The translations under genes and the position numbers were made by a program. Shown here piece after piece: positions 1 through 64,000 of a DNA stretch of 64,000 nt. The notes under the pieces were generated by a model. It saw only the letters and a program-made list of their open reading frames with translations, searched no databases and was not told the origin of the DNA. Source of the stretch: Neocallimastix lanati (nom. inval.) (Eukaryota > Neocallimastigomycota > Neocallimastigomycetes > Neocallimastigales > Neocallimastigaceae); NCBI GenBank assembly GCA_016946835.1, contig JACVTC010000075.1, positions 227,501 to 291,500 on the forward strand, written 5' to 3'. Every line of letters begins with the position of its first letter. Within the stretch, counting starts at the first letter, position 1.

Positions 1-831
1 TACAGCGACCATTTTTTCTTTTTTTAATAAAATTTCTTTTGTCTTTTTTACTATTTTTCCTTTTAATTATATTATTCTCTAAATTAAATACAACTTTACT
101 AGTATTATTTCCTGGTAAATTTCTTTCTTTCAAGTTTGAGAAAATAATTTCTGGAATAATGTTTTTCACATAGGAGCAACATTTTGACCATTCATTATTA
201 TATTGAAAAACATTTATCCAGCGTAGTTCTTGTGGTAAACTTCTGTTAAGAACTCCCACCTTTGCATTATTGGTAACATCGTGGTCTAATTTCTCTAATT
301 CAATAAAGTCATTTTGCAAGGTGGTAACAAAAATATTAATATCATCATCCATATTTGGCATTTTCTATCTTTTCTTTTAATTCTAACTTTCTTTTTCCAA
401 TACTTTTTGTAAATGTTCCTTTAAGAATGTTCCACATAATAAATCCAGTTTTTTTTGTTTACTTCAAATAATTTTTGAGATTCTTCACCTAGGCTATTCA
501 TAATTATCCATTTTGTAGTGATGTCATTGTCTATATCAATATCACTTGTACCCTTGTTATATACAAGTGTTTCATCTAATTCATCCTTGATGTAACTGGA
601 CAAGTCATCTTTAATGTCCTTATTTCTTAATTTGTTTACGACAGGCTTCATAATGTACCTAGTTAATTTGTTTATTGATAATAAATACAGAATCTTTCTT
701 TTCCATCCTAGATAATTCTCGATAGTTAGCTCAGTGGTTTTACTAAAGCTTTCTGAGTAGCTAAAGTTTATTCCTCTTCGAGTAACTTCATTTTTTTCAA
801 TCACTACTTCTTGATTATTTCTGGTTCTCAT
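1..831 (-). pseudogene. Ty1/copia gag remnant, frameshifted and cut by window edge
   Basis: An ATG at 831 opens a 136-residue frame that stops at 421. Its NYLGWKRKILYLLS and KWIIMNSLGEES stretches resemble the start of copia-type gag proteins. Gag-like sequence then resumes in a second frame (MWNILKGTF, ELKEKIENAKYG, about 440-350) and in a third from about 360 to 1 (DDDINIFVTTLQNDF, VGVLNRSLPQELRWINVF, LKERNLPG). Two frameshifts in 800 bases make it a pseudogene. The pol part, if present, lies left of the window. No LTR or primer site was recognised upstream within 832-2624. The match to a copia gag is by eye; it shares the WSKCCSYVKN-type region with the Copia-D remnant near 38,610. Confidence 0.7.
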
Positions 832-1547
832 TTCAAATTTGTTAATTTAAATATTTTATTTATTGAATTTGTGCAATATCAGATTTTTATTATATTTTAT
901 TATATTAAAACCAAAATAAGATTTTTTTTTTTTTTAAAAAAAAATAACCTTAAATTTTCATAAAATTTTACGTAGCATTTGCTCGGACTCTCTACTATAA
1001 AATTTGTGACACAATACTCTAATAAGATGTAAAATTTTATATTACTTCTATTTATTTATTTTCACCCCTTTTTTATATAGGGAAAATTAGGTATTTATAC
1101 ACTTTTACAAAAAATTAAAATTTCAAAATAATTGTATACATGATAATTTTTATTATTTAACTATTAATAATTATTTCAATTTCAAATAAAAATATAAATT
1201 AATAACTTTTGATAGAAGGATGTCTTAAATTATTTTTAATAAATAAATAATAACAATTAAATTTTTAATTAATAATAAAATAATGACATAATATTTAATA
1301 ATATTCAATTTTAAAAAAAGATTTTAATATCTTTTGTTACAATAATATATAATAATATTTAATTTTAAAGACATATTTTAATATTTTTTGTTAAAATACT
1401 AATAAACTATTTTTTAAAGATATATTTGAGTATTTTTTTTTTAAAAAAAAAATAATATTTAAAAAAATATTGTAATATTTTTTGTTAAAATAATAATAAA
1501 TATTTATTATTAATAATGTATTTATGGGAAATTCTTTTTGATGTTTA

Positions 1548-1595
<48 letters not shown>

Positions 1596-2624
1596 ATTTA
1601 TATTTATTTCTATTTTTATTTTTAAATAAATAGGATATATAATAATAAATAATAATATAGAGTTTCAATATGGTTTTTGATACAAATAATTTAGTTTTGT
1701 AAAATTTTTTATTTTTATAAACCTCTTTTATACAATATGGAATAATGTATTTAATATTGAAATAGGTATGATACATCAAATATATTTTTTATGTATAAAT
1801 ATTATTAAATAATGGCCTATTAAATATATAGTTTTTTACTTTAAATAAGTAAATAAAACAAAAACATTGAAATTTTTTACAAAAAAACTTTATTTTATTA
1901 TTAAAAATAAAAATAAATAAATATAGTAATTACATAGATTAAATTACAAAAAAACTTTAATTTATTCTATGTAATTTATTATTTTTTTTTTAATAATAAA
2001 ATACATATAAAATACATGATATTTTTATAACTATATGTGGCTTATTATTATATTTCACATGTATTAGTTCCATGTGGACTAGTCGTTTTTAATAATATTA
2101 ACTATAATTTATTATTTTCTATTAATAATTATTATTATTTTATTATTTTACCAGAATTTTATAACAACATAGTTATGGATTATTAGTAGTTTTTTTTTTT
2201 TTTTTGAATACCACATATTTAAAAAATAATAATAATTTTAATTTTAATTATATAATATTTTAAGACATAAATAAATTTAATATAAAAAGTAAATATAAAT
2301 ATTATAAATATACTAAACTATATAGAATGTGTATCATTTCGCAATGAGGCTTAAAAAATTTTAATTAATTGCCACATTATATAATTTTTTTTTTGACCAA
2401 TTAATAAAAAATTAAATATATAATTAAATAATAAAAATCATTTTTGAATTAAATAAATAAGTCTTTAAATATTTTATTATAAAATATTTTTAAATAAATA
2501 AATAATATATAATAAATATAATAAATAAATAATAAATAAATAAATAAATAATAAATAATAAATAACTAAATGAATAAAAAATAAATAAATAAATTTATAA
2601 TAAATAAATAAATAAATTTAAAAT
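832..2624. other. AT-rich spacer, no gene seen
   Basis: Almost pure A/T with stops in all frames. It holds a 42-base poly-A run (1553-1594), other A and T runs, and AAAT-type simple repeats (2455-2620). The only richer patch is about 970-1030. I see no gene, LTR or RNA gene here. The last five bases (2620-2624, AAAAT) are the left target duplication of Copia-A. Confidence 0.7.
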
Positions 2625-2675
2625 TGTTAAATATAACACTTAAATTCAGAAATGATATTTATATTTATTATGTGT

Positions 2676-2742
<67 letters not shown>

Positions 2743-2938
2743 TTGCTTTTACATTTAGAAAGACCTTATTCATTTAAGAATATGTTATTACATGTTATTA
2801 ATATTTATTTTCTAGTCTAACATTATTGGTAACATTTAACGTTACACTGCATTATATTATCGAATAAAAAAATATTTTATACTTAATAATGTAGTATAAT
2901 GTACAATGTAATTAAACACATAACTGTGATATTTAACA
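2625..2938 (-). repeat. Copia-A 3' LTR
   Basis: 314 bp with TG...CA ends and 9-bp imperfect terminal inverted repeats (TGTTAAATA / TATTTAACA). It matches 15150-15432 nearly base for base. It carries a pure TTTA run (2674-2742), eight units longer than in the partner LTR. On the minus strand a TATA-like box (TATAAAATA) lies near 2873-2881. Confidence 0.95.
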
Positions 2939-2949
2939 TTCCCCCTACA
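2939..2949 (-). promoter_or_regulatory. Copia-A polypurine tract
   Basis: The minus strand reads TGTAGGGGGAA directly before the 3' LTR. This is the usual position of the plus-strand primer of an LTR element. Copia-C has GAGGGGGAG in the same place. Confidence 0.85.
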
Positions 2950-2959
2950 TTGGCATTTT

Positions 2960-5900
2960 CTACATTTCCATGATGAAGTCTGAGAAATATTTAAGCTTGG
3001 GTCCAGAAATACTTTTGGTTAATGGATCTGCCATCATTGAGTTAGAACCAATGAGTGTTAATTTAATTTCATTTTTCATAATTTCATCTTGAACATATTT
3101 GTATTTTATATCCATATATTTGCATCGTCCCTTTTGGTTTTCATTTTCAGCTATATCCTTACATGGTTTATTATCTATTCTAATATTAATTCTAATGTTT
3201 TTGTTAAATATTTCATTAACTAATCTTCTTATCCATATAGCTTGTTTGGTACATTCTATTAAGCTTGAGTATTCGGCTTCTGTGGTTGATAAGGCAATAT
3301 TTTTCTGTGTAATTGATTTCCATGATATTGGGCTATTTCCTAATACAAAAATATATCCTGAAGTGGATCTTCTTTTAACCTCATCACCAGCGAAATCTGC
3401 ATCACAATAAACTCTTAAAATTTTCTTTCCGTTATAATGAATTGAATAGTCCTTGGTACTTTTAAGATATTTTAGTATTTGTATACCTGCATTCAAATCA
3501 GCTTTTGTTGGATTCTCAGAAAATCTTGCAGCTTGATTTAATGCAAATGCTATGTCAGGTCTTGTTTTTGTTGATACATATAATAGAGATCCAATCAATC
3601 TTTTATAATCAGTTTTGTTAATTTTCTCAGAGTTTTCTCTATCTTCTAATTTTGCATTAATACATGGTATTCTAGTTATTTTAGTATTGTTTATGTTGTA
3701 GTTAGTTAACATTTTTTCAATATAATCTTTTTGATTAATTTTGTATCCTTTATTTGTTTTAACTATATTGATTCCAATAATTTTGTTTGCTGATTTATCT
3801 GTGGAGACTTTGTATTTACGTTTTATCTTTGAAACAACTTTGGTAATTTCTTTATTCTCTCCCGCAATTAGTATATCATCAACATAGAGTGTTAGTAATA
3901 AGCATAATTTATTATTTTTATATTTACCAAATAAACAACTATCTGTATTATATTGAATTAACCCAATTTTCTTAAGAAAACCGGAGATTTCGTAAAACCA
4001 TTGTCTTCCAGCTTGTTTGAATCCATAGAGAGCCTTTCGTAATAATCCTGATTTTTCGCAATTGAAATTTTTATCACCGATTGGAATTTGTACATAAATT
4101 TTCTCATCTAATTTAGCGTTCAAATATGCAGCTTTAATATCGATTTGTCTTAAATCCCATTTATATATAGATGCAATAGCAATAGTTAATCTAAAACTAT
4201 CCATTTCTATTGTAGGAGAATAGGTGCAGTTATAATCAACTCCTTTAATTTGTCGAAAACCTTTGACGACCAATCTAGCTTTATATATACCATTATCTTT
4301 TATGGTAAAAACCCATTTAACGTCGAGTGGCTTAATGCCTTTTGGGATATTTTTATTTTCAACAATTTTCATTACATTATTTCCATATAAATTTTGTAAT
4401 TCTTTGTTAATTGCGTCTTTCCATTTGTCCGCATTTTCTGTATTCATAGCTTCTTCATAATTCTTGGGAATTAATGTATTAATGTTATTGACTCTATTTC
4501 TCTTGCGTCTTTCGTTTTCATCTGAGTCTGTTTTCCTTTCAAAAAATGGTTTATTTGATGTAAATACTCTATCTTTTATTTTTCTTTCTTCATTCAATTG
4601 ATAATTTTTTCTTTTTCTTTTTCGATAGTTTTTTGTTTTCTCGTTATCAATTTTATCATTTTTGTTTACTGGTTTATCGAAAATTTTATTATTTCTTTTA
4701 ATATTAAATTTAAAGTTCTTTTCTTTGTTCTTTCTTAGTTTTCTTTTATCTAAAGGTTCCAGATCACTAAAACTGTCCTCAGATTCATTCTCTGAATTAT
4801 AGTCATTCATTTTATTATTATCATATATTTTATTATTTTCCAAATTTGATTTTTCATTCATCTTCATATTAGCCAGATTTTTATGATTGCTTTCAATTCT
4901 ATTCTCAATAAGTTTCTGGTCTAAAATTTCATAATTATTAAGGTTTGATTTAGATAAATTTTTATAATTATTAAGGTTTGAAATTTTTAATTTATTCTTA
5001 AATTTGAAATTTTTGAAATTTTTATTCAAATTTTTATTAATAAAACTTTTTTTCACATTTTTGTTCAAAAAATCATTTTTTGTGATTTTTATACCCTTTA
5101 TGTTATTATCGTTATTTTTATTAATAATAGTGTTATTTTCATTACTTTTACTATTATCATGTAGGATTTTGGCATGGTTTTCGTTTGATGAAACTTTTAT
5201 ATTATCTTCAATATTTGAATTTTTGAGTATTTCCTCTTGTTTTTCAGCTAATTTTTGATTTTCGTTAATTTTATCTTCATTGATTTTATCATCATTAATT
5301 TTGTCTTCATTAATTTTATTTTCATTGATTATGTCTTCATTAATTTTATTTTCATTAATTATGTCTTCATTAATTATGTCTTCATTAATTATTTCGTTTT
5401 CTGAATTATTGTCTAACATATTTTCATTATTGTATTCATCCATTAAATCAATATTATCTTCAATATTAATTTTATTCGGTTTGTTTTCATTCATTTCAAA
5501 TTCATTATGATAAATAGATTGACTAAATTGATGTTGTGAATCATGTTGTGAGTCCTGTTCCCCCTCAATTTGTTTATCTGAAGGATTTGAGGAATGAAAA
5601 AATGATGTGCCAAGTGAACCTAGAGTACTTTCATTGAAGTATGCGTCACGAACTATAATTATTGTTTTTGAAGTAGTGTCGAGGACACGATAACCTGGGG
5701 AATCTGATGAGTATCCTAAGAAAATACTTGGTTTTGTATTATTTTCAAATTTTCCTTGTTTGTATCTATTAAGGAAAAATACTTTACATCCAAACACTTT
5801 AAGTTTAGATATATCAATTTTCTTATTAAAAAATACCTCGTTCGGGATTTTAAAATTAATTCCTTGATGCGGATTTAAATTATACAATATACATGCACAT

Positions 5901-7487
5901 TTAATAGCTTCATCCCATAAAATAGGTGATAATTTAGCTGCACTAAGTAATGTTTTCGCGCAGTTATCTAATGTCTGATTAATTCTTTCAGCGCGACCAT
6001 TTTGTTGGGGATTACCTGGTGTTGAATGATTGAATATAATTCCATTATTTTTAAGATAATTTATAAAATTAGAATTGTTATATTCTAAACCGTTATCAGA
6101 TCTTACTTCTTTTATATTGTAATTACAAGTATTTTTCATAAGTTTGTGAAACTCAATAAATTTTTGTACTGCTTCAGATTTGTGTTTCAGTAAGTAGACC
6201 CAACATTTTCTACTGAAATCATCTATGAATGTTATATAATATTTGTATCCACTAAATGATGGTGAAGGCTTTAGTGGTCCGACGATATCAGAATGAACGA
6301 CTTGTAATGGTGAGGAACTTTTGTTGATTGTTTTGTTGAATGGTTTTTTCTTGAGTTTACTTATTTTGCAATCTTCACAATTTATATTATCATTCTTTTC
6401 TTCCTTAATGTTGTTGTTTTCTAGAAATTTTTGAAGATTTTGATTGTAATAGTGGCCTAATCTAGCATGCCATAATTTTAAATCGACATTGTTTATATTA
6501 TAATCTTTATTTTTCATTGAGCTTGTATTTAAAGTAAAGAGGTTTTCATCATTTGTATAAACGGTAGTAATTAGTTTATTATTTTTAAATATTTGAAGTC
6601 TTTCTTTATTGTTATGCATATCCATTACTAATTTGAAGCCTTTTTTACATAGGTAATGAGTGGAAATTAAATTATTTTGTATGTTTGGAGCATAAAATAC
6701 TTCTCCAATAGAAAAATTATTATTTTTATACATCCCTTTGTACATACCCTTTTTGTATATTCTATCGGATTGTCCGTTCGGGTATGTAATTCCTCTATTA
6801 GCAACTTCTTCAATGTTTGATAGTATTTTTATATTCTTAGATAAATTAATCCCTGTTCCACTATCAATGATCCATGATTCTATATTGTTATCTTCCATAA
6901 TATTATTTTCTTCTTTTAAGATTTCGGTAGTTACTTTATTTACCCTTATGTTCCTGGAAGTTATTGAACTGTTATTAAAATTATCTTTTACACAATTAGT
7001 TTTTATATTGAAGCTGAAGTCGAATGAAGGATCTGAATCTGAATTCGAATTGTTTTGTTCTTCATAATTAACGTTATAAGATTTGAAGTTTCTTTTACTA
7101 CCTTTCCTGTTTAAAGATGTTCTTTTAATTTTAATTTTGTTTCTTGACTTATTATTAATATTTTTCTTTTCTCCTCTATAGTTATTATTTGGTGAATTCG
7201 ATGGATTGAAGAAACAGTTATCAGTAGTGTGCCCATTTTTATGGCAATATTGACAGTATTCGTTGGAATTTGCTTCTTTATTAAAATTATATGTAAGTTT
7301 CCCATTTCGGACTCTATTAATTTGATCTTCGTGTTGATATGTTTCCTTGATTTCTACTCGTTTAATACTTTTACTTTTCTTAATTATGGTACTTAGTTTT
7401 GTTATGTCTTCTTTTAAATCCTTAAATGTCTTTTCAACATATAGAAATGTGAATGAATATGCGATACCGACTTTATTTAGTTCCTCT
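2960..7487 (-). CDS. Copia-A gag C-terminus and pol (PR-IN-RT-RNase H), separated from its start
   Basis: The frame is open from the insertion edge at 7487 to the stop at 2960; the first ATG inside it is 6898, but gag sequence continues in frame upstream of it. Order of parts: gag end with a CCHC knuckle (CQYCHKNGHTTDNC, about 7215-7256); protease active site SWIIDSG (about 6860); integrase zinc region LWHARLGH...CEDCKISK; integrase core with HSDIVGP, RSDNGLEY and QNGRAERIN; a long Asn/Lys/Glu-rich linker with an INEDII-type repeat; RT with YVDDILIAG; RNase H with YCDADFAGD and STTEAEYSS. All catalytic residues looked for are present and there are no internal stops. It cannot be made from one transcript with its own start, because Gypsy-1 sits between the two gag halves. 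Confidence 0.92.
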
Positions 7488-8131
7488 TGTAACGGAGGTG
7501 CTTCTATTGTAAAGGCGGGATGAGATATAGAAACACAGAAAGGAGAAAACTCAATAGGTTTACACTATCTGTATAAATAATTCGTTTTATTAGAAATATT
7601 TTTTATTAATTATAAAATTTAAAGTAATTATTAATATTAATCAACAAGGTAATATTTCGAATTACTTATACGTTAATTATTATTAATAAAAGCACGAAGA
7701 AAAATATTTTCATTCGTGAAGTTCGCACTATTTATACTTTTAACGGAAAAACAGTTTTAACATGTAAAAATAATTTTAAAGAAATATTTAGAAATATGTT
7801 TGTAATAATTAATAATGTAAAGTTTCTAGAATATAGATTTTGATTGATGAAAATGAATCTTATCAAAAAAGAATAAAATAATTTATATAATAAGAATTTC
7901 TAAATTCATTTCGGTTGAATTACGAACCGAAAGAATCTTTAACTTCCTATAATTTTATACAGAAAGAATATTCAAGAAGATATTATTAATAATTAATAAA
8001 ATAATTAATAAAATAATTATTTATGCAAAATGGGTTGAGGTGTGAGTCGAACCCATGAAGTATTGGTCATGGTCAATGTAACTAACCATTGAACCAAAGT
8101 TCTAATTTTACTAACTGAAGATTTCGTTACA
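7488..8131 (-). repeat. Gypsy-1 3' LTR
   Basis: 644 bp with inverted ends TGTAACG / CGTTACA. Offset to the right copy is a constant 5284 bp up to 8120. On the minus strand it carries a consensus TATA box (TATAAATAG, about 7729-7737), then the sequence GTGCTTTTAT (7686-7695) that is complementary to the bases just inside the 5' LTR. A tRNA-like stretch lies at 8030-8100. Confidence 0.93.
8030..8100 (-). other. tRNA-like sequence with Pol III box A/B matches inside the LTR
   Basis: On the minus strand TGGTTCAATGG (8086-8096) fits the tRNA box A consensus and GGTTCGACTC (8044-8053) fits box B, at tRNA-like spacing. The region is duplicated in the right LTR at about 13314-13384. The anticodon and acceptor stems do not pair well, position 33 is not T, and no confident isotype can be read. 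It is probably a decayed tRNA-derived segment; chance in a 644-bp LTR is possible. Confidence 0.35.
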
Positions 8132-8145
8132 TGGTCCGCCTCCAG
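8132..8145 (-). promoter_or_regulatory. Gypsy-1 polypurine tract candidate
   Basis: The minus strand reads CTGGAGGCGGACCA immediately before the 3' LTR. It is purine-rich with C interruptions, so it is a weaker tract than those of the copia elements. Read on the plus strand the same bases start TGG and could imitate a tRNA primer site, but the coding direction argues against that. Confidence 0.4.
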
Positions 8146-8464
8146 GATTCGGATACCAGACGAATCTAACAGTTAGGCATAACTTATACTAAAATTAAGC
8201 AAACTAAACTAAACTAAACTAAATTAAACTAAACTAAACTAAAATAAAATAAAATAAAAATAATAATTAACCATTTTATAGTACGAACTTTTTTTGAATA
8301 AAATTACATGATATTAATAAAGTTACATGAATATAATATATAATAAGAATACATGAATATTAATAATATTTAATAATATAAAATAATATTTAGTAATATT
8401 GATATTAATAAATTAGTATAAGTTTGATATTAATAAAGTAAAGATTCATTTTCAAGTTTTAATT
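8146..8464 (-). other. Gypsy-1 3' untranslated region with pentamer repeats
   Basis: Sequence between the chromodomain stop codon and the 3' LTR. It contains an (AAACT)n tract grading into (AAATA)n at about 8200-8260 and AT-rich filler. No ORF. Confidence 0.6.
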
Positions 8465-10906
8465 TTAGTTATTTTTGTTAAATTCTTTTAAGAGTTTGGG
8501 GCAATTTAAATTTTCTTCGGGTTCCCAAGATGCTTCAGATAAAGGATAACCTTTCCATTTAATAAGATATTGGGTTTTGCCATAATGTTTTCTTTTATCA
8601 AGAATTTTTTCAACTTCGTATTCTTCTTCATTGTCAATAATTATCGGTGGTGGTGGTTCTTTCTTTCGTCCAAAGTGATCTTCATAAAATGGTTCAAGTT
8701 CAGAAACATGTATTACAGGATGGATTCTGATTTCTTTTGGTAAGTCTAACTTATATGAAACGGGAGAAATTTTCTTAATGATTTTATATGGACCAAGTTT
8801 TCTGGGTTTAAGTTTTTTATTTCCATTATGAATTATAAGTGAACTATTAATCCACACTTTATCACCAGGTTTAAAATTTGGAGCTTCAATACGATGTTTG
8901 TTTGCGAATTCTTCTTGCTTTTTTCTTGCTTGTTGTAAATTTCCATTAAGTGTTTTGAATAATTCTGAAAGGTCTTTTGTAAATTCATCAGCTCTAGGAA
9001 CATCTGTACTGTTTGGAATTGATGGTGAATATCTTGGATTATATCCATAGTTTGCATAAAAAGGTGAGTGCTTAATTGATTCTTGAATTGAATTATTATA
9101 ACTGAATTCTGCTAGGAATAAAAAATTATACCAGTCAGAACCTTTAAAGTTTGAATAACATCTTAAGTATTGTTCAATAACGGAGTTCACCCTCTCCGTT
9201 AAACCATTGGTTTGGTGATGGAAGGGAGAAGCAAGTTTCGTTGTGATATTGAAAGATTTACAAATAGCTGACCAAAATTTTGAAGTGAATTGAGAACCTT
9301 TATCAGAAAAAAAATCGGAGGGTGGTTTATGAATAATACGAAAGAGATCATTTAGGTCTTTCTTGGGAACAAATGAAACAGAAGCAGCAGCTGGAGATTT
9401 AGATTTTCTAATAAATTTTTTGTCTTCATTTTCTTTAATATATTTCTTCGAAGCTAGAGATTCATTTTTAGTTAAGGAGTAGATTGGGTCATAAAGAAGT
9501 TTTTCATTTTGTTTGGGTTTAATCTCGCTATCAAAAGGACAATAAGGAGGTGATTGATTAGTGTATATTTCACTGAAAGTGTCTATAAATGGAAGTAATT
9601 TTTTTGGTAATGATTTGCTTATTTTATTATTGATTTCTTCATTTTCATTTTTGTCATTTTGTTTAGTAGTATTTAGAGGAACATAAGAAGTAAAGGAGTT
9701 AGGGATGATTAAACAATTTTCAACGCAATAATTGGAATTAAATCTTAAGACTTTATTTTTGAAGTCAATATCAGGATTGTGAGTAGAAATCCATTCGAAA
9801 CCTAAAATAGCACAATAAGAAGGAAGGTCAACCACATAGAATTGAGTTTTACATTTGTGATTTTTATAAGTGATGGAAATAGGAAGAGTTTTTCCAAGAA
9901 TAGTTTGCTTTCCACCGATGTCAGATACCTTAGGGAAATTAGTTTTGGTTGAATACGGGATATTATTTTCTTTAATATAGTAGATATCCATTAAATTGAT
10001 TTGAGAACCAGTATCGAGAAGAATTTTAGCGGTAGAATTTGTATTATCAATACTTAAAGAAAATTCGTAAATAGGAAGATTTGAGTCAGAAACTCTAGGT
10101 CTAGAAATAGGTTTTGATTCGGGATTAGAAACATAAGTGCTACTTGATGAAGGTTTATTTTTGTATTTATTTTTAAGTGGACAATTGTCGAGAGAATGTT
10201 CAGAGGATCCACAATATAAACAAAGATTTTCTCTTCTTCTTCTTTCTTTTTCTTCTTGAGATAGAGGTCCATGAGGTTTGGATTTAAATTGCTTTTGGAA
10301 AAAGAATGATTTTTTGCCCTTTTTATTTTTATTATTATTACTATTATTTGAATTTTGACCATGAAGATTGGAAAATTGTCTATGAGTAGAAATACGATTA
10401 TCGATTCGAGATGCAATTGTTTGCATAGCAAAGAGGGTTTGAGGTCCAGGAAACATTTCTAAAATTCTAGTAGCAATATGGTCATGTAGACCGACAAGAA
10501 AGGCGTCCATCTTGGCTTCTTCATTCCAAGAAGATTCATCGGCGTATTTATTAAATTCTAAAATATAATTTCTGACTTCACCAATTCGTTTTTGTTTGAT
10601 TGTTCTTAATTTCTGGTTGGCAATAAAGGTAGAGTCGTAGCTTCCAAATACTGATTTTAATCTAGCAATGAATTGATTATAATTAAGGAGACAAGGATCT
10701 TGGTTTTCAATAAGGGTAGCAGCCCAATTCATGGCGTTTCCATACAAACGAGAAATGATATAGATTACTTTAGCTTCATCGTTTGCAAATCTTTCCGGTT
10801 GAATCATAAAAATAAGTTCCATTTTAGCTAGAAATCCTTTAAAGAATCGACGATCACCAGCAAAACCGTCCTTAAAGGTAGGATTTTCTTGGTTATAGTT
10901 GTCCAT
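8465..10906 (-). CDS. Gypsy-1 gag-protease-integrase-chromodomain polyprotein, RT deleted
   Basis: 813 residues from an ATG at 10906. Parts in order: retrotransposon gag domain (about 1-160); CCHC knuckle [14 protein letters not shown] (about 230-243); aspartic protease active site LLDTGSQIN (about 295); the very start of RT ([16 protein letters not shown], ending near residue 517); then directly the middle of the integrase core ([24 protein letters not shown]), the GPY/F-type C-terminal region (LGPYKI) and a chromodomain ([24 protein letters not shown]) to the end. The junction at about 9350 is in frame and removes the RT catalytic core (no YVDD/YIDD motif), RNase H, the integrase zinc finger and the first catalytic Asp. 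The product could act as gag and perhaps protease, but must borrow RT and integrase from a complete relative. The length is well short of the usual gypsy polyprotein. Confidence 0.92.
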
Positions 10907-11945
10907 ATTGAAATAAATAAGGTAGAGTAGAATAAGTTTTCAAAGATAAAGAATAGGCGGTAGAATCCAGAAGTTCCCAAAGTGGTAGTAGAGATTCCAA
11001 TAATCCAAAAGGTAGATAGGTAGTAGAGATTCCAAAAGTTCAAAAGTTGTTTATTGGTAGGTTTCCAAGGTTAATGGATAAGAACACAAAATTTTAATAA
11101 CACTTTATAATATTTTATAATTGAATATTTCTTATTTTATAATTATTTATCAAAAATTACTGAAATATAAACTAGATTATATAGTATTGGACCAACTAAA
11201 TATATAATCTATCAAAGTTTTATACGATAAGTTCCTTTAGCCTTTTAGTGATAACGCAGATAAAATCGATTGTTAATGTCTTATAGACAAAAGGAAGTAA
11301 TATTGTTAGATTCTTTATTATATCTAACTTATTGTTAGCTGAAAAGAATAAAACAAATTATTTTCCCCTATATCAATAGTATCTGAACACTAAAATGTTA
11401 CGAAAACAGAGACCAACTTCTGTCGCTTTGGAAGTCGTATAAACCTTATATTTATATTTTAATCTTTGTTTTCTTAATTATAAAATTATAATATTAATTA
11501 TAAAATTATTAATTGATAAAATAGAATAGTACTATTGACTCACAACTATAGAAAAACCGTCAGTACTATTATAACTAGTGCCGCGAGTAAGCACGAAATA
11601 AAATTTTAAAATACTATATAATTTTAATCTTACGCCTTCGGTGACGTAAGCTCCTTATTCGCCAGAGTTGTTGCAAACCTAGAACCGTTTTCCTTTATAA
11701 TAGGCTACGGTGCTCTCTTATAGAGTTTTACCTAGTCTAGAACCAAATCTATTCGTCGAGTGCAACACTAAAGAAGACAATTCTTCTAACTCTGTATATG
11801 AGCTCTATTCGCTCGTATAAACGCCTTTTTAAATAAATAAATAAAAAATAAAATTGAACGGGTTTTTCTTGCTATTATTGCAAGCAAGTAATTTATTAAA
11901 ATAATTAAAAATAAAAATTATTATTATAATTATTAATATTATTAT

Positions 11946-11981
<36 letters not shown>

Positions 11982-12029
11982 CTAAGCTAATTTAAAAAAT
12001 TATTATTTTTGTGATAAATTAAATGAAAA

Positions 12030-12070
<41 letters not shown>

Positions 12071-12761
12071 TTATCTAGAACTAATTGATTTATTCACTAA
12101 ATTAATCTAAAATATTTATCTAAAAATTAAAATTTTTTTTTTTTACTAAATTAATTTAATATTATTTATCTAATTATAAATTAATTTTGTTGGTAAATAT
12201 TAGAATTAGTTTTAAAGGGTTAAGGTAATACAAGATTAATTTAATATTATCTAAAATTTTTTTTTTTTTTTTTTAAAAGGTTAAGGTAATGCAAGTTTTA
12301 TCTTAATAGGGTAGTACAAATTTAATTTGAATTATTTGATCAGGTAGTACAAGAATTTTTGTTATAAGAATTAATTTCAACAACCATAGGATTAGGATTA
12401 TCCGGTAATATAATAGATTCAAAGGGTTGAATTATATAATAGTGAAGGTAACTTAGAACAGACAAGGTGATAATTGGAATAGGAATCAATAGGCAGTAAT
12501 TATTCGTCTGGGAAGAGATAAAATCCGAGATTAAAAGATATAGAAGTCCGGTATTAAAGAGATAGTAGATAAGAAGATTTATTCAAAGATTATTAGACTA
12601 AGATAGAGAGAACCGGAAGAGTAGGTATTTGTTCTTTAATAGTAGAATAGTAAAAGTAGAAACCCAACGATTGCCAAAAGATATTGAGAAGGTAGAATTC
12701 CTAAAAGTACGGTAGAATGTCTGAGAAATAGCGTAAAGGTATTGAGGGCTTGGATTAGCAG
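10907..12761 (-). other. Gypsy-1 leader between 5' LTR and gag
   Basis: About 1.85 kb without a credible ORF, long for a gypsy leader. It starts near gag with imperfect repeats of TAGTAGAGATTCCAA (about 10,960-11,050), continues with mixed sequence, then long T runs (about 11,949-11,978 and 12,035-12,068) and purine-rich sequence up to the LTR. It may hold packaging signals; nothing specific was recognised. Confidence 0.6.
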
Positions 12762-12771
12762 GTGCTTTTAT
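12762..12771 (-). promoter_or_regulatory. Gypsy-1 primer site, self-priming type
   Basis: The minus strand reads ATAAAAGCAC directly after the 5' LTR, with no TGG start expected of a tRNA 3'-end primer. It is perfectly complementary over 10 bases to GTGCTTTTAT inside each LTR (7686-7695 and 12970-12979), which lies about 40 bases downstream of the TATA position. Tf1/sushi-type gypsy elements prime with the 5' end of their own RNA in exactly this geometry. The transcription start is inferred. Confidence 0.6.
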
Positions 12772-13404
12772 TGTAACGGAGGTGCTTCTATTGTAAAGGC
12801 GGGATGAGATATAGAAACACAGAAAGGAGAAAACTCAATAGGTTTACACTATCTGTATAAATAATTCGTTTTATTAGAAATATTTTTTATTAATTATAAA
12901 ATTTAAAGTAATTATTAATATTAATCAACAAGGTAATATTTCGAATTACTTATACGTTAATTATTATTAATAAAAGCACGAAGAAAAATATTTTCATTCG
13001 TGAAGTTCGCACTATTTTTACTTTTAACGGAAAAACAGTTTTAACATGTAAAAATAATTTTAAAGAAATATTTAGAAATATGTTTGTAATAATTAATAAT
13101 GTAAAGTTTCTAGAATATAGATTTTGATTGATGAAAATGAATCTTATCAAAAAAGAATAAAATAATTTATATAATAAGAATTTCTAAATTCATTTCGGTT
13201 GAATTACGAACCGAAAGAATCTTTAACTTCCTATAATTTTATACAGAAAGAATATTCAAGAAGATATTATTAATAATTAATAAAATAATTAATAAAATAA
13301 TTATTTATGCAAAATGGGTTGAGGTGTGAGTCGAACCCATAAAGTATTGGTCATGGTCAATGTAACTAACCATTGAACCAAAGTTCTAATTTTACTAACT
13401 GAAG

Positions 13405-14422
13405 TGGTAAAGAATGAATTAATAACCTTTATTTTATTATTAATAATTCTTTACTAAATTGTACTTTCCTATATTCTTCATAACCTAAACCTCATTGTAA
13501 ATTTAATTTATTTTGATATAAATTAATTTTAATTTGTAAATAATGTAAATAAATTTTAATTAATCACTTTATTGTTATATTATTAAATATATGTATATAT
13601 TAAAATACAATTGTAAATATTAAAATTATACTTTTAAGATACTAAATTATTAAAAATATTAATTAAATATTATTATAAAAATTATTATAAAATTATTAAA
13701 ATTATTAATTAAATATTATTCTAAAAATTATTATAAATTATTAATATTATAAAATTATTAAAATTATTAAATATTATTATAAAAATTTATTTATTATAAC
13801 TATTAAATATTATTATAAAATTATTAAGATTATTAATTAAATTTATTATTAAAAATTATTATTAAAAATTATTACTTATAAAAATTATTATTTAAATATT
13901 ATCAAATTTATTAATTAAATATTATAAAAATTTTATTTTATTTTGAAAATAATTACAAGTATTATTTAAAATAATTAAAGATTATTAAATTTATTATATT
14001 AATCTTTAAAAACAATTTATTTAACTTAAAAATATTAAAGAAAATAGTAAAAACTATTTTCTATATATTTATTTTATAATTATTTTTAATTAAATTATAT
14101 TTGAATATTATATTATTATATTTATAAAAATTAAAACAAAAATGAATTATTGATATAAAATTAATTCAATAATTCTATAAAATTACTTAAATTATAAACA
14201 ATTAATTATACTTTAAATTTATAAAAAAATATAAATATTGTAACAATTTCTTAAAAATTAAATATGTGTACTTTAAATAAAAAAAAAAAAAAACTTTTAT
14301 ATTAATAAAAAAATAATAAATAATTTTTAATAAAGATTTATTTTTTTTAAAATCAAAGCAGGGTAATACCCGTCCCCCCCTGCTTGATTTTAAATTTCTA
14401 AGTGTCAACCCCGAGTCTACCA
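13405..14422. mobile_element. 1018-bp TG...CA insertion in Gypsy-1 LTR, possible solo LTR
   Basis: The insertion begins TGGTAAAG and ends CTACCA, giving short inverted ends (TGGTA / TACCA), and is bounded by a direct GAAG (13401-13404 and 14423-14426). TG...CA ends with a 4-bp duplication fit a solo LTR. The inside is AT-rich with no domain. Near the left end AAAGAATGAATTAATAA is imperfectly inverted about 30 bases later; near the right end is a strong GC hairpin. A non-autonomous DNA element is the alternative. Confidence 0.6.
14349..14391. other. GC-containing hairpin in an A/T desert
   Basis: AAAATCAAAGCAGGG (14349-14363) pairs with CCCTGCTTGATTTT (14378-14391) with a single bulged A and a 14-base loop that contains part of a C run. 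It is the strongest stem noticed in the first 15 kb. A terminator, regulatory stem or packaging element of the insertion are all possible. Confidence 0.6.
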
Positions 14423-14432
14423 GAAGATTTCG

Positions 14433-15032
14433 TTACACCTCTAAAGAATACAAGACTTTTGTTTCTTCACTTAGTTCTGGTTTATTTTGAGATTTTGCCT
14501 CGTTATTGTATTCTGTAAATAATGAGTTAAGATTATCTAAATACAGTTTAAAGTCATCGTTTTCGATTTCTAGCTTTTTTATCTTCATTTCAATTTCAAA
14601 TAATCTTGAAGGGCCTGTTTCTGAAAATCTTTCCTTTAATTCCTTTATCATTAAGTAGGCACTTGTACAATTATTTAATAAGCTTTTTGTATATTCGTCG
14701 AGGCTGTTTAATATTATAATTCTGACCGTACTGTCATATTTTAAATGTTTTTTATTTGTGTTTATATCTTTGATATTCTTTGATATATAATCACCCAATT
14801 CTTCAGAATCAAGGAATAATTTTAAGTCTGAATGCCATTTATGAAAGTTTTCATTTGTAATTCTAAAGTTTTGAATGTGAAATTTATTAATTGTGTTGGT
14901 TTGAATATTTGGAGGTTCTACTTCGACAAGAGTATCATTCATTGTTGTACTCGATGTATTTGTAGTCTTTGTTGTCTTTGAAGAAGTTTTTGAAGAACTC
15001 CCCGTAGCTGTTGAATTATCTGATTTAGTCAT
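14433..15032 (-). pseudogene. Copia-A gag N-terminal part, truncated by Gypsy-1
   Basis: Starts at ATG 15032 and runs 199 residues; the last codon and the stop come from the Gypsy-1 LTR, so the true gag sequence ends at 14438. A Ser/Thr-rich leader (about 1-45) is followed by NFHKWHSDLKLFL and VRIILNSLDEY, typical of copia gag. The same frame continues at 7483 after the insertion (EELNKVGIAYSF), so only the insertion breaks it. Confidence 0.9.
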
Positions 15033-15130
15033 TTTAATGTGGCTGCCAATATTTCTTTATTTTAATATTTAATGAATGTTTAATATTTAATATATTAGAT
15101 TTTGATATCAGCAATTGTTAATGAATTATT

Positions 15131-15149
15131 GAGTCATGAACTCTTAATC
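15131..15149 (-). promoter_or_regulatory. Copia-A primer-binding site, tRNA-Lys anticodon-arm type
   Basis: The minus strand reads GATTAAGAGTTCATGACTC immediately after the 5' LTR. GATTAAGAGT is complementary to ACUCUUAAUC, the anticodon loop and flanks of eukaryotic tRNA-Lys(CUU). Copia-C has a longer match at the identical position. Copia and Ty5 are known to prime from an internal (anticodon) tRNA cut, there from initiator Met. Confidence 0.65.
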
Positions 15150-15201
15150 TGTTAAATATAACACTTAAATTCAGAAATGATATTTATATTTTATTATGTG
15201 T

Positions 15202-15236
<35 letters not shown>

Positions 15237-15432
15237 TTGCTTTTACATTTAGAAAGACCTTATTCATTTAAGAATATGTTATTACATGTTATTAATATTT
15301 ATTTTCTAGTCTAACATTATTGGTAGCATTTAACGTTACACTGCATTATATTATCGAATAAAAAAATATTTTATACTTAATAATGTAGTATAATGTACAA
15401 TGTAATTAAACACATAACTGTGATATTTAACA
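15150..15432 (-). repeat. Copia-A 5' LTR
   Basis: 283 bp, the partner of 2625-2938 with a TTTA run of only about 38 bases (15201-15238). Ends TGTTAAATA and TATTTAACA. A TATA-like TATAAAATA lies on the minus strand near 15366-15374. Right flank 15433-15437 is the AAAAT duplication. Confidence 0.95.
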
Positions 15433-16027
15433 AAAATTAAATTTTTTTAAAAAAAATATATATAATAAATTATATAAATATATTTATTCATTTTATTGAA
15501 TTTAATTTTTTTTTATGTATTTTTAATAGTTTTAAAACTATTTTCTTCTATTTTTTTTTTTTTTAATTTTTTTTTTATTTTTTTTATTTGGTTTTTATAT
15601 ACATATATATTTAATTTTTTTAAGGCTTTTTATATTTATTATTTTCCAATTTTTTTTTCAGATTTTTTTATCTGTATTGTTTAATTTTTTTTATTACAGC
15701 TTTTTATCTATATTATTATTTAATTTTTTTTATTACTACTTTTTATCTATATTATTCAATTTTTTTCTTAACAGCTTTTTCTATATATTAATATTCATAT
15801 TATCTTTCTGCTTTTTTCTATGTATATTAATAAATATACATTAGAATTAACACTAAAAAATAAAATATTTTATCACACGTTTTAAACGTTTTGTAATTTT
15901 TCAAAATATAGATATTATTAAATAATAATTATATATATTCTATATAAAAAATAATCATTAATAATTTAAAACATGTGAAGGATAATAAATTAAGATATAA
16001 TTATTAAAACTAAGATATAATATTTTA

Positions 16028-16140
16028 AAAAAGAAAAAACTAAATGGTTATCGTTATTATTATTATTATTAAATTTTATTATTATAATAATTATTATTTT
16101 TATTTATTGATTCAATAATCTATGAAAATAAAAATATATT
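16028..16140 (+). repeat. Dispersed repeat, copy 1
   Basis: Starts AAAGAAAAAACTAAATGG and includes ATTGATTCAATAATCTATG. The same sequence recurs in direct orientation at 16340-16552 and in inverted, diverged form at about 29,005-29,185. Confidence 0.65.
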
Positions 16141-16254
16141 GCGCAGTATTTCATAAAATTTTAAACTTTAATAAAAATATTTCAATATTTAATAAATATT
16201 AATTTTTTTAATATAAAAAATATTTATAAATAATCCAGTTAAATAAATAAATAG

Positions 16255-16311
<57 letters not shown>

Positions 16312-16339
16312 TAAATAAAATTATTAAATAATTAATAAA

Positions 16340-16552
16340 TAAAAAGAAAAAACTAAATGGTTATTATTAAATTTTATTATTATAATAATTATTATTTTTT
16401 ATTTATTGATTCAATAATCTATGAAAATAAAAATTATTCTAAATTTATTAGCTTTTATTATTTTTTTTTTATCCAATAAGTTAAAAAATAAAAAAAAAAA
16501 GAAAAATATCTATTTAATTATTTTTAAATTTTTTATTTATTAATATATTATG
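16340..16552 (+). repeat. Dispersed repeat, copy 2 (longest)
   Basis: Shares its first 100 bases with 16028-16140. Its remaining part, including TTTTTTATCCAATAAGTT and ATCTATTTAATTATTTTTAA, matches the reverse complement of 29,005-29,100. The family is unknown. Confidence 0.65.
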
Positions 16553-16782
16553 ATTTTTTTTTTTTTTTTTTTTTAGACTTTCCCTTGTACATCTGATCAA
16601 ATTATCCCAGTCACAACAGACAACTAATATCAGACAAACTTTATAGAGGGGTTGTATCAGGATGACCACATAAAGTGCTCCCATGTCATACCATTTCGGA
16701 GTCGACGCTCTCAGTGAATTACAGAACCACAAGATTTGGAGATGTTGAATTTGGCAAGCCACAATCACATACACTAAAACGG

Positions 16783-17112
16783 GTGTGGTACATTTCGCCA
16801 AATTGCATTTCGCCAGGTTGTATTTCGCCAATTTTTTGAAAGAATGTGGCGTATTAAAAAATGTGGCATTTCGCCAAATTGAAAATTATTAAATAAATAA
16901 ATAAATCAATAAATAAAATTAAATATTATTAATATCGAATAAAAACAATTTTTAAAAAAAATTATTTTGAATTAACATTTATTTATTTATTCATTTATTT
17001 ATATCAATACTCCACTTGTCGAAATGCAGCCTGGTGAAATGTATTTTGGGGAAATGCAACATTTTAATAATACGCCACTTGGCGAAATGCAATCTGGGGA
17101 AATGCAACTCTC
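16783..17112. repeat. Inverted repeats built from TTTCGCCA motifs
   Basis: The left arm (about 16,783-16,884) has CATTTCGCC(A/G) units several times; the right arm (about 17,012-17,112) has the reverse complement as GGCGAAATGCA and diverged GGGGAAATGCA units. Both arms also share AATGTGGCGTATTA / TAATACGCCACTT. About 130 AT-rich bases lie between. This looks like a small foldback or MITE-like element with subterminal repeats. Confidence 0.55.
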
Positions 17113-17177
17113 TCCACTAAAACATTATTATTACTCTACTAACCTTTCTCCAAACCTATCCTAACACGTGATAATCA

Positions 17178-18090
17178 AGGTTTGTACAAAATCAAAATAA
17201 AGGAATTTCCCATTTTATTCAAGTAACAAAAGAGCTAGTGAATCTTTTGAACTCATTCATATGATACTAGAACTATTAGTGACGATTCACTATATGGTAA
17301 TAAATATTTCGGATCTATTTTAGATTACTACTCCTTAAAACTAAAAGTGAAATCTTTATTACATTTGAAAATTGGTATATACATTTTTAATAAAAACATT
17401 AAACATTTAAGAACAGATAATGGAACTGAGTTTTCTAACAATAACCTTGATAACTTTTGTAATTTAAATGGCATTATTTAAGAGTATACTGTTCCATATT
17501 CTCCTCAACAAAATGGAAGAACTGAACGCCTTCATGTTTTTCTTATTCCAAATGCTAGGGACATGTCAGAAGATGCACACCTTAATCATGTGTTTTGGGA
17601 GGATACAGTTACTACTGCTAATTTTATACATAATGGAATTCCTCACAAAGGTATCAATAACAAAATCCTTTACAAACTCCTCTATGGTGAAAAAGTGGTC
17701 TTTTCAAAATTTAAGGTCTTTGGATGTCAAGTTTTCTTTTACGTTCCAAAGCAGCTTCAAAATAAACTTACCAACTCAGTTTTACCATATTTTCCTTAGT
17801 TATGATAATAATTCTTCTGTTTTCCGTATTACTAATACTAATTACTTTTCTATTTTTTGAAGATTCTCCTTGGTAATTGTAATGCCCCTTCCTCTTCTCC
17901 AAACTTTATTAATTTTATACTTTATTATGAAAATGGGGGAAGTGATATTGATTATGAAATTGGTTTTCTTAATAATAATAATATTTATGAGAATATTAAC
18001 AATAATAATAATAATAATTATAATAATTATAATAATAAAAATAACGAAAGTGCAGTCATAAATATTAATAATATTAATAATAATATTTAA
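17178..18090 (+). pseudogene. Copia-B: decayed copia integrase fragment
   Basis: Broken frames spell a copia integrase core: YGNKYFGSILDYYS, LRTDNGTEFSNNNL, then a stop (codon TAA in NGII-stop), YSPQQNGRTERLH, FWEDTVTTANFIHN, KVFGCQVFFYVP, followed by an Asn-rich linker. The first catalytic Asp region (SFELIHM) is disrupted by a deletion; the later D and E are visible. At least one stop and two frameshifts. RT and RNase H do not follow; the linker runs into the minisatellite. No LTR was recognised on either side. Confidence 0.8.
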
Positions 18091-18330
18091 AATAATGAAA
18101 ATACAGTTATAAATATTCCAAATAACAATAATATTTAAAATAATGAAAATACAGTTATAAATATTCCAAATAACAATAATATTTAAAATAATGAAAATAC
18201 AGTTATAAATATTCCAAATAACAATAATATTTAAAATAATGAAAATACAGTTATAAATATTCCAAATAACAATAATATTTAAAATAATGAAAATACAGTT
18301 ATAAATATTCCAAATAACAATAATATTAAT
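18091..18330 (+). repeat. 48-bp minisatellite, five copies
   Basis: Near-perfect units start at 18091, 18139, 18187, 18235 and 18283, each beginning AATAATGAAAATACAG and ending AATAATATTTAA. A diverged sixth unit precedes them. In the frame of the integrase linker each unit is 16 codons ending in TAA. Confidence 0.9.
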
Positions 18331-19692
18331 ATTAATAATAATGAAAACAATAAAAAAAAATAACATAAATATTAATAAATATAATATAAACAAGCTTCTA
18401 TTAATTAAAATAATTTAATTTATTCAAATAATAATAATAAAATATTCTATGATTCACAAAATAATAAAAATCAATTTTGTAACAGAGTAAATAAATAATT
18501 GAATAATTAATTAAATAATAATTGAATAATTAATTAAATAATGATTGAATAAATAATTAATTAAGTAAATAAATAATTAATTAATTAATAATTGAATAAA
18601 TAATTAATTAATTAAGTAAATAAATAATTGAATCAATAAATAAAAATCTTTTAAAAAAATTAAAATACAATAAAAAAATATTTTTGGTTGCTATAATACG
18701 TTTCTTATTTCTTTATTTAATCAATATTTCTTTCTTTAACAAGAATACTAATAAAAAAAAATAATAAAATAAAAAATAAAAATAAAAAATAAATATAAAT
18801 ATAAAAATCATTATAATGATTGTATTTGCAATAATAAATAAAAAGAATAATTAATAAAAATTATATAGCATAATAATAAATAATAACTAATAATCGAATA
18901 ATAACATATAATAGTTCATAAAATTGGTTTTTCTTCATTAATGAAAAAAAAGGATTGAAATGTAACCAATAAAACATTATCAATTTATTAATATTTTTAA
19001 AAAAAGTTTAAAAAAATTTAAAAAATTTTTTTAAAGATTTACTATTTAAGATTTACTATTTAAGATTTAATATTTACTATTTAAGATTTAAGATTTAAGA
19101 TTTAAGATTTACTATTTAAGATTTAAAATTTAAGATTTATTATTCGCTATTTAATAATTAATATTTAACAATTATAATGTATATCTCATAATTAAAATTA
19201 AAATTCTTTTTCTTTAATCATGTGCCATACATTATGATATATGCGCCATAACAATAAAATGAAAGGACATAAATAAATAATCAGTCATTAATTTTTTCTT
19301 TATGTCCAAAAAATACTTAAGATGAAATACTGTAAAAATAAATAATACTTCAAGAATTAGAAATATCTATTTCTCTTTTTTCTAGCTTTTCTTCACAATA
19401 AAAAAAATCAATTTTTTATAGGAAGTTTACATATTAGAAATAGATAAAATCATAATCAATCCATCTAAAGTATTACTACCTATTTTAGTTTCTCTAACAA
19501 AGAGAAACTTAATGATGAATAAAGAAACTTAATGTTGAATAAAGATAATTCTAAATCACATAATTAATAAAATAAAATAATAAATAAAGTTTGAACAATC
19601 CTATGATATTCAGGTAAACATTAATTTATTGTAAATATATTTAGCAACGATTACAAAATATAAATAAATAATACAAATAAATTATTGATCAT
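18331..19692. other. AT-rich spacer with short tandem repeats
   Basis: TTAATTAAATAA-type repeats (18,480-18,640) and a patchwork of GATTTACTATTTAA / GATTTAA units (19,033-19,150). A short inverted pair, AAAGGACATAAA and TTTATGTCC, lies near 19,261-19,304. No gene seen. The last five bases are the ATCAT duplication of Copia-C. Confidence 0.6.
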
Positions 19693-19926
19693 TGTTAACT
19701 TTATTAATATAAAGTTATATTCTAGTTTAGGTTTAATAAAATATTAAATTAAATTATATTAAATACATTGTAATTATAAATTAAATATAAATTAATATGT
19801 ATCTAGAACAAGCCACAATTAAATATAAATACATGTAATTTTCTCTGTACTTTAAATCTTTGTTAACCATTTATTTATATTCTATAAATAATAAATTTAT
19901 ATTAATTAATAAAACAAATTTTAATA
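19693..19926 (+). repeat. Copia-C 5' LTR
   Basis: Starts TGTTAACTTTATTAA and ends CAAATTTTAATA. A TATA-like TATAAAT lies at 19824-19830. One mismatch to the 3' copy. Confidence 0.93.
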
Positions 19927-19943
19927 GATTAAGAGTCTCAAGC
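19927..19943 (+). promoter_or_regulatory. Copia-C primer-binding site, tRNA-Lys(CUU) anticodon arm
   Basis: GATTAAGAGTCTCAAGC follows the LTR with no gap. With the last A of the LTR, AGATTAAGAGTCTCA is complementary to UGAGACUCUUAAUCU, which I recall as the anticodon stem-loop of animal tRNA-Lys(CUU); yeast tRNA-Lys(CUU) shares the core GACUCUUAAUC. An internal tRNA cut would be the primer, as in copia and Ty5 but with a different tRNA. Confidence 0.7.
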
Positions 19944-19951
19944 AACCGAAA

Positions 19952-20080
19952 ATGTCTGACAGCGCTGAATGTTTCGTTTACAAGGGTTCCAACTTCAAAA
20001 TGTGGAAAAAGCTACTCATTAACATTTTGAAAGCCAAAGATCTCTCTAATTACGCCACATCCAATATTTTGGGAAATTGA
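19952..20080 (+). pseudogene. Copia-C gag start, broken by a 1-base frameshift
   Basis: ATG at 19952 opens 42 residues (KGSNFKMWKKLLINILKA is a typical copia gag start) before a TGA at 20078. The continuation (EIDKNNSKVVAIIIKSVDE) lies in the next frame from 20073, so a single base difference around the GGG at 20071-20073 separates them. A sequencing or somatic error, or a real disabling mutation, would look the same. Confidence 0.8.
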
Positions 20081-20120
20081 TAAAAACAACTCAAAGGTTG
20101 TTGCTATTATCATCAAGTCT

Positions 20121-22550
20121 GTGGATGAATCAATTTATCAAGATATTGAGGATTTAGAATCTGCCTTTGATATGATCAAGAAACTGGAAGAGATTAACCA
20201 AGAGGCAGATGAACTAATTGTAGAGAAATTAATAAAGAAACTGAAAATTATGAAGCCTCGAAACTATATGGAAGTTTTAAAATGTTTATCTGACATGTTA
20301 AACACTTTTAACAAACTTAAAACCGCCAATTACGATATGAGTGAAAATGACAAGATCCAATATATGTTCAAGGCGCTACCAAAGGAATTACAAATTGCTT
20401 TCCTGCTTGAACCTGGTAAAACAGCTGAAGAATATTATGATCTCATCAAATCAAGAAATATATTTATTAGATGCATGAATGAACAAAAAATAATCAAGCC
20501 ACAAATTAACCATAATAATCGTAACAATTATAATAACTACGATGATTCCATGGATTTAGACCTAGTATTTAACAGAAATAATAGGTATAAAAGCCACAGA
20601 CAAAATAATTCTCAACGAAGAAGAATTCCAACTAAATACTGTCATATTTGTAACCAACGTGGTCATTTAACAAATGAATGCCATTACAACGGGAGAACAA
20701 ACGGAGCCATGAATCAAACTAAATTTAATAATAATAATAATAATGACTATAATAACAGATTTAATAACAATAATTATAATAATAATAAATTTAATAATAA
20801 TTATGATAAAAATAATAATAAAAATTATAAAAATAATAATAAAAATTATAATAAAAATTATAAAAATCGTAATAATTATATTAATAACATTGAAAATAAC
20901 AATTTACCTGTTGATTATGATGATGACATAAATTATGAAAATTTAAGTCACATGATTAACAATAGTCTTGATAGTGTTGAATTTTTAAATAACTTAAATA
21001 AATCTACTCATAACCTTAATAATTATAAAAATGATAAAAATAAATTAAATAAAAATTTTAATAATAATCTTAATAATTATGAAAGTAAAAATAATAATTT
21101 ACATAAAGAACTTAATAATGATATAAATTACACTAATAATACTAATTATATTAATAATTATGATAACAATAACAATTGCCCTACTAATGACAACAACGAA
21201 TCAACTTGGATCTATGATTCTGGTGCAATTGTTCATATTACTAATGACCGAAGTTTATTAACTAACTTTAAAAAATACAAAATTAATTTAACATGTGCCA
21301 ACAATTCTGAAATGGAATTCGAGGGATTTGGAACATACAAAGGCTCAATTAACGGTTATGACATTACTTTAAGTAAAGTATTTTATTCTAGGCACGCAAA
21401 CAAAAATTTAATTAGTGGTATACAATTTGCCTACACTGAACTAATATCAATTACTAAACTTATTAACAATGAGCCACATCTTATCATTACGGATAATGAT
21501 AATAATATTATTAATACTTATAGGTCAATTGATGGAAGAAACACATTTAGAATCAAAATAAACAATAAATATAATAACTTAATTATGAACACCAATAATG
21601 ATAATCTTTGGCATAGAAGACTTGGTCACTTCTATCACAAAGATTTATCAAAATTTATAAAGGAACACACCACAAGTCATAATAACAATGACAATAATTG
21701 TATTACTTGTGGAATAGCTAAAATGAAAAGGTTACCTCACAACAGGGTAACTCCTAAAGCTACCAAGTTATTAGATGTTATCCACTCCGACATTGTTGGT
21801 CCTTTCCCGGATTCATTTTTTGGTTTTAAATTCATCATTACTTTCATTGATGAATTCTCTAGGAAAGCCTGGATTTTTACTATGAAAAGAAAATCAGATG
21901 CCATCGATATTATTATTAATTTTTTCAAATATTTAAATAATCTTTTTCCAAATTATAAAATTACTAATTTCAAATCGGACCAAGGAAAAGAATATTGTAG
22001 TAGAAGAGTCAACAAATTCTGTAAAAAGAATGGTATTAGAAAACTCTATTCTCCTCCAAGAAATCCTCAAAATAATGGAATTGCTGAACGATTTAATCAA
22101 ACCATTCTTTATTCCCTAAAATGTTTATTAAGCTGGAGTAAACTCAACATTAAATTTTGGGATTTTGCTATCCGTTATTCAAAATATCTTTATAATCTTA
22201 CTCCTCATTCAGGAATAAATAATCAAATTCCCAATGAAGTATTTTATGGTACTCCCATTCATGTTAATCATATTAAAGTTTTTGGATGCATCGCTTATTA
22301 TAAGGATTTCTCTCCCAAGAAAGGAAAATTAGATCCTAACGCTAAAAAAGGTTTTTTCTTAGGTTTCAGTAATGATTCTAATTCTTATTTAATAATGGAC
22401 TATAATAATTTTTCTCTACATCAAGTAAGAGAAGTATTATTTCAAGAAGACACCCCTGCCTGCATTACTAAAGATATTACAAAAAGAATTTCGCCTTATG
22501 TTAAAGACAATAATAATAAATTAAATTTATGCTTATCAACAAATTATTAA
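20121..22550 (+). CDS. Copia-C gag, protease and integrase
   Basis: 809 residues; the frame is open from about 20070, and the GTG at 20121 is not a likely natural start because gag sequence continues upstream. CCHC knuckle CHICNQRGHLTNEC (about 174-187), long Asn-rich linker (about 190-355), protease STWIYDSGA (about 362-370), integrase zinc region LWHRRLGH...CITCGIAK (about 496-535), core residues in HSDIVGP (about 555), KSDQGKEY (about 619) and NGIAERFNQ (about 656). All three catalytic acids are present. It ends 22 bases after the RT frame begins and contains an in-phase slippery heptamer. Confidence 0.93.
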   Translation: MDESIYQDIEDLESAFDMIKKLEEINQEADELIVEKLIKKLKIMKPRNYMEVLKCLSDMLNTFNKLKTANYDMSENDKIQYMFKALPKELQIAFLLEPGKTAEEYYDLIKSRNIFIRCMNEQKIIKPQINHNNRNNYNNYDDSMDLDLVFNRNNRYKSHRQNNSQRRRIPTKYCHICNQRGHLTNECHYNGRTNGAMNQTKFNNNNNNDYNNRFNNNNYNNNKFNNNYDKNNNKNYKNNNKNYNKNYKNRNNYINNIENNNLPVDYDDDINYENLSHMINNSLDSVEFLNNLNKSTHNLNNYKNDKNKLNKNFNNNLNNYESKNNNLHKELNNDINYTNNTNYINNYDNNNNCPTNDNNESTWIYDSGAIVHITNDRSLLTNFKKYKINLTCANNSEMEFEGFGTYKGSINGYDITLSKVFYSRHANKNLISGIQFAYTELISITKLINNEPHLIITDNDNNIINTYRSIDGRNTFRIKINNKYNNLIMNTNNDNLWHRRLGHFYHKDLSKFIKEHTTSHNNNDNNCITCGIAKMKRLPHNRVTPKATKLLDVIHSDIVGPFPDSFFGFKFIITFIDEFSRKAWIFTMKRKSDAIDIIINFFKYLNNLFPNYKITNFKSDQGKEYCSRRVNKFCKKNGIRKLYSPPRNPQNNGIAERFNQTILYSLKCLLSWSKLNIKFWDFAIRYSKYLYNLTPHSGINNQIPNEVFYGTPIHVNHIKVFGCIAYYKDFSPKKGKLDPNAKKGFFLGFSNDSNSYLIMDYNNFSLHQVREVLFQEDTPACITKDITKRISPYVKDNNNKLNLCLSTNY
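22523..22529 (+). promoter_or_regulatory. Candidate -1 ribosomal frameshift site A AAT TTA
   Basis: In the gag-PR-IN frame the codons are AAT (22524) and TTA (22527), so A AAT TTA is in the correct phase for a canonical X XXY YYZ slip. A -1 move gives AAA TTT ATG CTT, which is the frame of the RT-RNase H ORF. The site lies within the 31-base window (22520-22550) where both frames are open. No stem was recognised downstream, and A/T-rich heptamers are common here. Confidence 0.4.
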
Positions 22551-22922
22551 GCAATTATACAAATAATAATATACATAATAATAATAATATCAACAACAAT
22601 TATGACAATAATGACGATAATTATTTTATTCCTGACAATAATAATATCATTAATATTCCTGATAATCCACCTAATAATATTAATATTCATAATAATATTC
22701 CTAATAATGATATTCATAATAATAATTATAATAATAATTCTCCTGATGATTATAATGTTAATAATAATAACTTTAACAATAATTTAAATATTGATAATTA
22801 TAATATTTCAAATCAAAATAATAATAATAATTTTTCATATCAAAATAATGAAAAAAATTTAATTAATAAAAATTTGTCAAAAAATGAACAAAATTTAAAT
22901 AATAATAATTTCAATAATAATT

Positions 22923-22969
<47 letters not shown>

Positions 22970-25057
22970 TTAATATACGATAAAAATTTTTCAAATAATT
23001 TTATTAATTCTAATAGCAATAATCTTATTGGCTCAAAAATTCAATACAATGGTAAAAAATTTTCTGATACAATAAATTCTGAATTTAATCAAAATTTAGA
23101 AAATTTTAATCAAAATACAAATACCAATACAATAACCAATGAAAATTTTTCCAACACCAAAAATTTTTCTAATCCAAATTATGTACAAAATTCTAATAAT
23201 AAAAAATTTTTAATTAATGAAAATTTTAATTCAAAAAATGATCAAAATTTTATTAATAAAAATTTTTTATCAGTAGAAGATAAAAATAATAATAATATTA
23301 ATAATTTTATTAATAATAATTCAAATAATAATAACATAAATATTTATAGAAATAATAAAAGAAAATCCAAATTTTCCAATAATAATATTATTAAACACTT
23401 CAAACCTAATATTAATAATAATAATATTGATATTTACAATAATAATAATAATCATAATAATATTATTTCTTATAATAATAATCCTAATAATTTTAATTAC
23501 AACAATGATAATTTAATTAATACTATTGAAACTGAAAATGAAGAAGTTCCGAAAACCGATCAAAAAGCTCTCAATTGTGATCATGCCAATAAATGGGATA
23601 TTGCTATCCAAGAAGAACTCAAAAATTTATATGATAATAATACAATGACTTTTGTTAAAAAACTACCAAGAGGAAAACAACCAATTTCTACAAGATGGGT
23701 TTTTGCAATTAAAAAGGATGCAAATAATAAAATTATTAAAAGAAAGGTCAGACTTGTTGCAAGAGGTTTTGCTCAAAGATACGGTATCGATTATGAACTT
23801 ACATATAGTCCGACATTAAACGTTGATTGTATAAAATTACTTCTCGCTTTTGCTGCTCAATTTCAATGGACTGTTTATCAATTAGATTTTAAATCTGCCT
23901 ATCTAAACGCCGCCTTAGACAAAGAAATTTACACCGAAATTCCTTACGGCGATGAAAACTACGGTAAAGGCTATTGGATTCTAAATAAGGCATTGTACTG
24001 CCTTAAACAATCAGGCCGCCAGTGGAATAAAACCATTACAAAATTTTTAACTGAAAACAAATTTCATCAATCCACCACTGATCCATGTGTTTTCTTTAAA
24101 AAGCAGAAGGAAGAACTAACTTGTATTATAGGACTTTATGTTGATGATATGCTAATTATAGGTGAAAATTTCGAAATTGTTAGAATTGTTTCAAGAATTA
24201 AAGATAACTTTAAGGTATCAAAATGTGGATTTGCTGACTTCATATTAGGAATTAAAATAGAAAGAGAAAATAATGATATTTATATCTCACAAGAAGCATT
24301 CATTGATAATCTGTTAAATAAATATAATATAAATAATAAAAAGAAAATAAAATCACCATGTTCAGTGAACGAAAATAATGAAGATAATGAACCTGTTGAC
24401 AAAATAAAATTCAAAAGTATTATTGGTTCCTTAATTTATCTTGCAAGATGTACACGTCCAGACATTGCATTTGCTGTTAACTTTGCCGCTAGAAAATCAG
24501 AAAATCCAACTCAAGCCGACTGGAAAAAAGCTATTAAAATATTAAAATACTTAAATGGAACAAAACATTATAAAATAAGATATGACGGTAAAGGTAAAAT
24601 AAATGCGCATACAGATTCAGATTTTGCCGGTGATCCAAATGATAGAAAATCTACTTCAGGACACATTATCTTAATGGGTACAAATCCTATTTCATGGTAT
24701 TCTAAAAAACAAACAACTGTCGCAACGTCTACTGCCGAAGCTGAATATTTAAGTACTACAGAATGTATTAAGAAAGTATTACAAATTAAAAATCTACTTT
24801 ATGAATTATTTGGAGAAACTGAAACTATAGACATATACACGGATAATGAAGCAAGCAAAAGTAGCATTGAAGCAGGTCATTTAAATCCAAAGCTTAGACA
24901 TATTAGTGTTAGCTACCATTTCAACAATGAAAATATATTAAATAAAAATGTTCAACTAAAATATATTAGTACAAATGATATGCTGGCCGATCCATTAACC
25001 AAAAACCTTAATGGAAACAAAATAACTAATTTTACAAATAAAATTTTTATAAAATAA
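22529..25057 (+). CDS. Copia-C reverse transcriptase and RNase H
   Basis: 842 residues from the first ATG in the frame. Residues 1-345 are an almost pure Asn-rich linker. RT runs from about 346 (KWDIAIQEELKNLYDNN, TRWVFAIKKD, YQLDFKSAYLNA) with YVDDMLIIG near 538. RNase H follows with HTDSDFAGD near 695, STAEAEYLS and IYTDNEASKS, and ends in ADPLTKNLNG. No stops. Its start codon is probably not used; copia pol is normally fused to gag, and Copia-A keeps both parts in one frame. The frame change is either a programmed -1 slip or an indel in the AAT-rich linker. Confidence 0.93.
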
Positions 25058-25069
25058 AAAATTTAATTT

Positions 25070-25078
25070 GAGGGGGAG
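25070..25078 (+). promoter_or_regulatory. Copia-C polypurine tract
   Basis: GAGGGGGAG directly before the 3' LTR. Confidence 0.88.
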
Positions 25079-25312
25079 TGTTAACTTTATTAATATAAAG
25101 TTATATTCTAGCTTAGGTTTAATAAAATATTAAATTAAATTATATTAAATACATTGTAATTATAAATTAAATATAAATTAATATGTATCTAGAACAAGCC
25201 ACAATTAAATATAAATACATGTAATTTTCTCTGTACTTTAAATCTTTGTTAACCATTTATTTATATTCTATAAATAATAAATTTATATTAATTAATAAAA
25301 CAAATTTTAATA
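25079..25312 (+). repeat. Copia-C 3' LTR
   Basis: 234 bp, one substitution from the 5' LTR. Followed by the ATCAT duplication. Confidence 0.93.
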
Positions 25313-26896
25313 ATCATAATTAAAAAGGAACTGCTCAAACCTTAATTTTTAATAAATTATTTTGTTCATCATTACATAAAAATAAATTAATAGCTCATTA
25401 ATTCATCATGGATTTATAGTGTGATTTAATGTAGTGTGATATAAATAGATTTATATATTGTTATATATTCTATACATACACATGATTTTAATGTTAACAT
25501 AAATTGGATAATATAAATTTTATGATATGTAAATATGTAAATAATTTATAAATTTATGAAAGTTTTATTTTATTTTAAATATTTTATTTCATTATATTTT
25601 TTTATATTTTTTATGTTATAATTATAGTTAATATATTTTAATGTTTATATTACACTTTTTATAATAAATAATTAAATAATTCTTATTATTTTAAAAATAG
25701 TTTATAAGTAACAAGTATTATATAAAAGAATATCTTTTTTTTATATTTATTCTTTGCGAATAATAATAAAAAATTAAATATTTGAAAAAAGGCAAAAATA
25801 AATTATAAATAAATAAAAACAAATATTAAAGTATCTTGTGGGATATTTTTTAAAGATATTTAATTTAATGATTATAGTAAAAGCATATTTTTTTAAATCA
25901 TTAAATTTTTATAATTTCTGTACTTAATTAATAATTTTTCCCATTCTAAATTAATTATTTATCAGTTTCATTTTTTAATTTAAATTTTAATTAAATTAAA
26001 TGAATTAAAAAAAAAAATTGTATTATTAATTGATATGAAAGTAAATAAAATAAAATAAAAAATACTTAAATGATTAATACAATAAATTTATTAATAAACA
26101 CGTGAAACAAATTTAAATGATGATAAAAGCGAATGTGAAGCATTTCGACATAATTTATGTATAATCATCATAAATATTTGTACAATGTGTATAATATATG
26201 TAATATGCCACTTTTTTCAATGTATATTTTTATTTATCGTATTTTAGCATTAAAAAAATAAAATAAAAACAAAAAAAAGAATAAATAAAAGAATAAATAA
26301 GTTTTCTGTTAAAAATTTTATTTTATTTTTATTTTTTTTTAATTTTATTTTATTATTATATTTTATTATTAAATATTTTAATAATAAAACCTTTCCATTT
26401 TATTTTATTATTAAATATTCCTATTCATTTATTTTTACAAGCCACATTGTAATACATGAATAAATGATCAAACATAAATTATGTCGAAATGCAATACTCC
26501 CGATAAAAGCATGATAAAAGTAACGTGCCTTGAGTGTTGATATGCAAAGGACTTTTATGTGCTATATATTTTTAATAGTATAATTATATATTTTATTAAT
26601 ACTAATATCATTTCCTAAAAATTATAACCAAGTTAACTTCTCAATATTAAATAAAAATATGAAGAATAATTTTATTTAGGATTATTTACATATAAAAATT
26701 ATAACTGAATAATATAAATATATTTAATAATAATATATAAGAATATAGTAATATTATAAATATTAATATAATAAATAAAATAACTATATATATTTTATTA
26801 TAATTAAAATAACTACGTCTAATTTCATTGTATTATAATATATAGAAAAATTATGTATTTTTAATATAAACTTTAAAATAAATAAAAATACTTAAG
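25313..26896. other. AT-rich spacer, no gene seen
   Basis: Low-complexity A/T sequence with stops in all frames. No LTR, RNA gene or coding motif was recognised. Confidence 0.6.
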
Positions 26897-27078
26897 TTAT
26901 ATATAATAATGATATTCTTATATATATTTAGAAGAAATTAACATATAATAATAATATTCTTTTTATGTATATTTAAAAGAAATTAACATATAATAATAAT
27001 ATTCTTTTTATATATATTTAAAAGAAATTAACATATAATAATAATATTCTTATTATATATATTTAGAAGAAATTAACA
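26897..27078. repeat. 45-bp minisatellite
   Basis: Units containing AGAAATTAACATATAATA recur at a strict 45-base spacing (G of GAAATTAAC at 26934, 26979, 27024 and 27069), about four copies with few changes. Confidence 0.85.
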
Positions 27079-27107
27079 ATTTAATATATTTAATATATTT
27101 AATAATT

Positions 27108-27418
27108 ACTTCCGACGTATATTGTCATATTGTCCTTTAGTTCCTCTTGGGAATATTTGTGGTAGTTACAACACTTCTACAGGTGGATATTGCTCCTACA
27201 GGACGGCCTTACTGAGTGTTTAGCATTGCATTATTGGTGTTCGTACTTTCATATGATTGCAGCTGAAAATTATAAGAATTTTTTAGTAAACTTTTTTTTT
27301 TTTCTCAAAATAAGCTCTTCAATTCCTAACTTAACCCTTTGAAGTGAGTTCATTATAACCTAATCCAATAAAATGAGTTCTTAGATTGGTGATTAATTAC
27401 ATATTAGTTCGAAAGATT

Positions 27419-27454
<36 letters not shown>

Positions 27455-27700
27455 TCTACATGTTCTATGCACCTATATGGGTAAGGAATTCCCTCATGAA
27501 TATTATTTAAATGGCAATATTTGTGTTACTTTCTCAAGCCCAAAGTAGGGGGAAATACTTAATAATCTGTAACCCTAACCATCCTACTCTGTAAAAACCT
27601 CGTATAAGGAAAAACCTTGGAAATGGTCAAAGAACCCCACCGAATTAGGAGCCTTATGTATGCTTGCCCAGAGACTAACAGCCAATATAGAAAAAAGAGA
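27108..27700. other. Two mixed-sequence islands, unidentified
   Basis: 27,108-27,270 and 27,450-27,690 are much less A/T-biased than the surroundings (e.g. CTACAGGACGGCCTTACTG; CTTGCCCAGAGACTAACAGC), separated by a 27-base poly-T (27421-27447). No ORF of note on either strand. They may be old retroelement ends or structured RNA; I cannot name them. Confidence 0.4.
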
Positions 27701-28151
27701 AAATAAACTATAAAAAATATTTATATAAATATATATATATTTTTATATTTAAAAATTTATTTATATATATATATTTTTTTATACATAAAAAAATTATTAA
27801 TAAATTTTTTTTGTTCGTTCAACTAAAATGACGCTATAACATAATTTTATGCTTTTACATAAAAATATTTTCATCACATGTCTTTTCATATTTTAATACT
27901 ATATTTATTTTATTAATTTAATGAAAGTTTTTACTTCACATGAAATACAATTGATTGAAAATAAAAAAAAGTTTTTATTGTATTTATTTTTTTTTATTTA
28001 TTTATTAAATATAGACAAAAAAAATAAGGGTTACTTTAAATAAATAAATAAATAAATAATAAATTAATTTTTTACAAAAAAAAAAAAAAAAACGAAAACT
28101 AAAAAATTAATAATAATATTAAATACTTTATAATAAATCTGTTCATATATC

Positions 28152-28255
28152 AATAGTAGCTATTGTAATGGTAGAATAATAATAAATAGTGACTATTATA
28201 ATGGTAGAATGATAATAAATAGTGACTATTATAATGGTAGAATGATAATAAATAT
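28152..28255. repeat. 33-bp tandem repeat, three copies
   Basis: Units of the form TGACTATTATAATGGTAGAA repeat at 33-base spacing. Confidence 0.8.
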
Positions 28256-28339
28256 TAAATTCATCCATTATTTCTATATAAATTTTAATCATGTCCATAT
28301 TCATTACATAAATATATAAATATATATTAAATATATCCA

Positions 28340-28600
28340 TATTCATATAGAAATTATTTAATTATTTATTATTCAATTATTTATTATTCAATTATATATT
28401 ATTCATTATTCAATTATATATTATTTATTATTCAATTATATATTATTTATTATTCAATTATATATTATTTATTTATTCATTATTATTTATTTATTTATTA
28501 TATAGTATTTATTATTAATTATGTATTATTTATTTATTATTTATTATGTATTATTATTTATTTATTATTCAATTATTTAATTATTTACTATTTATTAATA
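28340..28600. repeat. Imperfect TTATTCAATTATATATTATT repeats
   Basis: A cluster of TATTATTCAATTA and TTTATTTATT units. A related but shorter cluster lies at 31,025-31,100. Confidence 0.6.
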
Positions 28601-29004
28601 AATACTTTTTTATATAAAATAAAAATAAAAACTTTAATTATTAATAAATTATTTTATTAATAGTTACATAAAAATAAATTAATAAATTATTTTATTAATA
28701 GTTACATAAAAATAAATTAATAAGTATTAAATTATCACTTGATTAATTATCATATGATTTATAAACTGTTCTAAAAATAACATGATATAAAATAGATTTG
28801 TGTATTCTAAATTTCATAAAACACATAAAATTAATGTAAGAGTAAAATTTATTACATAAATTTGTTATGCAAATATGTAAAAATATGTAATTATAACATA
28901 TAAAAATATATAAAAATATAATAAAAAAAAAAAGGGAGTAGTGCATTTTTGAAATGCATTTCTCAAAATTTTAATAAATAAATAATAAAATAAATAAATA
29001 ATAA

Positions 29005-29185
29005 ATTTATTATAATATATTAATAAATAAAAAATTTAAAAATAATTAAATAGATATATTTTTTTTATTTTTTAACTTATTGGATAAAAAAAAATAACTA
29101 ATAATTTTAGAATATAAGTTTTCTTTTCATAAATTATTGAATCAATGAATAAAAATAATAATTATAATAATAAAAATTTAATAAT
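29005..29185 (-). repeat. Dispersed repeat, inverted copy
   Basis: The reverse complement aligns by eye with 16372-16552 over about 180 bases, sharing ATTGATTCAATAAT, TATCCAATAAGTTAAAAAAT and TCTATTTAATTATTTTTAA. It is diverged and lies 12.6 kb away. Confidence 0.55.
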
Positions 29186-32054
29186 AATAAGTATTAATTA
29201 TTTGTTATTCGAGAAATAAAACTTTTAAATATCTAAATATTAAATATTAAAAAAATGAAATAATTTTAAAAAGGATTTTCATATAACTATATATTTAAAA
29301 AAATCAATATAAAATAAAAAATAAGCTAAATTTTATTTAAAATTATATAATTAAATATATTTAATACTATTGTATTATTGAAAAATTGAAAACTAACTAA
29401 AAATATTTAACAAAATGGAAGAACTATAAATAAATATTAGTGAAACTAATAGAGGAAAAGAGCAAATAATTAATAAAAAATATAAATATAATTATTTATA
29501 TATTAAAAAGAATAAATCAAAGGTATATAGATGTATCGAATATAAAACTTTAAATAAATGTAAATCTTATTTATTTTTTTTGAAAAACACGATATATAAA
29601 AATTATTAAATAGCTAATATTTTAATATTTTAATATTTCTTTTTTTCATTTAAAATAATATAACTTTTTTTTTTTTTTTTTTTTTTTTAATGGATTATGT
29701 ATAAATACTTCTTTTATTAAATAAATTAATTAATATTTATTAAATATTAAAATCTTTTTATTAAAGTTTCAAAATAATTAATAAAACATATTTATTAATT
29801 TATATATTATTTACATATTTTTACATATTTACATATTATTTACATATTTTTACGTATTTAAAAAGATTTTATTTTATTTTAATTATTTTATTATATTTTT
29901 ATATGATATAATTTACAATTAATTATTGTAAAGATTTTATTACTTTTACTTTTTATAATATTTAACTAAATAATGAATTCTTATTATTTTAAAGTAGTCT
30001 ATAATTAAAGAGTATTATATATAAGGAATACTTTTTCTTTATATTTATTATCCGCAATTTCAATTGTATCAGTAATGTTATTGCCATAATCGAATATATT
30101 TATTTTTATAAAAGTAGTTTAATAATATAATATGAACTTTTAAAATTTTGTATTTAATTAAATAATTTAAATAAATAATTGAATAAATAAATTTTACTAA
30201 TAAATAAAATAATAACTTATGAGATAACAGAACCTGAAGAATTTATCATCTTTTTATCATCTTTTTATTATTTAATATTATTTATTATTTAATATTATTT
30301 ATTATTTATTGATAAAGTATGCCTTGGTTCAAGTTCTCTTACTGGGAGAAGTTATATTTATTTATGTATTTTATTAATATAAATATAGTTTTTTTATCCA
30401 TTTATTAAAATTATTTATCTTGTAATTTTTATTATTTAATTAAATTTATTTAATTAAATAATAAATTTTATAAATTCATATTTTAATATTACTAAACTAA
30501 TTTTATCAATAAAAATATATTTGATTTGGCAAATTCACTATTATAATTTTAACTACTTTAAATTGCAAAGAATTGACATAAAGAAAAAGTGTTCTTTTTA
30601 TAATTTTCTTTAATTATAAACTATTTTAAAATAGTAAAAATTAATTATTTAGTTAAATATATAAAAAGTATAATATAAATAATATAAATAATAAAATATT
30701 TATAATATTTATAATATATAAAAATATAATAAAAATATAATAAAAATATAATAAAATAAAATATAATAAAATATAATGAAATAAAATATACAAATAATTT
30801 ACATGTTTTCATAACATAAAATTTATGTTTACATTAGTTTTATGTATTTTATAGAATTTATGATGTTACATAAATTTATCTTATATCATGTTATTTTTTA
30901 GATCATTTTATAAATCATATGATAAATAATCATATGATTAATTAATGTTTATTAATTTATTTTTATGTAATTATTAATAAAATAATTTATTAATAATTAA
31001 GGTTTCTATTTTCATTTCATATCATTATTATTTAATTATTTATTATTTATTATTCAATTATTTATTATTTATTATTCAATTATACAATTATTATTATTAT
31101 TTATTATTTATTATTTATTATTTTTTAATAAATATTCTATTTATTATTATTTATTATTTAAATAAATATAAAATAAATTGGGGGATATAAAAATTATTAA
31201 AATCAATCGAGTTAAATTTATAAATAATTGAATTTAAATGAATATATTATAATGTATTATTGAATTTATTATATGAATTTATTAATAAAAAATTATACAA
31301 AAAAATTACATATAAATGAATATAAAAGATGAATATATTCTATTTAATTTAATTAATAGAAAATAATTAAAAAAATAAAAAAATAAAAAAGAGGGAATAT
31401 ACATAATATATATATTATATAATAATATTATATAATAAAAAGAAAAATTGATTTACACAATATATTTTTTATATTGATTTGTAAAATAATCAATTCTAAT
31501 GTATAATGATCAATGAACATATATAATAATCAATTATAATATATAATAATCAATTATAATATATAATAATCAATAAACTTTATGATATATTATTAAATAA
31601 ATAAATAATTTGTATTAATGGTATATTAAACAAATAATTATAACAAATTGCTTATTATTGAAAAAGAACACAAAATATAAATTGCATTCATTAATTTAAA
31701 AATAAATAGAAGATTGGCTTGTAAAAAAAAATTGTTAAATAAATGAATAAATGTAGATGTATTTATGAGTATTGTATTTAAAAGTGGCGTATCTCTATTA
31801 TTATTAAATGATATATTTAATTATAACTATTTATTTTAAAAATACTATTTAATACGCCATTTTCCTATATTCGTATTAAATTTAAAATATTCTATAATAG
31901 GATTAATTAATTTTCATTTATATTTACATTTAACATTTTTATGAATGAATTGTGAAAATAGTAAGGATAATCAATTTTTTTTTTATTCTTTAAACTATTT
32001 AAAAAAAAATAAATTCATTAATTAAATAATTAAATCAATCAATCAATCAATTAA

Positions 32055-32085
<31 letters not shown>

Positions 32086-32170
32086 AAAATAAATAAATAA
32101 ATAATAAATAAATAAAAAATAAATAAATATAAAAATATTTTTTAATATAGAACAAAAGTAATAATAATAA

Positions 32171-32204
<34 letters not shown>

Positions 32205-32495
32205 ATAGAAAAGACTTTTTATCATTATTAAAAGTTAATGAGTTAATAGTAATCGTAATAATTTATGTTCTTTTTTATTTAGAAGTCAATGTCTATTATT
32301 AATTATTATTAGTAAATTTTTTTTTTCTTGTAAAAGAAAAATAAAGGAAAGAAAGGAAAAGAATTGGATATAGATCATGATTATACTAATACTATTTTTT
32401 TTTTTTTTTTTTTAATAAGAATGAATAATATCAATAATAAAAAGATAAAGCAGAAAAAATAATGACAAAAAAAATGCTAATTTATTTTTTATTAT
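29186..32495. other. AT-rich spacer with scattered simple repeats
   Basis: No coding motif was found. It includes poly-T (about 29,666-29,688), TAATAATCAATTATAATATA repeats (31,495-31,570), AAAT/AATA tracts (32,044-32,126) and a poly-A near 32,172-32,202. About 40 bases at 31,668-31,708 (AACACAAAATATAAATTGC) recur at 38,563-38,600 beside Copia-D, a hint of another element relic. Confidence 0.55.
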
Positions 32496-32751
32496 AAATA
32501 AAATAAAATAAAATAAAATAAAATAAAATAAAATAAAATAAAATAAAATAAAATAAAATAAAATAAAATAAAATAAAATAAAATAAAATAAAATAAAATA
32601 AAATAAAATAAAATAAAATAAAATAAAATAAAATAAAATAAAATAAAATAAAATAAAATAAAATAAAATAAAATAAAATAAAATAAAATAAAATAAAATA
32701 AAATAAAATAAAATAAAATAAAATAAAATAAAATAAAATAAAATAAAATAA
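32496..32751. repeat. Pure (AAAAT)n array, about 51 units
   Basis: An essentially perfect pentanucleotide array of about 255 bases. Five bases per unit means all three frames of one strand can stay open, which creates a spurious ORF on the minus strand. Confidence 0.97.
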
Positions 32752-32759
32752 ATATATAT

Positions 32760-32876
32760 ATTCATAGTAATTATTTAACTATTCATGGTAATTATTTAAA
32801 TATTCATGGTAATTATTTAAATATTCGTAGTAATTATTTATATGTTCATAGTAATTATTTAACTATTCATTGTTAT
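32760..32876. repeat. 21-bp tandem repeat
   Basis: About five and a half units of ATTCATGGTAATTATTTAA with small changes, directly next to the pentamer array. Confidence 0.85.
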
Positions 32877-33352
32877 TATCTATTATATTCATAAATATTA
32901 ATATTCGCTGATATTCATATTTTAAATTATTAAAAAGATATTTAATATTATTGTGTCCTACTAATAAATGAATTGTGTAACATTTTACTATTTTATTTTA
33001 TTTTTATTTTATTAAAATTTTAATATTTTCTTTATTATTTTTATTATTTCTATTATTTTAATTTAATTATTAAAAATGTTTATTATTAAAATTTTCATGA
33101 TTAAAAAGTGTTAATAAATTAAATTAATAATATTCTCAATAATATATTGTAACAAAACCTTAAATTTTATATTAAACTCAGAACATATAAAAATGAGAAA
33201 AATTAACTTCAATTTCTTATTTTTTCCAAAAAAACAAAAATAAGTAAATTTATTACTTATTGAAGAAATTAAAAAAAAAAAAAATTGAATAAAATAAAAT
33301 ATTCATAGATATTTAAGTTTAATTTAAGTTAAAAAAAAAAAAGTAAATAGCC
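32877..33352 (+). other. Upstream region of the symporter gene
   Basis: A/T-rich with long A runs just before the start codon (33,271-33,343). No clear TATA box was chosen, since TATA-like sequence is everywhere. Start context is GTAAATAGCCATGTCT. Confidence 0.45.
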
Positions 33353-34783
33353 ATGTCTGAAGTTGATAAGAGAGATTTAGAAGCCAAAGGTTTCTACAAA
33401 CTTTCTTGGGTTCAAAGATTCGGTTTCGCTTCTGGTGATTTAGCCCAAAATTTAATTTATCAAACCGTTGCCTCTCAACTTATGTTCTTCTGTACCGATG
33501 TTTATATTTTAGGTGGTGATAGAAGTAAAGCTGCTGGTATTGCATCTACTTTGATGTTAATTGTTCGTTTTGTTGATATGGTTTGGGATCCAATTGTTGG
33601 TGCTTTCATTGATAAGCATCACCCACGTTGGGGTAAATACCGTTCCTACTTAATTATTGGTGGTATTCCTTTAACCGTTTTCTCTGCTCTTACCTTCTGG
33701 AATAAATTTGCTCCATCTGTTCCATACATCTACATTACCTACATCTTATTATCTTTATCTTACACTTTAGTTAACGTTCCATATGGTGCTATTAACTCTT
33801 CCTTAACTAGAGATAATGATGAAATTACCATGCTTACTTCTCTTCGTATGTGGTGTGCTAACATTGGTTGCTTCTTCGTATACACCTTACTTTTCCTTTT
33901 CATTGCCATTGTTGGTGGTACCCCAATTCCATGGGATATGATTCTTTTCAACTTATTTGGTAACATTCCAAATCTCTGTATTGTTCCATTCATGCCAGCT
34001 ATTAAGAATTTAATTGGTAAGAAGAACATGTTCTACGTCTTCTTAACTGTTGCCGTCGCTGGTAATGCTATCTTATACGTTGCTAGTAGAATGAATGCTA
34101 ATGACTGGTGGTACCGTATTGGTAATTTAATTAAATCCACTGGTGTTTGTGTTGCTACCGGTTACCAATGGGCTCTTGTTCCAGAAGTTATTTCCTACGG
34201 TGAATGGAAGACTGGTCGTAGAATTTCCGCTATTGTTAACGCTATTACTGGTTTATTCTTCAAGGCCGGTTTTGCTTTAGGTGGTGCTATTCCAGGTTGG
34301 ATTATTCAAGCTTCCGGATACGTTTCACCACCAGCTGGAGAAAGTACTTTACCAAAGGATCCAATGGCTTGGTTCACTACTTTATCTATTTACTTTGTCA
34401 TCGGTTTCATCATTCTTATCTTCTGTTTCACTCAAACCAAGGAACGTGTTGTCATGGAAGAGGGTCAAACCAATTCCGTCAAGGTTAGTGATTTCTGGAC
34501 TGAATTCGCTCGTAACCCACCACTTGTTGTCGTCTCCCTCTTCTTCATTGTTTCATTCGTTATGCAAAACATTAGTAACACCTCTAACAACTACTTAATG
34601 AACGATCTTTACAAGCAAAAGGCCTCTGCTCAAGAAGCCATTCGTTGGACTGTCTGTGTCATTCCAGCTATTCTTGCTATTGTTTGTATGATTATTATTT
34701 CCAGATACAGTTTAACTGATGAAAAGATTGAAAAGATCAACAAGGAAATCGAAGAAAGAAATGCCGTTAAGGACAGTGCTTAA
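33353..34783 (+). CDS. GPH-family sugar:cation symporter, apparently block-permuted
   Basis: 476 residues, intronless, in C- and G-containing codons unlike the surroundings, which suggests high expression and a gene under selection. Family marks: FGFASGDLAQN near the start, DPIVGAFIDKHHPRWGKYR (79-96), LGKK-type GKK at 222-224, YGEWKTGRR (282-290) and QTKERV (361-366). The GPH (MelB/XynP/YicJ, MFS_2) family imports glycosides, pentosides or hexuronides with Na+ or H+ across the plasma membrane. In known members TKERV lies in the central loop after helix 6, before GKK and EWKTGKR; here it comes after both. The order appears to be helices 1-5 (1-190), 8-11 (193-330), 6-7 (335-420), 12 (428-452). 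Both swapped blocks hold an even number of helices, so topology could be kept. Likely acquired from bacteria; substrate cannot be read. Family call firm, permutation by eye. Confidence 0.93.
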   Translation: MSEVDKRDLEAKGFYKLSWVQRFGFASGDLAQNLIYQTVASQLMFFCTDVYILGGDRSKAAGIASTLMLIVRFVDMVWDPIVGAFIDKHHPRWGKYRSYLIIGGIPLTVFSALTFWNKFAPSVPYIYITYILLSLSYTLVNVPYGAINSSLTRDNDEITMLTSLRMWCANIGCFFVYTLLFLFIAIVGGTPIPWDMILFNLFGNIPNLCIVPFMPAIKNLIGKKNMFYVFLTVAVAGNAILYVASRMNANDWWYRIGNLIKSTGVCVATGYQWALVPEVISYGEWKTGRRISAIVNAITGLFFKAGFALGGAIPGWIIQASGYVSPPAGESTLPKDPMAWFTTLSIYFVIGFIILIFCFTQTKERVVMEEGQTNSVKVSDFWTEFARNPPLVVVSLFFIVSFVMQNISNTSNNYLMNDLYKQKASAQEAIRWTVCVIPAILAIVCMIIISRYSLTDEKIEKINKEIEERNAVKDSA

Positions 34784-35033
34784 ATTTAAACCTAAATAAA
34801 ATAAATTAAAATACAATAATATAAAATAAAATAAAGTAATAAAGATAAATATATATTATATATACATATATATATTTATCTTTCTATATTAATTATCTTT
34901 CTAAATTTATTAAAAAAAAATTAAATTAAGTAATACAAATAAAAGAAAAATTAGAAAGAAATAAATTAATTAAATCTATCTATTTTTTATATATTATACA
35001 AAAAAAAATAGTGATATAATATAATAAAATCTT

Positions 35034-35073
<40 letters not shown>

Positions 35074-35636
35074 CCGGATATGATCCTTGCATCAATTATC
35101 AACCGTTGTTTTAAAAAAACCAATCATCAACATAATATCATCAAACATCATCAACAATAATAATATCATCATAATAGGTAATAGTTTTAATATAAAGTAC
35201 AATGTTGAAAAAAAAAAATCTTTTACAAAGTAAAATAAATAAAAATTAAGAATGGAAAAAAATAAATAAACAAAATAATAAATGTAAAAAGAAATAAAAA
35301 TAAAATAAATAAAAATAAAAATATAAAATAGAAATATAAAATAAAAAATAAAAAATACAAATAAAAATAAAAAATAAAAATAAATATAAAAATAAAATGG
35401 TATTGATGTTGTTTAAATTAATTTGATGCGTTTAAACTATGAAGTTTTTCTTTATTATTCTTCTTTCTTCTTTCTTCTCAAATGGTTAAAGTTTAAATGT
35501 ATGGAATTATTTTTATATATTAAAAAGAATTAATTTTATTTTTATAGTATATTTAACAACAACTATAGGACCTTACTGTTTAGGTCATCATCAATAACTT
35601 ATTCCAAAAGCCACGAGGAGTATTCAAGAGCGACCC

Positions 35637-35690
<54 letters not shown>

Positions 35691-37093
35691 AAGGATCGAT
35701 GGAAATAATTAAAAAGTTTAATCTTTTACTTCCTAGATTATATTAAAAAAAAGAAGCTCGACTGCTAATTCTTAGGCTTTGTTACGTGATTTCATTTTTT
35801 TTTTTCTATTGCCCGGATTTTGTACTTCACTTTTAATTAAATCAAATCAAATGAAAAGATTTTTTTTTTTAATGAAGAAGAAAAGATTTTTTTTTTTAAA
35901 TAAAGAGGAAATAAATTCTAAATGTACTATAAAGAATCTAATAGAGAATATTCCTAAAAGATGTCACATGATGATATAAAGGATTTAATAGATGATATAT
36001 TCCTAAGATGTTTGATTTTTCTTGGATAAAAAAAAAAAAAAACACGTCTTTTTTCTCTCTATATATAAAGAATGATTAGAAATGAAAATATTAAGAAATA
36101 GTTAAGGATGTCATTTGAATTCTATTGGTCAAATAATGGTTAAACGTCAAGGAATTAAAGGTACGAATGATGATAAATACAAATTTGTTTATTAAATCAA
36201 ACCAAAAAAAAAAAAAAATTTTATTCAAGCTCAGCTTTTTTGAATTTCCCAACTTCAAAATTTAATTTATGTTATAACTGGATTTTAAGATTAAGATCTA
36301 GTTTCATCATATACAACGGCTACTATTGCTATCAACAGAAATAGTGCGTTATCAAGTTTTTTTTGATCATTGATCGAAAGTCTGTCTATGCTGCTGCTAT
36401 TGGAGAATATTCAAATATTCATTTTTTTTTTCCATTATATAGATAATGCGAATCTTTATCAGTCTCATCTATTACCTTTTTTTTTTATATAATATTCTGT
36501 GATAAAGTAAGGATTCTTTCCTTTATTACCTATCATATACTAATTATACTAATAGTTTAGTTAAGAACATGAAATATTTTACCAATAAGTATATTAAATA
36601 TATTTATATTTTAATTCCTTCTTTTTGGTGGAGGTGGAATTTCAAGGTTAGAGGAGCTATCATTCTATACTGAGGAAATGTGGGAGAGAGAGAAAGAGAG
36701 AGAAGAGAGAGATATTTAAGAGGGAGGAAGAAACGATCTTAAAAATAGTTCACACAGGTGATTTTTCTACCGTTCCGTTAATTATTGAGGAGAGGGAGGC
36801 TGGCGTTGTTATCCTTCTTGCTAAAAGGGGTAATACCTATTATTTTAGTAGCTCTCTTTTAGAGTTAATTTTCTTTTTGATCAATTTAGTAAGTAGTAAC
36901 AAATCCCTTCAATTTCAGTTACCAAGAGAGCGCATATACGTCATACCAGTATGGTTTAGGGAAAATTACATACTATTAGTAGTCTTATTATCTATAGTTC
37001 AAACAAACAAAAAAATATTAACAGTCTATAGTTTCACTCAACAGAAATATATATAGATAGGGAAAAAAAAGAGAGTCATTCGTTTCATGAGAA

Positions 37094-37139
<46 letters not shown>

Positions 37140-38325
37140 TATTTTCAGGGTAGAGTGTTTTTTTTTTTTTTTTTAGTGAATAACTACACTATACTATACT
37201 ATACCTATCCTATTTTAAAGAAGATTAACTTTTCTCTTTGTTTTATTATTTTAGATTTAAATGTTGGTGATAATGTTTGCTTTTTTTTTTGTGTGTTTTT
37301 TTTGTTTGTTTGTTTTGTCATTGTTTTATAATTTTAGATTTAAATAATGATGATCATATCAACTTTTTTTTCTGAATTTATTTATATATTCTTTACTTTG
37401 AATAATTACTTTTTATTTCACATTACTACTTAAAAAAAATTATTATGTTCTAATTTGGACAAATAATATATAGATATATTTAATTGTGTGTTTTTCTATA
37501 AAAATAAATATTAATATAATTAATAAATTATAAATAAATAAAGTTAAAGTTTATAATGATGGCAACTATAAAAGAAAATAAAATGAAATACCTTACTAAT
37601 TAGCTTAATCCAATACAGTGTTGGAAGTGCCAACTAGGTATTTCAAAATTATTAATAGATGTTAAAATTGCTAACACTTAAAATAAAAATATTTTTAAAG
37701 AAAATAAAATATCTTTTATAATAAAACTTGTATTTATTTATTAATTATTTAATTTTACATTAAAATAATAATAAAACTTAAATATGATTATTAAATAAAA
37801 GTTAAACATAATTATTAATATAACAATAAAATTAATATTATATATTATTTATAAAATTTAGTAAATTGATTATTAAATAAAAATTAAACATAAATATTAA
37901 TTTAACAATAAAATTAATATTATATATTAATTATTGTTAGAAGGTAAAAATAAGAAACCCATTTTTATATTCAATATATATTAACTAATTATAATGAATA
38001 AATTTATATTAAATAATATTTACATGTGTAAAATAATTGATAATCTTAAGAAAAATAAAAACCACCTTCGTATGTAATAAAGAAATATAATAAATAAAAT
38101 TTTCCTTTTTAAAAGATTGAGAGTTTCAGGCTTACTGACTGAGTTTGAAGAAAGCTAAGTTAAACATTATAATATTATAATATTATAATTTAACCTATTA
38201 TATCCAAAGAGGATATAAAAAAAATTAACTATTCATATTTTAAAATAATACATGGTATTACCATTGAAAATTAACAACATGACATGGTATATAAAGCAAC
38301 ATAAACCCTGAATTATAAATCAAAT
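34784..38325. other. Spacer with long poly-T tracts and mixed-sequence islands
   Basis: Begins with AATAAA-rich sequence that could serve as the 3' end of the symporter gene. Poly-T runs at about 35,037-35,073, 35,639-35,683 and 37,098-37,138 are each followed or preceded by mixed sequence. 36,100-37,000 is the least A/T-biased part, with a purine-rich GAGAGA stretch (36,680-36,730), but carries no ORF or splice pattern I would defend. A TGTTAGAAGGTAAAAATA at 37,933 resembles the start of the Copia-D 5' LTR and may be another LTR relic. Confidence 0.45.
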
Positions 38326-38559
38326 TGTTAGAAGATAGAAATAGTAATTGAATTAATTATAATTTTTATATAACTTACCCAATCACATTAACTTTAATAT
38401 AATCATAAAAATGAATAAAATAAATACTTTTACATAAATATTAAGATAGATCCTTTTTTTATAAGAAATATTCTAATAATTTATGTCATAATAAATTTAT
38501 TAACAAATGTCCCTTTATAATCTTAACTTATGTTTTATTACCATTTTTGTGTTTTAATA
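38326..38559 (+). repeat. Copia-D 5' LTR candidate
   Basis: Similar to 41281-41514 only at both ends; the middle is too diverged to align by eye. No primer site of the GATTAAGAGT type follows. Confidence 0.35.
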
Positions 38560-38599
38560 AGGAACACAAAATATAAGTTGCATTCATTAATTTAAAAAT

Positions 38600-41233
38600 G
38601 AGTTTTTAACATGGAATGACTGCAGCAAATATTTTGAAAGAGTCATTACAGAAATAAATTTATCCAACATTAAATTATCAATTATTTCCTCAAACCAAAA
38701 TAATATAGTATTCAATATTAACAAAAATAAAAATAAAAACATCAAAAAAAATCAAAATAATATAAAAAATATTTTAAAATATAATAAAAAAGGAAAAATG
38801 GCAGATACAATTATTGTAGAAAAATGGGTCATTACTATAATGAATATCTTTTTAGAAATAATAATAACAATAACAATAAATTTAAAAAATCAAATTATAA
38901 CAATAAATTTAAATAAATAAAAGAAAATTAAATAATAAAGTAATAAAAAAAAATATTAATTTTACGAATATCGACAAAAACAATTCTAATTATAACACAA
39001 ATTATGCTGATTATTTCTCCAACGATTATAATTCAGATAATCCAAATGAAATAAATTATATATCAAAGCCAATAATAAATACAATTAGTAATTCATCAAA
39101 ACACAATTCAATATCTTACTGGATCCTTGACTCTGGAGCATCAATTAATATCACCAATAATATCAACATATTATCAGATATAAAAAATTATAATGAATAC
39201 ATACAACATGCCAATGGTAAATCAATACTTTCAAAGCAAATTGGAAATTTCAGAGGATTTATCAATAATCATGAATTTATCATTAAAAATGTATATTTCT
39301 CTAAAGAAATCAACAAAAATTTAATTGAAAATAATACTGGAAATTATATTAATAATAACAATAGTGAAAATATAAATAAAAATATTAATCTTGATACTAG
39401 TAACAATATTAACAATATTAACAATAATAATATAATAAATAATGACATTAACATGTCAAACAGCACTATGAAGAACATAACAAATAATAGACAAATTAAT
39501 CATTTGAACAATAATAATTATAATATCAATGATTATATTAAAAACTATAACAGTATCAACAATAACAATTATAAAATAAATAACAACCAAGATAATTCAA
39601 ACGATAATAAAAATAACAAAAAATATATATATACAAATACGAAAACAAAAATAAATATCAATAATAATATTATTTCAAATAAAAGACCAAAAAGATATAT
39701 TATTGAACCAACAACTTATAAAGAAATTTTTAACCTTCCAGATAAAAAGGAATGGATTGATGCTGTAAAAGAAGAATTAAATAATATAAAAGTTTAGAAG
39801 TATTCAAAACTGTCAAAAATATTCCAGAAGGTGCAAACTTAATTTCATGTCGATGGATCTTTAAATATAAAAAAAATGTAGAAGGTAAAATAGTAAAAAG
39901 AAAAGCAAGACTAGTGGCAAAAGGATATACTCAGAAGCATGGAATAGATTACCATGACCCCTTTGCACCAAAATTAAAGCACGATTCCATAAGAATATTA
40001 ACAGCAATTGCCACCAAAAATAATTTTAATATTGAACAAATTGACATCAATGCAGTATACCTCAATGCAAGGTTAAAAGAAGAAATATATATGAAATTCC
40101 AGAAGGACATCCTGATTTCAATAAAAATTATTTAAAACTACATAAAGCAATATACAGATTGAAACAAAATGGCATAGAGTGGAATAACGAACTAAACAAT
40201 TATCTTATTAAAATTGGATTTAGAATATTTTTTAGCGAACCATGCCTATATGTGAAAGAAAGTAAGAGGAAATCTGTTATATGCATACTTGGAATTTATA
40301 TTGATGACATTTTAATTGCAGGAAATAAAGGTGAAATTATATAAGTTAAAAACAAATAAAAAATAAATTTAAAATAAAAGAAATATAAGTAGTGTAGATT
40401 TCATTATTGGTATTAAATTTATAAAAACATACTAATGGATATTTTTTGAATCAAAAAAGATATATTTTAGAAATTATAGAAAAATTTAATATAAAAAATG
40501 AATATCCAATTAAAAATATGAAATCAATAGAAAATAAAAATCTTAGAAGTATCAAATGTAATGAAACATTATACAGAAGTGCAATAGGAAACCTACTTTA
40601 CTTGGCCATTTGTACCCGCCCAGATATAATTTTCCCTGTGAGCAAGGCTGTTAGAAAATCAATTAATCCAAACATGGAGGATTGGGAAAATATTCTGAGG
40701 ATAATGAGGTACTTGAAAGGTAAAATCACTTATGGACTGAATTACACAAGGAAATGGGACATAGAAGCTTATGTTGACTCAGACTTTGGCAGTGACGAAA
40801 ACAAGAAGGTCAACGACTGGTTATATCCTTAGTATAGGGAATACACCTACAAGTTGGTGTTCAAAACTCCAACGATGCATTTCTACCTCTACAACGGAAT
40901 CCGAATACTATAGTTTAAGTGAGTGTTAGTAAACATTGTATGTGGTATTTAAATTATAATATTGAAAATATTACGATAAATGTAGATAATAAAGCGACAA
41001 TTTACAATAGTAAAAATCAATCAATTAATCCTAAGACTAAACATACTAATGATAAAAGATACCACTACATAAGAGAACTAATAAAGGATAACAAAATTAA
41101 ATTAAGAAAATTAAGATATGTGAAATCGGAACACAATTTAGTAGATGGATTTACGAAATACCTAAATAACACTCTAATAGACAAATTCAGAAATTCCTTA
41201 TTAACTAAACAAGAAGATTTAAAAATTTATTAA
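38600..41233 (+). pseudogene. Copia-D gag-pol relic lacking integrase
   Basis: Pieces in order: gag end (CSKYFERVITEINLSNIK, about 38,625); a ruined zinc knuckle near 38,815 (NYCRKMGHYY, two Cys lost); protease YWILDSGASINIT near 39,119; an Asn-rich linker with no integrase in between; RT (EWIDAVKEEL, CRWIFKYKKN, ARLVAKGYTQKHG) with frameshifts near 39,797 and 40,120 and the polymerase box YIDDILIAG near 40,300; RNase H pieces (VDSDFGSDE near 40,775, STTESEYYSLS near 40,890, INVDNKATIY near 40,976) and the end (VDGFTKYLNN). At least five frame breaks or stops. The absence of integrase suggests an internal deletion before or after insertion. Confidence 0.85.
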
Positions 41234-41271
41234 AACTAAATTTGCAAATATAACTTTAAGAAGTTATATTT

Positions 41272-41280
41272 GAGGGAGAA
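41272..41280 (+). promoter_or_regulatory. Copia-D polypurine tract
   Basis: GAGGGAGAA immediately before the TG of the 3' LTR. Confidence 0.7.
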
Positions 41281-41514
41281 TGTTAAAATAAAGAAATAGA
41301 TATTTTAATATACACATGACATTATTTATATTAAATAAATAGTTATAATGAATATGTTAATAATATTTTATAATAAAGAAAAGTATAAAAGGATGTAAAT
41401 ATTTTACTGAATAAATAATATTCATGATGAACATAACTAAAATATAATAAAATACTACTATAATAAAATATTTTGTTATACATTAAAATTATTTTCCATT
41501 TTTGTGTTTTAATA
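41281..41514 (+). repeat. Copia-D 3' LTR
   Basis: Starts TGTTAAAATAAAGAAATAG and ends TTTTAATA, the same terminal bases as the Copia-C LTR (TG...TA). It abuts the polypurine tract. Confidence 0.65.
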
Positions 41515-41516
41515 AA

Positions 41517-42074
41517 ATCCAACTAGAAGACTGGGTCAATGTTTTGAAAATTTTTAGATATATTAAATATACAAAGAACTACGGAATTGGGATACAAAAA
41601 GGAATAGATTTAAAAAATTTTTGTGGATGAAGACTATGCTGGAGATAAAAATACAAGAAAATCAATATCTGGATTTCTTATACTTTTAAGAAATACTCCA
41701 ATAAGTCGATATTCTAAACTATTACACTGTGTTTCTACTTCGACCGCGGAAGCAGAATACTATAGTTTGAGTAAATGTGCAAAACATTCTCTTTGGTACA
41801 AAAATTTCTTAAATGAACTAAACATAGATATTAACAGCATGACAATTTTTGTAGACAAAAAAGCAATAATAGTGAAAACCAATCCATAAATCCAAAATCG
41901 AAACATATTGACATATGATTTCACCATATTAGAGATTTAGTTAGTAAGAAAATAATAAAATTAAACTATATTAAATCCAAAGATAATTTAGCAGATGGCT
42001 TCACAAAATACCTAAATAATATCTCAATGAATAATTTTAGAAATGCCTTACGAAAATTAAATAAATCATATTAA
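41517..42074 (+). pseudogene. Copia-E: RNase H fragment of another copia element
   Basis: LEDWVNVLKIFRYIKYTKN, then after a frameshift VDEDYAGDKNTRKSISG, STAEAEYYSLSKC, FVDKKAII, a stop near 41,889, and a final LADGFTKYLNN. It begins directly after the Copia-D LTR, so Copia-D probably landed in it or recombined with it. The rest of pol is absent. Confidence 0.82.
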
Positions 42075-42142
42075 AATCTATCTTCTTTTTTTTTTTTTTT
42101 CATCCTTTATAGCAAAGTTTTTTTTTTTTTGAAGCTAGATTT

Positions 42143-42360
42143 TTGGAGGACTGTTAAAAATAGTAAAGATTTAAATATACGTATTTTTAATCTTTTCTTA
42201 ATATCAAGAATAACCAATAGATGAATCTACAAAAAATATAAAAGTGAGTTATGAATCCTTAATTTTTATAATTCTAATTCTTACTTTATATCTTTACTTA
42301 ATAAAAGTTTATAAGTCTGCATTAATAAAATATATAAAAACCATTATTATAAAATACAAA
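42143..42360 (+). repeat. Copia-E polypurine tract and 3' LTR, right end uncertain
   Basis: TTGGAGGAC (42143-42151) is followed by TGTTAAAAATAGTAAAG, the same start as other copia LTRs here. The right end at about 42,360 is a guess from where LINE-2 sequence begins. Confidence 0.55.
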
Positions 42361-42365
42361 TAGAT

Positions 42366-44214
42366 TTATATTTTTAAATTTTTGTGTTTCTTAATTTTTT
42401 TAACAGAATTTGACATATTTTTAAATTTATCTACTTTTGCTGTTGTTTTAAGCCATTTCCAAATTTTCTTTGGATTTTGAAATTTCATATATTCATATCC
42501 TGTATTGATCCAATGTTGGTATTCAGCTTTCCTATAAATATTACACATATGATAAATAATTTTGCACATTCTCTTTTATTTTTCAATTAATTCTTCAAAT
42601 TCATCTAAATTATAATTTGAATCTCTTCTTTTAATGGCTTATATATAATTTCATTTTGAGTTTTTGCAAATTAAATATTTTCTGTGACATATGATAAAAA
42701 GATTTTCTTACCTCTGACATTGACGTGATATTAATTTCTCTGGCAATATTGAATAAAGTTTATATAAATATAAATTTCTTAGAAACATTATCAATACTAA
42801 TATCAGGATCTGGAATCACATCCTCTAATACACTAAAATAGTTATTGATTCTTTTTCATTTATACATTTTAATCTATCCCATTTAATTGTCTTTTTGGGT
42901 AGAGAGAAAGAATTATCTGAATTATCTAACGAAAAGCATTTACCTTTTGTTAATGAAGGCTTACGATCCGAAATAGGAGGGAAAGTCAATAAAAGTACCA
43001 TATGAAAGTAAATCTAACATATGATCATTGACATTCGCATGATCTATATCAGATAATTTATTACCTCTACTCCATGAAATTGAGGAGCCTCATAAGGGAA
43101 GAATTTTCCAATTACTAAATTTGGAGAGCAAATTACCTAATTTTTCAGTAGGTAAATCAAAATCACCAACCAACGTTAAAGGGTGAGAAGAGTGACTATT
43201 TAACCAAGACAAAATTTCAATTCTAGCAACTCTAACATGAAGGCTATTTCCACTATGAGGAATGTACACATTACCAATAGAACGTTTAGTGAAGTTCCAA
43301 AAATTATAAGTATACAAATAAATAATATACTCATAAGTGTTATTTTCAAGAGAGGCTTGACAAGAATTATAAAACCCTATGTAAAGTCCTCTTTTACAGG
43401 GAATTTCATTTTTAACTTTTTTGAAGAATGCTTATAGTTTTTTAATGATACTCGACATGGATATTTACTATTAGAACTTGAACCATTTCCTGTTTCTTGA
43501 AAGAATAAGAAAAGTGGTTTATACATTGAAATAAAGAATTCAACACTGTCTTTTTTATCAAAGTTCCATCTATTAGTATTCCAACTGACACATAGAGGAA
43601 ATTCTTTAACTGTATTATTATTAATTTGAGTGTTTTTAATATGATTGGAATTATTATAATTGATTGAACTAGTATTTAAATTTGAACTTGAAGTTGAAGT
43701 TGAACTTGTTATATGAATTTGAACTTGAATCTGTATTTGAACTTGAATTTGAATTTGAACTTGAATTTGAATTTGGACTTGAACTTGTATTTGAGATTAA
43801 AGAAGTGAATAAGTTGATATTATATTATGAATTAACTTTTTCTGATAAGGAAAAATGTTTCCTTTTTGAGAGAGAAGAAAAACTATATTTATGATTCCTT
43901 TTGCTACAATTAATATCATTAATTAAAGCACGTTTTAAACTATTAATTATATATTCAGTAATAGATGTTATTTCTTCTTCATTATCCACTATTTTAATTT
44001 TAAAGAACACATCGTTAAAATTAGAAATACGTTTAACTGATAAAACCTTAATATATAATTCTTTCAGAGTTTTCTTTAAATGTCTTCTCATTTTGATTTC
44101 TGACCAAGATCGAATTCCGCGCATAAAGAGTAGTTTCGTATTCTCCATTGGAATACCGTGGCACTTTGAACCTCTTAGAATGAAATTTTTATTTTTTATA
44201 TATTGGATTTTCAT
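42366..44214 (-). pseudogene. LINE-2: broken copy of the LINE, 3' part missing
   Basis: Minus-strand homology to LINE-1 in order: ORF1-like 129 residues (43825-44214, LLFMRGIRSWSEIKMRR); endonuclease start SWNTNRWNFDKKDSVEF (about 43,590); RGLYIGFYNSCQ (about 43,395); GNVYIPHSGN...LVGDFDLP (43090-43317); the linker KTIKWDRLKC (about 42,890); and YRKAEYQHWINTGYEYMKF...NPKKIWKWLK (42366-42569). Several frameshifts. RT and the 3' end are absent, replaced by the Copia-E LTR. Loss of the 3' rather than the 5' part is not the normal result of LINE insertion. Confidence 0.8.
43681..43797. repeat. GAACTT/GAATTT hexamer repeat
   Basis: About 20 imperfect 6-bp units between the ORF1-like and endonuclease parts of LINE-2. 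LINE-1 lacks it, so it expanded in this copy. Confidence 0.8.
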
Positions 44215-44947
44215 AATAGTAATAAAAAACTAAAAAATAATATACTAAAAAAATAAAAAATAAAAGTCAGTTTTTATTACAAAATCTTAAGTATAATGAG
44301 AATTGTAATGATTTTATATCTTTTTGGAGTAAAGAATTTCAATAATTAATAGTTTATTGAATGATTGAAAAATAATTTGATTTAACACTTTTTTCAGTAG
44401 ATTATTTAATTTGAATATTATAAAGTATTTAATGACTAAAATTGAATTGAAGAAATATAATGGCACAAAATTAGTAAAGAGTTAAATAAATTACTACAAG
44501 ATTTAGAGTGAATCAATCTCTTACAACGGGATACATGAAATATATAGTTGAAATACAATTGAATAATAATAGATTCTTACATGAGAATAGTAATACTACA
44601 TGATAATAGAAATATAATGAAAATGTATTACTTATTATTTAGTATAACTTACTTAACAATGTTCTAAGAATGCACCATTACATTCCGCAGTGAATAATCA
44701 CCAGAAAAAATTTTACCAATAACATTACCATTGCCCATAATGTTATTAATTAACAGAAAATAAAACTTTACTATTATTTTGTACCAGTACTGTGGATCTA
44801 CTTTATAAGAAAAAAGGTAATTCCCCTTACAGGCGATTTATTATACATAAATCGAGAACACCCCTACTTGGGGTAATATAAATTAAAATATTATATAAAA
44901 TTTAATTAAGCAAAAAAAATATAACGAAAATTTGTTTTTAATTTTTT
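44215..44947 (-). other. LINE-2 5' untranslated region
   Basis: Shares GTGAATCAATCTC and nearby blocks (44,500-44,600) with the region upstream of LINE-1 ORF1 (49,500-49,660). No ORF. It ends next to the LINE-1 poly-A tail. Confidence 0.5.
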
Positions 44948-44950
44948 TTT

Positions 44951-44983
<33 letters not shown>

Positions 44984-45072
44984 CTAGGAATAAACTTTAT
45001 TTAATAATATTTTTTTAAAAAATACATGAAGTTTAAGTACATGAAATTTTTTTTTATATTAATATTAAAAAA

Positions 45073-48000
45073 CTACGTTATGAGATTCGAGGACGAAATG
45101 GCCTCTAACTCTTCCCATTCATCGAAGATAACTCCATGTGGATGAAAATTATCATTCGAATCTGTATCAGAATTTCTTCTTTGCCTTATCGTTACGACGT
45201 CGACGCTCTTGACAACGGTAGGTCTAACACTATACAAATCGATCATGGTGTAAAAATCACCAATCACAATAGGCATAACGTTAGTAAGGAATTCCGCAAG
45301 CCCCACAAAATATGAAATCGGGAAAGAAGACTCGTTCGAAGGTGATTGAAAAATATTATTAATAAATCGCCTTCTTTCCCCCGAGCCGATCTTTAAGATT
45401 TCAAATACTGCATTTCCGCCAAGAAGGAGACACAGCACGTAAAAATTGATATTATCATCAAAATCTTCCTCTTTATCATCAGGAATGTTCAATGATTTCT
45501 CATGAACAATTAGAGAAAAATTAATAAAAATTTCATCAACAAAGGGAATGAAATGTTGCCTAAATTCTTCAAATTTAGGACATAAAAGTATCCAGTGTGT
45601 AAAACTAGGTATGCTGTTACTCTCACCACAACAAGGGCAGTATGTTGGGCAATTTTCTGATACTAGATTACTTTTAACATACGTTTTTACATCAAATTTG
45701 AATCCACATTTAATTCGTCCAATCCAAAAAAATCCAAGAGAAAATTGTGAATATTTAAGTGATAGACGATGAATAAATTTTTTAAAACCAAATTTAAATT
45801 TCTTGTATTTTGTAGATCTGATCGCAGGAATGCTTGAATAATGAATATTTTCCCAGTAAAACTTCCTTATTTCTCCAGGAAGTTTATTATTGTGCTTGTG
45901 TACTGCTAAACTCCGTGCTTTTTTCGTCCATGAATAGTGAGAAAGTGTAGGTATATTTTTGACTAAATGAGAAATAATACAAGAAGAATCTTTCCACTTT
46001 TTAAAGCATCGAATCATCGCCTTAGCACAAAAACTAGCTATAGGAGGTATAGAAAGTTCCTTAGACATATTATAAATTGAAGTATTGGAGGTTTTATTTT
46101 TAAACCCGAAACTCCAATACAAACCTCGATTAAAAGCAGTTTGAGCTTTTTCAGTATTCTTTTTATTTGAACCAAGTAAGGGAGCATAATAAAGAACTGA
46201 ACTAAGGACAAAAGAAACTAGTATACGAGTTTTAAAGTAGAAAGGAACATTCCTATTGGTTAAAAATCTAAAGAAAGAGTTAACTGTATAATTAATTTTA
46301 CTATTCATCTTAGCAATAATAGGTTTTAAATCCAACGATTCATTAAAAGGTATACCAAGATATGTATATTGATTAGTGCTTGGTATATAGTTCATACCAA
46401 GTCTAAATGTAGGATTTTCATAATGTCTTGAAGGTATAAAATTCTTTGGTTTAACAACTAGTGTAGCGCATTTATTGATTCCAAAGGTCATTTCATTTTT
46501 AATACCCCAATCATGAGCAATATTCAAAAGGTTTTTAAGTGAAGATTTTGTAGGAGCTAATAATACAATATCATCAGCAAATAATCCACCACAACACTTT
46601 TTCTTTTCAGTAATCACACCATAACTTTTACATTTATCAAAAATATCATTGATAAATATATTGAATAAAATAGGTGAGAGAGGACACCCTTGGCGAACAC
46701 CACGGTGTATTGGAAATTCTTTTGAAAGTTTACCATTAAAGTTTGCACGAGCTTTCGAGGTAAGGTATAGATTAGTAATGAATTGAAGGCATTTACCACG
46801 AATACCAAGATTATTTAGTTTAGTAAGTATATTATAAATTGGAACTGAATCATAAGCTTTTTTAAGGTCAAGAAAGGCAAGAAAGGTAAATTTATCCTTA
46901 AATTTTCTTCTTTGACAAATTTCACGAATGGATACAAATAAACTAATACATTCTTCTTTATTTCTAAAACCAAACTGTTCTAGTCTAATTATTTCATTAG
47001 AAAAAGCATAGTCCGATATTCTTTTAGTGACAATTTTTGATAGAATTTTTAAACCTACATTGATGAGTGAAATACCACGATAATTATTACAATCTGAAAG
47101 ATCCCCTTTTTTAGGAATAGAAACAATAGAAGCAGAGTTCCATTCATTAGGAAAGTCACCATCCCAAATTTTATTAAAAAGTAATAACAGACACTTTGCA
47201 CAATCGGAATAAGTAACCTCTTGATTAGAGTCATCCTGAGAAGAAGTACTACTCTCAGAATTAAAAAATGCTTTAAAAAATTCTGTAGGTATACCATCAG
47301 GACCAGGTGCTTTGTTATTTTTCATTGAAAGAAAAGTTGAATGAATTTCTGACATGGAAATAGGTTGATTAATATCCCATGATTCCTGAGGAGTAGAAGA
47401 ATTATTAAGTATTCTTTTCCAATAATTTTCATTAAGACTGTGACCAGTTATATCAGAAGCAAGTTCTTCATAGTGTTCTGCAAAACGATTGAGTTGATCT
47501 TCTTGGGATACTAGAACATTACCTTCTTTATCTTTAATGTATACAGGTGATTGGGAAGGAGAGTAAGAAGGTTTAGAGATTTTCTTAAGTCCAGACCAAC
47601 CACGCTGGGCATCATTTTTTAAGAAACATTCGCCGATGGAATGAATCAAATTTTTAAATCTAATAATCCTAATATTTCTTTTAATACTAATGATATAATC
47701 AGAAAGAACTCTATATTCTTTTGAGAGATCACAAAATTCTTGAAGATTAGACAAATCATTACTAAGTTTAAAATTTTTAATCCTTTTATAAAATAAATGT
47801 TTTTCATGTGATAATTTCTTAATATAAGCAGGACAATGGAACGCTGAACCCTGTAAATTTGTAGGAACTCTTGCTTGAATGTCATCGCCTACTTTATTTG
47901 CTGTGTCAAGAAGTTTTTTAATCATTGTATTAGAGTCTAGATTATCATTATGTTCAAATTCATCCAGTAAACATGTGAATTTATTATGAGAGAAGATTGC

Positions 48001-48810
48001 TTCACGTTTATCCCTACAAATTCGATTAGACCACTTAATTTGTTTATCCCGAGGGGGAGTAACAAAACCATCAGGAGATATTTTTTTACAAGAAAGAATA
48101 AGTGGTAAATGGTCAGAGATGTCATTAAAAGAGTAGCATACAGAAGCAATATTCAGATAATTTCTTAATTTATCGTTCACTACTATAAAATCAATACAAG
48201 AATTCTTTCCACCATTAGACCAAGTAAATTGATGACCAACCATATCCATAACAAACCATTGAGGGGAAATTCTAAGAATAAGATCTTTGAGTTGTTGCTT
48301 AGTCATGTTGAAATCACCAACAATAGCCGAAGGGTTATTCTGATGGTTCTTGAGCCAATTAGCAAAATCAGTTTCCGCTTTTTCTCTAGAGTCTTTGTGT
48401 TTTTTGCTAGGGATGTAAATGTTCCCTAAAGAACATCTGACACCCCAAAAAGAGAATATATTTACTGAGAGTATATATCTATATTCAAAATCATCATTAT
48501 TGAATTGGCAGGAGGAGTACACACCTATATAAAGGCCCCTCATACCAGGGATTTTTTTGTCCGCACGTCTCAGTACTGTTCTATAATGATTAAGGAATGG
48601 ATGTGAGTTAGAAAAAGAGTTAAGGAATGAACTATTACCGACTTCTTGAAGACAAATACAAATAGGATTAAAGATTGAATTAAAATTGGTAAGTCCGTCA
48701 CGTTTTTCAGAATTCCAACCATTTATGTTCCAGCTAATACAGAGGTTGAAATATTTAGTATTCGAGAAAGGGTTAGCATACAGGAGGCTTTCAGAGATGG
48801 GATTGAGGGT
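45073..48810 (-). CDS. LINE-1 ORF2: endonuclease-reverse transcriptase
   Basis: The frame is open from 48810 to the stop at 45073; the first ATG is at 48543 and gives 1156 residues. Upstream of that ATG the frame already encodes the endonuclease start (LCISWNINGW near 48,720, with the catalytic Asn; QEVGNSS near 48,640), so 48543 is probably not the true start. From the ATG: GNIYIPSKK, IVGDFN (about 76), SCIDFIVVND and ISDHLPL complete the APE endonuclease; RT has KAPGPDGIPTEFF (about 413), NNYRGISL, KAYDSV (about 562), GVRQGCPLSPILFN (about 617) and FADDIVLL (about 655); a CCHC-type motif (CPCC...THWILLC) is near 965-985. The protein nicks the target and copies the element RNA. It overlaps ORF1 by 88 bases in the -1 frame. 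Confidence 0.93.
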   Translation of the reverse strand, partial: TLNPISESLLYANPFSNTKYFNLCISWNINGWNSEKRDGLTNFNSIFNPICICLQEVGNSSFLNSFSNSHPFLNHYRTVLRRADKKIPGMRGLYIGVYSSCQFNNDDFEYRYILSVNIFSFWGVRCSLGNIYIPSKKHKDSREKAETDFANWLKNHQNNPSAIVGDFNMTKQQLKDLILRISPQWFVMDMVGHQFTWSNGGKNSCIDFIVVNDKLRNYLNIASVCYSFNDISDHLPLILSCKKISPDGFVTPPRDKQIKWSNRICRDKREAIFSHNKFTCLLDEFEHNDNLDSNTMIKKLLDTANKVGDDIQARVPTNLQGSAFHCPAYIKKLSHEKHLFYKRIKNFKLSNDLSNLQEFCDLSKEYRVLSDYIISIKRNIRIIRFKNLIHSIGECFLKNDAQRGWSGLKKISKPSYSPSQSPVYIKDKEGNVLVSQEDQLNRFAEHYEELASDITGHSLNENYWKRILNNSSTPQESWDINQPISMSEIHSTFLSMKNNKAPGPDGIPTEFFKAFFNSESSTSSQDDSNQEVTYSDCAKCLLLLFNKIWDGDFPNEWNSASIVSIPKKGDLSDCNNYRGISLINVGLKILSKIVTKRISDYAFSNEIIRLEQFGFRNKEECISLFVSIREICQRRKFKDKFTFLAFLDLKKAYDSVPIYNILTKLNNLGIRGKCLQFITNLYLTSKARANFNGKLSKEFPIHRGVRQGCPLSPILFNIFINDIFDKCKSYGVITEKKKCCGGLFADDIVLLAPTKSSLKNLLNIAHDWGIKNEMTFGINKCATLVVKPKNFIPSRHYENPTFRLGMNYIPSTNQYTYLGIPFNESLDLKPIIAKMNSKINYTVNSFFRFLTNRNVPFYFKTRILVSFVLSSVLYYAPLLGSNKKNTEKAQTAFNRGLYWSFGFKNKTSNTSIYNMSKELSIPPIASFCAKAMIRCFKKWKDSSCIISHLVKNIPTLSHYSWTKKARSLAVHKHNNKLPGEIRKFYWENIHYSSIPAIRSTKYKKFKFGFKKFIHRLSLKYSQFSLGFFWIGRIKCGFKFDVKTYVKSNLVSENCPTYCPCCGESNSIPSFTHWILLCPKFEEFRQHFIPFVDEIFINFSLIVHEKSLNIPDDKEEDFDDNINFYVLCLLLGGNAVFEILKIGSGERRRFINNIFQSPSNESSFPISYFVGLAEFLTNVMPIVIGDFYTMIDLYSVRPTVVKSVDVVTIRQRRNSDTDSNDNFHPHGVIFDEWEELEAISSSNLIT

Positions 48811-49157
48811 TCAGAATAATACCTGGTTCTATTATGATTAACATTGCTTAATGTGCGTATCCTTGAAGTAATCTTCCATTTTATTCTTTTAACAGGTAAG
48901 TGCTTAGTAATCAAATAAATAACCTTCAAATAATCCGTATAATTATTATAGTTAACTCTTAGGATGAAGTAGTTTTCCATATTAATATAGTGTTTTTTAA
49001 CGATTCCATGAACAACTTCATTACAATTTGATATCTTTTCGCTTAAAAATTCCCATAGTCTACTTTCAATCCAAGATTCAAGATCATGAATGAAAATTAA
49101 AACAAATTTATCATGGTCAGGACCATAATGTCGCAGACCTCTTCGTATAGTTAACAT
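48723..49157 (-). CDS. LINE-1 ORF1-like protein
   Basis: 144 residues from ATG 49157 to the stop at 48723. No known domain can be named with certainty. LIFIHDLESWIESRLWEFL and YFILRVNYNNYTDYLKVI alternate in a way that recalls small RNA-binding (RRM-like) folds of LINE ORF1 proteins. The LINE-2 copy keeps a similar 129-residue ORF at the same place (LLFMRGIRSWSEI, VFFKIKIVDNEEE), so it is a real gene of this family. The last 88 bases overlap the ORF2 frame, which has no ATG there. Confidence 0.65.
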   Translation of the reverse strand: MLTIRRGLRHYGPDHDKFVLIFIHDLESWIESRLWEFLSEKISNCNEVVHGIVKKHYINMENYFILRVNYNNYTDYLKVIYLITKHLPVKRIKWKITSRIRTLSNVNHNRTRYYSEPSIPSLKASCMLTLSRILNISTSVLAGT

Positions 49158-49660
49158 AATAAAATAAAAAAACTTATCTATATTAATAAAAAATAAATGT
49201 AATATAAAAATAAAAAAAAAAAAAATAAAATTAGTAAAAAATTAAAAAATTAAAAAAATTAAAAATTTATTGCTGTTGTCTTCTCTTTCGTGTATATTGT
49301 TTGCTAAAACTTGTTTGTTTTTCTTTCTTTTTGTGTTGACTAGTTTTTAATTAATGATTTTCAATTATAAATTCCTGTTTTATGTAAAAATTTCTGTAAA
49401 ATAATCATATATAATATAAAATTTAAATGTTAATGAAATAATAGTTGTGAAAAACTATAAAAAGATTCCCATCCGCTAAATAATGTCTCAAACACAAGCT
49501 TTGGAGTGAATCAATCTCCTACATTTCCATTTTACAATAGCTACATGAGAGTATAAATAATACTATAGAAAAAAAACATATACAAAAAAAAAATGCTAGA
49601 GTAAAAATACAATAGATTCATTACAATGATAATATGTAGAAACTACATGATATTATTAAT

Positions 49661-50217
49661 TATACAACTCCAATGTTACTACATATCCAGTTTAAGACAT
49701 TATAGAACGTCAAGTTCACTTTCTACAGTCTTCCAGTATTCCAGATTTCTCTCTTCGTACTAGAAGCCACTTTAGAAAGGATAACCATTGATTATCATCA
49801 GAATCACAGAAAGCTGTAATTAGTACACCTGATATAGGTTATTCCTTTTCCATCAACCCTCCATGGACCTGGAAAAACAGTCCACTTCATTGGGAATTTG
49901 TTTTTAATAAATGTCATTTTTCTTACAAAAAAACTATAAGTTTTATAATAACCATTAAACGAATAAACAAACGAAAATAAAATAAAATAAAATAAAAAGA
50001 AATAACTTAAATATAACAAAGTAAAATTATGTAAAAATTACACGATATTTTGGAAAATGGTAATAATTAAAAATAACAAAAAAAAAATTGGGGAAAAAAA
50101 GTGATAAAATATACATATATATATATAATATAATAAAAAAAATGTCATTTATTTACTGTAGAATGAACAAAGTATTTTCATACACTCAAAAAAAAAATTT
50201 TAATTATTATACACAAT

Positions 50218-50265
<48 letters not shown>

Positions 50266-50668
50266 TTATTTTAATAATATTTTATACTTTTGATTTATTT
50301 TATATATAATATGATATTGTATTACATATTACTTAATTTCTTTATATTATATTAAATATTTTAATATTTTTAATAATAATTTTTTAATATTATCAATATA
50401 GTTTATTTTATTTTATTTTATTTTATTTTTTCATTTTATTTTTTTTAATTTAATTTATTATTTTTTAAATTTGTATTTATTTATTTTATTTCATTTTTTT
50501 TTTAATTTAATTTTTTTTTATTTTTTATTTTTTTTACTTATTTTTTAAATTTTTTTTATTTATTTTATTTCATTTTTTTTTTAATTTATTTTTTTTTATT
50601 TTTTATTTTTTTACTTATTTTTTAAATTTTTTTTTATTTATTTTATTTTATTATATTTTATTAATTGA
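49661..50668. other. Spacer between LINE-1 and the NRPS gene
   Basis: Mixed sequence to about 49,930 may belong to the LINE 5' region. Then A/T-rich, a (TTTA)n tract (50,219-50,262) and T-rich runs up to the NRPS stop codon, which would form its 3' untranslated region. No gene seen. Confidence 0.5.
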
Positions 50669-51240
50669 TTATTGTATTATGCATCTATTATTATTTTGCT
50701 TTTTATGAAATGGGAAACAACTATAGTAATTTTTATTTTTATTTTTATGATTTTTTATTTCATTCTTTTTCATAATTTTTGGTTTTTTGTCCAATACTTT
50801 TATATTATTTTCATTAATATTTATTTTTCGTAATGTTGCTTCATTTACTTTTCCATTTTTGTCATATTGAATATAATCGACTCTTTGTATATATTGTGGT
50901 ATTAAATTATTTGAAATTTTGTTTTCTAAATAATTCTTTATGTCTATATCATTAATTATAATTGATGAAATATAATAGCAAGTTATGATCTCATTATTAT
51001 TTTCATCCATTGTTTTTGTTAAAACTACATCTTCAATGTTATCCATTTGTTTTATTATATTTCTAATTTTAAGAAGTTTTTCGTTTGTAATTTTATTAAC
51101 ACTCCTATTATATTCATTTGACTTAATATTAATTTTTAATGATTCATCATCATTATATCTATCACTATTGTTTATTGTATTATTCTGCTTATTGTTGATT
51201 TTTAATGATTCCTTATCGTAATATTTATCATTATTGTTCA
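50669..51240 (-). other. NRPS C-terminal tail: repeat, orphan A-domain piece, CaaX-like end
   Basis: A 20-residue imperfect repeat (DKYYDKESLKIN / DRYNDDESLKIN) is followed by sequence like the small C-terminal subdomain of A domains (IEDVVLTKTMDENNNE, YDKNGKVNEATLRK in the place of NGKLDRRAL). A Lys/Asn/His-rich segment and RCIIQ-stop end the protein. Cys at 50681-50683 is fourth from the end. Confidence 0.75.
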
Positions 51241-54200
51241 TTTGATTGTTACTATTTAATAAATTTTTAATTTCACATAAATTTTTATTGAAATAGAATA
51301 AATTTTCAATTTCATTCAAGTTCTTTGTCAAAAAGTCAAGATTATTAAGAATATAAATACATTCTTCTTTCATATCATCAACAATTGTTTTATCTGGTGC
51401 TGAAATTGTAATAGATACTGATTGTTCATTTTCATTAACAAGGAATCCATAATCATATATGCTTGTTACATTGTTACGATAATTAGAAAGAGCATCAAAT
51501 GGTAATAATTTTTCATTTTCTTTTGTTACAGGTATTAAAATATTACTTTCATTGTTATTATTATTTACATTTGAATGCGTCAATAAGCGAGGATTAAATT
51601 GGAAATAATTCTTTGGTTTAGGAATACCTAATTTATTAGATATATCATAAAACGAAATATCTAAATTATATAATTCCATTAAAACTTTAAAGTTATTTTG
51701 AACATTTTCAATAAAACTTTTTTCTTTATTCACTTTTGATAAAATAGGAATAAAGTTTACAAACATACCGATTAAATTCTTCTTATAAATATTATTTCTG
51801 TTAGAGTTAATTAATACACTGTAGGTACCATCTTCATTATTTACATATTTTGAAATAATTAAAAGATAAAGAGTATAATAGAATGCTTCTTTTGAAAGTT
51901 TATTCTTAACAATCAATTCATTTATGTTATTTGAAATGGAATTATCTATTTCAAAGGTTATTTTTTCATCTTTCATTTTCATTGAATCAATTTTGTTATT
52001 AATTAATATTTTATTATTAAACATTTCTTTATAATATTCAAACTGATCGTTAAATTTACCATTTTTTAATTTTTCATTATAATAAATTGCATAATCCGTA
52101 TATTGAATAGGCAATTCATCTAATATTTCATTGTTATATAGTTGATTAAATTCATTACATAATATACCTAATGAATATCCATCACCAATGATATGATTGA
52201 TATCAATCATTAAGATTTTATTTTCAATTATTCCAATTCGAATTAATTGATCTTTAAAAAGATCATAATTTCTAATAAATAAGTGTGCATTTTCTTTAGT
52301 ATATTGCTCAATAGATAGAGTTTCAGATTTTTCTATTTTACCATATATTTCAATTTCATCATTTTCTTTAATATAATAAAGTCTAGTTTTTAATATATCA
52401 TGTCTATTATATATTTTATTTAAAATTTTGATGACTTTATCTATTTCAATATTATTATTTATTTCATAAAATATAATCACATTACTTTCATTATTTTCAA
52501 TTTTTCCAATATTGAAAGATTTAATGTCATCTTTTGTATTTAATCCTAGTTGTTGAGATATTATTGGATATTCATTTTTACCATATCTAGTAATGATTTC
52601 AATACTATCTTCATTATTTTTTAGTTTTTCATCAATATATTTACCTAATAATTCAATGGTTTCGTTTTTCAATATATCTTTCATTCCTATTTTTATTAAG
52701 AATTCTTTTTGAATTTCAGCTAAAAGTCTAATTGCAATTAAACTATCTCCACCTAATTCATAGAAATCTGAAGTTTTACCAATTTTATTTTCTTCAATTT
52801 TTAATATCTTGGAATATAATGTAACTAGCTTCTTTTCAGTTTCAGTTTCAGCTTCAACATAGTCATTTATAATTAAATCATTTTCAGTAGGTTCCGGTAA
52901 AGCTCTTCTATCTAATTTACCATTTATGGTAGTTGGGATTTCTGGAATTTCAATAAAGTAATTTGGAATCATATATTGTGGTAATTTTGATTTTAAATAA
53001 TTTCTTATTTTATTTTTATTAATATCTACTTCTGGATTAACAATATAATATCCAACTAAATATTTATCATTCTGGTTTCTAACTTTATCAATTACTACGC
53101 ATGTGTCAATTTCCTTTATTGATTTCATTACTTCTTCAATTTCTCCTAATTCAATTCTATGACCATGAATCTTCACTTGAAAATCGATTCTACCAAGACA
53201 GATAACTTCTCCATTATTTGTCCATTTACCGATATCACCAGTTCTATATAATTTATTATAAGTATCATTTGGATCACCTCTGAATGGATTTGAAATAAAT
53301 CTTTCATTCGTAAGTTTTTCTCTATTCAAATATCCACTACCAACACCTTTACCTCCAATATATATTTCTCCTTCAACTCCAACTGGCACCGGTTTCATAT
53401 ATTCATCTAAAATGTAAATTTCACCATTACATATAGGATAACCAACACTGTAATTAATGAAATTTTCTTTATCTATAGGTAAAATGGAACAATGCATTGT
53501 AGCTTCACTTGGTCCATATTCATTATAAAATGAAATACTATCATATGGTATTAATTCTATAATTTTTTTGAAGTTTAAAATTTCACCTCCAAACTTAATT
53601 GTCTTAAGATTTACTAATGATTTTAAGAATTTTTCATTTATAACATAATTTTCAAATCTTGAAGGAGTTAAAACCATGTATTCTACTTTATAGTTATGGA
53701 TTAATTTTGAAATGTATTCGGGATTATTTATGTTTTCAGAATTGCATATCACACATTCTTTATTAATATATAGAGGATAAATTAATTCAGCTAACGAAAT
53801 ATCAAATGTAAAGTTCGAAATTGACAATGATGTATTAAATTTATCTCTATAATAGTGATTATTATTCTTTGAGAGTGATATATTACAATAATTTAACAAA
53901 TTATCATGACGAATAATGGTTCCCTTAGGTTTTCCCGTGGTTCCTGAGGTAAATAATACATAGCAAATATCCCTAATATCATTGATACTTTCTATATATT
54001 CAATTTCATTTTCGTAATTCATTAATTTCAAATCAACAACATTAAACTTTTCATTTAAAAATTTGATATTATTTTCAGTAATACAATCTAAGTACTTTAA
54101 TATGATTTTAGGTTTCACCTCATCTATCATATAAGAAATTCTATCTTCTGGGAATTCTGGATCAATAGGAAGGAAGGCTCCTCCCGCTTTAGAAATACCT

Positions 54201-57200
54201 AAGATCGCAACAACATATATATAAGATCTTTCACTAATCACTGGAATGATATCATTTCTTCCAATACCGTGCTTTCTTAAATACCATCCTAAAGCATTAC
54301 TCATTTCATCTAACTTTCTATAAGTAATCTTTTCATCATTAAATACGATGGCACATTTCTCTGGATTACAAATGGCATTTTCATGAATTTGTTCATGATA
54401 TAACTGGTCGGAAGTGATGTCATGTTGATTAGAATTAAATCCATACACAATTTCTTTGTATATAGAAGGTTCAATATATGGAATTTCACTTGATTTTTCA
54501 TTGTACTCTTCAATATGATTAATTATTTCAATGAAACTATTTCCGATATTTTCAATAACTTCCTTATCATTTTTATTTTTATTATATTCAATTGAAATAT
54601 TATAATTATTCTTATTTTCAATGACATTAAATGAAATATCAAATTTTAATTTATCATTATTAAATATTTCCATATTATTCTTTATTTCTTCATTATTTGT
54701 AGATTCACTATTAATGAAAATTTCTGAATTTTTCTGTATTAATTCTTGAATAGATATACTTTCAATCATTTGTTTACCCTTAGATTCAGTTCCATTCATT
54801 AAAGAATAAGGTTGATAAATAAATGAATTGTTACTATTTGGAATTTTAATGTTTTTCATAATTTCGGTGAATGAAATATCTTCATTTTCATATATTTTCA
54901 TTAATAGTTCTTTAATATTTTTCATATATTGATCCATGCTACTATTATTATCATATTTCAATAATAATGGTTGAGTACTAACAAACATTCCAATCATGCC
55001 AATGGTGTTTTGATTATTTCTGTTAGCATTCATTATTGAAGTGTAAATATTTGTTTCACCACTGTATTTACTCATAATATAACCATAAATGGTGAGGAAG
55101 AATGAGGTTACGGTTAAATTATTTCTCTTGACATATTCTTTTATTAATTTACTTTGATCTTCGGAAATTTTTTTTTCAATGAATGAGGATTCAATATAAT
55201 CTTCTTTTACATATTTCTTATCCTGTTCATTCTCTCTTATACGATTATCTGGTAATGATAATTCTTTAATTTCTTCATTTCCGAATAATTCTTTGTAGAA
55301 TGTTATTTGATTTTCATATTTTCCTTTTTCAATTTTATCATTCATATAAATGGCATAATCAATGAATGAGATATCATTATCTTCATTAATATCTTCATTG
55401 ACCTCCTTATTATTATTATTATAAATTTCATTCATTTCATCGATAAAGATTGTTCCTGAAAATCCATCAAATATAATATGATGAATATCAATTAATAAAT
55501 ATTGTTCTTCAATAAATCCAACTCTGATTAATGGTCCTTCTTCAAGATTGAATGGTCTAACAAAATTGATAGCGTTTTCGATGGAATATTCTTCAAATTT
55601 AAATTTATTTTCAAATTCTTCATCAATAATACCATATATTTTACTTTCTTCATTGTTTATTTTTTCATCTTTGAAAATACTCTTCAAAACTTTATGATAT
55701 GAAATTAATTTCATAATACTTTCTTTTAATCTTGCCTTATCAATTGTTTCATTCAATTTATAGATATTTGGAATATTATAAATAATACTATTTTCATTTT
55801 TAATTGAATCTAAATAAACCCCCATTTGTTGAGAAGTTATTGGATATTTATTCTGACCATAATTAGGAATGATTTCTATGATTTGTTCGTTGTTCTTCAT
55901 TTCATCAATATATTTTCCTAATAATTCAATGGTTTCATTTTTCAAAATATCTTTCATTCTTATAGATATTTTGAATTCTTTTTGAATTTCAGCTAAAAGT
56001 CTAATAGCAATTAAACTATCTCCACCTAATTCATAGAAATCTGAAGTTTTACCAATTTTATTTTCTTCAATTTTTAATATCTTGGAATATAATGTAACTA
56101 GCTTCTTTTCAGTTTCAGTTTCAGCTTCAACATAGTCATTTATAATTAAATCATTTTCAGTAGGTTCCGGTAAAGCTCTTCTATCTAATTTACCATTTAT
56201 GGTAGTTGGAATTTCTGGAATTTCAATAAAGTAATTAGGAATCATATATTGTGGTAATTTTGTTTTTAAATAATTTCTTATTTTATTTTTATTAATATTC
56301 ATTTTTGGATTAACGATATAATATCCAACTAAATATTTATCATTCTGGTTTCTAACTTTATCAATTACTACGCATGTGTCAATTTCCTTTATTGATTTCA
56401 TTACTTCTTCAATTTCTCCTAATTCAATTCTATGACCATGAATCTTCACTTGAAAATCGATTCTACCAAGACAGATAACTTCTCCATTATTTGTCCATTT
56501 ACCGATATCACCAGTTCTATATAATTTATTATAAGTATCATTTATATCACCTCTGAATGGATTTGGAAGGAAATGTTCTTTATTAAGTTCTTCTTTATTC
56601 AAATATCCATTACCTACACCTTTACCTCCAATATATATTTCTCCTTCAACTCCAACTGGCACCGGTTTCATATATTCATCTAAAATGTAAATTTCACCAT
56701 TACATATAGGATAACCAACACTATAATTAATGAAATTTTCTTTATCTATTGGTAATACGGTACAATTTACTGTAGTTTCAGTTGGTCCATATTCATTATA
56801 AAATGAAATACTATCATAAGGAATTAATTGTTTAATTTTTTGGAAATTCAAAATTTCACCTCCAAATATAATTATCTTAAGATTTACTAAAGATTTTAAA
56901 AATTTTTCATTTATAACATAATTTTCAAATCTTGAAGGAGTTAAAGCTATATATTCCACTTTATAGTTGTGGATTAATTTTGAAATGTATTCTGGATTAT
57001 TCATGTTTTCGGAATTGCATATTATACATTCTTTATTAATATATAGTGGATAAATTAATTCAGCTAACGAAATATCAAATGTAAAGTTCGAAATTGACAA
57101 TGATGTATTAAATTTATCTCTATAATAGTGATTATTATTCTTTGAGAGTGATATATTACAATAATTTAACAAATTATCATGACGAATAATGGTTCCCTTA

Positions 57201-60200
57201 GGTTTTCCCGTGGTTCCTGAGGTAAATAATACATAGCAAATATCCCTAATATCATTGATACTTTCTATATATTCAATTTTATTTTCATAATTCATTAATT
57301 TCAAATCAACAACATTAAACTTTTCATTTAAAAATTTAATATTATCATCAGTTAAGTAATCCAAGTATTTTAATATGATTTTAGGTTTTACTTCTTCTAT
57401 CATATAAGAAATTCTATCTTCTGGGAATTCTGGATCAATAGGAAGGAACGCACCCCCGGCCTTAGAAATACCTAAAATTGCAATAATATACATATAAGAT
57501 CTTTCACTAATCACTGGAATGATATCATTTCTTCCAATACCGTGCTTTCTTAAATACCATCCTAAAGCATTACTCATTTCATCTAACTTTCCATAAGTAA
57601 TCTTTTCATCATTAAATACGATGGCACATTTCTCTGGATTACAAATGGCATTTTCATGAATTTGTTCATGATACAATTTATTGGAACTGATGTCATGTTG
57701 ATTAGAATTAAATCCATATACAATTTCTTTGTATATAGCGGGTTCAATATATGGAATTTCACTTGATTTTTCATTGTACTCTTCAATATGATTAATTATT
57801 TCAATGAAACTATTTCCGATATTTTCAATAACTTCCTTATCATTTTTATTTTTATTATATTCAATTGAAATATTATAATTATTCTTATTTTCAATGACAT
57901 TAAATGAAATATCAAATTTTAATTTATCATTATTAAATATTTCCATATTATTCTTAATTTCTTCATTATTTGTAGATTCACTATTAATGAAAATTTCTGA
58001 ATTTTTCTGTATTAATTCTTGTATAGATATACTTTCAATCATTTGTTTACCCTTAGATTCAGTTCCATTCATTAAAGAATAAGGTTGATAAATAAATGAA
58101 TTGTTACTATTTGGAATTTTAATGTTTTTCATAATTTCGGTGAATGAAATATCTTCATTTTCATATATTTTCATTAATAGTTCTTTAATATTTTTCATAT
58201 ATTGATCCATGCTACTATTATTATCATATTTCAATAATAATGGTTGAGTACTAACAAACATTCCAATCATGCCAATGGTGTTTTGATTATTTCTGTTAGC
58301 ATTCATTATTGAAGTGTAAATATTTGTTTCACCACTGTATTTACTCATAATATAACCATAAATGGTGAGGAAGAATGAGGTTACGGTTAAATTATTTCTC
58401 TTGACATATTCTTTTATTAATTTACTTTGATTTTCGGAAATTTCTTTTTCAATGAATGAGGATTCAATATAATCTTCTTTTATATATTTCTTATCCTGTT
58501 CATTCTCTCTAATACGATCATCTGGTAATGATAATTCTTTAATTTCTTCATTTTCGACTAATTCTTTGTAGAATATTATTTGATTTTCATATTTTCCTTT
58601 TTCAATTTTATCATTCATATAAATGGCATAATCAATGAATGAGATATCATTATCTTCATTAATATATATATCTTCATTGACCTCCTTATTATTATTATTA
58701 TAAATTTCATTCATTTCATCAATAAAGATTGTTCCTGAAAATCCATCAAAGACAATATGATGAATATCAATTAATAAATATTGTTCTTCAATAAATCCAA
58801 CTCTGATTAATGGTCCTTCTTCAAGATTGAATGGTCTAACAAAATTGATAGCATTTTCAATGGAATATTCTTCAAATTTAAATTTATATTCAAATTCTTC
58901 ATCAATAATACCATATATTTTACTTTCTTCTTCATTAATCTTTTCATCCTTAAAAATACTTTTAAGCACTCTATGTTTAGAAATTAATTTCATAATACTT
59001 TCTTTTAATCTTTCCTTATCTATATTTTCATTAAATTTATAGATATTTGGAATATTATAAATAATACTATTTTCATTTTTAATTGAATCTAAATAAACCC
59101 CCATTTGTTGAGAAGTTATTGGATATTTACTCTGACCATAACTAGGAATGATTTCAATGATTTGTTGTTCATTATTCTTAATTTCATCAATATGCTTACT
59201 TAATAATTCAATTGTTTCATTTTTCAAAATATCTTTCATTCTTATAGATATTTTGAATTCTTTTTGAATTTCAGCTAAAAGTCTAATTGCAATTAAACTA
59301 TCTCCACCTAATTCATAGAAATCTGAAGTTTTGCCGATTTTATTTTCTTCTATTTTCAATATCTTGGAATATAATGTAACTAGCTTCTTTTCAGTTTCAG
59401 TTTCAGCTTCAACATAGTCATTTATAATTAAATCATTTTCAGTAGGTTCCGGTAAAGCTCTTCTATCTAATTTACCATTTATGGTAGTTGGAATTTCTGG
59501 AATTTCAATAAAGTAATTAGGAATCATATAATTTGGTAATTTTGTTTTTAAATAATTTCTTATTTTATTTTTATTAATATTCATTTCTGGATTAACGATA
59601 TAATATCCAACTAAATATTTATCATTCTGGTTTCTAACTTTATCAATTACTACACATGTGTCAATTTCCTTTATTGATTTCATTACTTCTTCAATTTCTC
59701 CTAATTCAATTCTATGACCATGAATCTTCACTTGAAAATCGATTCTACCAAGACAGATAACTTCTCCATTATTTGTCCATTTACCGATATCACCAGTTCT
59801 ATATAATTTATTATAAGTATCATTTAGATCACCTCTGAATGGATTTGGAAGGAAGTGTTCTTTATTAAGTTCTTCTTTATTCAAATATCCATTACCTACA
59901 CCTTTACCTCCAATATATATTTCTCCTTCAACTCCAACTGGCACCGGTTTCATATATTCATCTAAAATGTAAATTTCACCATTACATATAGGATAACCAA
60001 CACTATAATTAATGAAATTTTCTTTATCTATTGGTAATACGGTACAATTCATTGTGGCTTCAGTTGGTCCATATTCATTATAAAATGAAATACTATCATA
60101 AGGAACCAATTCTATAATTTTTTGGAAATTCAAAATTTCACCACCTAATATTATAATATTAAGATTTACTAAAGATTTTAAGAATTTTTCATTTATAACA

Positions 60201-63200
60201 TAATTTTCAAATCTTGAAGGAGTTAAAGACATTTTTTCCACTTTATAGTTATGGATTAATTTTGAAATGTATTCGGGATTATTTATGTTTTCAGAATTGC
60301 ATATCACACATTCTTTATTAATATATAGAGGATAAATTATTTCAGCTAACGAAATATCAAATGTAAAGTTCGAAATAGACAATGATGTATTAAATTTATC
60401 TCTATAATAGTGATTATTATTTTTTGAAAGTGATATATTACAATAATTTAATAAATTATCATGACGAATAATGGTTCCCTTAGGTTTTCCCGTGGTTCCT
60501 GAGGTAAATAATACATAGCAGATATCCCTAATATCATTGATATTTTCTATATATTCAATTTCATTTTCATAATTCATTAATTTCAAATCAACAACATTAA
60601 ACTTTACATTTAAAAATTTAATATTATTATCAGTTAGGTAATTCAAGTACTTTAATATGATTTTAGGTTTCACTTCTTCTATTATATATGAAATTCTATC
60701 TTCTGGAAATTCTGGATCAATAGGAAGGAAGGCTCCTCCCGCTTTAGAAATACCTAAAATCGTAACAACATACATATAAGATCTTTCACTAATCACTGGA
60801 ATAATATCATTTCTTCCAATACCGTGCTTTCTTAAATACCATCCTAAAGCATTACTCATTTCATCTAACTTTTTATAAGTAATCTTTTCATCATTAAATA
60901 CAATAGCACATTTCTTTGGATTACAAATGGCATTTTCATGAATTTGTTCATGATACAATTTGTTGGAACTGATGTCATGTTGATTAGAATTAAATCCATA
61001 TACAATTTCTTTGTATATAGCGGGTTCAATATATGGAATTTCACTTGATTTTTCATTGTACTCTTCAATATGATTAATTATTTCAATGAAGCTATTTCCG
61101 ATATTTTCAATAACTTCCCTATTATTTTTATTTTTATTATATTCAATTGAAATATTATAATTATTCTTATTTTCAATGACATTAAATGAAATATCAAATT
61201 TTAATTTATCATTATTAAATATTTCCATATTATTCTTAATTTCTTCATTATTTGTAGATACACTATTAATGAAAATTTCTGAATTTTTCTGTATTAATTC
61301 TTGTATAGATATACTTTCAATCATTTGTTTACCCTTAGATTCAGTTCCATTCATTAAAGAATAAGGTTGATAAATAAATGAATTGTTACTATTTGGAATT
61401 TTAATGTTTTTCATAATTTCGGTAAATGAAATATTTTCATTTTCATATATTTTCATCAATAGTTCTTTAATATTTTTCATATATTGATCCATGCTACTAT
61501 TATTATCATATTTTAATAATAATGGTTGAGTACTAACAAACATGCCAATCATGCCAATGGTGTTTTGATTATTTCTATTAGCATTCATTATTGAAGTGTA
61601 AATATTTGTTTCACCACTGTATTTACTCATAATATAACCATAAATGGTGAGGAAGAATGAGGTTACGGTTAAATTATTTCTCTTGACATATTCTTTTATT
61701 AATTTACTTTGATTTTCGGAAATTTCTTTTTCAATGAATGAGGATTCAATATAATCTTCTTTTACATATTTCTTATCCTGCTCATTCTCTCTTATACGAT
61801 TATCTGGTAATGATAATTCTTTAATTTCTTCATTTCCGAATAATTCTTTGTAGAATGTTATTTGATTTTCATATTTTCCTTTTTCAATTTTATCATTCAT
61901 ATAAATGGCATAATCAATGAATGAGATATCATTATCTTCATTAATATCTTCATTGACCTCCTTATTATTATTATTATAAATTTCATTCATTTCATCGATA
62001 AAGATTGTTCCTGAAAATCCATCAAATATAATATGATGAATATCAATTAATAAATATTGTTCTTCAATAAATCCAACTCTGATTAATGGTCCTTCTTCAA
62101 GATTGAATGGTCTAACAAAATTGATAGCGTTTTCGATGGAATATTCTTCAAATTTAAATTTATTTTCAAATTCTTCATCAATAATACCATATATTTTACT
62201 TTCTTCATTGTTTATTTTTTCATCTTTGAAAATACTCTTCAAAACTTTATGATATGAAATTAATTTCATAATACTTTCTTTTAACTTTGCCTTATCAATT
62301 GTTTCATTCAATTTATAGATATTTGGAATATTATAAATAATACTATTTTCATTTTTAATTGAATCTAAATAAACCCCCATTTGTTGAGAAGTTATTGGAT
62401 ATTTATTCTGACCATAATTAGGAATGATTTCTATGATTTGTTCGTTGTTCTTCATTTCATCAATATATTTTCCTAATAATTCAATGGTTTCATTTTTCAA
62501 AATATCTTTCATTCTTATAGATATTTTGAATTCTTTTTGAATTTCAGCTAAAAGTCTAATTGCAATTAAACTATCTCCACCTAATTCATAGAAATCTGAT
62601 GTTTTACCAATTTTATTTTCTTCAATTTTCAATATCTTGGAATATAATGTAACTAGCTTCTTTTCAGTTTCAGTTTCAGCTTCAACATAGTCATTTATAA
62701 TTAAATCATTTTCAGTAGGTTCCGGTAAAGCTCTTCTATCTAATTTACCATTTATGGTAGTTGGGATTTCTGGAATTTCAATAAAGTAATTTGGAATCAT
62801 ATATTGTGGTAATTTTGTTTTTAAATTACTTCTTATCTTATTTTTATTAATATTCATTTCTGGATTAACAATATAATATCCAACTAAATATTTATCATTC
62901 TGGTTTCTAACTTTATCAATTACTATACATGTGTTAATTTCCTTTATTGATTTCATTACTTCTTCAATTTCTCCTAATTCAATTCTATGACCATGAATCT
63001 TCACTTGAAAATCGATTCTACCATGACAGATAACTTCTCCGTTATTAGTCCATTTACCGATATCACCAGTTCTATATAATTTATTATAAGTATTATTTGG
63101 ATCACCTCTGAATGGATTTGAAATAAATCTTTCATTCGTAAGTTTTTCTCTATTCAAATATCCACTACCAACACCTTTACCTCCAATATATATTTCTCCT

Positions 63201-64000
63201 TCAACTCCAACTGGCACCGGTTTCATATATTCATCTAAAATGTAAATTTCACCATTACATATAGGATAACCAACACTGTAATTAATGAAATTTTCTTTAT
63301 CTATAGGTAAAATGGAGCAATGCATTGTAGCTTCACTTGGTCCATATTCATTATAAAATGAAATACTATCATATGGAATTAATTCTATAATTTTTTGGAA
63401 GTTTAAAATTTCACCTCCAAATTTAATTATCTTAAGATTTACTAATGATTTTAAGAATTTTTCATTTATAACATAATTTTCAAATCTTGAAGGAGTTAAA
63501 ACCATGTATTCTACTTTATAGTTATGGATTAATTTTGAAATGTATTCTGGATTATTCATGTTTTCGGAATTGCATATTATACATTCTTTATTAATATATA
63601 GTGGATAAATTAATTCAGCTAACGAAATATCAAATGTAAAGTTCGAAATTGACAATGATGTATTAAATTTATCTCTATAATAGTGATTATTATTCTTTGA
63701 GAGTGATATATTACAATAATTTAACAAATTATCATGACGAATAATGGTTCCCTTAGGTTTTCCCGTGGTTCCTGAGGTAAATAATACATAGCAAATATCC
63801 CTAATATCATTGATACTTTCTATATATTCAATTTTATTTTCATAATTCATTAATTTCAAATCAACAACATTAAACTTTTCATTTAAAAATTTGATATTAT
63901 TTTCAGTAATACAATCTAAGTACTTTAATATGATTTTAGGTTTCACCTCATCTATCATATAAGAAATTCTATCTTCTGGGAATTCTGGATCAATAGGAAG
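50669..64000 (-). CDS. Multimodular nonribosomal peptide synthetase, 5' end outside window
   Basis: An uninterrupted frame from the right edge to the stop at 50669 (4429 residues from the ATG at 63958, which is internal: LPIDPEFPEDRISY precedes it in frame). Domains: A1-T1, C2-A2-T2, C3-A3-T3, C4-A4-T4, C5, an orphan A-domain C-terminal piece and a basic tail. A motifs: LFTSGTTGKPKGT, NEYGP(S/T)E, YRTGD, GRIDFQVKIHGHR, NGKLDRRAL. Each T has LGGDSL; numbering from 63958 the Ser residues are 463, 1554, 2648 and 3739. C2-C4 carry HHI(I/V)FDG, C5 NHIIGDG. Each module activates one residue, carries it on phosphopantetheine and condenses it. No thioesterase or reductase; the C-terminus is CIIQ, a CaaX-like box. 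Modules are nearly identical (period 1091-1094 codons). Product unknown; at least four residues, more if modules lie upstream. No introns, no neighbouring tailoring genes. Confidence 0.96.
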   Translation of the reverse strand, partial: LPIDPEFPEDRISYMIDEVKPKIILKYLDCITENNIKFLNEKFNVVDLKLMNYENKIEYIESINDIRDICYVLFTSGTTGKPKGTIIRHDNLLNYCNISLSKNNNHYYRDKFNTSLSISNFTFDISLAELIYPLYINKECIICNSENMNNPEYISKLIHNYKVEYMVLTPSRFENYVINEKFLKSLVNLKIIKFGGEILNFQKIIELIPYDSISFYNEYGPSEATMHCSILPIDKENFINYSVGYPICNGEIYILDEYMKPVPVGVEGEIYIGGKGVGSGYLNREKLTNERFISNPFRGDPNNTYNKLYRTGDIGKWTNNGEVICHGRIDFQVKIHGHRIELGEIEEVMKSIKEINTCIVIDKVRNQNDKYLVGYYIVNPEMNINKNKIRSNLKTKLPQYMIPNYFIEIPEIPTTINGKLDRRALPEPTENDLIINDYVEAETETEKKLVTLYSKILKIEENKIGKTSDFYELGGDSLIAIRLLAEIQKEFKISIRMKDILKNETIELLGKYIDEMKNNEQIIEIIPNYGQNKYPITSQQMGVYLDSIKNENSIIYNIPNIYKLNETIDKAKLKESIMKLISYHKVLKSIFKDEKINNEESKIYGIIDEEFENKFKFEEYSIENAINFVRPFNLEEGPLIRVGFIEEQYLLIDIHHIIFDGFSGTIFIDEMNEIYNNNNKEVNEDINEDNDISFIDYAIYMNDKIEKGKYENQITFYKELFGNEEIKELSLPDNRIRENEQDKKYVKEDYIESSFIEKEISENQSKLIKEYVKRNNLTVTSFFLTIYGYIMSKYSGETNIYTSIMNANRNNQNTIGMIGMFVSTQPLLLKYDNNSSMDQYMKNIKELLMKIYENENISFTEIMKNIKIPNSNNSFIYQPYSLMNGTESKGKQMIESISIQELIQKNSEIFINSVSTNNEEIKNNMEIFNNDKLKFDISFNVIENKNNYNISIEYNKNKNNREVIENIGNSFIEIINHIEEYNEKSSEIPYIEPAIYKEIVYGFNSNQHDISSNKLYHEQIHENAICNPKKCAIVFNDEKITYKKLDEMSNALGWYLRKHGIGRNDIIPVISERSYMYVVTILGISKAGGAFLPIDPEFPEDRISYIIEEVKPKIILKYLNYLTDNNIKFLNVKFNVVDLKLMNYENEIEYIENINDIRDICYVLFTSGTTGKPKGTIIRHDNLLNYCNISLSKNNNHYYRDKFNTSLSISNFTFDISLAEIIYPLYINKECVICNSENINNPEYISKLIHNYKVEKMSLTPSRFENYVINEKFLKSLVNLNIIILGGEILNFQKIIELVPYDSISFYNEYGPTEATMNCTVLPIDKENFINYSVGYPICNGEIYILDEYMKPVPVGVEGEIYIGGKGVGNGYLNKEELNKEHFLPNPFRGDLNDTYNKLYRTGDIGKWTNNGEVICLGRIDFQVKIHGHRIELGEIEEVMKSIKEIDTCVVIDKVRNQNDKYLVGYYIVNPEMNINKNKIRNYLKTKLPNYMIPNYFIEIPEIPTTINGKLDRRALPEPTENDLIINDYVEAETETEKKLVTLYSKILKIEENKIGKTSDFYELGGDSLIAIRLLAEIQKEFKISIRMKDILKNETIELLSKHIDEIKNNEQQIIEIIPSYGQSKYPITSQQMGVYLDSIKNENSIIYNIPNIYKFNENIDKERLKESIMKLISKHRVLKSIFKDEKINEEESKIYGIIDEEFEYKFKFEEYSIENAINFVRPFNLEEGPLIRVGFIEEQYLLIDIHHIVFDGFSGTIFIDEMNEIYNNNNKEVNEDIYINEDNDISFIDYAIYMNDKIEKGKYENQIIFYKELVENEEIKELSLPDDRIRENEQDKKYIKEDYIESSFIEKEISENQSKLIKEYVKRNNLTVTSFFLTIYGYIMSKYSGETNIYTSIMNANRNNQNTIGMIGMFVSTQPLLLKYDNNSSMDQYMKNIKELLMKIYENEDISFTEIMKNIKIPNSNNSFIYQPYSLMNGTESKGKQMIESISIQELIQKNSEIFINSESTNNEEIKNNMEIFNNDKLKFDISFNVIENKNNYNISIEYNKNKNDKEVIENIGNSFIEIINHIEEYNEKSSEIPYIEPAIYKEIVYGFNSNQHDISSNKLYHEQIHENAICNPEKCAIVFNDEKITYGKLDEMSNALGWYLRKHGIGRNDIIPVISERSYMYIIAILGISKAGGAFLPIDPEFPEDRISYMIEEVKPKIILKYLDYLTDDNIKFLNEKFNVVDLKLMNYENKIEYIESINDIRDICYVLFTSGTTGKPKGTIIRHDNLLNYCNISLSKNNNHYYRDKFNTSLSISNFTFDISLAELIYPLYINKECIICNSENMNNPEYISKLIHNYKVEYIALTPSRFENYVINEKFLKSLVNLKIIIFGGEILNFQKIKQLIPYDSISFYNEYGPTETTVNCTVLPIDKENFINYSVGYPICNGEIYILDEYMKPVPVGVEGEIYIGGKGVGNGYLNKEELNKEHFLPNPFRGDINDTYNKLYRTGDIGKWTNNGEVICLGRIDFQVKIHGHRIELGEIEEVMKSIKEIDTCVVIDKVRNQNDKYLVGYYIVNPKMNINKNKIRNYLKTKLPQYMIPNYFIEIPEIPTTINGKLDRRALPEPTENDLIINDYVEAETETEKKLVTLYSKILKIEENKIGKTSDFYELGGDSLIAIRLLAEIQKEFKISIRMKDILKNETIELLGKYIDEMKNNEQIIEIIPNYGQNKYPITSQQMGVYLDSIKNENSIIYNIPNIYKLNETIDKARLKESIMKLISYHKVLKSIFKDEKINNEESKIYGIIDEEFENKFKFEEYSIENAINFVRPFNLEEGPLIRVGFIEEQYLLIDIHHIIFDGFSGTIFIDEMNEIYNNNNKEVNEDINEDNDISFIDYAIYMNDKIEKGKYENQITFYKELFGNEEIKELSLPDNRIRENEQDKKYVKEDYIESSFIEKKISEDQSKLIKEYVKRNNLTVTSFFLTIYGYIMSKYSGETNIYTSIMNANRNNQNTIGMIGMFVSTQPLLLKYDNNSSMDQYMKNIKELLMKIYENEDISFTEIMKNIKIPNSNNSFIYQPYSLMNGTESKGKQMIESISIQELIQKNSEIFINSESTNNEEIKNNMEIFNNDKLKFDISFNVIENKNNYNISIEYNKNKNDKEVIENIGNSFIEIINHIEEYNEKSSEIPYIEPSIYKEIVYGFNSNQHDITSDQLYHEQIHENAICNPEKCAIVFNDEKITYRKLDEMSNALGWYLRKHGIGRNDIIPVISERSYIYVVAILGISKAGGAFLPIDPEFPEDRISYMIDEVKPKIILKYLDCITENNIKFLNEKFNVVDLKLMNYENEIEYIESINDIRDICYVLFTSGTTGKPKGTIIRHDNLLNYCNISLSKNNNHYYRDKFNTSLSISNFTFDISLAELIYPLYINKECVICNSENINNPEYISKLIHNYKVEYMVLTPSRFENYVINEKFLKSLVNLKTIKFGGEILNFKKIIELIPYDSISFYNEYGPSEATMHCSILPIDKENFINYSVGYPICNGEIYILDEYMKPVPVGVEGEIYIGGKGVGSGYLNREKLTNERFISNPFRGDPNDTYNKLYRTGDIGKWTNNGEVICLGRIDFQVKIHGHRIELGEIEEVMKSIKEIDTCVVIDKVRNQNDKYLVGYYIVNPEVDINKNKIRNYLKSKLPQYMIPNYFIEIPEIPTTINGKLDRRALPEPTENDLIINDYVEAETETEKKLVTLYSKILKIEENKIGKTSDFYELGGDSLIAIRLLAEIQKEFLIKIGMKDILKNETIELLGKYIDEKLKNNEDSIEIITRYGKNEYPIISQQLGLNTKDDIKSFNIGKIENNESNVIIFYEINNNIEIDKVIKILNKIYNRHDILKTRLYYIKENDEIEIYGKIEKSETLSIEQYTKENAHLFIRNYDLFKDQLIRIGIIENKILMIDINHIIGDGYSLGILCNEFNQLYNNEILDELPIQYTDYAIYYNEKLKNGKFNDQFEYYKEMFNNKILINNKIDSMKMKDEKITFEIDNSISNNINELIVKNKLSKEAFYYTLYLLIISKYVNNEDGTYSVLINSNRNNIYKKNLIGMFVNFIPILSKVNKEKSFIENVQNNFKVLMELYNLDISFYDISNKLGIPKPKNYFQFNPRLLTHSNVNNNNNESNILIPVTKENEKLLPFDALSNYRNNVTSIYDYGFLVNENEQSVSITISAPDKTIVDDMKEECIYILNNLDFLTKNLNEIENLFYFNKNLCEIKNLLNSNNQMNNNDKYYDKESLKINNKQNNTINNSDRYNDDESLKINIKSNEYNRSVNKITNEKLLKIRNIIKQMDNIEDVVLTKTMDENNNEIITCYYISSIIINDIDIKNYLENKISNNLIPQYIQRVDYIQYDKNGKVNEATLRKININENNIKVLDKKPKIMKKNEIKNHKNKNKNYYSCFPFHKKQNNNRCIIQ
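51290..52590 (-). other. NRPS terminal condensation domain C5
   Basis: Clearly diverged from C2-C4. The active site reads NHIIGDG, keeping the second His and the Asp-Gly of HHxxxDG. It starts YPIISQQLGLN. Terminal C domains release and cyclise peptides in many fungal NRPSs, so this is the likely release domain, although the orphan A piece after it could instead mean a lost fifth module. Confidence 0.8.
52630..55870 (-). other. NRPS module C4-A4-T4
   Basis: C4 is almost the same as C2. A4 pocket by hand: D-I-A-V-I-F-E-M-H-K, identical to A1. Carrier Ser at 52742-52744. Confidence 0.85.
55920..59140 (-). other. NRPS module C3-A3-T3
   Basis: C3 has HHIVFDG near 58,760 and differs from C2 and C4 at several sites (YKELVENEE, EDIYINEDND). 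A3 pocket by hand: D-I-A-A-I-F-E-V-N-K. Carrier Ser at 56015-56017. Confidence 0.85.
59200..62420 (-). other. NRPS module C2-A2-T2
   Basis: C2 starts at YPITSQQMGVYL and has HHIIFDG near 62,035. A2 pocket by hand: D-I-A-S-I-L-E-M-N-K. Carrier Ser at 59297-59299. Confidence 0.85.
62480..64000 (-). other. NRPS A1 (partial) and T1 domains
   Basis: Adenylation core from the window edge; carrier Ser at 62570-62572. Hand alignment to GrsA PheA pocket positions gives D-I-A-V-I-F-E-M-H-K, the same as A4. Shares GYLNREKLTNERFISNPF with A4 but not with A2 or A3. Confidence 0.85.

Follow-up and report, generated by a model that had tools for sequence, protein, structure and literature searches.

An open reading frame in the window, by which we mean the whole 64,000-nucleotide stretch of Neocallimastix lanati DNA that was analysed, encodes a homologue of the GPH (MFS_2) sugar:cation symporters in which transmembrane helices (TM) 6-7 and 8-11 have exchanged places, and the exchange is not an artefact. 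From the observed block order, conservation, distribution, gene neighbours and selection we infer, with considerable confidence, that the protein descends from a bacterial GPH symporter, that it has kept the fold and would import xylo-oligosaccharides, that the exchange arose via duplication, and that the fungus acquired the gene already permuted. The event that we propose is a non-circular permutation, in which two adjacent blocks with even numbers of helices would have been exchanged in a bacterial GPH symporter.

The 476-residue product of the frame is called P0001, and its sequence was divided into blocks N (TM1-5), A (TM6-7), B (TM8-11) and C (TM12), the helix numbers following the usual MelB layout (Table 1). 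P0001 matched a reference profile, built from only six E. coli GPH proteins (melB, yagG, uidB, yicJ, yihO and yihP of the annotated MG1655 genome), in four stretches, residues 16-189, 199-326, 338-414 and 413-474 corresponding to profile positions 4-174, 269-394, 179-254 and 390-450, respectively. The four stretches run 1, 3, 2, 4, which argues that P0001 is a permuted descendant of the GPH family and not an ordinary member of it. Block profiles gave the order N-B-A-C in P0001 and N-A-B-C in all six E. coli proteins. Both NCBIfam TIGR00792 (268.2 bits, cut-off 231.35) and Pfam MFS_2 (PF13347; 254.9 bits, cut-off 27) also matched P0001 in four stretches. When all 24 block orders of P0001 were scored against the profile, N-A-B-C was the best, giving a single match of 253.2 bits over profile positions 4-450, whereas the best stretch of the native order reached 113.1 bits; the permuted Prevotella protein P0026 behaved likewise (288.0 bits as N-A-B-C versus 147.0 in the native order). 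In the profile order both termini are in place and two inner blocks have been exchanged; the permutation is thus not a circular one. The possibility that TKERV and the last helices are an extra C-terminal hairpin behind a normal TM12 was excluded, since the last helix corresponds to profile positions 390-450.

Table 1. Parts of the permuted symporter gene, in window coordinates.
Feature	Residues	Nucleotides	Strand	Basis
Permuted GPH symporter ORF, 476 aa		33353..34783	+	stop included; frame intact; profile matches
Block N, TM1-5	16-188	33398..33916	+	block profile match; order in full profile
Junction 1, linker TM5>TM8, predicted outside	189-198	33917..33946	+	block boundaries, linkers, hydropathy
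Block B, TM8-11, with GKK and YGEWKTGRR, shifted forwards	199-325	33947..34327	+	motifs, profile order, block profile
Junction 2, linker TM11>TM6, predicted outside	326-338	34328..34366	+	block boundaries, linkers, hydropathy
Block A, TM6-7, with QTKERV of the central cytoplasmic loop, shifted backwards	339-414	34367..34594	+	motifs, profile order, block profile
Junction 3, linker TM7>TM12, predicted outside	415-420	34595..34612	+	block boundaries, linkers, hydropathy
Block C, TM12 and SRYSLTDEKIEKINKEI tail	421-467	34613..34753	+	profile order, block profile

The first-pass annotation of this DNA had proposed the exchange of TM6-7 and TM8-11 in an intact frame. The frame is indeed open, GKK, YGEW and TKER begin at residues 222, 282 and 362, where they had been placed, and the exchange is borne out by the order of the stretches in the E. 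coli GPH, TIGR00792 and MFS_2 profiles as well as by the scoring of the 24 orders. The non-colinear profile alignment suggested as a check gave four stretches with each of these three canonical profiles, and no colinear full-length match of P0001 to the GPH family profile, the outcome that was to tell against the proposal, was obtained. Of the junctions predicted near nucleotides 33,920, 34,345 and 34,620, the first two fall inside linkers, whereas the third lies 8 nucleotides past the end of its linker.

The topology was assessed by a simple prediction that combines hydropathy peaks with the K+R charge of the loops. There were 12 hydropathy peaks in P0001 and 12 in P0026, and the alternate-loop sums of K+R were 27 inside and 10 outside in P0001 and 27 inside and 5 outside in P0026; by this prediction P0001 has the 12 helices and the two inside ends of the GPH family. 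All three joints are predicted to lie in outside (periplasmic) loops and link helices that end and start there, and helix orientation is therefore kept, so that the earlier claim of an unchanged membrane orientation agrees with the predicted outside position of the joints and with the K+R excess in the loops assigned to the inside. Median linker lengths in 370 permuted ORFs were 11 (TM5>TM8), 13 (TM11>TM6) and 6 residues (TM7>TM12), and those in 174 canonical ORFs were 13 (TM5>TM6), 14 (TM7>TM8) and 3 residues (TM11>TM12); these linker counts, like the residue counts given below, were made without thinning for similarity and include near-identical copies. In the examples inspected, an LPKDxxAWF-like lead-in moves with TM6 and a Q.PLAQEGI-like lead-in with TM12, as block exchange predicts. 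Two permuted frames, L103:5332-7419 (+) and L157:1486-3573 (-), are open for about 220-235 further residues at the N-terminus; their sources are one Verrucomicrobia MAG and one genome from the class of G003.

A misplaced block of 300 bp, or a faulty annotation, could mimic a permutation in an ordinary gene. The fungal genome (199 Mb, 762 contigs) carries 25 full-length copies at 98-100% identity on 7 contigs, the window's own included, and these represent 23 distinct nucleotide sequences; 202 codons vary among them, with the amino acid altered in 18. Further relatives at 51-56% identity and fragments are present in the same genome, and the order was N-B-A-C in 30 of the 30 fungal copies fetched. 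The best organism-named matches of P0001 were proteins of Neocallimastix californiae, among which the models P0003 (LY90DRAFT_515535) and P0004 (LY90DRAFT_677565) lack coding stretches that the 25 full-length copies contain; the missing stretches are probably false introns. These models are broken, but by missing stretches and not in their order, and we found no support for an artefact. The near-identical copies on separate contigs, together with the identical order found in isolates and MAGs of bacteria across many records, rule out the misassembly that the first-pass annotation had itself raised, and we give this explanation practically no credence. A rearrangement specific to the fungus was also rejected, because bacterial relatives carry the same order. 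As to the arrangement of the copies, 16 of the 25 lie on a single contig, C555 of G000, where nine alternate strictly in orientation between 479,940 and 515,997 and four are in mixed orientation between 634,237 and 651,538 (both groups within loci L005-L015, L019 and L020); a second copy lies about 80 kb from the first on the window's contig, C721.

The permuted order is widespread in bacteria. A search with P0001 covered 5.8 billion proteins, of which 7997 candidates were scored and 4812 matched at E 0.001; the best 120 of these 4812 comprised 117 proteins with the order N-B-A-C, two with N-A-B-A-C and one truncated model. Among named prokaryote genomes, the best 80 of 522 relatives were all permuted (76 complete, 4 without block C), and they came from Prevotella and other Bacteroidales, Succinivibrio and its kin (Pseudomonadota), Verrucomicrobia and Kiritimatiellae. 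Permuted homologues beyond the window, which had been proposed as a further check, are therefore common to Bacteroidales, Succinivibrio, Verrucomicrobiota and Kiritimatiellota, making it most likely that the fungus received a gene that was already permuted. A distant permuted subfamily, with 43-46% identity to P0026, had the permuted order in 120 of 120 among the matches listed. Counts from genome samples are lower bounds, since each sample is a draw and scoring was confined to the best candidates of every genome: matches were found in 2 of 395 genomes sampled from the phylum of G001 at 1e-40 (the seed and one in canonical order), in 18 of 393 from its order (9 permuted, seed included, and 9 canonical), in 8 of 240 from the class of G003 (7 permuted, including the seed and two with an internal stop, and 1 partial), and in the seed alone among 185 from the class of G002 at 1e-35. 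When the 14-helix protein P0067 (described below) was the query, 108 of 399 genomes from the family of G001 matched at 1e-60; by match span, 57 genomes had the canonical form, 16 the main permuted form, 38 the distant permuted form and 1 an N fragment, and two transporter types occurred together in 4 of the 399. The reading by span was verified on 50 fetched loci, which gave 44 canonical and 6 permuted ORFs and 1 further ORF without block C.

Close relatives of canonical order were compared with the permuted proteins. Seven canonical kin were 66-80% identical to P0026 in every one of the four blocks, more than the fungal protein with its 57-62% per block; further-off canonical kin also exist, some of them, in the 399-genome set, at 53-58% identity to P0067. 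The xylan clusters that house canonical transporters are of the same kind as those that house permuted ones. In Prevotella locus L036, genes for a GDSL-type lipase/esterase, the transporter, a GH10 and a GH43 protein follow each other (Pfam-confirmed), and GH10, GH43 and GH67 genes lie near the Marinilabiliaceae copy L091 (Pfam). Searches with the L036 proteins located a GH10 or GH43 homologue no more than 4 kb away at 71 of 80 permuted loci (the best 80 of 522), 7 of the 80 having fewer than 1200 bases left downstream. GH10 or GH43 was also present near the gene in 5 of 6 regions of the distant permuted type, the sixth being a short contig, and a GH43 homologue, mostly adjoining the transporter, was present in 9 of 10 fetched regions of canonical kin. 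The exact gene order differs between clusters. The canonical kin of Bacteroidales xylan clusters (L135, L136, L168, P0135 and others) thus resemble the permuted proteins in per-block identity and in their GH10/GH43 neighbours; in contrast, they differ in block order, in the three outside linkers and in the column of MelB D55, which is mostly N in the kin.

In Prevotella bryantii, XynD is described in passages of PMC8002723 as the inner-membrane importer of the XynA/XynB products, linked with xynA and xynB. The company of GH10 and GH43 genes and the proposed role are similar here. Given these neighbours and the P. bryantii set, import of xylo-oligosaccharides is our best guess, and the permuted transporter perhaps serves this function. 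In a tree of the GH43 partner gene, which made no decision on the root, canonical and permuted clusters were intermingled with 5 label changes, 4 of them forced by starred branches; transporter and partner gene have therefore been separated at times, and it looks as if the canonical and permuted forms could replace each other.

In trees built from the re-ordered blocks, permuted proteins and canonical kin formed a single, fully supported clade, apart from the other GPH proteins included. The rows were thinned by identity (88%, 82% or 80% in different sets) and only ORFs with all four blocks were used; MelB was absent from the 44-, 57- and 65-row sets; the 44-row set was also without 5 fungal or fungus-like, 2 distant-type and 6 fast Verrucomicrobiota-type rows. 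In the 70-, 58- and 44-row trees, which contain few canonical kin, the canonical kin were nested within the permuted proteins with 2 changes; starred branches force 2 changes in the 70- and 58-row trees and 1 in the 44-row tree, and none of 200 bootstrap trees of the 44-row set had a single change. Such nesting would be expected if the canonical-order kin had returned to the old order after a permutation. However, the nesting turns round when more canonical kin are included: the permuted proteins of the 65-row tree were nested within the canonical ones in three places, with 3 changes that starred branches force. Moreover, when all permuted proteins were held together, the AU test gave p values of 0.234 (57 rows), 0.33 (44 rows, long branches removed) and 0.409 (65 rows), and the TM11>TM12 spacing of the canonical kin inspected was mostly the usual canonical one, with L249 and L251 as exceptions. 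We therefore regard a reversion as quite improbable. Since the AU test rejects a permuted clade in none of the sets, a single swap from the canonical order is possible and would be the simplest account.

The three forced changes of the 65-row tree could instead indicate that the same exchange took place two or three times, in the main, L111-like and L128-like groups, and the L111-like group has an extended TM7>TM12 linker, of 14 residues in L111 and L255 and 11 in L091 and L105, where about 5-6 is usual. Although these differences would suit separate events, one permuted clade is acceptable in the same 65-row set, and of the 24 permuted proteins inspected, which represent all groups, 23 have a TM11>TM6 linker of 12-14 residues. 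Several independent swaps are thus unlikely in our judgement. A side observation concerns the exception L251, whose canonical-order frame (1074-2963, +) has an insert of about 130 residues in the outside TM11-TM12 loop; the TM6-7 hairpin occupies this place in the permuted proteins.

Rare proteins with a 14-helix arrangement were also found, and they point to duplication as a possible route to the swap. The ORFs P0008, P0067, P0122 and P0161 have the order N-A-B-A-C, with a second TM6-7 hairpin in frame between TM11 and TM12, and P0067 has 14 hydropathy peaks. A search with P0067 returned 115 canonical proteins, 4 N-A-B-A-C proteins and 1 permuted protein among the 120 matches listed, and no match spanning the 14-helix form was seen in the 399 genomes from the family of G001. 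The linkers in the front part of the N-A-B-A-C ORFs resemble those of the canonical kin and the linkers in the back part those of the permuted kin, and P0067 is 97% identical to the permuted P0196 over half of its length; because of this, the four ORFs look like recombinants with a canonical front and a permuted back. They may possibly come from chimeric contigs. The same linkers and the P0067/P0196 identity led us to drop the idea that they are direct fossils of the ancestral intermediate. The swap itself would most likely have proceeded by in-frame tandem duplication of TM6-11 and subsequent loss of one copy of each block, the permuted N-B-A-C order resulting when an N-A-B-A-C form lost its first hairpin. 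A wider proposal, that MFS proteins are permutable in nature, the exchange having arisen repeatedly within one xylan-cluster lineage via 14-helix duplication or recombination intermediates and the two forms replacing each other in their gene clusters as natural topological isomers, seems to us conceivable but doubtful.

The fungal proteins were located among the bacterial permuted ones in the 70- and 65-row trees, and near the base of the clade without resolution in the 58-row tree. Transfer of an already permuted gene from bacteria to the fungus would be the natural reading of this placement and is the most likely one, and the gene would then have been amplified in the fungus.

We asked how far the moved block has kept its pattern of conservation. 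The site conservation of the main permuted proteins correlated with that of the canonical kin at 0.70, 0.73, 0.71 and 0.67 in blocks N, A, B and C, and that of the distant permuted proteins at 0.47, 0.41, 0.46 and 0.46, respectively; the correlation of block A with outgroup GPH proteins was 0.40 for the main permuted proteins and 0.35 for the canonical kin. The effective sequences behind these values are few (7.5 for the canonical kin, 18.9 for the main permuted, 1.8 for the distant permuted and 30 for the outgroup). A changed pattern would be expected of a block A in new surroundings, and the correlations of the blocks are alike, indicating that the moved block conforms as well as the others do. 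The dN/dS ratio was 0.01-0.24 in 7 permuted pairs, with dS of at least 1 in several. Taken together with hydropathy and charge, the conservation patterns and low dN/dS suggest that the permuted protein functions as a transporter, its fold being the usual one and its outside loops re-wired. The many copies, the few amino-acid changes and the occurrence of bacterial relatives, permuted and canonical, in xylan clusters of one kind point in the same direction.

According to this reading, all helices would stay where they were in the ancestral 12-helix MFS bundle and the outer loops alone would be re-wired, so that TM5 is followed directly by TM8, TM11 by TM6 and TM7 by TM12. The chain would then pass from one half-bundle to the other three times, twice by outside loops and once by an inside loop, where the usual wiring has a single crossing, and the outward-open state could be restrained by the two additional outside links. 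For MFS proteins, TM5-TM8 contacts have been described (in passages of PMC4889909), which fits with the short TM5>TM8 link. Since the fold of the permuted protein is deduced from sequence, the moved hairpin might instead pack anew, producing a different bundle or a domain-swapped dimer. We consider this very improbable, because the conservation of the moved block agrees with that of the canonical kin as well as that of the unmoved blocks does, and because the canonical kin and the permuted proteins occupy the same kind of gene cluster.

With the ancestral packing retained, transport would take place by ordinary alternating access, with a cation pocket on TM2 formed by D75 and D79. These residues of P0001 occupy the columns of MelB D55 and D59, which we take to be cation-site residues, so that the acidic pair is present. 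All 327 permuted rows have D in the D55 column, where 114 of the 126 canonical-kin rows have N; the D59 position of the permuted rows is D in 196 and S in 125, the latter being the number of distant-type rows. Because of these two differences, the cation site is not uniform throughout. Sugar-site residues of MelB are changed as well (D19>N, D124>N and W128>G), and equally so in the canonical kin.

P0001 resembles the known GPH/MFS_2 symporters (TIGR00792, PF13347; MelB, UidB, YagG, YicJ) in its four homologous blocks, its scores above the cut-offs, its 12 hydropathy peaks and D75/D79, and it differs from them in the order, N-B-A-C in place of N-A-B-C. Earlier work bears on such a re-ordering. 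The mix-and-match hypothesis (Madej 2013), according to which MFS helix units were assembled in differing orders, was rebutted by Vastermark and Saier in 2014 (both as given in passages of PMC3962082 and PMC4889909); it likewise involves re-ordered MFS helix units, but these are the three-helix units of FucP and LacY, whereas two- and four-helix blocks were moved here and the homology is plain in sequence. VKOR/DsbB offers a natural circular permutation, explained by duplication and deletion (PMC4555120, in part). There too, paired helices of helical membrane proteins have been permuted in nature, but the permutation is circular and ancient and affects enzymes of four helices, in contrast to a non-circular permutation of twelve helices that is recent enough for 66-80% identity. 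SWEET and PnuC have been treated as topological isomers, with a permutation involving TM2-5 envisaged, and circular and non-circular permutations of rhodopsin have been engineered (Mackin 2014), both as told in passages of PMC7162841. Helices are re-ordered and the bundle is kept in these cases also; however, the former is a suggestion from structures and the latter are man-made. In the same passages of PMC7162841 the authors state that, to their knowledge, no circular permutation had been observed in membrane proteins.

In the open literature, a scope outside which most subscription papers fall, we found no report of a TM6-7/TM8-11 permutation. Such a transporter is not mentioned in the available passages of a membrane proteome of an anaerobic fungus (PMC5168858), and in PMC9952236 the relevant word is confined to the reference list. 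As far as we have searched, this is an established transporter family with a previously undescribed wiring. The re-ordering of MFS helix units in evolution has so far been argued from structures; here are natural transporters that are 66-80% identical per block, belong to the same kind of cluster and differ in helix order, so that a direct comparison of folding, insertion and alternating access becomes possible for two wirings of a bundle that is probably the same. The suggested path, in which a hairpin is duplicated and the original lost, would show how a polytopic membrane protein can be rewired without loss of function, and such a gene would have passed between bacteria and a fungus and been amplified in the latter. 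It seems that a transporter has been rewired in nature and has stayed in use.

Several other ORFs in the window belong to retrotransposons. RVT_2 and integrase domains mark Ty1-copia-like ORFs at 2963-6898 (-) and 20172-25057 (+), an ORF at 8468-10906 (-) has a Ty3-type capsid, an SH3 domain and a chromodomain, and RVT_1 was found at 45076-48543 (-). One ORF of 4429 codons (50669-63958, -) fills most of the window's end, and the ORF at 32412-32765 (-) is a low-complexity stretch made up almost entirely of repeated FILFY-type residues.
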